Position numbers and translations under genes: made by a program
Notes under the pieces: model-generated
Seen by the model: the letters and a program-made list of their open reading frames with translations, nothing else
Told to the model about the DNA's origin: nothing
Databases searched by the model: none
Part shown: one piece after another, positions 1-64,000 of the stretch
Layout of the letters: the number at the start of each line of letters is the position of its first letter
Numbering within the stretch: the stretch's first letter is position 1
Assembly (NCBI GenBank): GCA_963281255.1
Contig: OY725501.1
Coordinates: forward strand, 3,821,674-3,885,673
DNA: 64,000 nucleotides
Direction: 5' to 3'
DNA from: Aphrocallistes beatrix
Lineage: Eukaryota > Porifera > Hexactinellida > Sceptrulophora > Aphrocallistidae

Positions 1-1
1 T

Positions 2-208
2 CCTTTTGATTTTGAAGAACATATCCGGATTAGAATGAATAAATTAAAAATTGAATATGAATGCACAAGGCTCATCGTCCCTTCACATCCTGCTTTCGGT
101 GATGGAGGTTCACCGCTTGATGATCAATCTCAATCTGATATCAATCTCAACTTTGAGGACTCCAAACGCGATGGACACGTTTTCATTGACTGCAAAAGAG
201 ACATTTAA
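2..208 (+). CDS. VLIG-like giant GTPase, C-terminal end only (runs off left edge)
   Basis: The open frame from base 2 to the TAA at 206-208 matches the C-terminus of the intact VLIG-like protein at 9680-16258. Shared landmarks are an acidic/basic F-D-x-E/K-x-x-I stretch, a leucine-isoleucine-x-x-x-HP segment, a P-x-D-D-Q segment, and the ending DGHVFID followed by a short charged tail. The gene lies on the opposite strand from the other two copies, so the cluster is not simply head to tail. Only about 68 residues are visible, so I cannot say whether the full copy is intact. The match is by eye. Confidence 0.8.
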   Translation, partial: PFDFEEHIRIRMNKLKIEYECTRLIVPSHPAFGDGGSPLDDQSQSDINLNFEDSKRDGHVFIDCKRDI

Positions 209-861
209 ATTAGTTACTGTTTTAGTATATTAGATTTAGAGTTAGAGTTAGCTACTGTAACAGTTTAGTTTCCCAACTTCCCACAGTATAGGACTAACTC
301 CCTTGTCTGTATAGAACTATAGGCTATAGTGTGATATCATATCTTGTATATTTATTCTTAATTTATTAGTACACGTGTAGTGGATGTTCTTATGGAATGG
401 GTGACGTTGTACGTCTGTCCATATAAGGTATATAAGGTTAGGTATAATCCCTCATAATTAATAAACCAAAGCCAAATGTATGTCAAATCCCTGCATTCTG
501 ATTGGCTAATACATCTTGACACCTTTTATGAAAAGGTGTGAAATATATTTTAGAATTTACATAATTGATTGAGGAACTGGGAGGTGCTAGAAATGTGAAA
601 TTTGGCACTTTGGTAAATAATAATGAGTCTAGGATTAAGTTAAGCGAAATCTTCACACCTCGCCGAGATAGGTGACAAAATGTGCTGACCAATCAAATTC
701 GTTTCTTTTATAATGCAAATACATTGGGATCAAACAGTAATTACTTATGCATACAATCAAAGGGACTATTTGTGATTGAAATTCATTGGTTCATGCGAGA
801 ACCAATCAATTATCAGACTTATATAATGCGATTCATACGATTCTATTTGATATAAAAATAT
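209..861. other. Intergenic, degenerate repeat DNA
   Basis: I see no convincing gene. Bases about 470-700 resemble the interior of the Helitron-like element at 52158-52933: both carry a GAATTGATTGA-type segment, an 'aatctaggattaag' segment and an 'aagcgaaat..tcacacctc' segment. They also resemble 17860-17960. This is probably a decayed member of the same repeat family. Confidence 0.4.
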
Positions 862-868
862 GTTCGGG

Positions 869-1935
869 CATAGCCTACTCTAATAATGCCTCACAGTAAA
901 ATAACCAAGGATGCGGAAATAGCCGAATGGATTAATACACGATTAGCCTAAAGTCGTCAACCATGTAGGATAGGCATTAAGAATGCATTACCAGCATATA
1001 TAAACATGGCATCAAATAACATATATCCGTTGGAAAAATTTCGATTAGTCATCATATCATTGCGCAACAGGTCATTTTAAGCACGATTTTGGCAATTTTC
1101 TAAGCTGTTTTAACCCTATTTCTAAATGATATTAAGGTGTGATTTTTGTGTAGAACCAAGATTAGTACGAGTTGATTTGAAAAAATTGGAATTTTTCAAT
1201 GGAATGTTGCTACATTCCTGCGTTGCTATGGTAAAGCATTTTGGTCAGTTTGGGCCATATCCTGCAAACTGTAAGAACTAGGTCTTCAAATTTGATTTTA
1301 TTTGATAGGCAATTGGCTACTTCCTATTAGTTAATAATACAATTTAAACTTCTAAATTCACAGACTATAGAGTTATGAGACAATTTAGTGTTTTGGTCAC
1401 ATTCTTAAAACAACCCATAACTCAAAACTCGTTGAATTTAGGAGTTCAAGTTGTATTAACACCTAATAGGAAGTAGGCCATTGCCTATCAAACACGATCG
1501 AATTTGAAGATCTAGCTACTACAGTTTGCACGAAATGGCCCAAACTGACCAAAATGCTTTACCATAGCAACGCAGGAATGTAACAACATTTCATTGAAAA
1601 ATTCTAAATTTTTCAAATCAACTCGTACTAATCTTGGTTCTACACATAAAATCACACCTTAATACCGTTTCGAAATAGGGTTAAAACAGCTTATAAAATC
1701 GCTAAAATTGTCCTTAGAATGACCTGTTGCGCAATGATATGATGACTAATCGAAATTTTTCCAACGGATATATGTACTTTGATATCATGTTTATATATGC
1801 TGGTAATACATTCTTAATGGCTATTCTGCATGGTTAACGATTTCAGGCTAATCGTGTATTAATCCATTCGGCTATTACTTCATCCCTAGTCCATGATTTT
1901 CAGTCTACTGTGAGGCATTATTAGAGTAGGCTATG
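869..1935. mobile_element. 1.07-kb fold-back (giant inverted repeat) element with 7-bp target duplication
   Basis: The left half (869-about 1385) reads as the reverse complement of the right half (about 1415-1935), with scattered mismatches and a very short centre near 1400. The termini are CATAGCCTACTCTAATAATG and its complement. The 7-bp word GTTCGGG stands immediately outside both ends (862-868 and 1936-1942), as expected for a target-site duplication. No transposase frame is present, so it is non-autonomous. The superfamily is not clear from the 7-bp duplication alone. Transcribed, it would form a hairpin of about 500 bp. Confidence 0.85.
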
Positions 1936-1995
1936 GTTCGGGTCTATGTGATAAATTATTTGTTTACTTTTGTTTACAATAGATACATAAAGTAA

Positions 1996-2022
1996 ACAAG
2001 ATTAGTGCAGAATTTTCATGAC
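1996..2022. repeat. 27-bp direct repeat, copy 1
   Basis: This 27-base word is identical to 5216-5242, which is VLIG coding sequence just before the G domain. Here it lies beyond the 3' end of the broken VLIG copy, so a short coding fragment has been transposed or copied by a rearrangement. The flanking DNA on the left (1950-1995) resembles 52640-52685 inside a Helitron-like element. Confidence 0.8.
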
Positions 2023-2067
2023 ATTAAAAAAATTAGTAGTTAAAAGTCTGTTTTGAAGTCTATGTAA

Positions 2068-2135
2068 ATGTTGCAGTCAAAGTGCGTTTTCAGCCAAAAC
2101 GCGTTTTGGCTGAAAACGCACTTTGACTGCAACAT
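2068..2135. repeat. 68-bp perfect palindrome in the 3' end of the broken VLIG copy
   Basis: Bases 2068-2101 and 2102-2135 are exact reverse complements with no spacer (centre AAACG|CGTTT). It interrupts the last coding stretch of the broken VLIG-like copy, and the stop codon of that frame lies inside it. It may be a fold-back insertion or templated repair tract, or a library or assembly artefact. Confidence 0.9.
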
Positions 2136-5100
2136 AAACATCATCTCCAGAATTGATTTTGATTTTCGAAGGAGAGTAACCCTTATCTATTGAACCAGGG
2201 TGATCAGGATGTGAACTAGAAACGAGCCGTTTATCTTTATATTCGATGTTTAATTCTTTCATTCTAACAGCAATGTCTCTTTCCCAATCAAAATCAAAAC
2301 CATGTGTGCATCTACCTTTAGCAGAGAAAATATCGAAATTTTCTTTTGTAGGTTCGACATAAATATGGATGATGAGGTTCTTAATCCCAAGTCCTGATTT
2401 CCATCCACATTTAGTAGTTGCAGTAGCTAGACCATCAAGCATTGCCAATTCATTATCTTCACCACCTTCTTCTTGGAATAACGATTTCAGACACTGAGTG
2501 CGATTGCAAATAAATTGAACTACGAAATTATGTCCATCAACAGGTTCGTTCGGATGGAGAAGCATTTCTGTGATTCTGGCATTTGCTTGGAGTAAGATGC
2601 TTCTATGTGAAAGTTCGTCTTTTGTTTTATAAAAATATTCTTCTTCTATGCTTCGTTTGCAAGTGCCGTTGATTTCTCTCCATACACCCGCGAGAAAATC
2701 TCCAGCAAATTTGCTTGCTATGATCTTTTCACCTTTTCGCATTTCTTTTCGGTCCCAATTTCCTTTGGTCAATTTTCGATTTTCAACTTTTTGTAGGAAA
2801 TACTCAAAGTTCTTTTCCTTAACTTTCTTCTGTTTTGACTCGTTTTCTTTTTCCTTTCCTATTTTAGCTTCTAAGATAGACTTGAAAGCGAGAGCAAATG
2901 CATAAGTGGATATTGTTCTCTCTGCGGCATTTGTTAGTTTAGCTTCGATATAATTAATTTCATAGTTCACCACTTTACAAATGTGACACAAAAAGTTCAC
3001 AATCTCTTTCACAGTTGAACGAGAAATACTTTAATACAGATATTTTCAACACCTGTTTTAATGTCATTAATACATTTTAGCCAGGCGCTACTGTTGAAAT
3101 CATCTGGATCTTTAAGTTGGGTGGCGAGCTGCAGGATCTGATTAGTCTTGCTAGGATTCCAAATGATATCAGGATGGCTGTAATAACCAGAACAATATTT
3201 GGCCAATGAATGACATTCTGATGGTACCCATTTTTGAACTTTTAGAATATTTTTTCTCGTCGAGTGAATGTCGTTATTAACTCCTTCATAAAATAATGAC
3301 CCATTCAAGTAGTGATACTCTCTGTTCCCAATGTACGGAGTCATTTCTTTTATGGGAACTCTGTTCTCTCTCCACGGGTAAAGGAACTGGTCGGCTCCTC
3401 TATTAGTTTTGGAGGTAAAATTTGTGTACATATCATTCGCAAGCGTCTGTGATATCTTATTCATATTAAATTCCGATTTTCGAAATCGGTCATAAATCAC
3501 TTGCTTTTTTTCCATTGCTTTTGACTCAATCCTAAAAACAGAATATAAGTCTTCAAATTTGTCTTCAGTTTCAGTATCTTCTTCGTCTTTTTTTTCTTTG
3601 AAACATTTTGTCCAGACTTCTTCGAATTGACATTGTTGTACCTCAATTGGTATATCGATATAGATGTCAACATTCCTTTCGATGTGTTCTTGTAACTCCT
3701 TCGTACTCTCACTGTGCTGTATCTCAGTGAGTCTAGCTTTGATTGCTGCTTTGAGTTTGTCTTCATAAATCTTCTTTTCCATATAGATAAGTCTGTTCAA
3801 GTTTGATTTGGATTCATCGCACATATATTCCATTCTTTTAAGTAATGGATCTGAAAGACACTTTTTGGTAAAGTCTGTTAGAGCTCTCTCTTGATATTGA
3901 TTGAAGACTTCATCCAATCCTTTCTTCACATCTTCTAATATCACATTAGGAGGATTCCATTTTGTGATGTCATTGATTAGACGAATCAATTTAAGGGTGA
4001 TATTTTGATATTCTCCTTTATTACGATGAATAGTATTAGCCATCAAATCATCCACTATTTTGTGAAGTGAAATGCTACATTTCAACTCTTCAATATTTCG
4101 ATATTTTACTATGTCTTGGTATTTGATGATAGTGTCCCAAATAACGCCAGACATCTCCATCCATTCACTCATGGAGTTGAAAGGTGTTTTAGTATCATGT
4201 GTATTCTCTAACTGATGGATAATGGACATCCTCAAATCAGCACATTTATTAGCGAAACTTTCAGTTGGAGATAGTTTAAATAGATCCGAATCAAACAGTT
4301 TGTTCAACTGTGTGTTCATAGGTTCTGAATTGAAAGCAGAAGGAAGAATAAAAAAATTTTCTACAGAAACTTGTATTAAATCTGAAATCTTAGTTCCTTC
4401 TGTTTCCATTAGATTTGATTCCTTGTTCAATTTCTCTAAAAGAGTATTGATTGAACTCAGATGTTTTTCTGGATCTGGATCTGCTTGTTGATTGAGGACA
4501 AAGAATATCTTAGGAGCTGCTACTTTGCTGACTTTCAGTTTGTTGAGAGAGTAAGCACATATCTGTAAAATATTCCTCATTTCTTCTCCGATATCTCCTT
4601 TCACATTGATAATGATAGCTTGTGACACTGCCAGACAAAACAGGACCATTGTCCTGTCAAAGTTTATACAATAAGTATCTTGAAGTGTTTTTCCTCTTTC
4701 AATTGCATCCAATCCTTCTGTGTCTAGAATCAGGAAATGATTCGAGCGATTGATTGGTCGACTGAGTTTGGAGAGAGATGCATACACTCCTTTGGTGCAT
4801 CTTCCAGCACTAGTCAAGAACTTGCACCCGAAACAGTAGTTCAGTAGTGTAGACTTCCCAGAACTCTGAGGTCCAAATATGCTAATCACGATTGGAGGGC
4901 GTTTACTATTTACAGATGACAATCTACTGTTTATTGTTTCATACAATGGTGATAAGAGAGCATCAATGTCTTGGTTGAAGAATCTCAAGTTATCACCATC
5001 AATCAATTCGAATGGTTCTCCTCTCTCAACGTGGTTACTGAAATTCAATGGGAATTTATCTTTGTAAGTTTTATCAGATACAACATTTTTGTACTTATTT

Positions 5101-5215
5101 ATGTAGTACTTATTTGATAATACTGCTTCTCTCCAGAGAATTTCCAAAGTGCATACAGTCTTTCCGACTAATAAAAGTTCTTTAGAGATTATCCTGAGTT
5201 CCTGTGATAATTTCC

Positions 5216-5242
5216 ACAAGATTAGTGCAGAATTTTCATGAC
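5216..5242. repeat. 27-bp direct repeat, copy 2
   Basis: This is the original-context copy of the 27-base word, placed at the first frameshift boundary of the broken VLIG gene. Together with copy 1 it brackets the 3.2-kb segment 2023-5215. Confidence 0.8.
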
Positions 5243-7439
5243 CCAGAATTTTATAAAATGATGTACAATAATACTCATGCTAGATTCTTCGAGAGTTTTT
5301 CGGAGCTCTCCACAATTTGTATTTAGATCATCGATTACATTCTGATCAATTTCGTTTGAAGCTTTGTAGAAACATTGCATATATTCGATAAAATGCGGAT
5401 AATAACTGAGAAAAGAGAATTTATTCTCGCTTGAATTTTTGATATGTGATAGAATGATACTTTTGATCCTCTCGACCAATGATTTCTCCTTTTCCACATT
5501 GTTCCAAGGACAATACTGACCTATCAAATTTTCAAGGAAATTGTTTTCAACTACTCTCGGACTTTCAGTAGTTGAATGTAAGATTGTATACCCAAACTTT
5601 TTTATGGGAGTTAATGCAAATTGCATGTCACATTTGGTGAGATTAGGAATGAAAAGAAACTTTAATCTCCCACTTTCCTTGACTTGAAGTATATCTTGAT
5701 GACTTTCTGGACAATCTCGAACTAATACATATACATACTTAGTGTTGATTGTAATTTGACTTAAATCTCCTTGTGAGTGAGCATAGTTTTTCTCATAATC
5801 AGAATAACTGACATGAACTAATGCTATGTCTAGGTTGTGACAAATGTCTCGTATTACGTTTGTATCTGAACATGCGTGACAGTCTATGTATGCCCATTGA
5901 GTAGATTCGTGAGCAGTTCTATTTTTTTTTCCAAACAGATTTTTCGTCATTTGTATGTCAATGGAGTTTAAGTGGAACGGACTGGTTTGAGGACTACCTT
6001 TCACAAAATCAGTTTTAAACATCAAATCGAGTAAATGAGATTTTCCAATAGGATTCCATGAGGCCCATCCTAACCCAAATGAAACTAAACCATTGAATTG
6101 TTGAATAGAAAACCAGAGCTCTTTACAAATCTCGAATTGATACGATGTTTCGCTCAGTTGATTGTAGCTAGATTTTGTATTTTTTACGATATGAGATTTG
6201 AGCCTAGGATAGTAGAATGGAACAGGATTACTGAATGAATAATGTTCTATGCAGAGACCACTGAGTATAGGTTCTGACATTTGGAACAGTAGATGGAATA
6301 TGTCCAGTGTAGTAAGAGATATGTTAGTTAGCTCAGCGAATATCTGTGAAAATTCTTTTAAGGGCAAACTGCATTTGAGGTAATAGAATGCAATAGGTAG
6401 AAGTCTCTCAAATATCTTCTCTGCTGACTTTTTCTCTGATGCTTTTACTTTATGTATTAAGTTTTCGAGCGAATCTGAAATAATCATTCTGTAGGTTATG
6501 TGTGATATTTGTTTATCTAATCTACATATCTCGTAGATGTCTTGGATTTGTTTCATTTTCTCCTGTGCACAATCTTGCATGAGTTCGTCGTCTGGAGAAA
6601 ATTGTAGCAAATAGTCTCTGATCACTATCCTGGGCCTATTTAGCTTTGTGCTGAGTTCATCGATGTCTTCCAGGGTACTAGCTCTGATACATTTCTTTGC
6701 TTCGTTACTTAATGTATCATCGATTTCAAAGAAGTTTTGTGATTCTTGAAAATTTTCGAAATACCTTTTGACTTCTCCATATTCTTTCGGATTAGTTTCT
6801 TTCAGATCCCAGCAAATTTCTTGGAGCTTCACGTTTTTATTTACAATCATTTCTCTCAATTTCATTATTGGCTGCTCTCCAAAATCTTTGCAAATGATTG
6901 CTAAAGCTTTCTCTCCTTCTGTCCCAATGAAGGTAATATAATTCCTCTCAACATATTCTCTGATCTTCATCGGAGATGTTTTCAATTCCTCTGCGATTTC
7001 TGCTATAGAGTATCCAGCATTATATTTCTTTTTTATGATCAACTTTTGAGATTCAGTTAGTTTTTTTGTGTTCAGAGACTCTGTATAGGCTGAGAAAACA
7101 TCGTTGTCAATGTCATTTAGGAGAGCAAGCTTCTTCAAACTGATAGTTGGATTTTTTTTCACCAACTCCTCAAATTTCTTAACCTCTAACAATAATAGCT
7201 CATCTTTATAGGTTTTTAATTCAGTTAAGGTATGTTTTGCTATCTTAAGCTCTATTTCTAACTTTTCTGCTAAAATTTCCGGATCGTTTAGGAACTGTTC
7301 TCCTTTTTTGATGATATATTCTACCTGATTCTTTTCTAGACCGATGTGGAAAAGTTTAGCTTCCAATGAATGGTTTTCCGATTGTGATCTAAACCACCAC
7401 ATACTGTATGTGGTTTTGCCACTATACACATACAATAAG

Positions 7440-8030
7440 ATTCATGATTTTATAAAACATTAGGGAGCACAATAGAATGTCAGTTATCCGAACATGATGG
7501 GAACAAAGGGGATTCGGATAAGTGAAATGTTCGGATAACTAAGTTCAAAAGCTGGAATTCAGATATGTTACTCATGTTACTTTAAAATAATTCCCACTGT
7601 GCTAGACAATATTCAATTGGTATCCATAGGAGTAGCCAATGGGCTTGCAGAGCCTGCCCGCAGGCCCACTAAATATCCTGCAGGCCCAGAAAATGTTCCT
7701 GCAGGCCCAGTTAAGACGGACCGTACCCCCTGGCAGGCCCTTGTCAGCGCCACTGGCTACGCCCCTATTGGTATCGCGGTGCATTTGCTGGGATGTCTGA
7801 ATGAGGACTGCTTGAGAAATGTGGAGGCTAACTGTTTGGGATTTTATCTAGATAAAAGACCTTTGCGTGCTTGAGCTGCGCGGCTCGCGGACACTTTTTA
7901 AATTTAATTCATGATCGCTAATTGGTAGGCATAGATAGTGTTATGCTGTATGCGAATATGTTCGCTAGGGCGCTCCAAAAACTTTTAAAGTCTGAAACTT
8001 TCGATAAGATACATTTTAATTATCTAAAAC
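7440..8030. other. Intergenic repeats, including a GC-rich Helitron-tail-like patch
   Basis: Bases 7480-7550 hold short words related by inversion (GTTATCCGAACAT and ATGTTCGGATAAC), probably a small inverted-repeat element. Bases 7655-7720 carry four copies of 'ctgcaggccca'-like words. Bases 7780-7840 resemble 48612-48665 ('ggtatcgcggtgcat...gaaatgtctgaatg' and 'gtggaggc'). Bases 7865-7900 (GCTTGAGCTGCGCGGCTCGCGGACAC) resemble the minus-strand Helitron tail at 17977. The open frame across 7599-7874 looks fortuitous. Confidence 0.4.
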
Positions 8031-8115
8031 AGCGGTGGGGAACCTGGGGTCCCCGAGGCTAAATTTAATGACCCGCGACTCTTTCCAAACACTCTATTAT
8101 GGGGCCCGAATATCT
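8031..8115. mobile_element. hAT-like element, one end only
   Basis: It begins CAGCGGTGGGGAACCTGGGG and continues with the reverse complement of the right end of the element at 29055-29368. No partner terminus was found within the next few hundred bases, so this is a truncated copy. Confidence 0.6.
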
Positions 8116-8231
8116 GGTGATCAAAGAAAATTATTTGAATAGTGTGCACCCAAACTTTAGAATTTTTGGGAGCACCCTAGGATACATTGAAAGAATGTTT
8201 GTGTTAAGTTTGATCTGGTTAGACTAGAATT

Positions 8232-8605
8232 TTAAGATCACATGGACGGTTGTCTTGCACTGTGAACATTAACGGATTATTCCTTATAATAATACCCACA
8301 ATATGTCAAATTAACATGGGATAAATTTCACGTGTTTACAAGTTAGCTAAAATTAAATAGTTGATCAATCATGGTTCATGACTATTCAGCATAGCTAATA
8401 TTAAAACCCACTAATTCATAGGTCAATGATCCTGCTATTTGTTCTAAAGGTCCGCTCTACCAATTAGAAAAAGGCTATGCTACCTGATTGGAGGAAAATA
8501 AATCAGAATAGCGAAAAGAGAATACTGAGAGTTAGCCAAGAAATGATATAGCTGATATACTGTAGATAATTTCTTCAGGGCTAATAGGCCTCTTAGTACA
8601 TATTT
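8232..8605. repeat. Duplicated about 370-bp segment, copy 1
   Basis: It is closely similar, in the same orientation, to 18156-18497, sharing for example 'acggattattccttataat', 'gggataaatttcacgtgttt', 'aatcatggttcatgact' and 'cagaatagcgaaaagagaat'. Copy 1 lies upstream of the broken VLIG gene and copy 2 upstream of the intact one. That fits a tandem duplication that carried 5' flanking DNA. Confidence 0.75.
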
Positions 8606-8849
8606 AGCAACCTGATACTGATTACATAAATATATCGAATTATACTATTACAATATTGGTAGTGAAATGGGTGTGCTGCAATAGTTATTGGTTTTACAGC
8701 CACATGGTAAACCTTTTTAAAAATGTCGGGCGACAGATGATAGTGCCGCTCCATTAAGTGATTTCATTGGTCAGCACATTTGACCACATTTTGAAGCAAG
8801 GTGTGAAAATATTAATGATGGATAGAGAGTGATTTTCACTTTCTCATAC

Positions 8850-8985
8850 TCATTGCCTTCAGATAGTGATCCAAAAAACAACGAAGCCATTTACATATGT
8901 GCTTTTAACGCTATATGCAATAAGCCTCATAATTTTGTTTGACTCGTAATTATTTGAAAATATTTTCTCATTTATGTAATCAGAG
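8850..8985 (-). pseudogene. VLIG-like gene, stub of the first codons and 5' flank
   Basis: The complement of 8888-8890 is an ATG followed by a reading that matches the first dozen or so residues of the intact gene (M-A-x-x-F-F-G-S-x-S-E-G). The flank to 8985 matches 16259-16350 upstream of the intact gene. The reading then departs from the family. It is a relic of a further VLIG copy. Confidence 0.65.
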
Positions 8986-9679
8986 ATCTCCAGTGGTTGA
9001 ATAAAACCGAATAAAAATGTATGAGATATATATAAGCAGGGATTTCCAATTAGATATAATGGAGTTTTTCAAAACTACCTGGCACTGTCAAAACTTTAGA
9101 TAGGAGCATAGTAACTAGCTGGTGGAATAGGCAGGGGGTTTTTTAGGATTTGCTCAGAGGACCCTGCAAAGGATTAGTGGTCCCTTACCTGGAATACTAC
9201 ATTTTATGATATTCAGTATATTACGAATGTTAAGAAATTAGAGGTCCTTGAAGAGAAATTAGAAGTCCTTCTGGGCCCTCTAATTTACCTTAAAAAAACA
9301 CTGGGTATAGGTGTCACTTAAACACCCCCAGCTGGTTACTATGGAAAGATCTCTCTGGAAGTGGACAGCAGTTGTCTCAAAATTTGCACGGATTCATCCA
9401 ATAGGAAAAAATTCAACGAATGAATGTTCAAAGTAACATTCATAATTCAAAGTACCACTTTCGTTATAACAAATCTGTTTATGAGATTCAAACAGTTTGG
9501 TATAACAGAAGTCGACTAAAGTTAATATTAATATATATATGAAGAATAACTAGAAAATACTCGAAACCTATAATCCAGTGCTAAAGGAGGATCTAGTCTT
9601 ATACTAAGGGGAGGAGTGGGAAACTAACTTGCTACAGCTATCTGTTGTCTACGCTAAACCTAATACCTAAATAGCTATT
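8986..9679. other. Intergenic, no gene seen
   Basis: No coding signal recognised. This segment follows the 3' end of the intact VLIG gene (minus strand). I did not find a clear terminal inverted repeat pair. Confidence 0.4.
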
Positions 9680-12600
9680 CTAAAAGTCATTTTTTAAGTC
9701 AATAAACACATGTCCATCGTGTTTGGATTCCTTTGCAGAGGTGAGGGTGACGTCAGATGTAGTCTGATCATCAACTGGGGTTCCTCCTGTGCAGTAATCA
9801 GGATGCAAACTGCTAATGAGTCTTTTACGTTTATAAGCAATGTTTAACTGTTTCATTTTATTCTTGATATCTCTCTTCCAATCAAAATGACAGCCCTGAT
9901 CACAGGTACCTTTAGCTTTAAAAATATTGAAATTTTCTTTTGTAGGTTCAACGTAAAAGTGAACAATGACGTTCTTAATCCCAAATCCAGATTTCCATCC
10001 ACATTTTGTAGTTGCAGTAGCTAGACCATCCAGCATCGCTAGTAAATCTTCCTTTTCACCATAGTTTTCAATAGGTTCGAGGAATTTTTCTATACTCTGT
10101 TCATCTGTAGTAAATTCAGAATTATTTGGAAACATTTCTATGCACTTTTGGTCTTCTACAGCATGTCCATGATAGACGATTACTTTGAAATTCGATGTGT
10201 CTGCATCTGAATCCTTCATGACATCTGAGACCCATCTTTTAGCATGCTTAAGAGCAACACCCATAAAATCGGTTCCATCAACCACGAAGCACACATAATA
10301 AACTGGTGAAAATAGAGACTCATATATCTCCTTAGGAGAGGTGTAAGGGATAAATGTTATCTGAGTACCTCTGTTTCCATAGTAAGTAAGTATTTCTTTC
10401 CCAAATGTATTCCAGATTATTTTCATTGTCTCGTAATTCTTCTTTTGGAGAGCTACGTATTTTGGATCATTTGGAAGGTCCCAATCCCATTCGTTACAGA
10501 ATTTCTCCTTAAACTCCCCCCACGTCATGTTCTGACCTAGAATGAGTACTGGTGAGTCATCTTTGTAGTCTTCACACATCAATAACACAGCAGTCCTGTC
10601 TTCATCAGTATTCCAGACATTCCCTCCCATTGAACACATCTGATGACCTGTTAGTATCTGACACTTCCCTCCGTTCGGATGAAGTTCCTTCTCACAGAAT
10701 TTCCCACAGCTAGGACACTTACCTGGACAGTTAATGATGTTTGCTTCAAAATTTTCTTTTGTCATTTCCAAGAGATTTTCATACTCACCTTCATGCAATT
10801 GGAACTGGTAGGAATTTAATGCAGCCAAAAATTCACGTAAATAAACTTCAATGTTGAATATTTTCTGAATGTCCACAAACATATTCGTATCTGATAATAT
10901 CTTAAATATCTCCTTATCTAGGATATGTTCTGGATTATTTGGTTTTTCAAACAGTACGTAGGTATGAGGATGCTTTCTTACTTTTACGTCGTCTATTTCA
11001 AAGTCGTTGTTGAAAAATTGTTTGAAATATTCGGGACTCACTCTGGGATCGAGGTACATTTTGAGGAATAATACCATTGCTTTAAGTGGAATTAGTCTTG
11101 TAGAATTAATATTAGTAGCAGATTCTTCTGTTGCTGGTTGATCGACTACCTCAAAGTTGCTATCTGAATCTGTTCCTATTTCCTCCAAACGTTGTTTTTT
11201 TGTACACATTGTCTTGAGCTGTCGTAAGAATTCCTCTAGGACATTATTGACAATTGTTATTTTTTGGTTAAAACTTTCTTCTAAATTCCCACAGATTCTA
11301 TCGTGGAGTTTAACTACGACTTTTTTCCATTCTTCTTGGAATAACGATCTCAGACATTGAGTGCGATTGCAAATAAATTGAACTATGAAATTGGTTTCAT
11401 CAACAGGTTTCGAATGAAGTTTTTGGGTGGTAATTTTATTCGCAAGGAGTAAGATACTTTTATGTGAAAGTTGGTCTTTTTCGTTAACAAAATATTCTTC
11501 CTCAATATTTTGTTTGCAAGTAGCTTTGATCTCTCTCCCTACACCCGCGAGAAAATCTCCAGTCAATTTTTTCGCTATGTTCTTTTCACCTTTTCGCATT
11601 GCTTTTCGGTCCCAATTTCCTCTGGCCAATTTTTGATATTCAACTTTCTGCAGAAAATATTTAAGAGTAATTTCTTTGTTTTTTTCTTTCATTAAATCGT
11701 TTTCTTTTTGTTTCGCCATATTAGTTTCCAAAAGTGACTTAAACGCAAAAGCAAATGCATAAGTGGAAATTGTTCTCTCTGCAGCATTTGTTAATTTGGC
11801 CTCGATGTAGCTAATTTCATAGTTCACCACCTTAAAGATGTGACTCAAAAAGTTCACAATTTCTTTCACGGTTGAATGAGGAATATTTGGGTCTTTATTA
11901 GTGAACTCTTGAACGTTTAATTTGATGTCATTGATAAGTTTTTCCCAGGTACTCCTTTCGAAATCATCTGGATCTTTCAGTTTTGAGGCAAGTAGTAGTA
12001 TTTGTTCTCTCTTCTCGGTATTCCAAGTAATATCAGGATGGCTGTAATAGCCAGAACAGTATCTAACCAATGAATAACATTTTGATGGAACCCATTCCTT
12101 AAATTTGAGATTATATTTTCCTACCTCGCTACGGTAATTATCATCTTTCATGGAGAACAAAGAATTTCTAGCTAAATATTGGCACTTTTTATTTCCTAAG
12201 TATGGAGTCATTTCCTTTAAGGGCGTTCTACTCTCTGTCCAAGGATAGATGAACTGTTCAGTTCCTTTATTAGTTTCACAAAACTCGAGCATATCTTTTT
12301 CAAGCTCTCGTATTACATTATCCATAATGAATTCAGACTGGCGAAATCGGGCGTAAATCGTTTGATTTTTTTCCATAGTTTTTGATTCGATCATGAAAAC
12401 TGAGTACAAGTTTTCGAATTTTTCATCATATTCTGCACTTTCTTTTTCGTATTTATTTTCAAAGCATTTAATCCAGACATCTTCAAATAGACTCTCTTGT
12501 TTATCAATTGGTAATTCAAAATATGTGTCAGCATTCGCCTCAATTTCTTGTTCAAGCTTCAAAAGACTCTCTTTATGCCTTATGGCAGTCAGTCTATCTC

Positions 12601-15600
12601 TGATTCTGATTTTGAGTTTGTCTTCATAAATCTTTTTCTCCCTGTAGATAAGCCTGTTCATATTCTTTTTGGAATCATCACGCATATACTCCATTTTTTT
12701 AAGCAATGGATCAGCCTGGCATTTTTCTATAAAATCTGTCAGAGTTTTGCTTTTATCTTTATCGAAAACTTCATCCAATTCTTTCTTTACATCTTCTAAT
12801 ATCACATTAGGAGGACTCCACTTTTGGATGTCATTAATTAAGAGTATTGATTTTTCTGCAATAGCTTGGTAAATTTCCTTATTTTGGTGGATTATGTTTA
12901 TCATCAAATCATCCACTATTTTGCGAAGTAAAATGCTACATTTCAATTCTTCAGTATTTCGATATTTTACTATGTCTTGGTATTTGATGATGGTGTCCCA
13001 AATAACGCCAAACATCCCTATCCATTCACTCATGGAGTTGAAAAGTGTTTTAGTATCGTGTGTATTCTCTAACTGATGGATAATAGACATTCTCAAATCA
13101 GCACATTTATTGGCGAAGCTCTCAGTTGGAGATAACTTGAATAGATCTGAATCAAACAACTTGCACATCTGAGTGTTCACAGTTTCTGAATTAAAAGCAG
13201 AAGGAAGAACAAATAAATTTCTTTCAGAAACTTGTATTAAATCTGAAATCTTTGTTCCTTCTGTTTCCATTAGATCTGATTCCTTGTTCAGTTTATTCAA
13301 AAGAGTATTAATTGAACTCAAATGTTTTTCTGGATCTGGATCTGCTTGTTGATTGAGGACAAAGAATATTTTAGGAGCTGCTACTTTGCTAACTTTCAGT
13401 TTGTTTAGAGAGTAGGCACAAATCTGTAAAAGATTCCGCATTTCCTCTCCGATATCTCCTTTCACATTGATGATGATAGCTTGTGACACTGCTAGACAAA
13501 ACAGGACCATTGTCCTGTCAAAGTTAATGCAGGAAGTATCTTGAACGGTTTTTGCCTTTTCAATTGCATCCAATCCTTCCGTGTCTAGAATCAGGAAATG
13601 ATCCGAGTGATTGATTGGTCGACTGAGTTTGGAGAGAGATGCATACACTCCTTTGGTGCATCTTCCAGCACTAGTCAAGAACTTGCACCCGAAACAGTAG
13701 TTCAGTAGTGTAGACTTCCCAGAACTCTGAGGTCCCAATATGCTGATCACGATTGGAGGGCGTTTCTTTTTCTCAATCGCTATTTTTCCTTTATTTTGTT
13801 TTTCATATAATTTGGATAATAAACCATTAATCTCTTGGTTAAAGAATCTCAAGTTATCTCCATCGATCAATTCGAATGGCTCTCCTCTTTCAACGTGGTT
13901 ACTGAAGGATTGTGAGAAATTGCCTAAGAAACTTTTAGTTGATTTGTCACGTTTGTCGCCATAATTCTTATATGACAACACTGCTTCTCTCCAGACAATC
14001 TCTAAAGTGTACCCATTGCCTCTAAATTTCAGTTCTTTAGAGAGTATACTGAGTTCCTGTGACAATTTCCACAAGAGTAGTGTTGAATTTTCCTGATTTA
14101 GAATGTTATTAAAATGCTCAACAATTATACTCATGTTAGTGTGCATGAGGATATTTTGCAGAGTCACACATTTTGAATTTAGCTCAGCAATCTTCTTTTG
14201 TTCAACTTCGTTTGAAGCTTTATAGAAACAAAACATATATTCGACAAAATGTGGATAGTAACTTAGGAAAGATAATTTATTTCCACTTGAATCCTGTACA
14301 TGTGATGAAATGGTGTTCTTAATATTTTCGATTAATATTTTACCTTTAAATACATCATTGCCAGAACAATACTGACGTATCAACTTTTCAAGAAAGTTGC
14401 TATCGACTAGTCTCGGACTTTTAGCAGTTGAATGTAGGATTGTATATCCAAACTTTTTCAAAGGAGTTAATACTATTTGCATATCATATTTGGTCAGATT
14501 AGGAATGAAAAGAAACTTTGTTTTCTCACTATTCTCAACTTCAAGAATATCTCGATGGCATTCTGGACAATCTCGAACGAATACATAGACATGTTTGGTG
14601 GTGGCTGCGATGGTTTGTAATTCTTTCTTAAAATGGTCAGTGTTCTGATTATAATCAGAATAACTGACATGAACTAATGCGATATCTACATTTTGACAAA
14701 TGTCTCGTATCACGTTTGTATCTGAACATGCGTGACAGTCTATGTATGCCCATTGAGTAGATTCATTACCTTTTCCATCTTTCTTTCCGAACAGATTTCT
14801 GGTCATTTGTATGTCAATGGAGTTCAAGTGGAACGGACTAGTTTGAGGACTTCCATTCACAAAATCAGTTTCAAACATCAAATCGAGTAAATGAGATTTC
14901 CCAATAGGATTCCATGAGGCCCATCCTAACCCAAACGAAACCAAACCATTGAATTGTTGAATAGAAAACCAGAGCTCTTTACAAATCTCAAATTGACATG
15001 TTTTTCTTTGTTTTTGAAATTTTTGCTTCAAATAAAAAAAATGATAATTCAGTATAGGATAGTAGAATGGAACAGGATTACTGAATGAATAATGCTCTAT
15101 ACAGAGACCTCTCACTACAGGATCTGACATTTGAAAAATTAGATGGAATATGTCCAGTGTAGTAAGAGATATTTTAGTTTGGTCAGCGATTATTTGTGAA
15201 AATTTTTTTAGGGGTAGACTGCATTTGAGGTAATAGAATGCAATAGGTAGAAGTTTTTCGAAAATCTTATTTGGTGACTTTTCTTCTGATGTTTTCACAT
15301 TATGTATTAAGTTTTGAAAAGAATCTGAAATGATTATTCTGTAGGTTATGCGTGATATTTGTTTATTACCTGCTCTAAATTTCTCGTAGATATCTTGAAT
15401 TTGTTTCATTTTCTCCTGTGCATAATCTTGCATGAGTTCTTCGTCTGGAGAATACTGTAGCAAGTAGTCTCTGATCACTATCCTGAATCTATTTAGCTTT
15501 ATGCTGAGTTCATCGATGTCTTCTAGAGTGCTAGCTCTGATACATTTCTTTGCTTCGTTACTCAATGTATCATCGATTTCAAAGAAGTTTTGTGATTCTT

Positions 15601-16258
15601 GAAAATTTTCGAAATACCTTTTGACTTCTCCAAATTCTTTCGGATTAGTTTCTTTCAGATCCCAGCAAATCGTTTCTTGTAGTTTCACGTTTTTATTTAC
15701 AATCATTTCTCTCAATATCATTATTGGCTGCTCCTCAAAGTTTTTTCTGATGATCGCTAAAGCTTTCTCTCCTTCTGTCCCATTGAAGGTAATATAATTC
15801 CTCTCAACATATTCTCTGATCTTCATCAGAGATGTTTTCAATTCTTCTGCGATTTCTGCTATAGAGTGTGCATTATATTTCTCTTTTATGATTAGCCTTT
15901 GAGATTCAGTTAGTTTTTTTGTGTTTAGAGACTCTGTGTAGGCTGCGACCACGTCATCGTCAATGTCATTTAGGAGTGCAAGCTTCTTCAAACTGATAGT
16001 TGGATTGTTTTTCACTAATGTCTCAAATTTCTTAACCTCTGACGATAATTGCTTCTCTTTATAAGCTTTTATTTCAGTTAAGGCTTTTTTGGCTTTCGTT
16101 GAGTCTATTCCCAACTTTTCTGCTAGAATATCTGGATCGTTTAGGAACTGTTCTCCCCTTTTAACGATATATTTTACAGCATCCGCTTCTAGGCCTAATT
16201 TTAGAAGTTTATCTTCCAATGACTTGCCTTCAGATCGTGATCCAAAAAACCTAGCCAT
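9680..16258 (-). CDS. Very large inducible GTPase (VLIG/GVIN)-like protein with C-terminal vWA-like domain
   Basis: This is a single uninterrupted frame of 2192 codons, in keeping with the one-exon layout usual for VLIG genes. Residues about 1-240 are charged and helical with a helix-turn-helix-like stretch (SIAEIAEELKTS, near 128). Residues about 440-640 hold a degenerate G-like fold with an IGKS remnant. The VLIG-type G domain starts about 840: GPQSSGKSTLLN (G1), the family hallmark SAGRCTKG, ILDTEGL (G3, about 890) and LNQQAD (G4-like, about 969). A long helical region follows. Then a Cys/His cluster (CPGKCPSCGKFC, about 1843, then H-x-x-C) and a vWA-like segment (VVDGTDFMG about 1991, MLDGLATATT about 2076, ending in an IVHFYVEP strand). 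VLIGs of other animals are cytosolic interferon-inducible GTPases. A role in defence here is inference. The vWA tail is not part of vertebrate VLIGs as I know them. Confidence 0.85.
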   Translation of the reverse strand: MARFFGSRSEGKSLEDKLLKLGLEADAVKYIVKRGEQFLNDPDILAEKLGIDSTKAKKALTEIKAYKEKQLSSEVKKFETLVKNNPTISLKKLALLNDIDDDVVAAYTESLNTKKLTESQRLIIKEKYNAHSIAEIAEELKTSLMKIREYVERNYITFNGTEGEKALAIIRKNFEEQPIMILREMIVNKNVKLQETICWDLKETNPKEFGEVKRYFENFQESQNFFEIDDTLSNEAKKCIRASTLEDIDELSIKLNRFRIVIRDYLLQYSPDEELMQDYAQEKMKQIQDIYEKFRAGNKQISRITYRIIISDSFQNLIHNVKTSEEKSPNKIFEKLLPIAFYYLKCSLPLKKFSQIIADQTKISLTTLDIFHLIFQMSDPVVRGLCIEHYSFSNPVPFYYPILNYHFFYLKQKFQKQRKTCQFEICKELWFSIQQFNGLVSFGLGWASWNPIGKSHLLDLMFETDFVNGSPQTSPFHLNSIDIQMTRNLFGKKDGKGNESTQWAYIDCHACSDTNVIRDICQNVDIALVHVSYSDYNQNTDHFKKELQTIAATTKHVYVFVRDCPECHRDILEVENSEKTKFLFIPNLTKYDMQIVLTPLKKFGYTILHSTAKSPRLVDSNFLEKLIRQYCSGNDVFKGKILIENIKNTISSHVQDSSGNKLSFLSYYPHFVEYMFCFYKASNEVEQKKIAELNSKCVTLQNILMHTNMSIIVEHFNNILNQENSTLLLWKLSQELSILSKELKFRGNGYTLEIVWREAVLSYKNYGDKRDKSTKSFLGNFSQSFSNHVERGEPFELIDGDNLRFFNQEINGLLSKLYEKQNKGKIAIEKKKRPPIVISILGPQSSGKSTLLNYCFGCKFLTSAGRCTKGVYASLSKLSRPINHSDHFLILDTEGLDAIEKAKTVQDTSCINFDRTMVLFCLAVSQAIIINVKGDIGEEMRNLLQICAYSLNKLKVSKVAAPKIFFVLNQQADPDPEKHLSSINTLLNKLNKESDLMETEGTKISDLIQVSERNLFVLPSAFNSETVNTQMCKLFDSDLFKLSPTESFANKCADLRMSIIHQLENTHDTKTLFNSMSEWIGMFGVIWDTIIKYQDIVKYRNTEELKCSILLRKIVDDLMINIIHQNKEIYQAIAEKSILLINDIQKWSPPNVILEDVKKELDEVFDKDKSKTLTDFIEKCQADPLLKKMEYMRDDSKKNMNRLIYREKKIYEDKLKIRIRDRLTAIRHKESLLKLEQEIEANADTYFELPIDKQESLFEDVWIKCFENKYEKESAEYDEKFENLYSVFMIESKTMEKNQTIYARFRQSEFIMDNVIRELEKDMLEFCETNKGTEQFIYPWTESRTPLKEMTPYLGNKKCQYLARNSLFSMKDDNYRSEVGKYNLKFKEWVPSKCYSLVRYCSGYYSHPDITWNTEKREQILLLASKLKDPDDFERSTWEKLINDIKLNVQEFTNKDPNIPHSTVKEIVNFLSHIFKVVNYEISYIEAKLTNAAERTISTYAFAFAFKSLLETNMAKQKENDLMKEKNKEITLKYFLQKVEYQKLARGNWDRKAMRKGEKNIAKKLTGDFLAGVGREIKATCKQNIEEEYFVNEKDQLSHKSILLLANKITTQKLHSKPVDETNFIVQFICNRTQCLRSLFQEEWKKVVVKLHDRICGNLEESFNQKITIVNNVLEEFLRQLKTMCTKKQRLEEIGTDSDSNFEVVDQPATEESATNINSTRLIPLKAMVLFLKMYLDPRVSPEYFKQFFNNDFEIDDVKVRKHPHTYVLFEKPNNPEHILDKEIFKILSDTNMFVDIQKIFNIEVYLREFLAALNSYQFQLHEGEYENLLEMTKENFEANIINCPGKCPSCGKFCEKELHPNGGKCQILTGHQMCSMGGNVWNTDEDRTAVLLMCEDYKDDSPVLILGQNMTWGEFKEKFCNEWDWDLPNDPKYVALQKKNYETMKIIWNTFGKEILTYYGNRGTQITFIPYTSPKEIYESLFSPVYYVCFVVDGTDFMGVALKHAKRWVSDVMKDSDADTSNFKVIVYHGHAVEDQKCIEMFPNNSEFTTDEQSIEKFLEPIENYGEKEDLLAMLDGLATATTKCGWKSGFGIKNVIVHFYVEPTKENFNIFKAKGTCDQGCHFDWKRDIKNKMKQLNIAYKRKRLISSLHPDYCTGGTPVDDQTTSDVTLTSAKESKHDGHVFIDLKNDF

Positions 16259-16349
16259 TTACATATGTGGTTTTATCGCTATAACAATAAGCTTCATAAT
16301 TATATAAAAATATTGAAAATACAATAATCTCAGAGACAGACAGTGAGTT

Positions 16350-16797
16350 CTATTAAAATATTAATCAGTCATGGGGAACATTCTCACTGATGTAGTTTAA
16401 TATATTAAAATATGTATCTCATAGCAATCTGACCATTTAATAATTTCAAGTGTGAAAGGTGTTCCAACTGTTTCCACCAATATCTCGGTTAGCGGTGATT
16501 TTAGGTCATGATTAAAATATATTATTAAATGATATAAAACAACCACCAAATATCTAATAATAACGTTAATAGTTCCTTTTTCTATCAGAAGTACGCCTTT
16601 TGCAACTTTAAGCCGAAACCGGACAGATCCCATTATAAATCTGTACTAGGCAGAGCCTACCTCGCGTGACTACTAAATCAACCCCAAATTGCTTGAATTT
16701 TTCATGGTGAATACTTGGTTATCAATGGAAACTACGTATTGAATAGTGTGCATCTAAAGATTTAAACTTTCAATTGCACTCAGCACCCATACTTACT
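16350..16797. other. 5' flank of the intact VLIG gene, no gene seen
   Basis: The first 90 bases upstream of the start codon are conserved at 8890-8985. A TATATAA-like word lies at about 16300-16307, but its use as a core promoter cannot be judged. The small frames here have no recognisable product. Confidence 0.35.
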
Positions 16798-17305
16798 AAC
16801 TCCTCTTTAAATTTCCCTGGATTTTAAAAGTGAAATCCCTGGATTTCAATGTTAAATCCCTGGATGTTATCATATTTTTAATTTTAATGACTAAACTGGC
16901 ATGAATCAATCGAGTTAAATTTCGAAATTCGTGATCCAGGGAAATCCTTGGATATCTAGGGAATTCCCTGGATTTTAAATAAAGGCCGAATATATGTAAT
17001 CAAAGATTTCCAAATGGACAAGTAAGCGATCTAGGGAAAGGTACATCGTTTATAATGCCATCTAACGCGCTCTATAATCACTTGATCAAAATTATAGAAC
17101 AATTTTCGAAACTCTTGATCTATGAAATTTTCTGGATTCCTGAAGAATAATGAGGAAACATAAAATTATTCGATAAATTCTGTAAACTATGTTACAATAA
17201 TGGAAAACATTTTAGGCTAGTTAAACGCTCAAAATCCCTGGATCCCTGGATCATAAGTCATTTCCCTAGATAATCCAGGGATCCCTGGAGGGTTGGTAAG
17301 TATGA
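16798..17305. mobile_element. MITE-like element with CATACTTACYAACYC termini
   Basis: The left end reads CCATACTTACTAACTCC and the right end is its approximate complement (GGGTTGGTAAGTATGAG). Near both ends there are several copies of 'ccctggat', in direct and inverted orientation. It holds no frame. Superfamily undetermined. Confidence 0.6.
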
Positions 17306-17321
17306 GCATCCTAATATATGT

Positions 17322-17840
17322 TCATTGAGTTAAGTATAAACGATTAATATATATATAACGAATTGATTGAAGAAACTGTCAGGAACAAAAAAACTGATTT
17401 TTGGCATGTGGGAGTCTTTTTGGCTATGGCTCCACTAAGTTCTGACCTCAGACGAAAATGTTGACTCATGATGGAATTATGACGTCATTGTCGCCTTTTT
17501 TTAGAATTAGAAATTTCAGTTTTTCTACTATAACTCAGCCATTTCAGGTCATAAAAGGCTGAAGTTTTAACAGAATGTATATATTAATATACCTCACATA
17601 TGATGCAATTATAATAAAAAATGATGATTCGTTACTGTTATGACGTCATAGTTAAAAATTTCAAAAATGAACAAATTTGGTGATTTTTCGTGCGATATCG
17701 ATTATAACAGTAGGCAGACGTATTTAGAGATGTTATCTCCCATATAATTAATCAATGATGACCACAGGCGCCCAAAGGGCGCCTCTGGCGGACACAAAGT
17801 GTTCGCCAGCCTCACAACGCAACCAAGCGAAGCGGGCTTG
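17322..17840 (+). mobile_element. Helitron-like non-autonomous element
   Basis: It is collinear with the element at 61690-62230 ('gatttttggcatgtgggagtc', 'ggaattatgacgtcattgtc', 'cacatatgatgcaa', 'ggtgatttttcgtgc', 'cagacgtatttagagatg'). It ends in a GC-rich hairpin (GGCGCCCAAAGGGCGCC, then TGGCGGACACAAAGTGTTCGCCA broken over its loop) followed by AGCGGGCTTG. The 5' end is divergent and set only approximately. No rolling-circle replicase or helicase frame is present. Confidence 0.7.
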
Positions 17841-17976
17841 TCTCTATTGATCGATAAAATCAAAGCCATTGTAATGATAAATCCCTGGATTCTGATTGTT
17901 TAATAGATTTTAACACATTTTGTGAAAATATTTCAGAATTTGGACCCAGGTTCAAATCTCCGTCATTTAAGGAAAA

Positions 17977-18147
17977 CAAGCGTCGCTTCCTTGTGCTGCG
18001 CAACTGGCGGACACTTTGTCTGTCGGAGGCACCCATCGGGCGCTTAGGTTCATATTGATTAATTAATTATACAATAGATAACATCTCTAAATACGTCTGT
18101 CTTACTGCTATAATCGATATCACTAAAAAATCACCAATTTCAAAATC
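17977..18147 (-). mobile_element. Helitron-like element, 3' part, reverse orientation
   Basis: Read on the minus strand it matches the last about 170 bases of the element at 17322-17840, including the 'ggtgatttttagtg', 'cagacgtatttagagatgtt' and GC-rich hairpin blocks and the terminal GCTTG (complement CAAGC at 17977). Its 5' part is missing. Confidence 0.65.
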
Positions 18148-18155
18148 CCGTGGAC

Positions 18156-18497
18156 AGATCTCTTGCACTGTGCACATAACGGATTATTCCTTATAATAGC
18201 ACCCGCAATATGCCAAATTTAGATGGGATAAATTTCACGTGTTTGGCTAAAATTAAATAATTGGTCAATCATGGTTCATGACTGATTATTCAAGCATAGC
18301 TTAAATTAAAACCCACTAATTCATAGGTCAATGATCTGTCATTAAGGTTTGCCTACCAATTAGAAAAGGTTTTGTTACTGATTGAAGGAAAATAAATCAG
18401 AATAGCGAAAAGAGAATACTGAGGGTTAGCCAAGAATTGATTTTAGCTAAACTGTAATTGATTTCTTCAGTGCTAAGCTTCTTAGTGCATATAAACA
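18156..18497. repeat. Duplicated about 370-bp segment, copy 2
   Basis: This is the partner of 8232-8605, lying about 1.9 kb upstream of the intact VLIG start. The two copies differ by substitutions and small indels spread along the length. Confidence 0.75.
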
Positions 18498-18562
18498 CGC
18501 TTCGCTTTCTTGCGCTGTGCGGCTGGCGGACACTGCGTGTCAGCAGGGTCGCCCTCGTTCTA
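18498..18562 (-). mobile_element. Helitron-like tail fragment
   Basis: A short GC-rich patch (ACGCTTCGC...GGCGGACACTGCGTGTC...) matching the hairpin end of the other Helitron-like copies on the minus strand. It lacks the body. Confidence 0.5.
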
Positions 18563-19237
18563 CCAAAGAGAGGGTTGATTGTTTTATAATTCACTACTAA
18601 AAACGTCATTCATCTACAGTGAGTCATGAATTCAGAACTGTAGAAAAAAGTTAGGTTCCATAATTTAAAAAATCGAAATCTACACTTCTAAAAACTCCAT
18701 GTCTACCGTTGGAAGATAGTCTCTAAGCCTATTTTTGTAATTTGTTTACTTTGTGTATTAATTGTAAACATTATTCCGCTTTCTCGATACTATTATTTGC
18801 ATGTGATAAAACTAGAATAGTGCTTTAACAGTGATCAAATTTTATCAAACAATGACTAGAATCAATAAGATTTGATTTTTGTTTGGGATTTTGCATGACT
18901 ACCAAAACCTCAATCTTAAAATAGTAACGTCTAATATTGACTGTGTAAGATAGTAAGGATTCAAAAGGAAGTATGCAGATCGCGATATCATTGCACAATT
19001 ATTAGTAAATGCATTATTTTATTGGCATCAGTTAGTATAGCAACATTTTACCATAGCTTTGGCTTGTAACATTAAAATCAGTATAACTTGATTGAAACTC
19101 AACCGCTTTAGGTTCTCTTTCGCTCTTTCCGCTTCCTGAAGGAAGTTCTATCAACACGTAAACTGGTATATGGTAATTCTAAAAAAGTTGGGGGTGTAGG
19201 ATAGTGTAATTGTACCCAAAATGGGAGCTATTAAAAA
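18563..19237. other. Intergenic, no gene seen
   Basis: AT-rich DNA without a convincing frame or paired termini. A 'tttgtttactttgtgtatt...ttgtaaac' stretch at 18738-18770 is faintly like the segment at 1955-1995. Confidence 0.35.
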
Positions 19238-19722
19238 CGTTCATCCGCATGCAGATAAGGCTCATTCGCATGCGAATTGCATATATTTAAAATATTTTAG
19301 CGAATGCGCTGTTTTACTTTAGCGCATGCGCTAAAACACTGTAGTGTTTCATATATTTAAAATATTTTAAATATATGAAACACTACAGTGTTTTAGCGCA
19401 TGCGCTAAAATGAAACAGCGCATGCGCTAAAATATTTTAAATACCTCGCGAATTGCGAGTAATAATAAAAGAAATTTTAGAATAAAAAAGACACATATAT
19501 ATAGTTAGCAAGGTCCTGGGATAAATTAAACGTCCCCAGAGTAGTTATAGACAAGGCATTCAGACATGGGCCGGCTGGAACGGCCATGGCCGCCCCACTT
19601 TTGACGAAGCATCTGATGGATAGGCCTGGGAGGTTAGTTAGTAGGCTTGGGAAAGTTTGCGCCTAGGTTTGGGATGGCTATTAGGTATGCAGAGGTGCGG
19701 CTTATCCGCATGCGGATGAACG
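19238..19722. mobile_element. Inverted-repeat element with nested GCATGC palindromes
   Basis: The ends are CGTTCATCCGCATGCAGATAAG (19238) and its near complement (CTTATCCGCATGCGGATGAACG, ending 19722). Inside, 19300-19430 is an almost perfect palindrome of AGCGCATGCGCTAAAACACT and an AT-rich centre at 19345-19375. The right part is GC-rich (GGCCGGCTGGAACGGCCATGG at about 19570). No coding frame. Confidence 0.65.
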
Positions 19723-20158
19723 TATTTAATATAAGCAAAATGGCCCTACCAGCCCTCATCCGAGTCTACACCCCTGGATGGTGCTTATTGCCGCCAATTA
19801 TATGAACTGAGAAAGCTTCTACTTGTAGTATTTTTGTATCAATGCGGAATACAATCAAATACCGAACAGGCCTCATAAGCTTCCATCATGCACTGACCAT
19901 GAGCACTTATGTCATTTTGTCCAAGGGACTTCAAGTTATATCCAGATCTCAGGGCCACAGGTCGTGAGACTAAGACTTTTGAGGTTTTCTAAAATTACAA
20001 TCCAGGGACGGGCCACGTAACGTTGCCATAACTGATCTGACATGAGACACATGACCAGTTCAGTTATCTTATTAATTAATTAAAACCCCTTGACCCCGGA
20101 TTAATTATGGAAAGGGAGTTAAGGGGACGAGCAATCCCACCAGGTGAGCCATTCCGAA
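19723..20158. other. Intergenic, no gene seen
   Basis: No recognisable gene or paired repeat. A TTAATTAATTAA word is at 20070-20080. Confidence 0.35.
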
Positions 20159-20529
20159 CATAGGCGTAGCTAGGGCCAAGTTAGTGGTGGGGCACATACT
20201 AGGGGAAGTTCCCCCTCACGCGCGAACCGCGGATGCTCAAATATATCTATTGGGAAACTATCATTCACACTTCTACATAAATTAATGTAATAGTATATGA
20301 TGAAACTGAACCAATATCAGTAATAATCAGAGCGCCGCTGACTGAAGAAGCAAACTTGTCCACAATCAAGTCAAGTTTGCTCCGCATCCGCATTGGCATC
20401 CATGGAGCTCCGCCTGATTTTCAGCTCCGTCTTCACATCCGGAACCGAGGATGTTGAATATACGTCCCATTCCTAATAAAAAGTGGTGGGGCAAGTGCCC
20501 CACCTTGCCCTACTGACGCTACGCCTATG
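20159..20529. mobile_element. hAT-like non-autonomous element, 8-bp target duplication ATTCCGAA
   Basis: The terminal inverted repeats are CATAGGCGTAGCTAGG and ACTGACGCTACGCCTATG. The identical 8-bp word ATTCCGAA flanks both sides (20151-20158 and 20530-20537), which is the duplication length of hAT transposons. Sub-terminal motifs around 'gtggtggggca' recur near the right end. No transposase frame. Confidence 0.85.
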
Positions 20530-20708
20530 ATTCCGAATGATCTCCCTACCGTCAGATGTTCCCGGATCTCTGGCCCGTAGAGCCATTTGTTCTGGAGACT
20601 CCTCACCCCACTGGCACAATCCTGGGGCATTCAGACCCTAGGGCCACTTAACGTAGACCAATAATGGCAGTCATAATTGGTCTTATCCGGACTATTAGGT
20701 GTTATAGT

Positions 20709-20760
20709 CTATATTTAGAATATATATTTAGAGTATATATTTAGAGAAACTATATTTAGA
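20709..20760 (+). repeat. Short tandem TATATTTAGA repeats just before the CFAP97/dynein-MTBD gene
   Basis: Four imperfect copies of a 10-16 base unit containing 'atatttaga' end at the base before the start codon. They lie where a promoter or 5' UTR would be. The repeated TATATTTA words could act as TATA-like elements, but this is inference. Confidence 0.5.
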
Positions 20761-23205
20761 ATGCATCATCGTTCCTATCAATCGATTCTCCCCACACACA
20801 GCAAGCTGCTACAACAGCGATGGGATGAGACTTACTTCCAAGAACATCGACGACGCATTAAAACTGCCTTTCCCATTGTGTCAACTTCGGCGCCTAAAGT
20901 TCGCTCCCACGTAATGAACAAGCTAAAGAAGCAACAGCGAGAATCTGAGAGGATGGAGGTTGTACAGCGTGATAACCACGCTCTAATGGTGAACATGGAA
21001 AATATAATGACTAAGGGCGGATATGTCGATCACCAGAATAGCTACAACCATTGGAGTCTTAACTATAATAAACGAGCGAATGAGTTGCAGCGTATTCAGA
21101 CTGAGAATATCAAGATGCTGGGTCGGATCCAATCACGGGAGTCATATTATTCCGTTTCCGAATGGCTGAAGGATCGAACTGAGAAAGAGAGACTGCTGAA
21201 GATGATCTCCGCCCATCCGACACAGCGGACACATTCAGCTAGACTCTCAGCTAAGAAAAGAGATTCACAAGCCTTGCCTTCTCTATCCTCCCAGGTCAAC
21301 GAGAAAAGCAGCATTTTAGAAATCGAGGATTCGGATACGATAGCTTCATTGGAGAGAGACAAGGAACTCGCACTTAGAAAGATATCAAAGTTTTCCAAGA
21401 CCTGGCTACAAGAGATAAGGAGTCTCAGCAATCCCCCCGTTGGAGTTAAATTGGCCGTAGAGGCAACTTCTGTTATTTTCCCTCAAAACGCACAATCCCG
21501 CTTCTCTTCTCCTACGGCGCTCCAGGATTTCCTATCATTTGACAAAGAAAACATTCCTTCTTCACTGCTAGAAAAACTGAAACCCTATATCGACAATCCA
21601 GAACTCAACTCTGATAGGCTAAAAAAGGTGAGTTTGAGTATCTTCGGTATAATGGAGTGGGTGAGGGGGGTCTATCAGTATGGGATTATCACACATAAGC
21701 TGAAACAGTTGGGTGTTTACCCCAAACAGGAACCACCACAACAAAAACAATTTAAAGATATCCAATCTTCTCCCCCTCTCTTACCACCAACCAAGGAAAA
21801 GGGTGGCAAATTCAAAATAGAAGTTTCGGATTCGGATACGATAGATTCATTGGAGAGAGAAAAGGAAATTGAGTGGGAAATTGCAGTTAGAAGCATGTCA
21901 AAGGTTTCAAAGTCATCGCTAAAAGAGATGAAGAGTTATAGCAAACCGCCTGCGGGTATTATATTGGTCCTAGAGGCAACTTATATTCTATTCACTCACA
22001 ATGTAAAACCTTTCCCCTTCTTGAAGGAAGTTCAGGATTTCTTTTCGTTTGATAAAGAGAACATTCCTTCTTCAGTGCTAGAGAAGTTGAAACCCTACAT
22101 CGACAATCCAAACCTCAACTCTGATCATTTAAAAAAGTTGAGTCTTTGTAGTGTCGGTATAATGGAGTGGGTGAGGGGAGTCTATCAGTATGGGATTATC
22201 ACACATAAGCTGAAACAGTTGGGTGTTTATCCCAAACAGGAACCAACACAACAAGAACAATTGGAAGATATCCAATCCTCTCCCCCTCTCTTACCACCAA
22301 CCAAGGAAAAGGGTGGCAAATTCAAAATAGAAGTTTCGGATTCGGATACGATAGATTCATTAGAGAGAGAAAAGGAAATTTCAGTTAGAAAGATGTCGAA
22401 GATTACAAATGCCTCGATATCAGAGATTAAGAGTTTCAGCAATCCTCCCCCAGGCGTTGTACTAGTCGTAGAGGCAACTTCTATCCTATTCACTCACAAT
22501 GTTCAACCTTTCCCCTTTATAATGGAACTCCACAAATTCTTCTCATTTGACAAAGAGAACATTCCTTCTTCAGTGTTGGAGAAACTGAAACTCTACATCG
22601 ACAATCCATACCTCAACTCTGATAAGTTGAAAAGGGTAAGTTTCAGTATCGTCTGCCTGATGGAGTGGGTGAAGGGGGCCTATCAGTATGGGATTATCAC
22701 ACATAAGCTCAGACAGTTGGGTGTTTACCCCAAGCAGGAATCACCACAACAAGAACAATTGGAAGATCCCCAACCCTTGCCACGAACCAATAGCAAATTA
22801 AATATAGAAGTCACTGACTCGGATACGATAGATTCATTGGAGAGGGAAAAGGAAATTGCAGTTAGAAATATGTCAAAGATTTCAAAGAACTCGCTAACAG
22901 AGATTAAGAGTTTCAGCAAACCCCCTGCAGCAGTTAAATTGGTCCAAGATTCAACTTCTATTCTATTCACTCACAATGTTCAACCTTTCCCATTTTTGAA
23001 GGAACTCCAGGATTTCTTTTCGTTTGATAAAGAGAACATTTCCTTTTCAGTGCTAGAGAAGTTGAAACCCTACATCGACAATCCAGACCTCAAATCGGAT
23101 AGATTAAGCTGTGTCAGTCTCAGTATTGTCGGTGTAATGGAGTGGGTCAGGGGGGTCTATCAGTATGGGATTATCACACATAAGCTGAAACAGTTGGAGG
23201 GCTAA
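20761..23205 (+). CDS. CFAP97-domain protein fused to four dynein-stalk microtubule-binding domains
   Basis: An intronless 814-residue frame. Residues about 55-150 match the CFAP97/hemingway domain: a basic K-K-Q-x-R-E-S-E-R lead, R-D-N-x-x-L-x-x-x-M, I-M-x-x-G, then SLN...R-x-x-E-L-x-R-I-x-x-EN and a W-x-x-D-R-x-K-E closing motif. After a linker come four repeats (about 191-323, 357-493, 523-660, 685-812). Each has a short helix ending in a coiled-coil exit (EIKSFSxPP), then V-x-x-A-x-x-I-L-F, FDKENI, LEKLKPYIDNPxLxSDxL, EWVRGVYQYG and KLKQL. This order and spacing is that of the dynein heavy-chain stalk-tip microtubule-binding domain and its flanking helices. Two linkers are near copies (PPLLPPTKEKGGKFKIEV). 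No motor, ATPase or TM segment is present. CFAP97-domain proteins are axonemal, so I infer a microtubule-associated or cross-linking role in cilia or sperm. The start is the first ATG of the frame. Domain calls are by eye but the motif agreement is strong. Confidence 0.85.
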   Translation: MHHRSYQSILPTHSKLLQQRWDETYFQEHRRRIKTAFPIVSTSAPKVRSHVMNKLKKQQRESERMEVVQRDNHALMVNMENIMTKGGYVDHQNSYNHWSLNYNKRANELQRIQTENIKMLGRIQSRESYYSVSEWLKDRTEKERLLKMISAHPTQRTHSARLSAKKRDSQALPSLSSQVNEKSSILEIEDSDTIASLERDKELALRKISKFSKTWLQEIRSLSNPPVGVKLAVEATSVIFPQNAQSRFSSPTALQDFLSFDKENIPSSLLEKLKPYIDNPELNSDRLKKVSLSIFGIMEWVRGVYQYGIITHKLKQLGVYPKQEPPQQKQFKDIQSSPPLLPPTKEKGGKFKIEVSDSDTIDSLEREKEIEWEIAVRSMSKVSKSSLKEMKSYSKPPAGIILVLEATYILFTHNVKPFPFLKEVQDFFSFDKENIPSSVLEKLKPYIDNPNLNSDHLKKLSLCSVGIMEWVRGVYQYGIITHKLKQLGVYPKQEPTQQEQLEDIQSSPPLLPPTKEKGGKFKIEVSDSDTIDSLEREKEISVRKMSKITNASISEIKSFSNPPPGVVLVVEATSILFTHNVQPFPFIMELHKFFSFDKENIPSSVLEKLKLYIDNPYLNSDKLKRVSFSIVCLMEWVKGAYQYGIITHKLRQLGVYPKQESPQQEQLEDPQPLPRTNSKLNIEVTDSDTIDSLEREKEIAVRNMSKISKNSLTEIKSFSKPPAAVKLVQDSTSILFTHNVQPFPFLKELQDFFSFDKENISFSVLEKLKPYIDNPDLKSDRLSCVSLSIVGVMEWVRGVYQYGIITHKLKQLEG

Positions 23206-23362
23206 ACAGAGAGATGTCACTTCTGATACCATCCTTACTAATTAGATATTTTCGAACACACTATATTCGTTTTTTATTTATTTATTTCCTTATTTTTATG
23301 TAGCGTTATATTAGATTTCTCACTTACCTTTAGTATATTCTTATATACATTTTCATATATTA

Positions 23363-23499
23363 CAGTAGAACTCGGATAAGACGTACCCCTCCGGGAGGGG
23401 GGAAAAAGTACGTAATAACCGAGTTGATATTACATAGGAATCTAAATTTTAAATGGATTATTGTTCAGAGAAATGAAACGTACTAACCGAGTTCTACTG
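23363..23499. mobile_element. Tc1/mariner (pogo-like) MITE, TA flanks
   Basis: TA-CAGTAGAACTCGGATAAG at the left and the near complement AACCGAGTTCTACTG-TA at the right, 137 bp. Between the ends are a short GC-rich hairpin (CCCCTCCGGGAGGGG) and repeats of the 'gtacgtaataaccgag' motif. Non-coding. Confidence 0.75.
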
Positions 23500-23837
23500 T
23501 ATTTATATATATTCTTATGATAATGTGATATTATCTCTCCCTTTCTCACTGATTTATAACGAAACAGGCTTTTGTTAGAGTAAAATCCTAAAAATTGGGA
23601 CTGATAACTGTATCTAAAATTGTCAAAAAGAGGTCATGGATTGAATATACTTTTAAAGACCTGATTCGCTATGAAAACCTTCAGCTAAGTCATATGATAT
23701 GCACTCTCCTGCCCAATCAGCTGAAACATTTAGAACCCGACTCCTCGCAAACCATTAAGGACTAATTGTGAGTTGTATTCAGAGAGAAACTGGACAACTG
23801 CATATGTGATAACCTAGTTCCCTAAATCAGTTAGGAT

Positions 23838-23880
23838 TATATCATCAGAATCCCATTAAATCACTCCAGAATTCATATTT
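23838..23880 (+). promoter_or_regulatory. Conserved upstream block of CD225-like gene 1
   Basis: The words ATCATCAGAATC and ATTAAATCAC recur with similar spacing before genes 2 and 3 (25013-25040 and 25927-25970). No transcription factor can be named. Confidence 0.4.
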
Positions 23881-23931
23881 ATACGAAGTATGCAGATATT
23901 TTATGTGTTTGCTTGCAACGAACTTTCAAGG

Positions 23932-24567
23932 ATGTCCTATCAACCATTAAAAGAGGACGAGTTGGTACTTGGTATCCTCCAAACTTCCGATATCGCTGAA
24001 ACTCCTGAAACTGAAACGGAGGAGAAACGATCTCCAAGGCACTCCATATGTCTATCTCTCGTGCTAGCCGTGATTGCACATTGTTGTTGCATGGGACTAG
24101 GAATTATTCCTCTCATCATGGTCATATTTGCATATGTAAAGCGAGAAACTGGGAAATATGAAGATGCTAGACGCATAAACCAATATTCCAAGAGTGTTTC
24201 CACTTGTCTGATAATCTTCTTCATCCTTCTGCTCTCCTTTGCTTTCTTCTACTCCGTTAGCGTTGAGTTGCATAGTAAGAAATTTAGTCGTGGTTTGATA
24301 GCAAAACCCAATCCTGAAGACATGAGGTATCCTCCTACAGATTATATAGAGAATAGGTACTACACTGATGATGAAGATGATGGAGATTTGTATTATGAAG
24401 ATGATGAGGATGGAGATATGTATGCTGAAGATAATGAGGATGGAGATATGTATTATGGAGATGATGAGGAATATTCAGATAATGATGACCAATACCAGAT
24501 CCTGGATGAAGATATTATCGATGATGATGATCAGCTGACAGAACATCAAGATGAATACTATAATTAA
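23932..24567 (+). CDS. CD225/dispanin-like membrane protein 1, acidic tail
   Basis: The start is set at the ATG beginning MSYQPL because all paralogues in this window start there. An in-frame ATG 42 bases upstream is less likely. The protein has about 211 residues. Residues about 30-110 hold two hydrophobic segments separated by a conserved basic loop (AYVKRETGKYEDARR), with CCCMGLGIIPL in the first. This is the CD225/IFITM-type plan: Cys-rich membrane helix, proline/glycine kink, basic loop with G-x-Y-x-x-A-x-R, second helix. The C-terminal third is almost wholly D, E, Y, G and M, in imperfect 10-residue repeats (DEDGDMYxEDN). CD225 proteins sit in endosomal or plasma membranes, and some block virus entry in vertebrates. 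Function here is unknown. First of four tandem copies. Confidence 0.8.
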   Translation: MSYQPLKEDELVLGILQTSDIAETPETETEEKRSPRHSICLSLVLAVIAHCCCMGLGIIPLIMVIFAYVKRETGKYEDARRINQYSKSVSTCLIIFFILLLSFAFFYSVSVELHSKKFSRGLIAKPNPEDMRYPPTDYIENRYYTDDEDDGDLYYEDDEDGDMYAEDNEDGDMYYGDDEEYSDNDDQYQILDEDIIDDDDQLTEHQDEYYN

Positions 24568-24789
24568 GCATATTGTAACTTTAAAATTGATTTATTCTGA
24601 GTTTATTTCCCCCTATCATTATTATTCTTGAGTCTGTATGAATAAGAATTGGATTCCATCTCTCTTGTGTGAATTATTGAAGTCGGATATAATCAGATAT
24701 AATAACTTGTCTCGTTTGGTTTTGTTGTTATATCGTACAACAGTCACATCATATGTGAGCTTAATTTAGAATATCCAAATGGTGGTGCT

Positions 24790-24837
24790 ATTTATTAAAA
24801 AAAACAAAAAACATTAATCGAGTTTTAATAGCAAGGA
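24790..24837 (-). mobile_element. Helitron-like 5' terminus fragment
   Basis: Read on the minus strand from 24837 it is TCCTTGCTATTAAAACTCG continuing ATTAATG, nearly the same as the start of the element at 61690 and also preceded by A. Only the terminus can be recognised. Confidence 0.55.
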
Positions 24838-24964
24838 TGATAACTTCGCTTACAGACTGGAATCTCTTGTCAACCTAATGAAGTGAGTATTAATTTATAT
24901 TGTCTGGACTATGGATACATGTAAAAATTATAGAAGTTGAATTTCATAAATCCGTGATGATTTT

Positions 24965-25078
24965 GCTTGACACAAGACTCCTGTACATTTATCGAGTTTC
25001 CTAATGACATTAGATCATCAGAATCTATAATTAAATCACATATTTAAACTCATTAATTAAAACTAATGTATTCTGTCA
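24965..25078 (+). promoter_or_regulatory. Upstream region of CD225-like gene 2, shared with gene 3
   Basis: It is about 110 bases alignable to 25890-26003 before gene 3, including 'ttatcgagtttcctaatg', 'atcatcagaatct', 'atcacatatttaaactcatt' and 'aattaaaactaatgtattc'. The similarity probably reflects recent tandem duplication, with a TATTTAAA core possibly serving as a TATA-like element. Confidence 0.5.
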
Positions 25079-25087
25079 AATTTAATA

Positions 25088-25576
25088 ATGTTGAATCAAC
25101 CATTGAAAGGGAATGAGTTGGTACCTGAAACTGAAACGGAGGAGAAAAGATCTCCAAGGCACTCCATATGTCTATCTCTCGTGCTAGCCGTGATTGCACA
25201 TTGCTGTTGCATGGGACTAGGAATTATTCCTCTCATCATGGTCATGCTTGCATATGTGAAGCGAGAAACTGGGAAATATGAAGATGCTAGGCGCCTTAAC
25301 AAATACTCGAAAGATGTCTCTGCAGTTCTAGTCATCTTCTTCATAATTCTGCTCTGCTTTGCTTTCATCTATTTCGTTTGCATTGGGATACATAATGGGA
25401 AATCGCAGCAGAATGTGTTGGCACCAAATGATAGAGGGATGGCTCCTTTTGAGGATAGAATTGACGATGGATACCACACAGACGAGTATAGTGATTCGGT
25501 TGAAGGTATGTATGAGGAGGAATATTCGGATATCAATAACCAATACCAAACTTTTGGTGAAGACCAACCATATTAA
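25088..25576 (+). CDS. CD225/dispanin-like membrane protein 2
   Basis: 162 residues, the same plan as gene 1. An N-terminal cytosolic segment (MLNQPLKGNELV, then a run of T and E) is followed by SPRHSICLSLVLAVIAHCCC and GLGIIPLIMVMLAYVKRETGK, the G-K-Y-E-D-A-R-R loop, and a second hydrophobic segment. The acidic/Tyr tail is shorter (YSDSVEGMYEEEYSD). The membrane core is nearly identical to gene 1, while the tail has diverged strongly. The start is aligned with its paralogues, although the second residue is L rather than S. Confidence 0.8.
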   Translation: MLNQPLKGNELVPETETEEKRSPRHSICLSLVLAVIAHCCCMGLGIIPLIMVMLAYVKRETGKYEDARRLNKYSKDVSAVLVIFFIILLCFAFIYFVCIGIHNGKSQQNVLAPNDRGMAPFEDRIDDGYHTDEYSDSVEGMYEEEYSDINNQYQTFGEDQPY

Positions 25577-26012
25577 CAATGAGCTACTAGATGACTGAGA
25601 TGATTGTGTTTATTTGTTATAACTTTAATAATGATAAATTTAATTGTGGTAAATTGTTTTCTCTCATAGTTATGTGATATCCCTCTATAAACAAGTATTA
25701 ACATGTACGATAGCAACCAATGAGTTTAGAATGTATTACAGTTACTTGCAGCCGTGAAATATCTGTATCAGACGCCCTTTGGGCACCAAATAAAGTGAAA
25801 TAAAAATAGATTTTGCCTGAACTGTGCATACATTTGAAAATTTAAAATTATAAAGTCAGCTCAGCTGATAATCACGTGATGAGTTTGCTTGACACGAGAC
25901 AGATGCTTCAGTAACTTATCGAGTTTCCTAATGTCAAATCATCAGAATCTATTATTATATCACATATTTAAACTCATTAATTAAAACTAATGTATTCCTG
26001 CGGAATTTAATA
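25577..26012. other. Intergenic between CD225-like genes 2 and 3
   Basis: It contains a small piece (GACGCCCTTTGGGCACC, 25768-25784) like the GC-rich inverted word of the Helitron tails. It ends with the conserved promoter-like block 25890-26003. Confidence 0.4.
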
Positions 26013-26344
26013 ATGTCGAATCAACCATTGAAAGGGGACGAGTTGGTTCCTGAAACTCCTACAGAGGAGAAAAGATCTCCAAGGCACTCCATATGTCTAT
26101 CTCTCGTGCTAGCCGTGATTGCACATTGTTGTTACATGGGCTAGGAATTATTCCTGTCATCATGGTCATGCTTGCTTATGTGAAGCGAGAAACTGGGAAA
26201 TATGAAGATGCTAGGCGCCTTAACAAATACTCAGAAGATGTCTCTGCAGTTTCTCTAATCGTGTTTGCAATCTTCCTTTTTTGTGTTGTCCTCTACTTAA
26301 TATCTGCTTGTATTCTACATAAAGTGGCTTATTGCATTGGTTGA
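26013..26344 (+). pseudogene. CD225/dispanin-like copy 3, frameshifted
   Basis: It starts with ATG and matches genes 1 and 2 through the first membrane segment (MSNQPLKGDELV, then the SPRHSICLSLVLAVIAHCC block). One base is then missing from the 'catgggactagg' found in the paralogues ('catgggctagg' near 26136-26146), giving an immediate stop. The other frame carries on with the remaining core (AYVKRETGKYEDARRLNKYS and a second hydrophobic segment) and ends at 26344 without the acidic tail. Most simply a recent pseudogene. Confidence 0.85.
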
Positions 26345-27559
26345 AAATCTTTATTGAATAATAATGTATTCTGACTAGTTTCTATTTGTAATTGTTGTTT
26401 TCCTGTTTTCCATTCTTTGTAAACAAAAATATGAATAATACTTTTCTCTTAGTAAGGTAGAATATACTTTATTTATTTGTATTATAATTACGCGAGTCTG
26501 TTACATTTCAAAATTATCTGAGATTACCTGCTTCTCCACCAGTTTGAGCAGTTCTTAATGTTTACTAACTTTATTTTCTAATAAAATTGTTTGTTTGTCG
26601 CAAAGCGACCGATCCCATAGAGCTCTTATTCCTAGAAACATGACAGGCAATATAACCACATTCGCATTATGGAATTTGTTAGAGCTAATACTTGTATTAT
26701 CAAGTTTCAATAGTTCACTTTCTTCAAATGTATACTTTTCAGATTCAAAAGGGAAGTTAACTAATCTATATGATCTACGTAAGTACAAGTGCTTACAACA
26801 AATTCAATTAGTTATATCTTACACGTGGATGTAAGAGCTGTATAGTTGGTGATAGCTACTTTCAATAAAGTGGATAATTTGAGCTATCTATGCAATATCC
26901 TGTGTGTGTAGGTTGCATTCCTATCGGTACCATTCTCTCATATATATATGACAAATAGATTCAAAACTTGAATGAAACTAACAGAAACTTTGTCTGTGGT
27001 TATAGAAAGGATAATAGTTAAATGTTAGAATGAGGTCATTTGGGATAAAATATCCATTATTATAATATAAATTTGATGATCCCTATGGATAAGCTAGAAC
27101 CCACAAGTGACTAATCTTCAAGTATAAATTCAGTCTACACCGTACAGTATGTAGATTCTAGAGTTCATATCTTGTATATTTACAAATTTAATATCGTTAC
27201 CTAAGAGGGAAGTTAGAATTTTAGATATTTGGACTTATTCTTAACGTCCTTTGAAATATTTTTTATTTATTCAGTACTGCTTATTCCAATTATTCCAAAC
27301 CTACTGGAACAAATGGTAGCATTGTATTGGCTGAAATACTCTCTGTCCAGTTACTATATATATAGAACTGATTTAGTTAGAAATATAATAAGACCCATAA
27401 CGGTTCCAGCGATTTTTATTTAATTAATCCAGTGTTATCTTTCCCCTGGACATCTGATACATCTCGAGTGGTTCGAGACATCTGACACTAAAACCAGCAT
27501 TCCTAATTTAGAATTAAACAATCTTATTGATTTGTGTTTAGATACTGAATAGCATCAGG
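26345..27559. other. 1.2-kb intergenic region, no gene seen
   Basis: AT-rich. Small frames at 26595-26834 and 27229-27423 have no recognisable domain. 27430-27500 has two close copies of 'gacatctga' around 'ctcgagtggttcgag', a small inverted structure of unknown meaning. Confidence 0.4.
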
Positions 27560-28144
27560 ATGTCTTACAAGCCATTGAGAACGGAGACGATTATCTTAGC
27601 CAAAGAACCCTCAGATGTCCCAAAAGGCGCCCCACAACCAGTTCGTCTGCCCAAACACTCCATCTCGATATCCCTGGTCCTAGCCATCATTTCGTACTGC
27701 TGTTGCGTAGGCCTGGGCATAATCCCACTGATCATGGTTGTGTTTGCCTACGTGAAGCGAGAAACAGGCAAGCACCAAGAGGCGAAACGCCTAAGCAACT
27801 GCTCTCGTGTATTTTCCACCGTCCTTATAGTCCTCTCCATCATCCTAATAGTCGTGTTCGTAGCACATAGCATTGTCATGGCAGTCTATGGCAGGCAGTT
27901 GCAGCATAAGATGTCCAAACATGGACATCCCTATGGTAACGACATGGTCTACCCACCTGGTGATGACGTCATCTACCCACCATCTGATTATGTGGACTAT
28001 AAAGATGGAGATGTGTATAATTTGCCACGAGATGATATGGATGGACCGGAAGAACCCGAGAATTTGGGAGCAGATAACGTTGATTATGAGGTATACGACA
28101 TCCTGAATGATCTGACTGAGAATGAGGAGAATGGAGACGAGTAA
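27560..28144 (+). CDS. CD225/dispanin-like membrane protein 4
   Basis: 194 residues, with MSYKPLRTETIIL at the start. A proline-rich cytosolic lead is followed by LPKHSISISLVLAIISYCCC, GLGIIPLIMVVFAYVKRETGK, a basic loop (K-H-Q-E-A-K-R-L) and a second long hydrophobic segment. The tail after residue 115 is D/Y/P-rich with repeats of the D-x-V-x-Y-P-P type. The base composition is more GC-rich than in genes 1-3, and the membrane core is more distant from them, so it is an older branch of the family. Confidence 0.8.
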   Translation: MSYKPLRTETIILAKEPSDVPKGAPQPVRLPKHSISISLVLAIISYCCCVGLGIIPLIMVVFAYVKRETGKHQEAKRLSNCSRVFSTVLIVLSIILIVVFVAHSIVMAVYGRQLQHKMSKHGHPYGNDMVYPPGDDVIYPPSDYVDYKDGDVYNLPRDDMDGPEEPENLGADNVDYEVYDILNDLTENEENGDE

Positions 28145-29054
28145 AATTCTTCCCCCCCTCCCCCCCCGTGTGAAAAGTGTTTATTTGACTGAGTTTTGAC
28201 TCTTTTAGGCCTTTATATGTTATGTGGTATTCTCACCATTTATTTATGTTTTTATTGTGTAACTGATTCTTATACTTTTGTATGTATTCAGTTATAATGT
28301 GCTTACTGACACTATTCTGCATGAGTCAACTAATGAGATAATAACTATTTTGAGTTAATTTTAACGAATGTCCCGTTTTTCATGAAAGTTCTTCATTATA
28401 GTATCTCGGATTTTTGGATTCCATGTACAGTTAGGGTAGCTTATCATGAACATTCGTTTATTGTGAACTAACCTCCTGGTCACAATTTCAGTTTTTAGAT
28501 AGGATTTGTATTGAATCAAGTTCGCTTATTATGAAGTACTTAAGTATCTCTATCATGAACATATTTTTTGGTCCCCTGGTGGTTCACAATAAACGACCCT
28601 GACTGTATGATACTTTCCATTGCGTCTCGCCATGTCCCGCGAATTCAACGCTGCGTCCCGCTTTTATAATGTCTCAAGTTGGGATGAATGGACATTTGAA
28701 TGTCTCTCAACTGTCGTTGTACTAAATTCCAAAATCTCACGATTCATCACTTGGCATCAGGGGCGCCGAACTTTTCGAAATCCAAGGACAATTTCGGGAT
28801 TCCAGGGGGGGGGGCTCAGCCCTAAATTTTGTATTGCGTCGAGCCCCCCAGCCCCCTGGGTTCGTCGTCTATGCTTGCCACCACACGATTTAGTTAAATT
28901 ACAAGTTGAGAGGCTTACATCTGTCTTTTGCTATCTCATTCGACTAACGTATCCTGAAATATTAGTCCTAATGTTTCGACGAAATTTATTTACAGGAACT
29001 GTACCCTCGTGTAACACCTCCAATGAGTGAGAAGCAATTTCGTTTGCTCTACGT
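28145..29054. other. Intergenic; transposon remnants
   Basis: It holds the MITE at 28428-28605. Bases 28610-28690 ('tttccattgcgtctcgccatgtcccgcgaa') are repeated near 39840-39905 in intron 1 of the EXT1-like gene. The frame at 28620-29030 crosses these repeats and is not supported as a gene. Confidence 0.4.
28428..28605. mobile_element. Tc1/mariner (pogo-like) MITE, TA flanks
   Basis: Left TA-CAGTTAGGGTAGCTTATCATG and right AATAAACGACCCTGACTG-TA. Internal words CGTTTATTGTGAA and TTCACAATAAACG are complementary. 178 bp, non-coding. Confidence 0.7.
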
Positions 29055-29368
29055 CAGTGGCGGGCAACCTTAATCCTTAATCCCAAATCTGTCAGTTCTT
29101 GTTATGGTCACATCACCATGGCCGTAGCAAGAACTGACATTAGAAACCTATATGGAAGCAATGTAATAACTAAAATTATACTTATAAAAGCAAAAATAAC
29201 TACGAAAAATAAATTGAATCATTATATAATGATTATAGAAAATATATTGATATTCAGCATCAATTTCACACCAAATTATGCGGGCCCATTTTGTATTACA
29301 ATCACTAACACGCGGGCTCATAATAGAGTGTTTGAAAAGAGTCGCGGGCCCCAGGTTTCCCACCGCTG
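29055..29368. mobile_element. hAT-like non-autonomous element, 8-bp target duplication CTCTACGT
   Basis: The termini are CAGTGGCGGGCAACCT and GGTTTCCCACCGCTG. The exact 8-bp word CTCTACGT flanks both sides (29047-29054 and 29369-29376). The right-hand 80 bases recur, reversed, at 8031-8115. Non-coding. Confidence 0.88.
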
Positions 29369-29396
29369 CTCTACGTCTTGTTAGATTTATCATTTA

Positions 29397-29565
29397 CAGT
29401 CGACTCCGCTTAATAAGGTCACTGCTTAATCGGCCACTTTTGGCAGAACCGGAATAGCTCTCACACATAGAAGCTAATACAAACTATTTTTGGTTAATAG
29501 GGTTCTCCGCTTAATCGGGGCAAAAGTCCTCTGACCGATGTGTCCCTATTAAGCGGAGTCGACTG
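29397..29565. mobile_element. Tc1/mariner (pogo-like) MITE, TA flanks
   Basis: TA-CAGTCGACTCCGCTTAATAAG at left and CTATTAAGCGGAGTCGACTG-TA at right, an almost perfect inverted repeat of about 22 bp in 169 bp. The sub-terminal 'ctccgcttaatcgg' repeats the terminal motif. It lies about 0.2 kb upstream of the RRM gene. Confidence 0.85.
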
Positions 29566-29776
29566 TATTTGTTTCCCATTTCTTCGACTTGAGAAAATAT
29601 ATTCAATCAGCTAACTAATTAATTAGCTAAGTCATCCCGTTTCTATTTAAATATTAAAGTTATTTAGGTTCTATGAAACTCTATTTACCGTTCTATCGTT
29701 CTATCGTACGTTCGTTTAGCTAATCGAACGCATCGCGTTTCGCAGTTCGTGAAAATCTAACGGAAAGGACTTACAA

Positions 29777-32700
29777 ATGGCGCAGAGCGATTTCTCACCG
29801 AAAAAACCAGACGGACAAGAGCACGACAATATCGCGTCGGGTCGGGACGACCGCTCAAACCGGTCCAGCGGTTCAATAATTCCGACGAAACTTTACGTGA
29901 AACGAATCCCGGAGACGGTCACCTCTGAGGAACTCCACGACTTGTTCTCGCAATTCGGAAGCGTAACCGAGTGCGCCATTATTCGCAGTTACGCCTTCAT
30001 CGTGCGTTGTAGCTCAGTAGAACCTCGTTAATGCGAACAGATACCAATCCTCTACGGAGGAATGCATGTTTCACTTCGGTTAATACGAATTCCGGATAAT
30101 ACGAGCAAATTTCGACCATCCATGGTGTTCGTATTAACGAGTTTCTACTACGTAATTAGATTATGTAGAGCAGATAACTGAATGGTTCTATCCAATCAGA
30201 TTGAAGTGTTCTAGTATTAATTTAGGTTATAAATTTGGTTATAAATTTTAGTTAAAAACGATTTTTTTCGATTCGTATAGCGAAGGGGTTAAACCTCATT
30301 TTTGAAAACAATATCCCCCGCAACGAGACAGCGAGAAGGAATTTGATCCTCTCACTCAAATACAATAGTGTGACCTCGTATACTTATTTCCTCACCTTGA
30401 AAATACGTTTCATAAATCACATAAATCGTATTTTAATGATAGAAAACCGACAGGAATTTATTCCTGCCCGAAACAACCAATTCACGGCCGTAGTCACCAG
30501 GTGTGAAGTGGTTGAAACCAGTCCGATCCTACAAAATGGTCCCTTTTGAGGCTAAATTGGTCAAAAGTGGTCAGATTGAAATTCATGACATATAATACAT
30601 ACTCGGGGATACCGATAATTCGGTACATTTCCAAACTCTCAAACTGAAACTGGAGGAACTTTCGTCCCTGAAATTTTCGATCCCTGAAATGCCCCTTTCG
30701 CGCTTACTGATTTCTCAATCAAAATGCCTCATTTTCACCCCTTTTTTTCTAGCATACTCCACTCCAAAAGCCTCACTTTCCGTTCCTTACATATTAGTGC
30801 CCGTTTATTTCAGTTTCTTATGAGACAAAAATTCCGGGGACGAAAAGAAAGTATTTTGAAAATAGAAGCCTTTTCTATAAAGTTTCTGTTTACTCCATAC
30901 TGAATAGTAATGTACCGAATTGTCGGTATCCCCATACTCTATAGTCTGTGATTAGATTGGTGGACATACTTCACACTTCTATTCTAAACATAGTACATCT
31001 GTAAGATAGTGAATAGAAGTGTTTTTTAGGATTCATCAGTGATGAATTAGGTTTAGTTAAATATAGAATTTATCATGATACTATAAATACACATAATTAG
31101 TTATTTTTAAACATTAAAATTTTAATTTCATCATTGGTATAGCATTTCTCCACGCCAGAAGAAGCAACGAGAGCAGTCAATGAACTCAACGGATTCAGGT
31201 TCATGGGAATTATCCTAGAGATTGAGGTGAGGATAGGTATTTATTTTGTACTTCTAAGTTGACTAATTCATGAATTATCAATGAATTACTCAAAATTTGA
31301 ATTAAAATAATGAAAAAAATATTTGATATTTCGCTTTTTAGAGGTATATAACATGAGCAACTTTTTAACCACTTTTGGGCATAGAATCTGCACTAATGTT
31401 TGAGATTTTGAATAATTCATAATTCTTCATCATCTTTCAATGAATTAGTCAAGTAAGGTACTGTTGCGTGATATCTTGAGATCCTAGTATTAAGTCACCA
31501 TGGATGATTTCGTACCGTGATATCTTGAGATCGTAATATTTTGAGATATTGTAGCATTCTGAGATTTTGTTTGGCTTACTCAAATGGCCTTGTGGTTCAA
31601 TCGGTTTAATTGTGGCACATGACAAAATTTGATGGCACGCGACACAATTTACTATGGTAAAACCCCATATGGACCATGGATCAATTATATTTTAATAATT
31701 TATGGTCCATATGGGGTTTTACCGTAGTAAATTGTGTCGCGTGCCATCAAATTTTGTCATGTGCCACAATTCAGTGCCACAATGAAACCGATTGAACCAC
31801 AAGGCCATTTGAGTGAGCCAAACAAAATCTCAGAATGCTACGATATCTCAAAATATTACGATCTCAAGTATCACGCAACAGTACTACTTCTATTTATAGT
31901 ATACCGTCATATTTGTTTGTTTATCCGAAGTTTGTATTGCATTTAATGTTTGTTTATTTACTACCATGGATTAAACTTTTTGGATTTCCTATTCATGTTG
32001 GTCACACTTAATCCCAATCCATGGTGTTCTATTCAAGTTCACGGGGACGCAGCATTTGTCCGAATTTCTAAATTGTCATTTGTCCGAATCGTAATTTTAG
32101 ATTTTTTTAGAATGAATGGGAGATTGAAAGTCAAATTTTGGAAACGATATGCATATATATCAAAAAAGTGTGAAAGGGGGATTTTCAAGTTCGAAATATT
32201 GTCCAATTGAGTGTAAAATCGGCATTTAATTTCAAATGACAGTTGACGCAATTTGGACAAATGCATGCGCCTCCAGTTCACAATCCATGGTATCTAATGG
32301 GTATAGTCGTACATGTCTTCTAATTTGATACACATGAATCTATTTATAGCACTCCAAATCTCAGTCTAAAGGTCGCAGGCTGAGTAACCGCAGAGATATT
32401 TATAGAATGGAGGAGAACAGAGGGGGGATGGGGATGGGGATGGGAATGGGGAGGAGAGAGAGGGACAGATCCCCTGCCTACACAGGCGCCTACCGAGCAG
32501 ATCCGTATTCTCCAGAAGCAGGTACCTCAACTTGTTCTTGATAGGCCTTGAACCCTGCTAGAGCAAATTGAAAAAGTACAGTTCTAAAAAATTGAAAATT
32601 CTGAAAAACTCGGATAATTGAATGAGGGCATCCCTAATTTCCTGGACGGGACGGATCCATCCCGAAAATCTAGGTACCTAATTTCCGGGACGGGGCGAGT

Positions 32701-33833
32701 CAAGATGCCTAATCTCCGGGACGGGACAGAAAAGGTACCTAATTTCCGGGACGGGACGGGTTAAGATGCCTAATTTCCGGGACGGGATGCCGTCCCGTCC
32801 CAGAAATTAGGCATGCCCTTGAATGATTGAATTGTATAGGCTTTTGACTGAATTCAGAATTTTTACTGATTTGGAGTTCAACTTTGAAATAAAGGGATAT
32901 GACCTCCATCCTATCTAATTAGGAAACCCTGAATTCGATAGACTTTTGAATGAATTCAGATTATTGGCTGAATAGATTCTTAATTTACAGATTTAGAATT
33001 CTAGAGGTGTGAATTGCATTCGTGTATTCTTCAGGTTACGGCGGAGGCTATGAATACGGACAGGGAGGATACGGGGGGTACTCGGAAGGGTACGGGGGGT
33101 ACATGGGACACCCCTACAGGTCCCCTGCTCCGAGAAGAGGTGGATTCGGCCCCTCTGGTCCCAGATACCCTCCACCACATCCAGGCCCTCCTCCTCCTCC
33201 TCAGCAATACAGGTACGCACCAGGGATGATACAGTCGAAACTGGTTTTTCTTACTATTTCTTTACATGTCAAACAGTAAGAGAAAACCGATGGGAATTAA
33301 TATAGATTTGGAATTTTTACAAAAGAAATTCTGAAATAGTTTGGAAAAACCGATAAGAACGGAAAAACCGGTTTCGACTACTTCCTTTTGATTGGTTCGA
33401 TTTGTTATATCTGAATTCCGAATTGGGAATTCTTTTATTTAATTTCAAAATATGAATCGTTTAAGACAGCAGTTTTCAACCTTTTTGACTGTGGACTCCC
33501 TAAATTTTTTTCTATATTCTGTGGACCCCCTTCTTAACCATAACACAAAATTTCGAATCTTGTGGACCCCCTGATATCTTCTGTGGACCACTAAGGGGTC
33601 CATTGACCCCAGGTTGGGAACCACTGGTTTAATATTTGAAGATAAGTGCACAGTATTCTCGATTCATTCTTAGTTTAGTAAGCGAATCTTCTGATGTTAG
33701 TGTAATTCCTAACCTCCTTTCTTATCTCCATAGCAACTACCCCCCTCACTCTCCTACTGGATACCAGACCTACGGACCTCCCAGGCCGAGACCTCCCCCC
33801 CCGCCTCCCACCGGATATTACCCGCCCAGTTAG
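29777..33833 (+). CDS. Single-RRM RNA-binding protein, Gly/Tyr- and Pro-rich tail (5 exons)
   Basis: Exons by GT/AG and frame: 29777-30001, 31143-31226, 32350-32521, 33035-33212, 33734-33833. The phases 0,0,1,2 join without a stop. The N-terminal 35 residues are polar. The RRM spans exons 1 and 2: RNP2-like KLYVKRIP, then L-F-S-Q-F-G-x-V-x-E-C, RNP1-like SYAFIHF, and A-V-N-E-L-N-G-x-x-x-x-G-x-x-L-E-I-E. This form (E-C-x-I-x-x-x-Y-A-F-I-H-F) is nearest to RBM4/RBM14/lark-type RRMs. Exon 3 is Arg/Ser- and Met/Gly-rich. Exon 4 is GYGGG-type low complexity and then proline runs. Exon 5 gives PPRPRPPPPPP and the stop at 33831-33833. A nuclear RNA-processing role is expected. The low-complexity tail suggests condensate behaviour, by inference. 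Exon ends are my splice calls. Confidence 0.85.
30015..30150. mobile_element. MITE in intron 1 of the RRM gene
   Basis: The ends CAGTAGAACCTCGTTAATGCG and TATTAACGAGTTTCTACT are near complements. The internal 'cggttaatacgaattccggataatacgag' repeats the terminal motif. It has the same general design as 23363-23499. The right terminal bases have drifted. Confidence 0.65.
30483..30590 (-). mobile_element. Fragment related to the element at 43959-44120
   Basis: Bases such as 'acggccgtagtcaccaggtg' followed by 'gaagtggttgaaaccag' match the reverse of the right part of 43959-44120. One end only. Confidence 0.5.
30600..30937. mobile_element. MITE with GGGGATACCGATAATTCGG termini, intron 1 of the RRM gene
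   Basis: The left GGGGATACCGATAATTCGGT is inverted at the right (ACCGAATTGTCGGTATCCCC). The interior (30660-30840) resembles 63010-63165 in an intron of the lectin/Ig gene ('actccaaaagcctca', 'ccgttccttacat'). Non-coding. Confidence 0.65.
31461..31881. mobile_element. 421-bp fold-back element with TA flanks, intron 2 of the RRM gene
   Basis: The two halves are reverse complements over about 190 bases around an AT-rich centre near 31690. Termini are CTGTTGCGTGATATCTTGAG and its near complement. TA stands at 31459-31460 and 31882-31883. The left half has one extra near-tandem copy of 'gtgatatcttgagat'. It would form a long hairpin in the pre-mRNA. Confidence 0.75.
32626..32818. mobile_element. 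hAT-like element with internal tandem copies of its terminus, intron 3 of the RRM gene
   Basis: Termini GGGCATCCCTAATTTC and GAAATTAGGCATGCCC. The identical 8-bp word TTGAATGA flanks it (32618-32625 and 32819-32826). Inside, 'cctaattTCcGGGACGGGac' recurs four to five times at 25-40 base spacing. Confidence 0.85.
33232..33380. mobile_element. Tc1/mariner (pogo-like) MITE, intron 4 of the RRM gene
   Basis: TA-CAGTCGAAACTGGTTTTTC at left and GAAAAACCGGTTTCGACT at right, with internal 'gaaaaaccgat' words repeating the terminus. Similar termini bound 36955-37980. Confidence 0.7.
33467..33626. mobile_element. hAT-like non-autonomous element, intron 4 of the RRM gene
   Basis: Ends CAGCAGTTTTCAACCT and GGTTGGGAACCACTG. 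The flanking 8-mers GTTTAAGA and GTTTAATA differ by one base. The same family lies reversed at 40660-40793. Confidence 0.85.
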
Positions 33834-34020
33834 TTCCAGTTCCATTTAGAGTAGGACTATCAGCTCAAGATCTAAGAACCTAACTTCTTACTTTTCCTCG
33901 AGATAGTGTTAATGTATTCTTCTACTTTCCTATGCAACTTAGTTATACTGTTTCATAGCTTGATTAAACTAATCTTAAAGTATTGATATTACTCTTCAAC
34001 TTAAGGTAGGATAAGGTAAA

Positions 34021-34432
34021 CGGAATTTTCGTCGACGGATTTTTTGTCGATGGAATTTTCGTCGACGGATGTTTCTTCGCTGATATTTTAGAATGGAATT
34101 ACAAACTGTTGGGAAAACATGAATTTGTTCTAAAGCTGAATATAATTTATAGGATAGTGAGAGTAGGCATTTTGGAGAGTATTTTGTATAAGAGCAAAGA
34201 GAAAGTGGGCATTTTGAGTTTGAAATAATATAAAATGGCACGCGAGTGTGGTATTTTTTTATTTCGGTAATTGTCATTTATTATTTGTTAGAATGAATGG
34301 GAGAATGAAAGTGAGGATTCAATAATTTTATTCAAAGAATTAGCGACGAAAAATCCGTCGACGAAAATTCCATCGACGAAAATTCCATCGACGAAAATTC
34401 CATCGACGAAAATTCCATCGACGAAAATTCCG
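34021..34432. mobile_element. Inverted-repeat element with 17-bp tandem CATCGACGAAAATTC units
   Basis: The left end CGGAATTTTCGTCGACGGAT recurs inverted at the right. The right end carries four to five direct copies of 'catcgacgaaaattc', and the left carries two to three in reverse. No transposase seen. It lies just 3' of the RRM gene. Confidence 0.65.
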
Positions 34433-34439
34433 GGATTCA

Positions 34440-35020
34440 GATGATAAGACGAAGAATTTACTGTTAACTAATACATTGATACAACATACATACAAAATAT
34501 TGGCATACAATTAAAGTACAAATTATGGCAGATTGAATACACAGAGGTTGAGCTTAGTTACTCATATATATATTCAAAGATAGTCAAACAAGAGTATAAT
34601 ATTATGAGGAGTTCTGGATCTGACAAAGTTCTTCGCGAATTAGGACACCCGACCCAACATCTGGCATTAACCGTAAGACAACAACAACACAAAATCAACA
34701 CAAGCAATGTACGTACTGTAATCAATTTCATCTTTATTAGTTTTCTTCTCAGTCAGAAACTAAATTATCTAAAACAATGCATGGAGTCAGCCATAATATA
34801 CATACAGTACGTACCACATTCTAACATATCGAATATCATGTTATGAATTGATAGTGGAATGTTCTAATACTTAAGATGTATCAACGCGAACTCGCCTTGC
34901 ACACTTTACTAGGATTGAGCTAAGAGACTTGTTTCTAGAGTGTCATGTTGATAGACATACAAATATAGTATCCTTACAATTAAAACTCGATTAATGTATA
35001 TACGTATATATATATATCTT
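34440..35020 (-). pseudogene. Fragments of an LRR-gene duplicate (5' end and flank)
   Basis: 34604-34915 matches 36553-36877, which is the signal-peptide region and 5' flank of the LRR gene ('acccaacatctggcattaaccgtaa', 'aatatcatgt', 'acttaagatgtatcaac', 'actcgccttgcacactttact'). 34455-34600 matches 35090-35225, the 3' flank of that gene. The leucine-rich body is absent, so the duplicate has collapsed. A Helitron-like 5' terminus (TCCTTACAATTAAAACTCG, preceded by A) starts at 34971. Confidence 0.7.
34971..35014 (+). mobile_element. Helitron-like 5' terminus fragment
   Basis: The reading TCCTTACAATTAAAACTCG plus ATTAATG nearly equals the 5' end of the element at 61690 and also follows an A. 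No 3' hairpin was seen downstream, and the match ends in an AT repeat. Confidence 0.45.
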
Positions 35021-35234
35021 CGCGTCACAATTCAGCTAGCTAATCTTATAGTATTGATTTACTGTTAAACTTAAGGTAATGGTAATACGGATAATTGGAC
35101 TTAACTAATACATTGATACAACATCATACAAAACAATTAAAGTACAAATTATGACACATTGAATACACGAGGAGATGAGCTTAGTTACATATACAAATAT
35201 TCATAGTCAGACAAGATAATATCTGAGTTGTAAC

Positions 35235-36679
35235 TCAGATAGGTTGAGATGGACAGTTACAGGTTGAAGTCGGGCATACTGGACAAGTTGAATTGGCACC
35301 GTATTCCCATTGAGTTAGCTGATCATAGCTAACACACTTATTGAGAGGTGTGGCGAATAAGTAATTCTCTTCCTCACAGACACACGTGTAGCTGTCTAGT
35401 GTGTCCTGACAACAGCTACCAGTAGGACAACTATTAGAGCGGTCAAAGCATTGATAAGACAACTCTTGTGTGCAGTTAACGTAGATATATGGATCTGTTG
35501 CTCGTTTACCAGAATGTTGAGGAGGTGTTGAACAACGGGAACTTTCTAAATTCAGACTTACTAGCGACATCCATTGTAGACTACAATCACAGTGTAATGG
35601 TAAATTAATGAGGTAGATTTGATTCAGATTAGGCAAATTTTCAAATATTCTGCTGGAAAGATGAATAATATGATTATTAGTATGTAAGCTAATAATTGTT
35701 AGAGATTTTAATCCTTTGAAAGTAGTAGCGTTTAATTCTCTTAATTGGTTTATTCCTAAATCTAGATAATTTAATCTATCCAATCCTTTGAAACAATTGT
35801 TTTCCAATCTTGATATTTTATTATTACTCAATTCAAGTCCTGTTAAGTACTATAACGTGAAAATGTGTTACTCTGTATGGAAGTTAGTAGATTATTCCAG
35901 AATGACAGATATTTCAATTTATAAATTGATGGAGTCTTGTTAAGAAATGAAATATCAGATAATTCAGAGAACCGATAGTGTAGTACATTCAACCTAACGA
36001 GAGGAGAGAACGTTGTTGCTGGGTTAGGAATGTGAGATCGGCCTACGTATAGAAAAGTGAGAGCAGTGAGACCTGAGAATGTTTGGTCTGTTAAGTTCAT
36101 AAACTGATTAGGAATCAAATATAAAGATTTGAGTTGTGACAAATCACTCACGCGACCTTTTCCAACTTTATTTTCATCAACCCCTCGAAAAGCGAAAGAC
36201 TGAATATTGAGATAAGTTAAAAGTCGATTTGAATAAGAAAAGTGAGGAAAGTAGTGAAACTGCACTGCCCGCAGAAATAAATTTGTTAGGTTAGGAAATA
36301 AATGAAAGAAATCAGGACGAATATAAACGTATCCAGATCTTATTTGTAATCGTGTGACCCAAAAATTGTATGAAGATGCACCCAACTTCAATTTATCCCC
36401 AATTCCATTACGAATATCAATCACCAGGACTTGAGTACTCAATTTAACCGAAATAGTAACATAGTTAAATTCAGAAATATTCTGACCTGTTAGATCTGAG
36501 TTAGAAATAGACTTACTACAAGAAGAAGAATTTCCATCGTCTTTCAGGAAACATTCTGGTTCTGACAAACCTATTTGTGACTCAGGACACTCAACCCAAC
36601 ATCTGGCATTAACCGTAACACAACAACAACAATAACACAATAACAATACAAACAGTGTACTCTCTGTAATCATTTTCAT
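35235..36679 (-). pseudogene. Secreted leucine-rich-repeat protein with Cys-rich C-terminus; one-base frameshift
   Basis: The first frame (36679-35843) begins with a signal peptide (charged start, L/C/V-rich core, ending VNARC). It continues through a Cys-containing N-cap and several leucine-rich repeats (L-x-x-L-x-L/I with N at the motif position, as in LTNLFLRAVQF and LKSLYLIPNQF). The second frame (35831-35235) carries three more LRRs, an LRRCT cap (L-P-L-H-C-D-C-x-L-Q-W) and a Cys-rich EGF-like stretch (CPTGSCCQDTLDSYTCVCEE). They join across 35843-35850, where one T (A on the + strand) appears to be missing inside a repeat. The flanks are in register on both sides. This may be a sequencing error, a null allele or true loss. 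No TM segment is visible, so a secreted recognition-type protein is expected if functional. Confidence 0.8.
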
Positions 36680-36954
36680 TTTTTAGTTTTCTTCTTAGTT
36701 CTCTTCATAAACTATATATACTTGTATAATCTCAGATAGTGCATGGATGTCAACCATAAAACGCATACCACATCCTAACATGTCGAATATCATGTGAATT
36801 GAAAGTGGAATAAAAGTGTTAAGATACTTAAGATGTATCAACAAACTCGCCTTGCACACTTTACTATAATATAGGCTGTCGAACACTGTGTTTACATCAG
36901 GCGCCAAATAAAATCAATGAATTTATAGGCTCCCGAAAATATCAGATATAGATA

Positions 36955-37980
36955 CAGTCGAAATCGGGTTTTTTGTCCCTTTTTTAGTCGTTAAGTCTGT
37001 CTTTATTTTCTATTAACTGTTTTGGTCCTTTTTCAATGAAGAAAACTCCAACAATTTGTTCGTCCAAACCTATCAAGCAATTTCGTTTGTCCTTTGAGAA
37101 GCATGCTATCGTGATGAAATGCATGCTCCCCGTTTCTTCGAGTCCATCCACTCTACAGCTTGGGGAGGATTATGGCGTAGAAAGCAGGCCACTTCGTATA
37201 TACTTAAACACAAGGACAAAGTGATTGCCGCGTATGAGAAAGGAAGCACAACAAAGCGAAAGACACTGAAGGGACCACAAAAGTATCAGGAGATTGAAAT
37301 CCCTTTAGGTTTGGAACTCTCCGGGCTGATGTTTTTAAGATTTAGAAATGGGAGCTGATCAAGAAGTTCTGGAAATTTGGGACCAGGAACCGGTTGGCGA
37401 GTCTTGTTTTGTGGATATCGAACAATTTATGGACAACTTTCAGGACCAGGCGATGGAAGAAGTTACAAAACCCACCAGTGGAGAATCCAGCGATAGCGAT
37501 TGTGAGGATATGATATGTGGATATGAGGATAAGGCAGTTGAAGTCAACAGAGGATTGTCTTCGGTGGATACAGCTTATAGGACACAGATTTATCAATTTT
37601 ACCGGAAACATACCTCCAGCGCTCATTGAGGTTGAACATGGAATCAGGTCACTTCCACAAAAGAAGGGCGACATACGAGACTATATACAACAAAACTAAC
37701 AATTTTATCTTTGTAGTACGTACTTAGCGGTTTAAGAATAGAAGAACACTTACCCTGTTCAATTTTTACCCAATTATTGCAACCGTCAGATTTTTTGTCT
37801 ATGTATCAATTTTTTTGATCGTTCTAAGGTGTAAAAATAGAAGAATACTTATCCTGTTCAATTTGTACCCAATTTTGCAACCATCAGATTTTTTGCCTAT
37901 GTATCAGATTTTTTTGTCTATCGGGTTATTTTGTCGTTTTGGCAGTGCAATCAAATTGACAAATAACCCGAATTCGACTG
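36955..37980 (+). mobile_element. Pogo/Tigger-like DNA transposon, internally decayed, TA flanks
   Basis: Termini CAGTCGAAATCGGGTTTTTTG and ACAAATAACCCGAATTCGACTG, with TA on both sides. Shared-design termini occur in the short MITEs of this window. Within are short frames: 37119-37358 with a Lys-rich stretch (LKHKDKVIAAYEKGSTTKRK) that resembles the DNA-binding region of Tigger-type transposases, and 37348-37629, an acidic segment as at their C-termini. The catalytic DDE core is missing. The superfamily call rests on termini and TA. The coding resemblance is weak. Confidence 0.65.
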
Positions 37981-38009
37981 TATCAAGAATTGAATGCATG
38001 GGAAGATGC

Positions 38010-38384
38010 GTATACATAATAGGATTGAGCTAATAGACTTGTTTCTAATTATCAATTGATAGACATACAAATATAGAATTCCTAATAAAACGATGTTATC
38101 TTCTCGTCACAATTCAGCTAGTTTAGGCTGGACAGTTGAGGTCGGACATTTGAGACAAGTTGAAAAGTTAGGAGTGTTGGTAGAACTGTATTGACAGTGA
38201 TCTAGCTGACCATAGCTAATACACTTATTGATTGGTTTAACGAAGTGATAATTCTCACAGACACACGTAGCTGTCAGATCACTGACATGATCGTTCTTAA
38301 CTTTTTTTTCATTAGTAATCCCTCGAATGCCAAAATCCTCAATGTGCAAATAAGTTAGGAACTCGTTAGATTCTGATAAGTGAG
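38010..38384 (-). pseudogene. LRR-gene duplicate with the central repeats deleted
   Basis: The minus frame 38384-38107 joins a piece like residues about 155-180 of the LRR protein (FLTYLHIEDFGIRGI) straight to its Cys-rich end (CVCENYHFVKPINKCISY, CPTST). 38010-38106 matches 34910-35045. The 5' side is cut by the transposable element that begins at 38385. Confidence 0.75.
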
Positions 38385-38601
38385 GGACATACCCAATTTA
38401 CGGAATGGGACGGAACAGAACGGAACCATTCCGCGAAATCTGAGTACCTAATTTACGGAACTTGACGGAACGGTTCCGGAATTTTAAATGCCTCATTTAC
38501 GGAATATTCTGTAAATTAGGCATTTATGATATCCCGAATGGAATATTCCGTAAAATAGGCATTTAAAATTCCCGTTCAAGTTCCGTAAATTAGGTATGTC
38601 C
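38385..38601. mobile_element. Inverted-repeat element, GGACATACC termini
   Basis: GGACATACCCAATTTACGG at left and CCGTAAATTAGGTATGTCC at right. The inside has direct and inverted copies of 'cctaatttacggaa..ggaac'. It belongs to the same family as 39147-39403. Confidence 0.75.
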
Positions 38602-38729
38602 ATTCTCACGACAACCCTAAATATACAATTAAAATTTCTGATTTTAGTATTCATAGTTCGAAATACACTTTATTCTATTTTTAATTAAGAATTGTATATA
38701 ATTAGCTTCCAACTTTTATTTATTTATTT

Positions 38730-41700
38730 ATGAAGACAAAGTTGCGAATATGCATCATCCCTCTACTAATCACATTCCTCATATTTGCTCTGTTGTTATG
38801 GAACAGCACTCCCACCATACCTAAAAATAGAACAACGAAATACTTTAAATCTTTTCGGAAACCAGAAAACCGGATAAATTCTATTCTGGACCGGCATCAG
38901 GTTTTAGAATTGGATCAGACAGCAGCTCTTGATAATTATATTCGCATGTTGATACCCAATGAAGTGGATGGGGATTTCACACCTAATTCAGAATACATTG
39001 ACCACCCAGTCAAAGCTCAGGAATGTGATATGATCAGCTGTTTCAACTTCACACGCTGTCTCAGTGGATTTAGTGTGTATGTGTATGAGTCTCCTCTCAA
39101 CATCAAGACGTCTCCTCTCTACCAGAAAATACTCCACGTAAGAAAACATACCTAATTTACGGAACGGAACGGAACCATTCCAGATATTTTAAATGCCTAA
39201 TTTACGGAACGGAACGGAACCATTCCAGATATTTTAAATGCCTAATTTACGGAACGGAACGGAACCATTCCAGATATTTTAAATGCCTAATTTACGGAAT
39301 GTTACTTAAATTAGGTATTTATAATATCCGGAATGTGATATTCCGTAAAATAGGCAATTAAAATTCTGGAACCGTTCCATCGAATTCCGTAAATTAGGTA
39401 TGTCCAACGTGAGTTCCTATAACCAAGGACGGATGTAGTTACATACATGTCCCGTTTTTGGTGGGACGTCCCGCGTCTTTTACTCTTCTATTGAGCTAAT
39501 TTTGACGAGTGTTATGTTTTTACATGAAATGTCTCCATTATGTCCCGCTTTTTTATTCCATGTATCAGTGATCAACAAAATCAAAATTTGGTGACTTTCT
39601 TAAACCCCCGGATGGCTTGTTTTTTTCTATTTATAGTACGCGACACATTCCAGGGGCAACGGAGTTAACCACCATTTTCTCTTTCTGGGCTGCCCAGCCA
39701 CCTAATTCTTAATAGTTAATATAAATAGACCAATACTTGATAGAATTTGGTGGCTTAGTTAGTCACCATACAAAGGAACTTATCGCTACATTGTTGTGGT
39801 TATCGCCACCAGATTTCTCGAGTATTGCTATGCATGAGACTTTTCTATTGCGTCCCGTCATTTCCCGCGAAATTCAACGCTGCGTCCCGCTTTTATCATG
39901 GCTCAAGTTGGCATGTATGTTACCCTCTATTCTGGGATTATTTAATAATTCTGAAATTCTGTTTCAGGTCATCAGATCTTCTCCCTATCTGACCGCAGAC
40001 CCTCACACTGCCTGTGTGCTAGTGCCACCTTACGACACTCTGGACAGAGATGTCCTATCAGCTGATTACGAGACGCGTCTGAAAGATATTCTCACAACTC
40101 TCCCCTACTGGAATTCAGGAGTGAACCATCTCATCTTCAATTTCTTCTCTGGCACCTCTCCTTCCTACTCACACAGTCTCAGCAGTCTAAACCTGGACTT
40201 AGGGAAAGCCATTCTGGTCAAAGCTTCGCTCTCTGCTTATTACTACCGAAGAGATTTCGATATTTCATCTCCTCTCATTCCAAAAGATTTCTCTCTCACT
40301 CATCCTAACACAGGTAATATTAGATAATGATCCTTAAATGCTCAGTTAGCTTTGAATGAGACTATATATTGATCGGAAAATATGTAGAATTTTGATGGAA
40401 TTTCAATACTAATTAATACAAATTCCAGATTTCCGATCAAAGTTCTACATATTTTCTGATCAAACTATACAGTCTCGTTTTGAATTAGAGAATTCTACAT
40501 ACAATTATACGAATTTACTATCCTGTGACGTTATTCCAGATAACTTCCCTCCCTTAAATCTTGTTCTGTCCAAATTCACTATATACGTATTCCATACTTG
40601 CCAACCAGCTGGACATGGGTATTTTAGCGGGACATAGTATATTTGCATATTTCCTATACCAGTGGTTACCAACCTGGGGTCCATGGACCCCTTAGTGGTC
40701 CACAACAGATGATATCAGGGGTCCACAAGATTAAAAATTTTGTGTTACGGTTAATAGGAGGGGGTCCACAGCCCAAAAGGTTGAAAACTGCTGTCGTATA
40801 CAAAAAGCGGGGCAATTCCGCTTTTTGGAACGTTTTCGCGGGACATTACTTTCAACATGTGTCGGAAAAAGCGTGACATCCCGCCAAAAACTGGACAGTT
40901 TACAAGTATGGAATTCTCAACGAACTTGGATTGCAAGTTTCAAATCTATTTATATCTCATTATTCTATTTCTATACCAAGATGGAATATATAAATTCACA
41001 ATTATTTCCTGTGTTTAGAGGTTTCAGAGAATCTGTTTACAGTCCGCGGCAAGTACAAACTGACCTTCAAAGGGAAGCGGTACCTCTGGGGTACCGGATC
41101 CCTGGTCCGTAACGCCTTATTCAACATTGACAATGGTGATGACGTCATTCTCCTAACAACGTGTGTGCACGGAAGGTATTGGTTCAAGATGCAGGACAAT
41201 CGATGTGAGGCAGATAACATGCGTTATGACGAGTTCGAGTATAGCGAGTTGATGCTGAATAGTTCTTTCTGTCTCGTCCCGAGAGGAAGAAGGCTGGGCT
41301 CTTTCAGGTTTTTAGAGAGTTTAGAGACCGCATGCGTTCCTGTGTCCCTTTCCAATGGGTTCATTCTCCCGTTCAGTGAGGTAATAGACTGGAGACTGGC
41401 AGGCTTCTCGATGGATGAAAGGCATCTCATGCAGGTTTGTGGAAACCAGTTTTTCTTACGCCGGGGTTTCTTACTATTTCAGAGAATAATTAGTGTGTGA
41501 AATATTCTAAATCTTTATTAATTTATATTGACTTTTTCTTACTGTTTGAATATGTAAAAGAATGATAAGAACAAAAGGTTTCGACTGTATTTAATAATTC
41601 TAAATTCAGGCCGAAGTATTTCCTAAACTTTGAGATCCACTCTGGTTTGTAGTGAGGATTATCATGAGAATTGGCAATGTTTGTCTCCTCACTTCATTCC

Positions 41701-42770
41701 TCTACATAGTAGCTTAATCCATCAAACATATCTATTTGCATGCAGTTGAATGAGAAAATTATTGAAGAAAATTAAGAAATTTTAAAGCATTACTTTAAAA
41801 ATAAATAAGTCCCGTTTTCGATAGATAAAAGGGGCTGCATTTTACAATATTGCACTCCTAGGTTCCCATAGAAGTTAGATCCATTCCGGATTCCAGAATG
41901 CTAGCCATGCAGGTGCATTCACACTTCCTGTGGAGTTCATATCTGTCTTCTACCACTAAATTCGTAAAAACCGTCTTCGAGATTCTCAGAGATCGAATAT
42001 ACCCACATGCCGCGCGCTCTTACGACCAATGGAACTACCCTCCTGGTGCTATTTATACTGGCATGAAGAGTTCTAAAAATAGACTGTTCACTCAATTCAC
42101 AGCTGTTTTGTGGTTAGAAGACTTTGATGTTCTATATTTAGAGCGAATATGGAATCTTATAGAATGTGTGAATTTGATGGAACTAATTATAGTTTCGAGT
42201 GAATCTATTAATGAGATCCAAACCTTTCCTGTGAAATCTAAGAAGATCAGAACACTTATATCGAAAAATGGAATAATCGATTCGAAGAACTTTAAAACTG
42301 AGGCTGTCATCAATCTAAATATAGACACTATTCCCGCTGTAGGACAGATAGAGTTTGCATTTTCAGTTTGGAAAGAGTTTCCTGAGCGTTTGGTTGGATT
42401 CAGAACACTTTCACACCTTTCAAACGGGAATAGAAGAGATCCTATTCGTAATGACCTGAATTCCTTTTCACTGATTCATCCAATCCCTGCTTTCTACCAT
42501 GCAAAGTACAATAGTGATTTTTCTAAATATATCCCAGACAATCTATTGACCCTAGCAACGGAATCTCTGGAATGTATGTATATCGGGATGAATTACTACA
42601 TTTCACACGTCACTCACAGTCCTCCAATCAAAATCGCAGGATTTTTAGCTGATACTAAAAATAGCTACAATACGACTCTAATACAATCCTGTACAGAGTT
42701 ATATTCAGAAATTTACGGATATAATCCATTGTTAGAATCTCATGTCCAGTTTGTACCTCTTTCTTTCTGA
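38730..42770 (+). CDS. EXT1: Exostosin EXT1-type heparan sulfate co-polymerase (4 exons)
   Basis: Exons by splice sites and frame: 38730-39137, 39968-40313, 41019-41434, 41862-42770. They give about 692 residues with no internal stop (human EXT1 is 746). The N-terminus is a short cytosolic lead and one hydrophobic anchor ([13 protein letters not shown]), as in a Golgi type II enzyme. The exostosin GT47 half follows: [55 protein letters not shown] and [10 protein letters not shown]. Exon 4 is the GT64 half, with [11 protein letters not shown] and a truncated-looking UDP-sugar site. Family members extend heparan sulfate by adding GlcA and GlcNAc, with EXT2 as partner. In the GT64 half the DxD position reads NID, losing the first acid, so that half may be inactive. 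Introns 1, 2 and 3 contain transposon copies. Confidence 0.88.
39147..39403. mobile_element. Inverted-repeat element with three 45-bp tandem units, EXT1 intron 1
   Basis: ACATACCTAATTTACGG at left and CCGTAAATTAGGTATGT at right. From 39151 a 45-base unit beginning CCTAATTTACGGAACGGAAC is repeated three times almost without change. It starts nine bases after the exon 1 donor. Confidence 0.75.
40660..40793. mobile_element. hAT-like non-autonomous element, EXT1 intron 2
   Basis: CAGTGGTTACCAACCTGGGG at left and AAAGGTTGAAAACTGCTG at right. The flanking 8-mers TCCTATAC and TCGTATAC differ by one base. It is the reverse-oriented sibling of 33467-33626. Confidence 0.85.
41440..41587. mobile_element. 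Degenerate pogo-like MITE, EXT1 intron 3
   Basis: GGAAACCAGTTTTTCTTAC near the left and AAAAGGTTTCGACTG-TA at the right resemble the termini of 33232-33380. The left tip is lost. Confidence 0.5.
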
Positions 42771-43129
42771 GGTGTGAAGATTGTGTTCAGATTAGCAACA
42801 TATCATTTACATGTTTATTTGTATAATTTGAGTTTGAAATTTGTTTACATGAGTTGTGTATATTTTCAGATATTTATGAATAGTGTTGTTATTATTATTT
42901 AATTGAGAAATATACTTGTAATTGAATATTAGTGTGATGGATCTGAAATGTATATACTGCGTAATTGTGAAAGTGTGTGCTGGTAGACCGATAGAGCAGC
43001 TACAGAACTGAGGTGTGAAAATTCAACTTAAAACCTAACGAAACGTGTACAATACCAAAGAATGCAATGTGATTCGGCTGTTGCGTAGTTGCATCTGACT
43101 TAAATATTTCCTATTACTAATAAGCAGAA
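42771..43129. other. 3' flank of the EXT1-type gene, no gene seen
   Basis: AT-rich, with no recognisable frame or paired repeat. Confidence 0.35.
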
Positions 43130-43212
43130 TTAGATTAGGGAGAATTTAAAATCTGATAGTTTGTTAATATAATTGAAGCTGTTATACCTGTTATAATAAA
43201 ATATATCCATAT

Positions 43213-43700
43213 ATGGAATAGAGTGTCTCGGTAACCTAGTTATAGAAACTCTCATTCCTATTTCAGGACATTCCATGGGTTCCTTGGTTAGGATTATTTT
43301 TTCCTCTTTCAGTGTTTTGTAAGACATTCTTGGTAGTTGTTTGGTTGTAAAGGAGATGTAGAAGATTTGTTGGAATTTGTATGGAGATGTAGAATATTAA
43401 TTGGACCTTGTATTTATATGGGAAGGAGTTATGTTACAATTATAGAATAGTCAAGTAATCCCATGGTCTACTCCAATTCAGCATGATCCATATAGTAACA
43501 GCATATATACTGTAGTATAGTGGAGTGTATAGGAAAATCCATGTCAGCATATTATTCATATCAATCTATTAAATCTCTAAGTTGTAATACAGGTGCAAGC
43601 AGCCTAGTAGAGATGACATCGTTAGAGGCTCACATTGCCATTAATATTACTGAGTTATTTGATACAAAATAACATGGGACTTCTTAATGCAATTAATGGT
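43213..43700 (-). pseudogene. Inverted, truncated copy of a CD225-like gene: promoter and first about 36 codons
   Basis: On the minus strand the ATG at 43325-43327 starts a reading identical at its beginning to the gene at 45022 (MSYKTLKEEKIILTKEPMEC, then RLPRHSI), with the upstream DNA matching 44655-45021. The match stops within a few bases after the RLPRHS codons, before the membrane core, and unrelated sequence closes the frame. This is an inverted duplication with a 0.95-kb spacer. Confidence 0.85.
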
Positions 43701-44640
43701 ACTATGCGTATATATCTACACAGTGTGAGATGATGGAATTATAATTTGATTGGTTGAAGCATCATATAATCGTATGGTACATAGTTACTTAGGATTTTTG
43801 GGAGTGAAGCTTCTCGAAATAAATCCGACCTCAGGATTGATTTGATTATTTCTCGAGGCAAGGCTGGATTCGGCAATCAAGTTAATCGCTGTCACTGTCA
43901 GTTAACAGTTGAGAAATGTTAACTCAATTAACTGATCTGTGCTATTTTCTAAATATTTCAGGGCCGTAGCGACCGGTCCGGTCCGGTTGGTCTGGTTTCA
44001 ATCTGAAAATTTTGATAAATTTAGCCTCAAAATGGATCATTTTGTCGGATCGAACTGGTTTCAACCTGACAACCTTTTAGTCTCAACCGGACCACTTCAC
44101 CCCTGGTGACTACGGCCTTGCATTTATATTACTTTCATTGTTTTTGGATGAGATTCATGAGTATTACTTCTCAAGGCTCAAAAATATTAATTTATATGCT
44201 TGCGTTTTCAATATCGCTGATGTTTATTATACTTTTTCAAGTTGAAGATTTGGAAAACAATCGTATTTCTAGAATTTTTGACATCGGTTGACCGGTTAAC
44301 TTCCTGTAAGCAAACAAAATATTATCTAAAATCGATTAACTAAAAGCCCCAGCCATAGACAATATGTTCTGATGGCTATATAGCGCTAACATTAATAGAT
44401 CCCCCTCATTATAACCAGAGCACTACTATTTCGAAAGGAGCGCACCCCTTATAATAAAGTTTGTTCACACAAGAAAGTGACCAAAATAATAACACTAGGA
44501 TTATCACTTGGTATTTAAATATTCCACTTTCTCTATGTATCTTTATCGAAGAGTATTTTTAAAACGGCGTGCTCCTTATTTGAGGAGCACTTAATGCTCT
44601 GATTATAACAGCAAATGTTATTAATGGATACCATCTGCTA
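43701..44640. other. Spacer of the inverted duplication
   Basis: It contains the element at 43959-44120. Bases 44415-44590 have inverted words ('aggagcgcaccccttataataaa' against 'acggcgtgctccttatttgagg') suggesting another small inverted-repeat element. No gene seen. Confidence 0.4.
43959..44120. mobile_element. hAT-like MITE, CAGGGCCGTAG termini
   Basis: CAGGGCCGTAGCGACC and GGTGACTACGGCCTTG are near complements at the ends of 162 bp. The inside has inverted 'ggtctggtttcaa..ctgaaaa' words. The flanking 8-mers are not clearly equal, so the superfamily is tentative. Confidence 0.6.
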
Positions 44641-44654
44641 AGTTGAGATTGTTC

Positions 44655-45021
44655 TAAGAGCATTATATTGCATTAAGGAGTCCCATGTTATTTTGTATGA
44701 AATAGCTCAGTAATATAAATGATATGTGATCCTCTAACGATGTCATCTCTATGCACCTGTATTACAACTTAGAAATTCAATAGATTGATATGAATAATAT
44801 GCTGACATGGATTTTCCTATACACTCCACTATACTACAGTATATATGCTGTTACTATATGGATTATGCTGAATTGGAGTAGACTATGGGATTACTTGACT
44901 ATTCTATAATTGTAACATAACTCCTTCCCATATAAATACAAGGCCCAACTAATATTCTACATCTCCATACAAATTCCAACAAATCTTCTACATCTCCTTT
45001 ACAACCAAACAACTACCAAGA
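44655..45021 (+). promoter_or_regulatory. Promoter region of CD225-like gene 5 (duplicated inverted at 43328-43700)
   Basis: A TATAAATA word at about 44932-44939 lies about 85 bases before the start codon and is also kept in the inverted copy. About 370 bases of flank are retained in both copies with few changes, so the copies are recent or under constraint. Which factors bind is unknown. Confidence 0.5.
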
Positions 45022-46140
45022 ATGTCTTACAAAACACTGAAAGAGGAAAAAATAATCCTAACCAAGGAACCCATGGAATGTCCTGAAATAGGAATGAGAG
45101 TTTCTATAACTAGGTTACCGAGACACTCGATTACAATGTCACTCATACTGGCTGTCATTTCGTTCTGCTTCTGCACTGGCATCGGTATCATTCCACTCAT
45201 CATGGTCGGGCTTGCATACATCAAGCGGGAAACTGGACAATTGAATGATGCCAAACGTATCAGCAAACGTTCACGCTATGTCTCCGTTGCTTTCATAATC
45301 TTGTCTGCATTCCTGCTCATCCTATTCTTCACATACTGTGGAACAATGGCGGTTTATGGGAAGCAAGTGAGACAGGAACTGTTCCTGCAACAAGATGAGA
45401 ATGACATGATGATGGAGGGTCCCGATGATTACCCCGAGTACGGAATGGACCGTGTTAACGACACTGATGAATTCCCGACTGGATTTCCTGATGATGAGTC
45501 AGTTGACGAAGTTGATGAGTTAGTAGACGAAATCGACGAAATCGACGATCTAACTGATGAGTTAGATGAAGTGACTGATGAATTAGACAATGAATCTACT
45601 GAAGATTCCGACATGAGTGAGAATACTGGAGAGTCAGTTGATGAAGATCTTGATGACCTCGATGAACTCCCAGATGATTCAATTGATGAACCAGCTGATG
45701 ATCTGGATGATGACGAAATCCCTGATGATCTGGATGATGACGAAATCCCTGATGATCTGGATGATGACGAAATCCCTGATGATCTGGATGATGACGAAAT
45801 CCCTGATGATCTAGATGATGACGAAATCCCTGATGATCTAGATGATGACGAAATCCCTGATGATCTAGATGATGATGAAATCCCTGATGATCTAGATGAT
45901 GATGAAGCAACAGACGATATTGATGAACCAATTGACGAATCAACTGATGAGCCAGCAGATAACTCCGAGGATAAACCAATTGAAACCGACGAGAAATCCG
46001 AAGAATTAACTGACGAAAAGAAGGAAGAGAAATCCGAAGAAAAGATCGAAGATAAATCAGAGGAAAAGTCCGAAGAAAAACCCGAGGAAAAATTTGAAGA
46101 AAAATCCAAAGAAACTGAGAAAGAAAAAAAGGAGGAATAG
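45022..46140 (+). CDS. CD225/dispanin-like membrane protein 5 with long acidic repeat tail
   Basis: 372 residues. The N-terminus (MSYKTLKEEKIIL) and membrane core (SLILAVISFCFCTGIGIIPL, then a G-L-A-Y-I-K-R-E-T-G-Q basic loop and a second hydrophobic segment ending near residue 110) match the array at 23.9-28.1 kb. The tail of over 240 residues is the longest in the family. It is D/E-rich with seven exact copies of the 9-residue unit DLDDDEIPD plus one variant (45696-45911, a 27-base tandem repeat), then a K/E-rich end (EKSEEK-type). No Cys occurs in the tail. It may bind cations or act as a brush-like spacer, by inference. The tail is expected to be cytosolic or lumenal according to the CD225 topology, which I cannot fix. 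Confidence 0.8.
   Translation: MSYKTLKEEKIILTKEPMECPEIGMRVSITRLPRHSITMSLILAVISFCFCTGIGIIPLIMVGLAYIKRETGQLNDAKRISKRSRYVSVAFIILSAFLLILFFTYCGTMAVYGKQVRQELFLQQDENDMMMEGPDDYPEYGMDRVNDTDEFPTGFPDDESVDEVDELVDEIDEIDDLTDELDEVTDELDNESTEDSDMSENTGESVDEDLDDLDELPDDSIDEPADDLDDDEIPDDLDDDEIPDDLDDDEIPDDLDDDEIPDDLDDDEIPDDLDDDEIPDDLDDDEIPDDLDDDEATDDIDEPIDESTDEPADNSEDKPIETDEKSEELTDEKKEEKSEEKIEDKSEEKSEEKPEEKFEEKSKETEKEKKEE
45696..45911 (+). repeat. 27-bp tandem repeat coding DLDDDEIPD
   Basis: There are eight units. Early units use CTG and GAC codons ('gatctggatgatgacgaaatccct') and later ones CTA and GAT. This synonymous drift suggests stepwise expansion rather than complete homogenisation. Confidence 0.9.
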
Positions 46141-46730
46141 AAACTTAGAATACTAATGAGATATTGCTTTATTTTAATATAGCTTTATTGTTTGCAGTAA
46201 TTAAGCCTTTATATTTATTAATTGTTTGTCTATTCATTTGTAAATAAAATCTAAATAACTTTTCAGTAATTTTCTAATTAGAAGCATAAGGCTGAGCTAC
46301 ATATATAAATAAGTTACTTCCTCAGATCCAAAACGAGCATAAAAAGTTGATTCCATATCTTTAAATTTGTCTGAATCAATAGAATCTAATCCTTAGTTTT
46401 AAGTACATACTATAATGAAGTCTCTAAATTTCAATTGTGTGATGTTACTTATATGTCAGCAAAAGGTTATATCACACTCTATACTGATTCAGATTCAACA
46501 CCAGGATATGTTGTATTGTTTCTCACGTATTATTATACTACAATTCTACTATACATAGAAGTATCATAATAATACAAATTCCATTTGAAGACATAGTGAT
46601 GCATTTAACAGTAATATTAACACTGTCATTCAATTAACATTAAATACATGAGAATCATACACTAAACACAGGAATTCATGAGGGATACGCACATAGATAT
46701 TTATAGAATAAATTACTATAAATAGTATGT
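46141..46730. other. Convergent intergenic space, no gene seen
   Basis: AT-rich spacer between the CD225-like gene 5 and the four-TM gene on the opposite strand. AATAAA-type words are present at 46244-46249. Confidence 0.35.
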
Positions 46731-47255
46731 TCAATTAATATGTCCAATACTTTTCCCTTGAGGAGGAGGTGGTGGGGTCCAGAACACAATCACTATGAAG
46801 TATAGTTGATACACAAACACTAGAGTGAGGTATGCTGCAATAACGATAGTGAGTATGTAATAGGAAAAATAGCCAGCGTATCCCATTAAGAAGCTATCAT
46901 CATTTGCTAGGAACACTATTGAAGCGGACGTGTTCAATATTATCATGACGAGGTCAAGGAGCTCTGATACGATGAGTAAGACCAGTGCTGCTCTTTTATA
47001 GTAGCTCATGAGCCACAGAGTGAATGCAGACCCCATTACACTGATAATGATGCTGATTGTGTATATGACCACTGTTATGATCATAGAGGCAGCCAGGAAG
47101 GAAACTGAACGGTATTCCGTATAGTCCATTTTCTCTAGTACAGCGAGCATACTGATCAGGCTAGTGCCTAGAATAGCACAGAACATGACGTAGATTGAAC
47201 CGATTAGGTTCAAGACTATGTTGATAATACTCAGGATGAGATTCTTCAAGTCCAT
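46731..47255 (-). CDS. Four-TM membrane protein, family not recognised
   Basis: 174 residues, Ile/Leu/Val-rich, with four hydrophobic segments (about 8-40, 48-80, 88-118, 128-158) and short loops. It ends in a proline run (TPPPPPQGKS). A few acidic residues sit in loops (LEKMDYTEY, LANDDS). There is no CCG motif or long second loop, so it is not a tetraspanin. The layout is like many small MARVEL/MS4A-type tetraspan proteins, but I see no diagnostic motif. It is adjacent and convergent to CD225-like gene 5. Confidence 0.6.
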   Translation of the reverse strand: MDLKNLILSIINIVLNLIGSIYVMFCAILGTSLISMLAVLEKMDYTEYRSVSFLAASMIITVVIYTISIIISVMGSAFTLWLMSYYKRAALVLLIVSELLDLVMIILNTSASIVFLANDDSFLMGYAGYFSYYILTIVIAAYLTLVFVYQLYFIVIVFWTPPPPPQGKSIGHIN

Positions 47256-48330
47256 TTTTCTTGATCAGGATTATCTTCCTCTCTGGAGAGTTTTATTTTT
47301 ATATTAATCAGTATGGTGATGTCATTTTATCATATTGTATGCCTGAATCACGTTACAGTGCTGACATAGTGAGTTCGGATTATATCATCCATTAGAATTC
47401 AAATTCTATGGACATGTGCTCACTAATTACAATATGATTGAACCAAGTGTGATGATTCATGAGAATCAGTATTATAACCATTGAAATTAAGGTTAAGCTA
47501 CGGCGTTGAGGTCAAAATTGAAAATTTGTTAAAAAATTTGCTACTTTTCAATTCTGCCTCCACGCTGTAATTTACCCATAACCTAGGAGCATCATGTTAA
47601 TAGACTCAGGCCCCAGCATCTAGGTTGTTAATAATTAAAGTTCGACTGAAATTTTGATCTTGCAAAATCAACGAAGTACGCATATTGATTTCGGTTATAA
47701 AGAATAATATATTTAGATAAATTGTTTGATTGATTTTATAAATCACAATGAGCACAACTAAGGCTATTCTACTTATGTGTATATGCATTTGTGTTTGCTA
47801 AAGGAGTGGCATGCAATTTAGTTTAGTTATCACGGGCTCACAATCGATCAGCCAATCCAATCGTCAGAATTAGGAATGAGTCAGACAACTCGAAGCTTAT
47901 AGAAAAGATCTGAAAATTAGTTACTTCCTATAACTAATGTTACACATTATTTGTCCGACAGAATATTATGCTGGTTTTATGCTATGTGATAAGGAATTTG
48001 AGGAACTTATCAAATTGCATAATTCCAACAATAGAACAGCTTTCATAAGCAATTTAGAGATCAAAGTTCGAATTACTCTAACTTAAGAATTTATATAGAT
48101 CATCTGTACTCCTCGATGCTTACATACTTCTAATATTTAAATATCTTACAGTAACTTCAATAGCAATTATTTCTACTGCGTTATCAAAATGGTTGAAACG
48201 TAAATCGATACGAGCTGTTAGATTCAATAGCTTTGAATGCTTACAGTCTAGCATCAGTACAAACATTAAGTCGAGTATAAATTAAGTAATGGCAAGTGAT
48301 ATCTGTTAATATTCGATCATATGATCAAAA
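47256..48330. other. 1-kb intergenic region, no gene seen
   Basis: AT-rich with no recognisable product. 47475-47600 has words inverted about each other ('aaggttaagctacgg' and 'cacgctgtaatttaccc'), possibly part of a degenerate element. Confidence 0.35.
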
Positions 48331-48406
48331 ATGAATGTAATACTGACTATATTAGTGGTAATATCATATATATCACTTTTTGCAGTTGCTACGACTTTTG
48401 CTCAAG
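48331..48406 (+). CDS. Exon 1: signal peptide
   Basis: The ATG begins a hydrophobic 25-residue leader (MNVILTILVVISYI to FAVATTFAQ) typical of a cleaved signal. It ends in phase 1 at CAAG|GTTAAT. It is the only leader found for the whole array. Confidence 0.7.
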
Positions 48407-51400
48407 GTTAATATTTCAATATTGATCAATTGTATTCAGTGAAAGTTAAAGTCTATGTAATGTAGTCAACATGATAAGTCGCCATCCAGACATCCCAAAG
48501 ATTTGGTGCGATACCTGTTCGCAGAAAATTCACAAAAATAGTCGCGATACGATAGCCTAGCTCAGTTATTGCTCAAATAATTTGTCTCACTAAGCTAGTA
48601 GATACTCACTTGGTATCGCGGTGCATCAGTGAAATGTCTGAATGCCGATTGTATGATAAAGGTGGAGGCAAAGGAGACACTGCATTTGTCTGACAACATT
48701 TCTTCTACCGAGTTCGTTACCCACTAGGTTATTAGTGCAACTCATATTATCCAAAACATTCCTTTTAGATATAGCAGTGCCTAGGAGTGGATGTGATCTG
48801 ATCACAGAGAGAGGAGTATGTTTCAGTTATTTCAAGAACGACCCATTAAATTGGGAAACAGCTGGTGGTAGATGTACTGTTTGGGGAGGTTACCTAGCTA
48901 CTATCAACAATAGCAATGAAGATGCACTGTTAGACTCGATACTGGGTATACCTCCACATCCAATTTGGATTGGATATAATGATATCGAAACACAAGGGGA
49001 ATTCAAATGGGTTGATGGCACTGATAGTAGTTATACTAATTGGGGATCTGGTCAGCCCAATCCTAGTCCCAGTGATGCTTGTGTAGAGAAATATCCGCAC
49101 GACTTCCTTAAGTGGCATGATGACAATTGTCAGTATTTGAGAAATTACTTCTGCAGTACTGAAGGTAAGTTTAAGATGCATATTATACATATATCAATAA
49201 TTTCATTAAATTATTATCTCTTGAACCCAAAAAATAATGTACGTTTATATTTAATAATTAAGGATAATATTGATTGATTATAATTTTTGTACAAGTAAAA
49301 GTGAGAATTGTATGTCTGATTGATTTCTAGTGATTCCGTTTCAAATAAGAATAAATGAATCATTCATTACTGCTAACAATGCAAGCATCTATCAAGACGC
49401 TACTCTCTATTGCATCACAGAGAACAGGAACACTCCACAAGTGAATTGGAGCTATATAGATCTAGATGGGAGCATATCAGTTCTTAGTATCTCAACTAAT
49501 GTCACTACAGGAGTTAGTGCTCTGACTGTAACTACTGATAATCCAGGCTACTACGCGTGTGAAGTCGCTCAACAAGGTGGAGTCAGTAAGGTATATGGAA
49601 TCTTGTTACTGGATCCATCACTGTTAACAGGTACTACATATACTGTATTCACAATTTATTGACTTCTAATGAACCCGTTCCCATTTTGAGTTTCTCTAAC
49701 ATCAAAAGATCAGCATTTTTTAATAGAAGATGAGACTAAATCTAATTCTTAACCATATAGTATTGTTTTTGATTTGTGGGGATGTGTATGTATAAGAATG
49801 GTAATCATTGAAGGCAATAGTTTATTACATAAATGGATTTACGTGCTTTGGTGCTCACTATGATATTAGTACAACTCAAATTATCTAAATAATCCTTTTA
49901 GATATAGTAGTGCCTAGAAGTGGATGTGATCTGATCACAGAGAGTGGAGTGTGTTTCAGTTATTTCACGAACAGTCCATCCAATTGGACAACAGCTCGTA
50001 GTAGATGTGCTGTTTGGGGAGGTGACCTAGCTACTATCACCAATAGCAACGAAGATGCATTGTTAGATTCAATAGTGAGTGTGCCTACACATCCAATTTG
50101 GATTGGATATAATGATATTGAAACAGAAGGGGATTGGAAGTGGGCTGATGGTACTGATAGTAGTTATACTAATTGGAATGCTAATAGGCCTGATAATCAT
50201 CTTGGTAATCAAGATTGTGCAGAGAAATTTTTTCTAAACCTTCCTAAATGGGAGGATGACTTTTGTTATGAATTGAGAAATTACTTCTGCAGTGCTAAAG
50301 GTAAGTTTTAAATGCATATTATACACATGTCAATAATTTATATAAAATACTATCTTTTGAAACCAAATAATAGTATAGGGTTTTTCTTTAATAATTAAAA
50401 ATGAGAATTGTTTGATGTTTGATTGATTTCTAGTGATTCCGTTTCAAATAAAAATAAATGAATCATTCATTACTGCTAACAATGCAAGCATCTATCAAGA
50501 CGCTACTCTCTATTGCATCACAGAGAACAGGAACACTCCACAAGTGAATTGGAGCTATGTAGATCTAGTTGGGAGCAGATCAATTCTTAGTAGCATAACT
50601 GATGCCACTATAGGAGTAAGTGTTCTGACTGTAACCACTGATAATCCAGGCTACTACTCGTGTGAAGTCACTCAAGATAATGGTGTCAGCAGGATATATG
50701 GTGTCTGGTTACAGGATCCTTCACTGTTAACAGGTACTGTATCATTAGAATATGCATAGGAACAGGACCCGAAGCTGGAGCATCAGTATCCTTCCTGGAT
50801 TCTAAGATATCCTGAGACATAATGCAAAATCTAGATATTCCCGTAATACCCTAGAAGCTCATCCACTAACTAATACGAGTAACTCCCGAAGTTTGTCAAT
50901 ATAATTTATGTTAGAAGCAATACTCAAAACTCAAATCATTTTTAGAGATGTGCTATATTATTTTTATGAATTTTTCCGATATTTATAAATCCTTGTTAGT
51001 TGTAGTAGTGCAATTAGATTTTTAAACATCACATCGACTATTTTGCTTCATAAAATGAATATCCCCAATGATTATATAGTCAAAACTTATAAATATCATT
51101 ATTAAAACATTTTTATCTCTCTTTAGTGCCAGTGAATACATCCACCTACAATTACACAGTGGGAATAGACAGAACATATATTCAACTTCTCTGTCAGATT
51201 GAATCTTACTCACTTCAGAGCTTCAGATGGAAAATATTCAACTCAACAACTCTATACCCAAATCCACTCAATATTAGTAATGAACTGCTCAGTTTAGGTA
51301 ACAGTCAAGAGTTGCAGTGTTTTGATACAGATACTGGGAACTTTATTTCACACATAGAAATAGCAATTCAAGGTAAATTATTCCATATTCTCCTTTCAAC

Positions 51401-54400
51401 AAGTAGTATGAAACTTTCGTTAGAATGCAAACTACAGAATGAGTAAAACTGTGCCATACACTAAATTCCTCATCATTTGCATATTTGCATAATATAAATA
51501 GTATCCGTAAAAAGTAAAGTAAAGTTTATAGATTTGTATACCCCCGAATCCATGCTAATATGTTCTCAGGAGGTTCACAATCTGAGTAAAGAATGTCGAA
51601 AGTATCAAGTTAGAATGTATCAAGTTGGGTTCCAATCAATTCACTTGATTTTTCAGGATTATCTGGATTAGGTTTTCAACCTACCGCTCATCCATACTAG
51701 AAATCTCATGTAAAATAGCGGGACGAAAATCCTAAAGTTAAATATTAATATCTTACTTTATGAATCAATACCTAAGAAGCATATTGGTTCCGTTAAATCT
51801 CTTTTCAATCTTGACTAATTATTTCATATGAATTGTATTTTGAACTCAAGGTCCTCCTATAATAACACTGGACAACGGATCTATCCAATCATTTTCTCTC
51901 CTACCTCCTAACATGAACTCAGCTTCTGTCACAGTTCTGACACAGAATGTACTTCTGAGTACTAATCTAGCTGGGAGATGGCAGAGACCTGACAACAGCT
52001 CTGTAGCATCCAACACTCTTACCTTCTCAACTTTCTATCTCACTAAGGGAGGAGTGTACATGTTCTATGTTGATAATTGGGATAGACAACAGACACTAGC
52101 AATTCAGATAAATCTCATTGTCATAGGTATACGCAAAATATTATTAAAAAAATTATATCTTATATATTAAAATGCTAGGATTTTTTTTGTTTGTTTGTTT
52201 GTCCGAATTGATTGAAGAATTGGTAAGTTGTAGAGATACGAATATTGGCATGTAGGTGTCAAATAATGAATCTAGGATTAAGTTCGAAAATCTAAGCGAA
52301 ATTTTCACACCTCTGCAAAAAAAATGGAAAACAATTTTTCGCACCTTTTCTATACAATACTATGTACGGCTTCACTCTCACAATAGAAATCATTTTACGA
52401 CAATATTGTAGGCTGTAATTGTAATTAATACTTGAAAGCAATAACTTATATGAATGTCTCAATTATATATTATAGTGTATGGCAGTAAAAAAGGTTATTT
52501 GTATATTTTCAAACCTTTATATACACATTTTCACACGATTTGACGAGTTTTCAAAATTATGCTAGAAACTAGCTTCCAACAGTTGACATGGGGTTTTAGG
52601 GGTGTAGAATTCGAATATCATATTTTCAGATCAACATGATAAATTATTTGTTCACTTTTGTTTACATTAGATACATAAAGTAAACAAATCTCAAAGATAT
52701 GCTAGAAACTTGCTTTCAACGGTTGGCATGGGGTTTTTAGTGCTGTAGATTTCGCATATTATATTTTCAGATCCATATGTGAAATTATTCGTTGACCTTT
52801 GTTTACAATATTTATATAAATAAAAATAATTCCTAAAATATGCTAAATTAATTAAATCCAGGCGCCCGCAGGGCGACTCTGCGGACACACAGTGTCCGCA
52901 AGCAGCGCAGCGCAAGCAAGCGAAGCGTGCTTGTTATCTTAAAATGACTAATCTTTATAGCAAATCGTTTATTCGGAAGATTTGATGCTATGAACTACAC
53001 TGAATTTCCCAACAATCAGATAATATCCAAGGATTCTTCTCTATACTGCATCACAGAGAGCAGCACTCCTTGGAGTTATGTAAATCCATTTGGTATCAGA
53101 ACAGTTCTTAACACTACAGTTGATGCTAATACAGGAATCAGCATTCTAGCTGTAACCACTGATAATCCAGGATACTACTCGTGTGAGGTTGCTAGAACTG
53201 GATTTTATGAAACATACACTGCTGGAGTTTTTGATCTCGCAATTTACACAGGTAAGCGTGGGAAATGACTTCGCTTGGGCTCTGTGATCATGCCTTTCTA
53301 TTTCTTTTTTTAACGCAGCTCCTTATGATAGGAAATTCCTTATTGACATGAACGGTGTGTTCTCATTTTCCCGCCGACTTTTTTTCTATGGTAGCATTTG
53401 TCCGATAACCTTCCCTCTAGTAAACGAAAGTTTCGTCCCCGAATCCTAAGTTTTATAATATTTTAAAATATGAATAATAAAATTTAAAGCATAACTGAAT
53501 GTTAAAGAATTGCAAGCGGAGTAGAATTTAAAAGGACATTTTGGTACAACTTTGTAAAATGAAGCATATATTCAGCTTAATAATATTATTTTATTTATAA
53601 TTATTACAGCGTTACTCTTAAAATTACTGATAAATGCAGATACTGGAATCTTATTTTAGACTTTTAGATATTAAATATTGACAGACTAAATTTTAAACTA
53701 ATCATGCCTTCTATCACTGTTCTAATAAAGTAAGAAACAAATCACCTTATATCTTGCATTAAGTGAAGTATACAATCATATTACTGCTGTAATGTACTTG
53801 TAATGTGTTAGTGTAAAATATAGCTGCATCATACTTGTCAATTAAAAGTTTGATATGATACTGAATATAATAGTAATATTTCCTCTGACTACTAGTACTA
53901 CGGCATTTGTTCAATGTATATTTAATATTCAATGTTTTACACACTTTATCACAGTTTTGTATACATACTTGTTCAGTAATAATTAATGAACTATTCTGTT
54001 TTTAGTTCCTAGTAGTGGATGTGATCTGATTACGAATGAAAGCAAGTGTTTCAGTTACTTCTCTAATTCTGGAATCAATTGGACAGATGCTGGAGTTAAT
54101 TGTCAGTCATGGGGAGGAGATCTGGCTAGCATAGCTAATGCTGGTGAAAATGCTGCAGTGGATTCCATTAGAAATACTGGTGAACCTGGACTTTGTTGGA
54201 TTGGATTTAATGACATTGGAACAGAAGGAACATATGTGTGGAGTGATGGCAGTTACATCTCTTATAGGAACTGGGATAGTGGTGAACCAAATAATCTTGG
54301 GGATGAAGACTGTACTCATTTTAGGCCAATCACCTGGAATGACATACCTTGCAGTCATCTTCTCCATTGTTATTATTGCAGTTTATTAATTGGTGAGTGA

Positions 54401-57400
54401 ACAGGAACTAGCAAAACCCAGTAACATAGCTAGGTCAAGGATTTATATTTTAAAGTCTATCTGATTAATCTTTTAATAATCAGTTGATGGATATCTTTTA
54501 GTAAACATATTCGGGAGAATTTTAAAAATGAATGAAAATTAGTTTTTCTTTAAATGACTAATTTTTGTAGTAAATCCTTCATTCGGAAGATTTGATGCTA
54601 TGAACTACACTGAATTTCCCAACAATCACATAATATCCAAGGATTCTTCTCTATACTGCATCACAGAGATCAGCACTCCTTGGAGTTATATAGATCTAGC
54701 TGGTATCAGAACAGTTCTTAACGCTACAGTTGATGCTAATAAAAGAATCAGCATTCTAGCTGTAACCACTGATAATCCAGGCTACTACTCGTGTGAGGTT
54801 GCTAGAACAGGATTCTATGAAACATACACTGCTGGAGTGTTTGATCTCACAAATTACACTGGTAAGTGTTGGAGATTAATTGCTTGGTTCTTAGTCTTGC
54901 GATTATGAATAGGGTGTGAGGTCCATGAGTCCTTCTGCTCGTTCCTAGAAAATATATTGGTCCAAATTGCACCAAAAATGGATGATGTATTAGTATTTAA
55001 TGACAAAGATTTGCACCTTGGTTTAACCTTTAATAAACTTTCATACCTTTTCTCGTATTAACAGCTCGAGTGTATAAAATATAAGTATTTTTTTCAGTTT
55101 TATATTCTATAAAAGATGGGAAATTGTTATAGTTGAATTAACATTGGTATCGCACTTGATCATACATAGAGTTTGATAGTGAATGCAAAACGAGTGTACA
55201 AATCTCTAATGCTGAAATTTAATTCAAATCTATTCTTTTAGTGTTTGTACCTGATTTTAATTTGATCGATCGTAGCTACACGATTGGAATAAACAGAGAG
55301 GAAGTGTTAATCTTCTGCAACAGTTCCAACAGTTCCATCTCATTAACTGACATAAAGTGGAGAGTGACAGGAAATAACAGAACATACCCAAACCCACTAA
55401 TCCCTCAAAGCAATATGTTGTTACAGAGTGGTACCAGCGATAGCATTCAGTGTGTCAATATCAGAACTAACTCCATCATACTCCATACTCAATATACTGT
55501 GCAAGGTATGCAATTCGTATTTGTGTAGTATCTGTGTTAAAAATGATTTGAGTTACTTTTTAAGAGTTTAATGAATAAGATAGAATTGTCAATCCGTACT
55601 AAGGCCGAATTATCAAGGTTAAAAACAGACGAATACGCGTAATATTAACGTAATTCTCGAATAAACAAGTGACTAACGAATTAAATATACATTTTGTTTG
55701 AAGCCGCCTTAACAGGAAAATCGTTACAACATTTCGCATCTAAACGCCTTAGAATCTCCCCTGTGTCTGAATGAAATAAAGAATGCCTCTAATCGAGCTT
55801 GCATTCACTATTTCAAAAAATAAACACTATTCTTCCTCTAGCTCCATATTGTCAATTTTGCTTATTCGACTTTTCCCTTTTGAAAAATGATTGCGATAAT
55901 CTTACTCTAATTACAGTCGCAAAGTTTCTATTACTCGGAATTACAATAGATTTGCAATGAGTACACTAATATTAAATTCTAATCCTTCTCCTTTTAATTC
56001 TCCTCCCAGGTCCTCCATTAATTTCATTGAATGATGGATCTAGCCAATCATTTTCGCTCCTACCTCCTAATATGAATTCAGCTTCTATCACTGTTCTGAC
56101 ACAGAATGTAGTTCTGAGCACTAATCTAGCTGGGAGATGGCAGAGACCTGATAACAGCTCTGTAGCATCCAACACTCTTACCTTCTCAACTTTCTATGTC
56201 ACTCAGGAAGGAGTGTACAAGTTCTATGTTGTCAATTGGAATGGACAACAGACACTAGCTATTCAATTGAATATCATTGTAATAGGTATAGACAAATCAT
56301 TATTTTAGAAATTTATGAAAATTTATTTTCTCTCAAAATGACTACTCTTTGTAGTAAATCGTTTATTCGGAAGATTAGATGCTATGAACTACACTGAATT
56401 TCCCAACAATCACATAATATCCAAGGATTCTTCTCTATACTGCATCACAGAGATCAGCACTCCTTGGAGTTTTGTAGATCTAGCTGGTATCAGAACAGTT
56501 CTTAACACTACAGTTGATGCTAATACAGGAATCAGCATTCTAGCTGTAACCACTGATAATCCAGGCTACTACTCGTGTGAGGTTGCTAGAACAGGATTCT
56601 ATGAAACATACACTGCTGGAGTGTTTGATATCACAAATTACACAGGTTAGTGTTGGACATTAGTTCGCTTGGGTTTTGTGGGTTTGCTATTCTATTTCTT
56701 TCTTAATTCAGTTCCCATGATAAGAAATGCCTCGTTGTCATGAATGGCGTATGGAGCCCGTAATTATCCCTGTTCGTTATTGAAAAATCTAATTGAACAA
56801 ATTGCAATGGATTATGTATATCGTAATTATTATCTGGAGTTTCTTATTATCCTTGTCTGTATTAACGAGATTCTAGCATTGTGTATGGCACTTTTGAAGC
56901 TATACAAACGCATTTCCACACAGAATGTAGCAGCGTTCGGAATTTTATTGTTAAACAAGAGCAGAAATCTGGTTAAATGAAAACAAAATTAAGTCAACAA
57001 AGATATTTTTTAGAATTACATAGTTATTAGAATATTTCAACGAACAAAGAACATTGCAAATCTAATATTGGAATTTTTCAATAAATATAGGGAATGCATT
57101 GTGCTTATGAAAGTCAGTTGCGCTAACTCTATACCGCAAGACCATGCGTTAACTGAAGATAATTTTATTAAAGTGAAGTAGTATTTAATAACTCATTCTG
57201 GAAAGAATTTTGAAAAATGAAGCATATACTGAACAAAATATGATTATTGTCTTCAGTTGTGCAAAATTAACACGGGGTAACTGATATATTTATAATACTA
57301 TAATTTGTGTAGTGTGGTGTAAATCAATGACTTTTAATTTCTAAATTCTTCATTTTTGGGCCACCCAGATTGATTGCTCCCAAAATATGAACTCCATAGA

Positions 57401-60400
57401 TTTCTCTCTAAAATCGTTTATTTTGGAATGGAAGATTTTTGCTCAAATTTGATTATAGCTTTCAAGTGGTAATTAACGATTAATCCTTTAGATATACAAG
57501 TAACAGTGACTAGAAGTAGCTGTGATCTGATCACAGAGAGTGGAGTATGTTTTAGTTATTTCACGAACAGTCCATCTAATTGGGAAACAGCTCGTAGTAG
57601 ATGTGCTGTTTGGGGAGGTGACCTAGCTACTATCACCAATAGCAATGAAGATGCATTGCTAGACTCAATAATGGGTGTGGACTCTTCAGAGTGTTGGATT
57701 GGATATAATGATATTGAAACAGAAGGGGAATTCAAATGGGCTGATGGTACTAATAGTAGTTATACTAATTGGGAAAGTGGTGAACCTAATAACGCTGGAA
57801 GTATTCAAGATTGTGGAACGAAATACTGGCTCAGTCCTAAATGGGACGATCAGTCTTGCAGCTATTTGACATATTGCTACTTCTGCAGTGCTAAAGGTAA
57901 AGTTTAAATGAATGTGTATCAATAATCATTATATTATATCATGTATTATATATTAATGTATTATATTTTGAAATAAACAATTTAAATTTCGAAATTGCAA
58001 TGCATTTCAATACTTCATCAAATCTTTAGCAGATATTAATCTGAAATGAGAATTATTAGTGTCTAAATAATTTTATTTAGTCTCTTTCCTGACAAACAAA
58101 TCTAGATATACGCGTAACTTCCCAGAAAACTCATCCATTAACTAATACCTATGCGCAATTCCCAAAGTTTGGCACCCCTATAAATATAATTTATGCTTAA
58201 TCCTCAATACTTGGAAATTTTCAGAGATGTGCAGCATTTTTTGAATATATTTTAATGACTTTTAAATCCTCGCTCGTTAGTATAATCAATCTTTCAGTCT
58301 TCAACTCAATAATTTTGCACCTTGAAATTAATCACCAATGATTATTTAGTCACAAGTTACAACAATATTTAATAAAAACATTGTTGTCTCTCTATTAGTG
58401 CGAGTGAGTGAATCCAACTACACTTATACCATTGGGATAGACACAGAAGAAGTGTTTCTATTCTGCAACAGTTCCAACAGTTCCATCTCATTAACTGACA
58501 TAAAGTGGAGAGTGACAGGAAATAATAGAACATTCCCAAACCCACTAATCCCGCACAGCAATATGTTGTTACAGAGTGGTACCAGCTATAACATTCAGTG
58601 CGTCGATATCAGAGCTAACTCTATCATACTCAGTGCTCAATACACTGTGCAAGGTAAGCTATTACTATCTTTATTAAAAATCATTTTAGTTACTTTTGAA
58701 GAGTTAACTGAATAAGACCGAATTATCAAAATTAGGAACAGTTCAATAATATGTGCGTAATATGTGACTACACAAGTGATTAACAAATTAAATATATATT
58801 TTGTTTGAAGCCAACTGAACTGGGAAATTGTTAAAATATTTCACTTCGAACCCGTTAGAATCTCCTCCGTATCCGAACAAAACAAAGAATGCCTATAATC
58901 GAGCCTGCATTCTATATTTCACAAAGGAAACACTATTCTTCCTCTAGACGCAAATTCATGACAATTTTGAATTAATCGGCATTATTCCACCTTTCGCTTT
59001 TGAAAATATAATTACAATAATCTTACCCTAATTACAGCCGCAAAGTATCTATTACTCAGAATTACAATAGATTTATCAATGAGTATGCTAATAATAAATT
59101 CTAATTCTTCTTTAATTACAGGTTCTCCATTAATTTTGTTGAACAACGGATCTATCCAATCATTTTCTCTCCTACCTCCTAACATGAACTCAGCTTCTAT
59201 CACTGTTCTGACACAGAATGTAGTTCTGAGTACAAATCTAACTGGGAGATGGCAGAGACCTGATAACAGCTCTGTAGCATCCAACACTCTTACCTTCTCA
59301 ACTTTCTATGTCACTCAGGGAGGAGTGTACAAGTTCTATATTGACAATTGGGATAGACAACAGACACTAGCTATTCAATTGAATATTATTGTATTAGGTA
59401 CGCAAAAATCATTATTTTAAAAATTTATGAAGATTATTTTAGCTTCAACGACTAATCTTTATAGTTAATCGTTTATTCGGAGAATACGATACTATGAACT
59501 ACGCTGAAATTCCCAACAATCACATAATATCCAAGGATTCTTCTCTATACTGCATCACAGAGAGCAGCACTCCTTGGAGTTATGTAGATCTAGCTGGGAT
59601 CAGAGCAGTTCTTAACACTACAGTTGATGCTAATACAGGAATCAGCATTCTAGCTGTAACCACTGATAATCCAGGCTACTACTCGTGTGAGGTTGCTAGA
59701 ACAGGATTTTATGAAACGTACACTGCTGGAGTGTTTGATCTCACAAATTACACAGGTTAGTGTTGGGTATTTGTTCGTCTGGTCATGCAAATACGAATAG
59801 CGCATGCCTCCTTCTGCTTGTTCCTAGAAAATCTATTGGTGCAAATTGTACCAAAAATGAATGGTGTATTAGTATTTATTTATAAGACAAATATTTGCAC
59901 CTTGGTTTAATTTTTGATAATTTTCAAACCTTTTCTCGTATTAACAGCTCTAGTGTATAAAATATAAGTATTTTTTTCAGAGTTATATTTTATAAAATTA
60001 GCGAATTTGTAATTGTTAAATCAACATTAGAAGGGCACTTAATCATATGCATAGTCTGATAGCGCAGGCAAAGCTAGCGTACATATCTCTATTGGTGGAA
60101 TTCAATTCAAATGTATTTAGTTTTTGTGCCTGATTTCAACTTGATCGATCGTAACTACATGATTGGAATAGACAGAGAGGAAGTGTTCCTATTCTGCAAC
60201 AGTTCCAACAGTTCCATCTCATTAACTGATATAAAGTGGAAAGTGACAGGAAATAATAGAATATTCCCAAACCCTCTGATCCCACACAGCAATATGTTGT
60301 TACAGAGTGGTACCAGCTATAACATTCAGTGTGTCGATATCAGAACTAACTCCATTATACTCAGTACTCAATATGCTGTACAAGGTAAGCAATTAGTATT

Positions 60401-63400
60401 AGTGTCGTAACTGTTTTAAAATCATTTGAGTTACTTTTGACTGAACAAGACCGAATTATTTCATAACTGGAAAAGACCGAATTATCAAGATTGGAAACAG
60501 TCGAATAATATGTACGTATCGCTTGAATAATCAAGTGACTGATAAGTTAAATGTACAGACTGGCGGAGAATTCGTCGCATGGACACTTCGTCGCATAGAC
60601 ATCTCGTCAACAAACATTAGTCACTGGACAACGGGTAGCGGAACTTTCGCATCTGAACAAATCAAAGAATGCCTCTAATCGAGCCTGCATTCTGTATTTC
60701 ACAAAGTAAACACCATCCTTCCTCTAGAGACAAATTGATAATTCGGCCTATTTCCAGTGTTGAAATAGTTCGACCTTATTCACTTTTCCTTTAGAAAATA
60801 TAGTTAAAATAACCTTACCCTAATTGCATTTGGAAAGAATCTTTCACTCAGAATTAGAATTGATTTGACAGTATACACGCTAATAATAAATTCAAATTCT
60901 TCTCTTTGTAATTTTCTTCTCAGGTCCTCCTTTAATTTTATTGAATGATGGAGCCATCCAATCATTTTCTCTCCTACCTCCTAACATGAACACAGCTTCT
61001 GTCACTGTTCTGACACATAATGTTGTTCTGAGTACTAATCTAGCTGGGAGATGGCAGAGACCTGATAACAGCTCTGTAGCATCCAACACTCTTACCTTCC
61101 CAACTTTCTATGTCACTCAAGGAGGAGTGTACAAGTTTTATGTTGACAATTGGGATGGACAGCAGACACTAGCTATTCAGATAGATCTCATTATTATAGG
61201 TATGCAAAAATAACTATTTTAAAAGTTTATGACAGTTTACTTTATCTCAAACGACAAATCTTTGTAGTTAATCGTTTATTCGGAAGATTTGATATTATGA
61301 ACTACACTGAATTTCCCAACAATCACATAATGTCCAAGGATTCTTCTCTATATTGCATCACAGAGATCAGCACTCCTTGGAGTTTTGTGGATCTAGCTGG
61401 TATCAGAACAGTTCTTAACACTACAGTTGATGCTAATACAGGAATCAGCATTCTAGCTGTAACCACTGATAATCCAGGCTACTACTTGTGTGAGGTTGCT
61501 AGAGCTGGGTTCTATGAAACATACATTGCTGGAGTGTTTGATCTCACAAATTTCACAGGTTAGTGCTGCCAATTATTTCGTCTGTGTTCTGTAATCATGT
61601 CGTTATAAATAGTATGCGAGGCGCGTGCCTCCTTCTGCTTGTTCTTAGAAAATCTATTATTTCAAATTGCACCAAAAATGGATGATGTATCCTTACTATT
61701 AAAAAACTCGATTAATGCTTGTTTGTTTGTGTATATATAGTATATATATATATATCTGTAACGAATTGATGGAAAAAACTGTGGGGCACAGAAAGCTGAT
61801 TTTTGGCATGTGGGAGTCTTTTGGCTATGGCTCCAGTAAGTTCTGAGCTCAGAGCAAAATGTCGACTCATCATGGAATTATGACGTCATTGTCAAATTTT
61901 TAAAAGTTAAGCAATACAGTTATTCGAGCATAACTCAGCCATTATAGGAGATAGAAGGCTGAATTTTTAAGTGATTATGTATATGAATATATCTCACATA
62001 TGATGCAACTATCATCAAAAAATGATGACACATCACTCTGTTATGATATCATCATTACCCATCAAAATTTTAAAAATTGACAAATTTGGTGATTTTTCGT
62101 GCAATATCGATTATAACAGTAAGGCAGACGTATTTAGAGATGGTATCTCCCATATAATTAATCAATGGTGACCACAGGCGGACACAAAGTGTCCGCCAGC
62201 CGCGCAACACAAGTAAGGGAAGCGCGCTTGTTAGTATCTATAGGACAAAGATTTGCACGTTGGTTTGACCTTTGATAATTTTCAAACCTTTTCTCGTATT
62301 AACAGCTCTAGTGTCTAAATATAAGTATTTTTGTTATATTCTATAAAACAAGCGAATTTGTAATTGTTAATTCAACATTAGAAGGGCACTTAATCATATC
62401 CATAGTCTGATTTCGCAGGCAAAGCTAGCGTACATATCTCTATTGGTGAAAGTCAATTCAAATCTATTTAGTTTTTGTGCCTGATTTCAACTTGATCGAT
62501 GATCGTAACTACACGATTGGAATAGACAGAGAAGAAGTGTTTCTATTCTGCAACAGTTCCAACAGTTCCATCTCATTAACTGACATAAAGTGGAGAGTGA
62601 CAGGAAATAATAGAACATTCCCAAACCCACTAATCCCACACAGCAATATGTTGTTACAGAGTGGTACCAGCTATAATATTCAGTGTGTCGATATCAAAAC
62701 TAACTCCATCATACTCAATACTCAATATACTGTACAAGGTAAGCAATTAGTATTAGTGTAGTATTTGTATTAAAATCATTTGAGTTACTTTTGACTGAAC
62801 AAGACCGAATTATTTCATAACTGGAATAAGACCGAATTATCAAGATTGGAAACAATCGAATAATATGTACGTATCGCTGAAAAATAAGTGACTAACAAGT
62901 TAAATGTACAGACTGGGGGAAAATTTGTCGCCAGACAATTCATCGCATGGACACTTCGTCGCACGAATATTTCGTGCACAAACATTAGTCACTGGAGAAT
63001 GATTAGCGGAACTTTCGTCACTGAGATTTTCGTCCTCACAAAGTCCTCATTTTCACTCTTTTATCACATAAAACATATTCCACTCCAAAAGCCTCAACTC
63101 CGTTCCTTACATACTGGTACCAGTATATTTAATCTCTAATAAGGCGAAATTCCCGTGAAATAGAGATGGAAATCCCCTACAGTGTTTAAAGGATTAATTG
63201 TCCGTCAACGAAATATACATTTTGTTCGAAGTCGATTTCACAGGGAAATTGTTAAGATATTTCACACAAATCACCTTAGAATCTCCTCCGTATCTGAACA
63301 AACCAAAGAATGCCTTTAATCAAGTCTGTATTCTGTATTTCACAAAGGAAACACTATTCTTCCTACAGACGCAAATTGACAATTCGGCCTTTTTCCAGTG

Positions 63401-64000
63401 TTGAAATCGTTCGGCCTTATTCCATTTTTTCTTCAGAAAATATGATTGAAATAATCTTACCCTAATTACAGTCAGTCTTTTACACGGAATTGCAATATAT
63501 AGAGTAATCAGCAGGCTAATAATAAATTTTAGTTCTTCTCTTTTTAATTCCTTCGCAGGTCCTCCACTAATTATATTGAATGATGGAGTCATCCAATCAT
63601 TCTCTCTGCTACCTCCTAACATGAACTCAGCTTCTGTCACTGTTCTGGCACAGAATGTGGTTCTGAGTACTAATCTAGCTGGGAGATGGCAGAGACCTGA
63701 TAGCAGCTCTGTAGCATCCAACACTCTTACCTTCTCAACTTTCTATGTCACTCAGGGAGGAGTGTACAAGTTCTATGTTGACAATTGGGATGGACAACAG
63801 ACACTAGCTATTCAATTGGATATCATTGTAATAGGTATACACAAGTCATTATTTTAAATTTTATGAAAATTATTTTATCTTAAACGACTAATATTTGTAG
63901 ACAATCGTTTATTCGGAGAATTTGATACCATGAGCTACGGTGAAATTCCCAACAATCACATTCTCTCTCAGAACACAACTCTATACTGCATCACAGAGAG
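48331..64000 (+). CDS. Giant modular C-type lectin / Ig-like domain protein (23 exons seen, 3' end beyond window)
   Basis: A signal-peptide exon is followed by 22 exons, each one domain long, all opening in phase 1 and closing in phase 1 with AG/GT ends. Order: signal; lectin, Ig-I; lectin, Ig-I; C-D-A; lectin, A; C-D-A; lectin; C-D-A; C-D-A; C-D-A (last A cut by the window). Here A and Ig-I are Cys-paired Ig-like domains, C is a second Cys-paired type, and D is a Cys-free beta-type domain. All exons read through without stops, and no TM or terminal exon was found. The exon list follows as separate entries. Sequence similarity extends into the introns, showing recent tandem duplication. The protein is predicted secreted or membrane-bound outside the cell. 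A recognition role is inference from lectin plus Ig domains. More than one gene cannot be fully excluded, but no second signal-peptide exon was seen. Confidence 0.75.
48407..48768. other. Intron 1
   Basis: Bases 48612-48665 resemble 7780-7840. Otherwise nothing recognised. Confidence 0.4.
48769..49164 (+). CDS. Exon 2: C-type lectin domain 1
   Basis: SGCDLI.., C-x-x-YF, W-x-x-A..RC, WGGYLATI, WIGYND, FKWVDG, then the sugar-site region reading QPN and KWHDDNC before the last Cys. The canonical EPN/QPD and WND motifs are both altered. Confidence 0.85.
49331..49630 (+). CDS. Exon 3: Ig-like domain, type I
   Basis: LYCITEN, VNWSY, then LTVTTDNPGYYACEV: the Cys-Trp-Cys plan of an Ig fold with the D-x-G-x-Y-x-C signature. 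Confidence 0.85.
49902..50300 (+). CDS. Exon 4: C-type lectin domain 2
   Basis: It is closely related to exon 2. The sugar-site region reads RPD and KWEDDFC, so it is not canonical. Confidence 0.85.
50434..50733 (+). CDS. Exon 5: Ig-like domain, type I
   Basis: Near copy of exon 3. The first about 40 codons are almost unchanged and the changes cluster in the middle. Confidence 0.85.
50734..51126. other. Intron 5
   Basis: Partly alignable to 58080-58398 before another type C exon ('gatttctag'-type tract, 'cccg', 'aatcaccaatgatta'), showing that the duplication included introns. Confidence 0.4.
51127..51372 (+). CDS. Exon 6: type C domain (divergent copy)
   Basis: YTVGIDR, LLCQIES, FRWKI, YPNPLNIS, LQCFDTDT. 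It has the C...W...C spacing of an Ig-like fold and is the most divergent of the five C exons. Confidence 0.75.
51851..52126 (+). CDS. Exon 7: type D domain
   Basis: SFSLLPPNMNSASVTVLTQ, LAGRWQRPDNSS, STFYLTKGGVYMFYVDN. It has an Ig-like strand pattern with the Trp but without the two Cys. Confidence 0.75.
52158..52933 (+). mobile_element. Helitron-like element in intron 7 (TC...CTTG, A|T insertion)
   Basis: Paralogous introns (56286-56354, 63835-63900) lack it, so its limits are clear: it starts TCTTATATATTAAAATGC after an A and ends AAGCGTGCTTG before a T, with no target duplication. The 3' end has a GC-rich hairpin (TGCGGACACACAGTGTCCGCA). It is 776 bp, with no Rep/helicase frame. A terminal CTTG is not the textbook CTRR. 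Confidence 0.75.
52961..53251 (+). CDS. Exon 8: type A Ig-like domain
   Basis: NRLFGRFDAMNYTEFPNN, LYCITES, PWSYV, LAVTTDNPGYYSCEVARTG. First A copy. Confidence 0.85.
53252..54005. other. Intron 8
   Basis: 750 bases without a further exon. 53385-53440 has 'atttgtccgataaccttccctc..aacgaaagtttcgtccc' related to repeat material at 30660 and 63000. Confidence 0.4.
54006..54392 (+). CDS. Exon 9: C-type lectin domain 3, canonical EPN/WND site
   Basis: SSGCDLITNE, NCQSWGGDLASI, WIGFNDIG, YVWSDG, then GEPNNLGDEDC and TWNDIPC. Both the EPN and WND calcium/sugar motifs are intact, which by family rules predicts mannose-type binding. Confidence 0.85.
54571..54861 (+). CDS. Exon 10: type A Ig-like domain
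   Basis: Near copy of exon 8, with ITEISTPWSYIDLAG and NKRIS in place of NTGIS. Confidence 0.85.
55242..55505 (+). CDS. Exon 11: type C domain
   Basis: VFVPDFNLIDRSYTIGI, EVLIFCNSSNSSISLTDIKW, NPLIPQSNMLLQSG, IQCVNIRTNS. Full-type C exon. Confidence 0.85.
55506..56009. other. Intron 11
   Basis: Alignable with introns 15, 18 and 21 (between C and D exons), with shared words such as 'taaatata.attttgttt' and 'gaatgcct.taatcgagc'. Confidence 0.5.
56010..56285 (+). CDS. Exon 12: type D domain
   Basis: GGPPLISLNDGSSQSFSLLPP..., LAGRWQRPDNSS, VTQEGVYKFYVVNWNGQQT. Confidence 0.8.
56355..56645 (+). CDS. Exon 13: type A Ig-like domain
   Basis: As exon 8, with PWSFVDLAG and FDITNYTG at its end. Confidence 0.85.
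56646..57491. other. Intron 13
   Basis: About 850 bases with no further exon. The small frame at 56744-56980 is not supported. Confidence 0.4.
57492..57896 (+). CDS. Exon 14: C-type lectin domain 4
   Basis: SSCDLITESG, CAVWGGDLATI, WIGYNDIE, GEPNNAGSIQDC, KWDDQSC. EPN is kept but WND reads WDD. Confidence 0.85.
57897..58398. other. Intron 14
   Basis: Resembles intron 5 over its last 300 bases. No exon seen. Confidence 0.4.
58399..58653 (+). CDS. Exon 15: type C domain
   Basis: VRVSESNYTYTIGIDTEEV, FCNSSNSS. It has a different first strand from the other C exons, closer to exon 6 (which also follows a lectin or Ig-I exon). Confidence 0.85.
58654..59121. other. Intron 15
   Basis: C-to-D intron of the same family as intron 11. 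Confidence 0.5.
59122..59397 (+). CDS. Exon 16: type D domain
   Basis: SPLILLNNGSIQSFSLLPP, LTGRWQRPDNSS, GGVYKFYIDNWDRQQT. Confidence 0.8.
59465..59755 (+). CDS. Exon 17: type A Ig-like domain
   Basis: MNYAEIPNN in place of MNYTEFPNN; IRAVLNTT. Otherwise nearly the same as exon 13. Confidence 0.85.
59756..60120. other. Intron 17 (empty-site relative of intron 20)
   Basis: At about 59858 it carries the uninterrupted 'aatggtgtattagtattta' that is split by the Helitron-like element in intron 20. Confidence 0.6.
60121..60384 (+). CDS. Exon 18: type C domain
   Basis: VFVPDFNLIDRNYMIGIDR, EVFLFCNSSNSS, KWKVTGNNRI. Confidence 0.85.
60385..60923. other. Intron 18
   Basis: Includes 60555-60645 ('cgtcgcatggacacttcgtcgcat..acaaacattagtcactgga') shared with 62925-63000 in intron 21 and absent from introns 11 and 15, so these two modules are sister copies. 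Confidence 0.5.
60924..61199 (+). CDS. Exon 19: type D domain
   Basis: PPLILLNDGAIQSFSLLPP, LAGRWQRPDNSS, TFPTFYVTQGGVYKFYVDN. Confidence 0.8.
61268..61558 (+). CDS. Exon 20: type A Ig-like domain
   Basis: FPNNHIMSKDSS, PWSFVDLAG, GYYLCEVARAG. Confidence 0.85.
61690..62230 (+). mobile_element. Helitron-like element in intron 20 (TC...CTTG, A|T insertion)
   Basis: It starts TCCTTACTATTAAAAAACTCG after an A and ends AAGCGCGCTTG before a T. The host sequence without the element, 'gatgta|ttagtat', survives in introns 10 and 17. It has a GC-rich hairpin (GGCGGACACAAAGTGTCCGCC) about 30 bases before the end. 541 bp, non-autonomous, collinear with 17322-17840. Confidence 0.8.
62472..62738 (+). CDS. 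Exon 21: type C domain
   Basis: It carries one extra Asp codon (NLIDDRNYTIG) relative to the other C exons, a three-base duplication that keeps the phase. Confidence 0.85.
62739..63558. other. Intron 21
   Basis: C-to-D intron enlarged by repeat material (63005-63170) also seen in 30660-30840. Confidence 0.5.
63559..63834 (+). CDS. Exon 22: type D domain
   Basis: PPLIILNDGVIQSFSLLPP, LAGRWQRPDSSS, GGVYKFYVDNWDGQQT. Confidence 0.8.
63901..64000 (+). CDS. Exon 23: type A Ig-like domain, cut by the window end
   Basis: NRLFGEFDTMSYGEIPNN, HILSQNTTLYCITE. It is more divergent than the other A copies. The rest lies to the right. Confidence 0.8.

Follow-up and report, generated by a model that had tools for sequence, protein, structure and literature searches.

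A single-exon gene with a CFAP97 domain and four tandem dynein-type microtubule-binding domains, and its relatives

Organization of the locus

The window analysed here is a stretch of 64,000 nucleotides (C15:3821674-3885673) of a 100.5 Mb animal genome in 28 contigs, probably from a glass sponge, and the features of its fusion gene are collected in Table 1. Frame reading gives 814 amino acids plus a stop codon in one exon with zero internal stops, and the product joins a CFAP97 domain to four copies of the dynein stalk-tip microtubule-binding domain (MTBD). The start codon is credible because the relatives P0005 and P0016 begin with the same residues, MHHRSYQSILPTH. Just 3′ of the gene lies an inverted repeat (23361-23501) with arms of 24 nt that are 88% complementary and have 93 nt between them; it may be a small mobile element.

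Table 1. Features of the fusion gene, in window coordinates
Feature	Coordinates	Strand	Remarks
Complete coding sequence	20761..23205	+	ATG at 20761, stop ends 23205; CFAP97 domain and four dynein MTBD repeats
Hmw_CFAP97 domain (PF13879), residues 29-124	20845..21132	+	Pfam 64.5 bits, 1.6e-17, cut-off 25.6
MTBD repeat 1, residues 191-313	21331..21699	+	CC1 stub, globular tip, CC2 stub
Pro/Gln-rich linker 1, 44 aa	21700..21831	+
MTBD repeat 2, residues 358-483	21832..22209	+	Pfam and AlphaFold model
Pro/Gln-rich linker 2, 44 aa	22210..22341	+
MTBD repeat 3, residues 528-649	22342..22707	+	Pfam; absent as separate genome-search entry
Pro/Gln-rich linker 3, 37 aa	22708..22818	+
MTBD repeat 4, residues 687-808	22819..23184	+

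Domain architecture and predicted structure

The sequence-only reading had placed a CFAP97 domain at the N-terminus with four dynein-type MTBDs behind it, and both assignments are borne out by Pfam: the Hmw_CFAP97 match passes its curated cut-off, and the MT family (dynein stalk, PF12777) scores 96.7 bits (1.9e-27) against a cut-off of 24, with four stretches that each pass alone. Among the seven Pfam families listed these are the only two to pass a cut-off in the 814 residues, and the AAA+ ring and linker of the dynein motor were not found there, in agreement with the proposal that the protein is motorless. The best MT stretch spans profile positions 97-207 of 344, so that the stalk is present only as stubs and the ATP-driven registry switch is absent. 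The motifs cited for the repeats fared unevenly: FDKENI and YIDNPxLxSD occur in all four, while EWVRGVYQYG is exact in three (repeat 3 has EWVKGAYQYG) and EIKSFS[NK]PP in two, the wider pattern E[IM][KR]S[LYF]S[NK]PP being found in all four.

Each repeat starts, at the positions given in Table 1, with [ST]DT[ILV]xSL, where the dynein stalk differs; the D, T, S and L are invariant in 20 aligned repeats, partly by construction as the motif was used as a locator. The repeats were found through the pattern [DTSNE][DN]T[ILV]xSL, and two other motifs give equal counts except for an incomplete repeat of P0015. At the DNA level, 300-nt copies are 62–90% identical to the reference copy and in register, with start-to-start spacings of 510, 498 and 477 nt, all divisible by three; the copy with 62% identity extends beyond the stop codon. 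The window repeats share 64–78% mutual identity at the protein level, and three of the four are separately listed in a whole-genome family search, repeat 3 being the one missing.

The helical fold of the MTBD, named beforehand as a decisive feature, appears in the AlphaFold model of repeat 2 (residues 354-495, pLDDT 88.9), the sole repeat modelled, which is predicted to be a dynein MTBD with short coiled-coil stubs only. A full-length model is unreliable (pLDDT 41.9).

Comparisons with known proteins divide the chain in the same way. Residues 3-186 are homologous to the CFAP97 chain 8snb (1e-26) of the CFAP97/CFAP97D1 (Hemingway) family, and beyond them the matches are to dynein heavy-chain stalk tips (DHC2, DNAH1, DNAH2, DNAH6 and others). 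Five matched chains, named CFAP97 or homologous to it, are 158–231 residues long and have no room for an MTBD array; in the family described here one to five MTBDs are added. The repeats resemble the heavy-chain MTBD in sequence and fold, including the PP kink and the H4 to H6 motifs, but the window protein differs in carrying tandem copies, in lacking the long stalk, and in the loss of several contact positions. An MTBD-like fold with 13% identity is also seen in the radial-spoke RS1 protein (PDB 7jtk chain C), presumably FAP253/IQUB.

Relatives in databases

When some 5.8 billion proteins were searched, with 7,993 candidates scored, five close whole-protein relatives were returned besides the window protein itself, P0002–P0006, together with seven dynein fragments. 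Searching with a profile, for which 7,985 candidates were scored, brought in P0014, P0015 and P0016 as well, and similar genes with one to five MTBDs are thereby known from relatives. One of these has the database name 'hypothetical protein LOD99_4171' and comes from the glass sponge Oopsacas minuta, and from this one species-named member we infer the label of a glass sponge family. Both domains score above whole-protein Pfam cut-offs in eight of the nine family proteins scanned, P0003 having MT without CFAP97. Complete repeats number one in P0016, one in P0015 (plus an incomplete second), two in P0006, three each in P0003, P0004, P0005 and P0014, four in the window gene and five in P0002; P0014 starts within the CFAP97 domain (profile positions 41-100). 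Separate transcripts for the two parts are spoken against by P0015, a EukProt Trinity transcript record in which a single frame runs through CFAP97, repeat 1 and a partial repeat 2 and is followed by a tail that diverges, although this is a relative and not the window gene.

Among the open-access papers that literature searches listed, none appears to describe a CFAP97-MTBD fusion, and the word 'dynein' is absent from the main text of the O. minuta genome paper in a term search (PMC10280926); the earlier remark that the architecture is undescribed agrees with this. Each domain is known, and what is new is their combination, their multiplicity and the motorless state.

Other copies in the same genome

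Two further members are present on contig C11 (L014:2149-7582), letter-for-letter identical to P0016 and P0003. The P0016 gene encodes CFAP97 and one MTBD in 336 residues, and its paralogue, the P0003 gene, three MTBDs without CFAP97 in 513 residues, each as an intact single-exon frame. They are on the same strand with one ORF between them (by eye it resembles a SUMO-activating-enzyme subunit), and their C-terminal tails are identical; segmental duplication is suggested as the origin of the pair.

There are five CFAP97 matches in the genome: the window gene, the P0016 gene, one protein encoded on C1 and a pair of sites on C9. The C1 protein is a canonical-type CFAP97 of 189 residues and starts, much like chain 8snb, with MHRAYQPITPANNKLLKK; the fusion is therefore an added copy and not the animal's sole CFAP97. 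As to the dyneins themselves, near-whole heavy chains without introns are seen at C1:1287465, C3:2724754 and C9:754260, in frames of 4,124–4,503 codons, and at further loci of the genome the MTBD is divided between frames.

Origin and selective constraint

An unrooted tree was built from 25 complete repeats (the incomplete second P0015 repeat and P0017 are omitted) together with 14 MTBDs from heavy chains encoded in the same genome (the own dyneins), these being the ones extractable from 26 family matches and one of them partial. Alignments A3 and A4 omit five of the 25, namely P0002 repeats 2–4, P0003 repeat 3 and P0004 repeat 2. All 25 repeats lie to one side of a single branch (support 100/99), and the repeats cluster mostly by protein or gene cluster, for example the four of the window (99/96) and those of P0003 with P0016 (99/95); P0004 and P0014 have in common an older split of repeat 1 from repeats 2–3. 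Since all repeats fall on one side of a branch and group mostly in this way, the simplest reading of the sequences is a single capture of a dynein foot that was later re-amplified or homogenised. As to the parental heavy chain, AU tests leave six of seven candidates unrejected at 0.05, and a repeats-only profile scores DNAH6 nearest (75.5 bits), then DNAH1 (70.8) and DNAH2 (62.5).

Between the window gene and the P0016 gene, the CFAP97 part has dN 0.124 and dS 0.993 by NG86 (0.130 and 0.736 by YN00), and window repeat 4 compared with the P0016 repeat has dN 0.240 and dS 0.765 (0.278 and 0.502 by YN00). In six MTBD comparisons among the genome's three genes dN/dS is 0.30–0.54 (NG86) or 0.35–0.62 (YN00), and among the window repeats themselves 0.33–0.49. 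The window CFAP97 part and the C1 copy are 39% identical over 160 codons, and their dN/dS comparison is saturated. On these point estimates of dN/dS, both the CFAP97 part and the MTBDs look constrained, the MTBDs less so.

Tubulin-contact residues

Dynein MTBDs contact the microtubule through H1, H3 and H6, as described in two structural papers (PMC6629372; PMC7042235). Mouse residue numbers were assigned here by fitting E3378 and R3382 (PMC4987762), after which R3342, K3298 and K3299 match by letter, and R3334, as given in PMC7042235, does not (the letter is K). Comparing the 25 repeats with the 14 own dyneins, the R3382 position is basic in 13 versus 8, R3337 in 10 versus 10, K3334 in three versus three and R3342 in one versus three. 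The position aligned with K3299 is basic in 21/25 repeats versus 8/14 own dyneins, and that of K3298 in 1/25 versus 6/14, the mouse assignments of these two positions being provisional. One H1 contact is thus kept better than in the own dyneins, and another H1 contact and most of those in H3 worse; the H3 region of the window clade is shorter and poorly aligned. Loss of basic residues at single positions is not unusual among dyneins either, and the mean core net charge is 2.2 for the repeats and 1.8 for the own dyneins. Judged by sequence, it is plausible, if unproven, that the MTBD repeats bind microtubules, and binding per head may be weak.

Proposed function and alternatives

For the family of the N-terminal part, published work concerns the axoneme: in mammalian sperm doublets, CFAP97D1 is counted with the additional, external microtubule-associated proteins (PMC11779644), with those of the outer surface (PMC13406575) and with a module that includes TSSK6 and EFCAB3 (PMC13066092), and mice that lose it show impaired axoneme maintenance and fertility (PMC7444823; PMC13066092). 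We lean towards the window protein being a motorless, multivalent axonemal microtubule-associated protein whose passive heads would stabilise or stiffen the flagellar axoneme. By family inheritance, the N-terminal CFAP97 part would most likely sit on the doublet surface, and the MTBDs, having no ATPase ring, would be unable to cycle and would act as passive heads. Their avidity could clamp neighbouring tubulin dimers on one doublet or link to an adjacent doublet, the likely role being to stabilise or stiffen the axoneme of flagella. Tubulin dimers are spaced 8 nm apart in the lattice, and the linkers of 37–44 residues have a contour of about 13–16 nm, which allows reach between sites at that spacing. 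The members with a single MTBD, or without CFAP97, speak against a strict ruler.

A more specific version, which we put forward tentatively, is a multi-footed passive clamp, in which a dynein foot was freed once and fused to a doublet-surface protein, with one to five feet that would form an ATP-independent link or a brake on dynein stepping sites. In favour of the axonemal reading given before it count the Pfam matches, the architecture conserved across the family, the fold of repeat 2, the dN/dS values, the branch that holds all repeats, the largely basic K3299-aligned position, the core net charge, the data on CFAP97D1 and the presence of a separate canonical-type CFAP97. Several observations count against that axonemal reading: several tubulin-contact positions are poorly kept; the net charge with stubs of window repeats 1–4 is +3, 0, +1 and 0; in P0002, P0004, P0006 and P0014 the whole protein passes for MT, yet each single stretch misses E 0.001; the P0003 paralogue has no CFAP97; the full-length model is unreliable; and, on point estimates, evolution is faster in the MTBDs than in the CFAP97 part (YN00 dN/dS reaches 0.62), while MTBD copy number varies across the family.

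Rather unlikely, in our judgement, is a repurposed adaptor, in which the MTBD fold has lost its microtubule grip and serves as a protein-protein docking module on the CFAP97 anchor, its partner being perhaps a dynein light chain or a component of the radial spoke. The frequency of basic residues at the K3299-aligned position and a core net charge like that of real dynein MTBDs argue against it, and tandem copies would suit avidity for a repetitive lattice. We regard as improbable a dynein decoy or brake, with MTBDs that occupy dynein's tubulin sites and thereby stop or dampen local sliding; the fold is the same as that of dynein feet and no ATPase domain scores above cut-off in the window protein, but the contact residues are lost in part. 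An artefact of gene modelling or assembly, or a pseudogene in decay, is refuted in the main and highly improbable, for although the window gene and the two family members on C11 each have one exon, as retrocopies do, three frames in the genome are intact, the start residues are common to relatives, relatives occur in other database records (one transcript-derived), dN/dS is below 1, and three dynein loci here also show long intron-less frames.

A dynein motor normally has a single foot, which ATP switches by way of a long stalk; in this family the foot appears as a portable module, used in tandem and without the switch. If the repeats of the passive axonemal protein favoured above bind tubulin, they would offer a natural test of an MTBD without registry control, with avidity replacing affinity switching, and the protein would be a lineage-specific axoneme component.

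Other reading frames in the window

Several further ORFs occupy the window. On the reverse strand, 2077-16258 holds two adjacent long ORF sets that are alike by eye; one of them (9680-16258, 2192 aa) has a URGCP-like GTPase match, and its partner is divided between frames. On the forward strand, 23860-28144 and 44953-46140 encode a number of small membrane-type proteins that are related to one another and have acidic tails; one of them carries repeated DDDEIPDDL units; of four scanned, two have CD225 similarity below the cut-off and two have none. Further right on the same strand, 48660-57907 contains at least three ORFs that by eye are similar to one another and C-type-lectin-like, and a scan of one of them gave a Lectin_C match of 3.2e-19.
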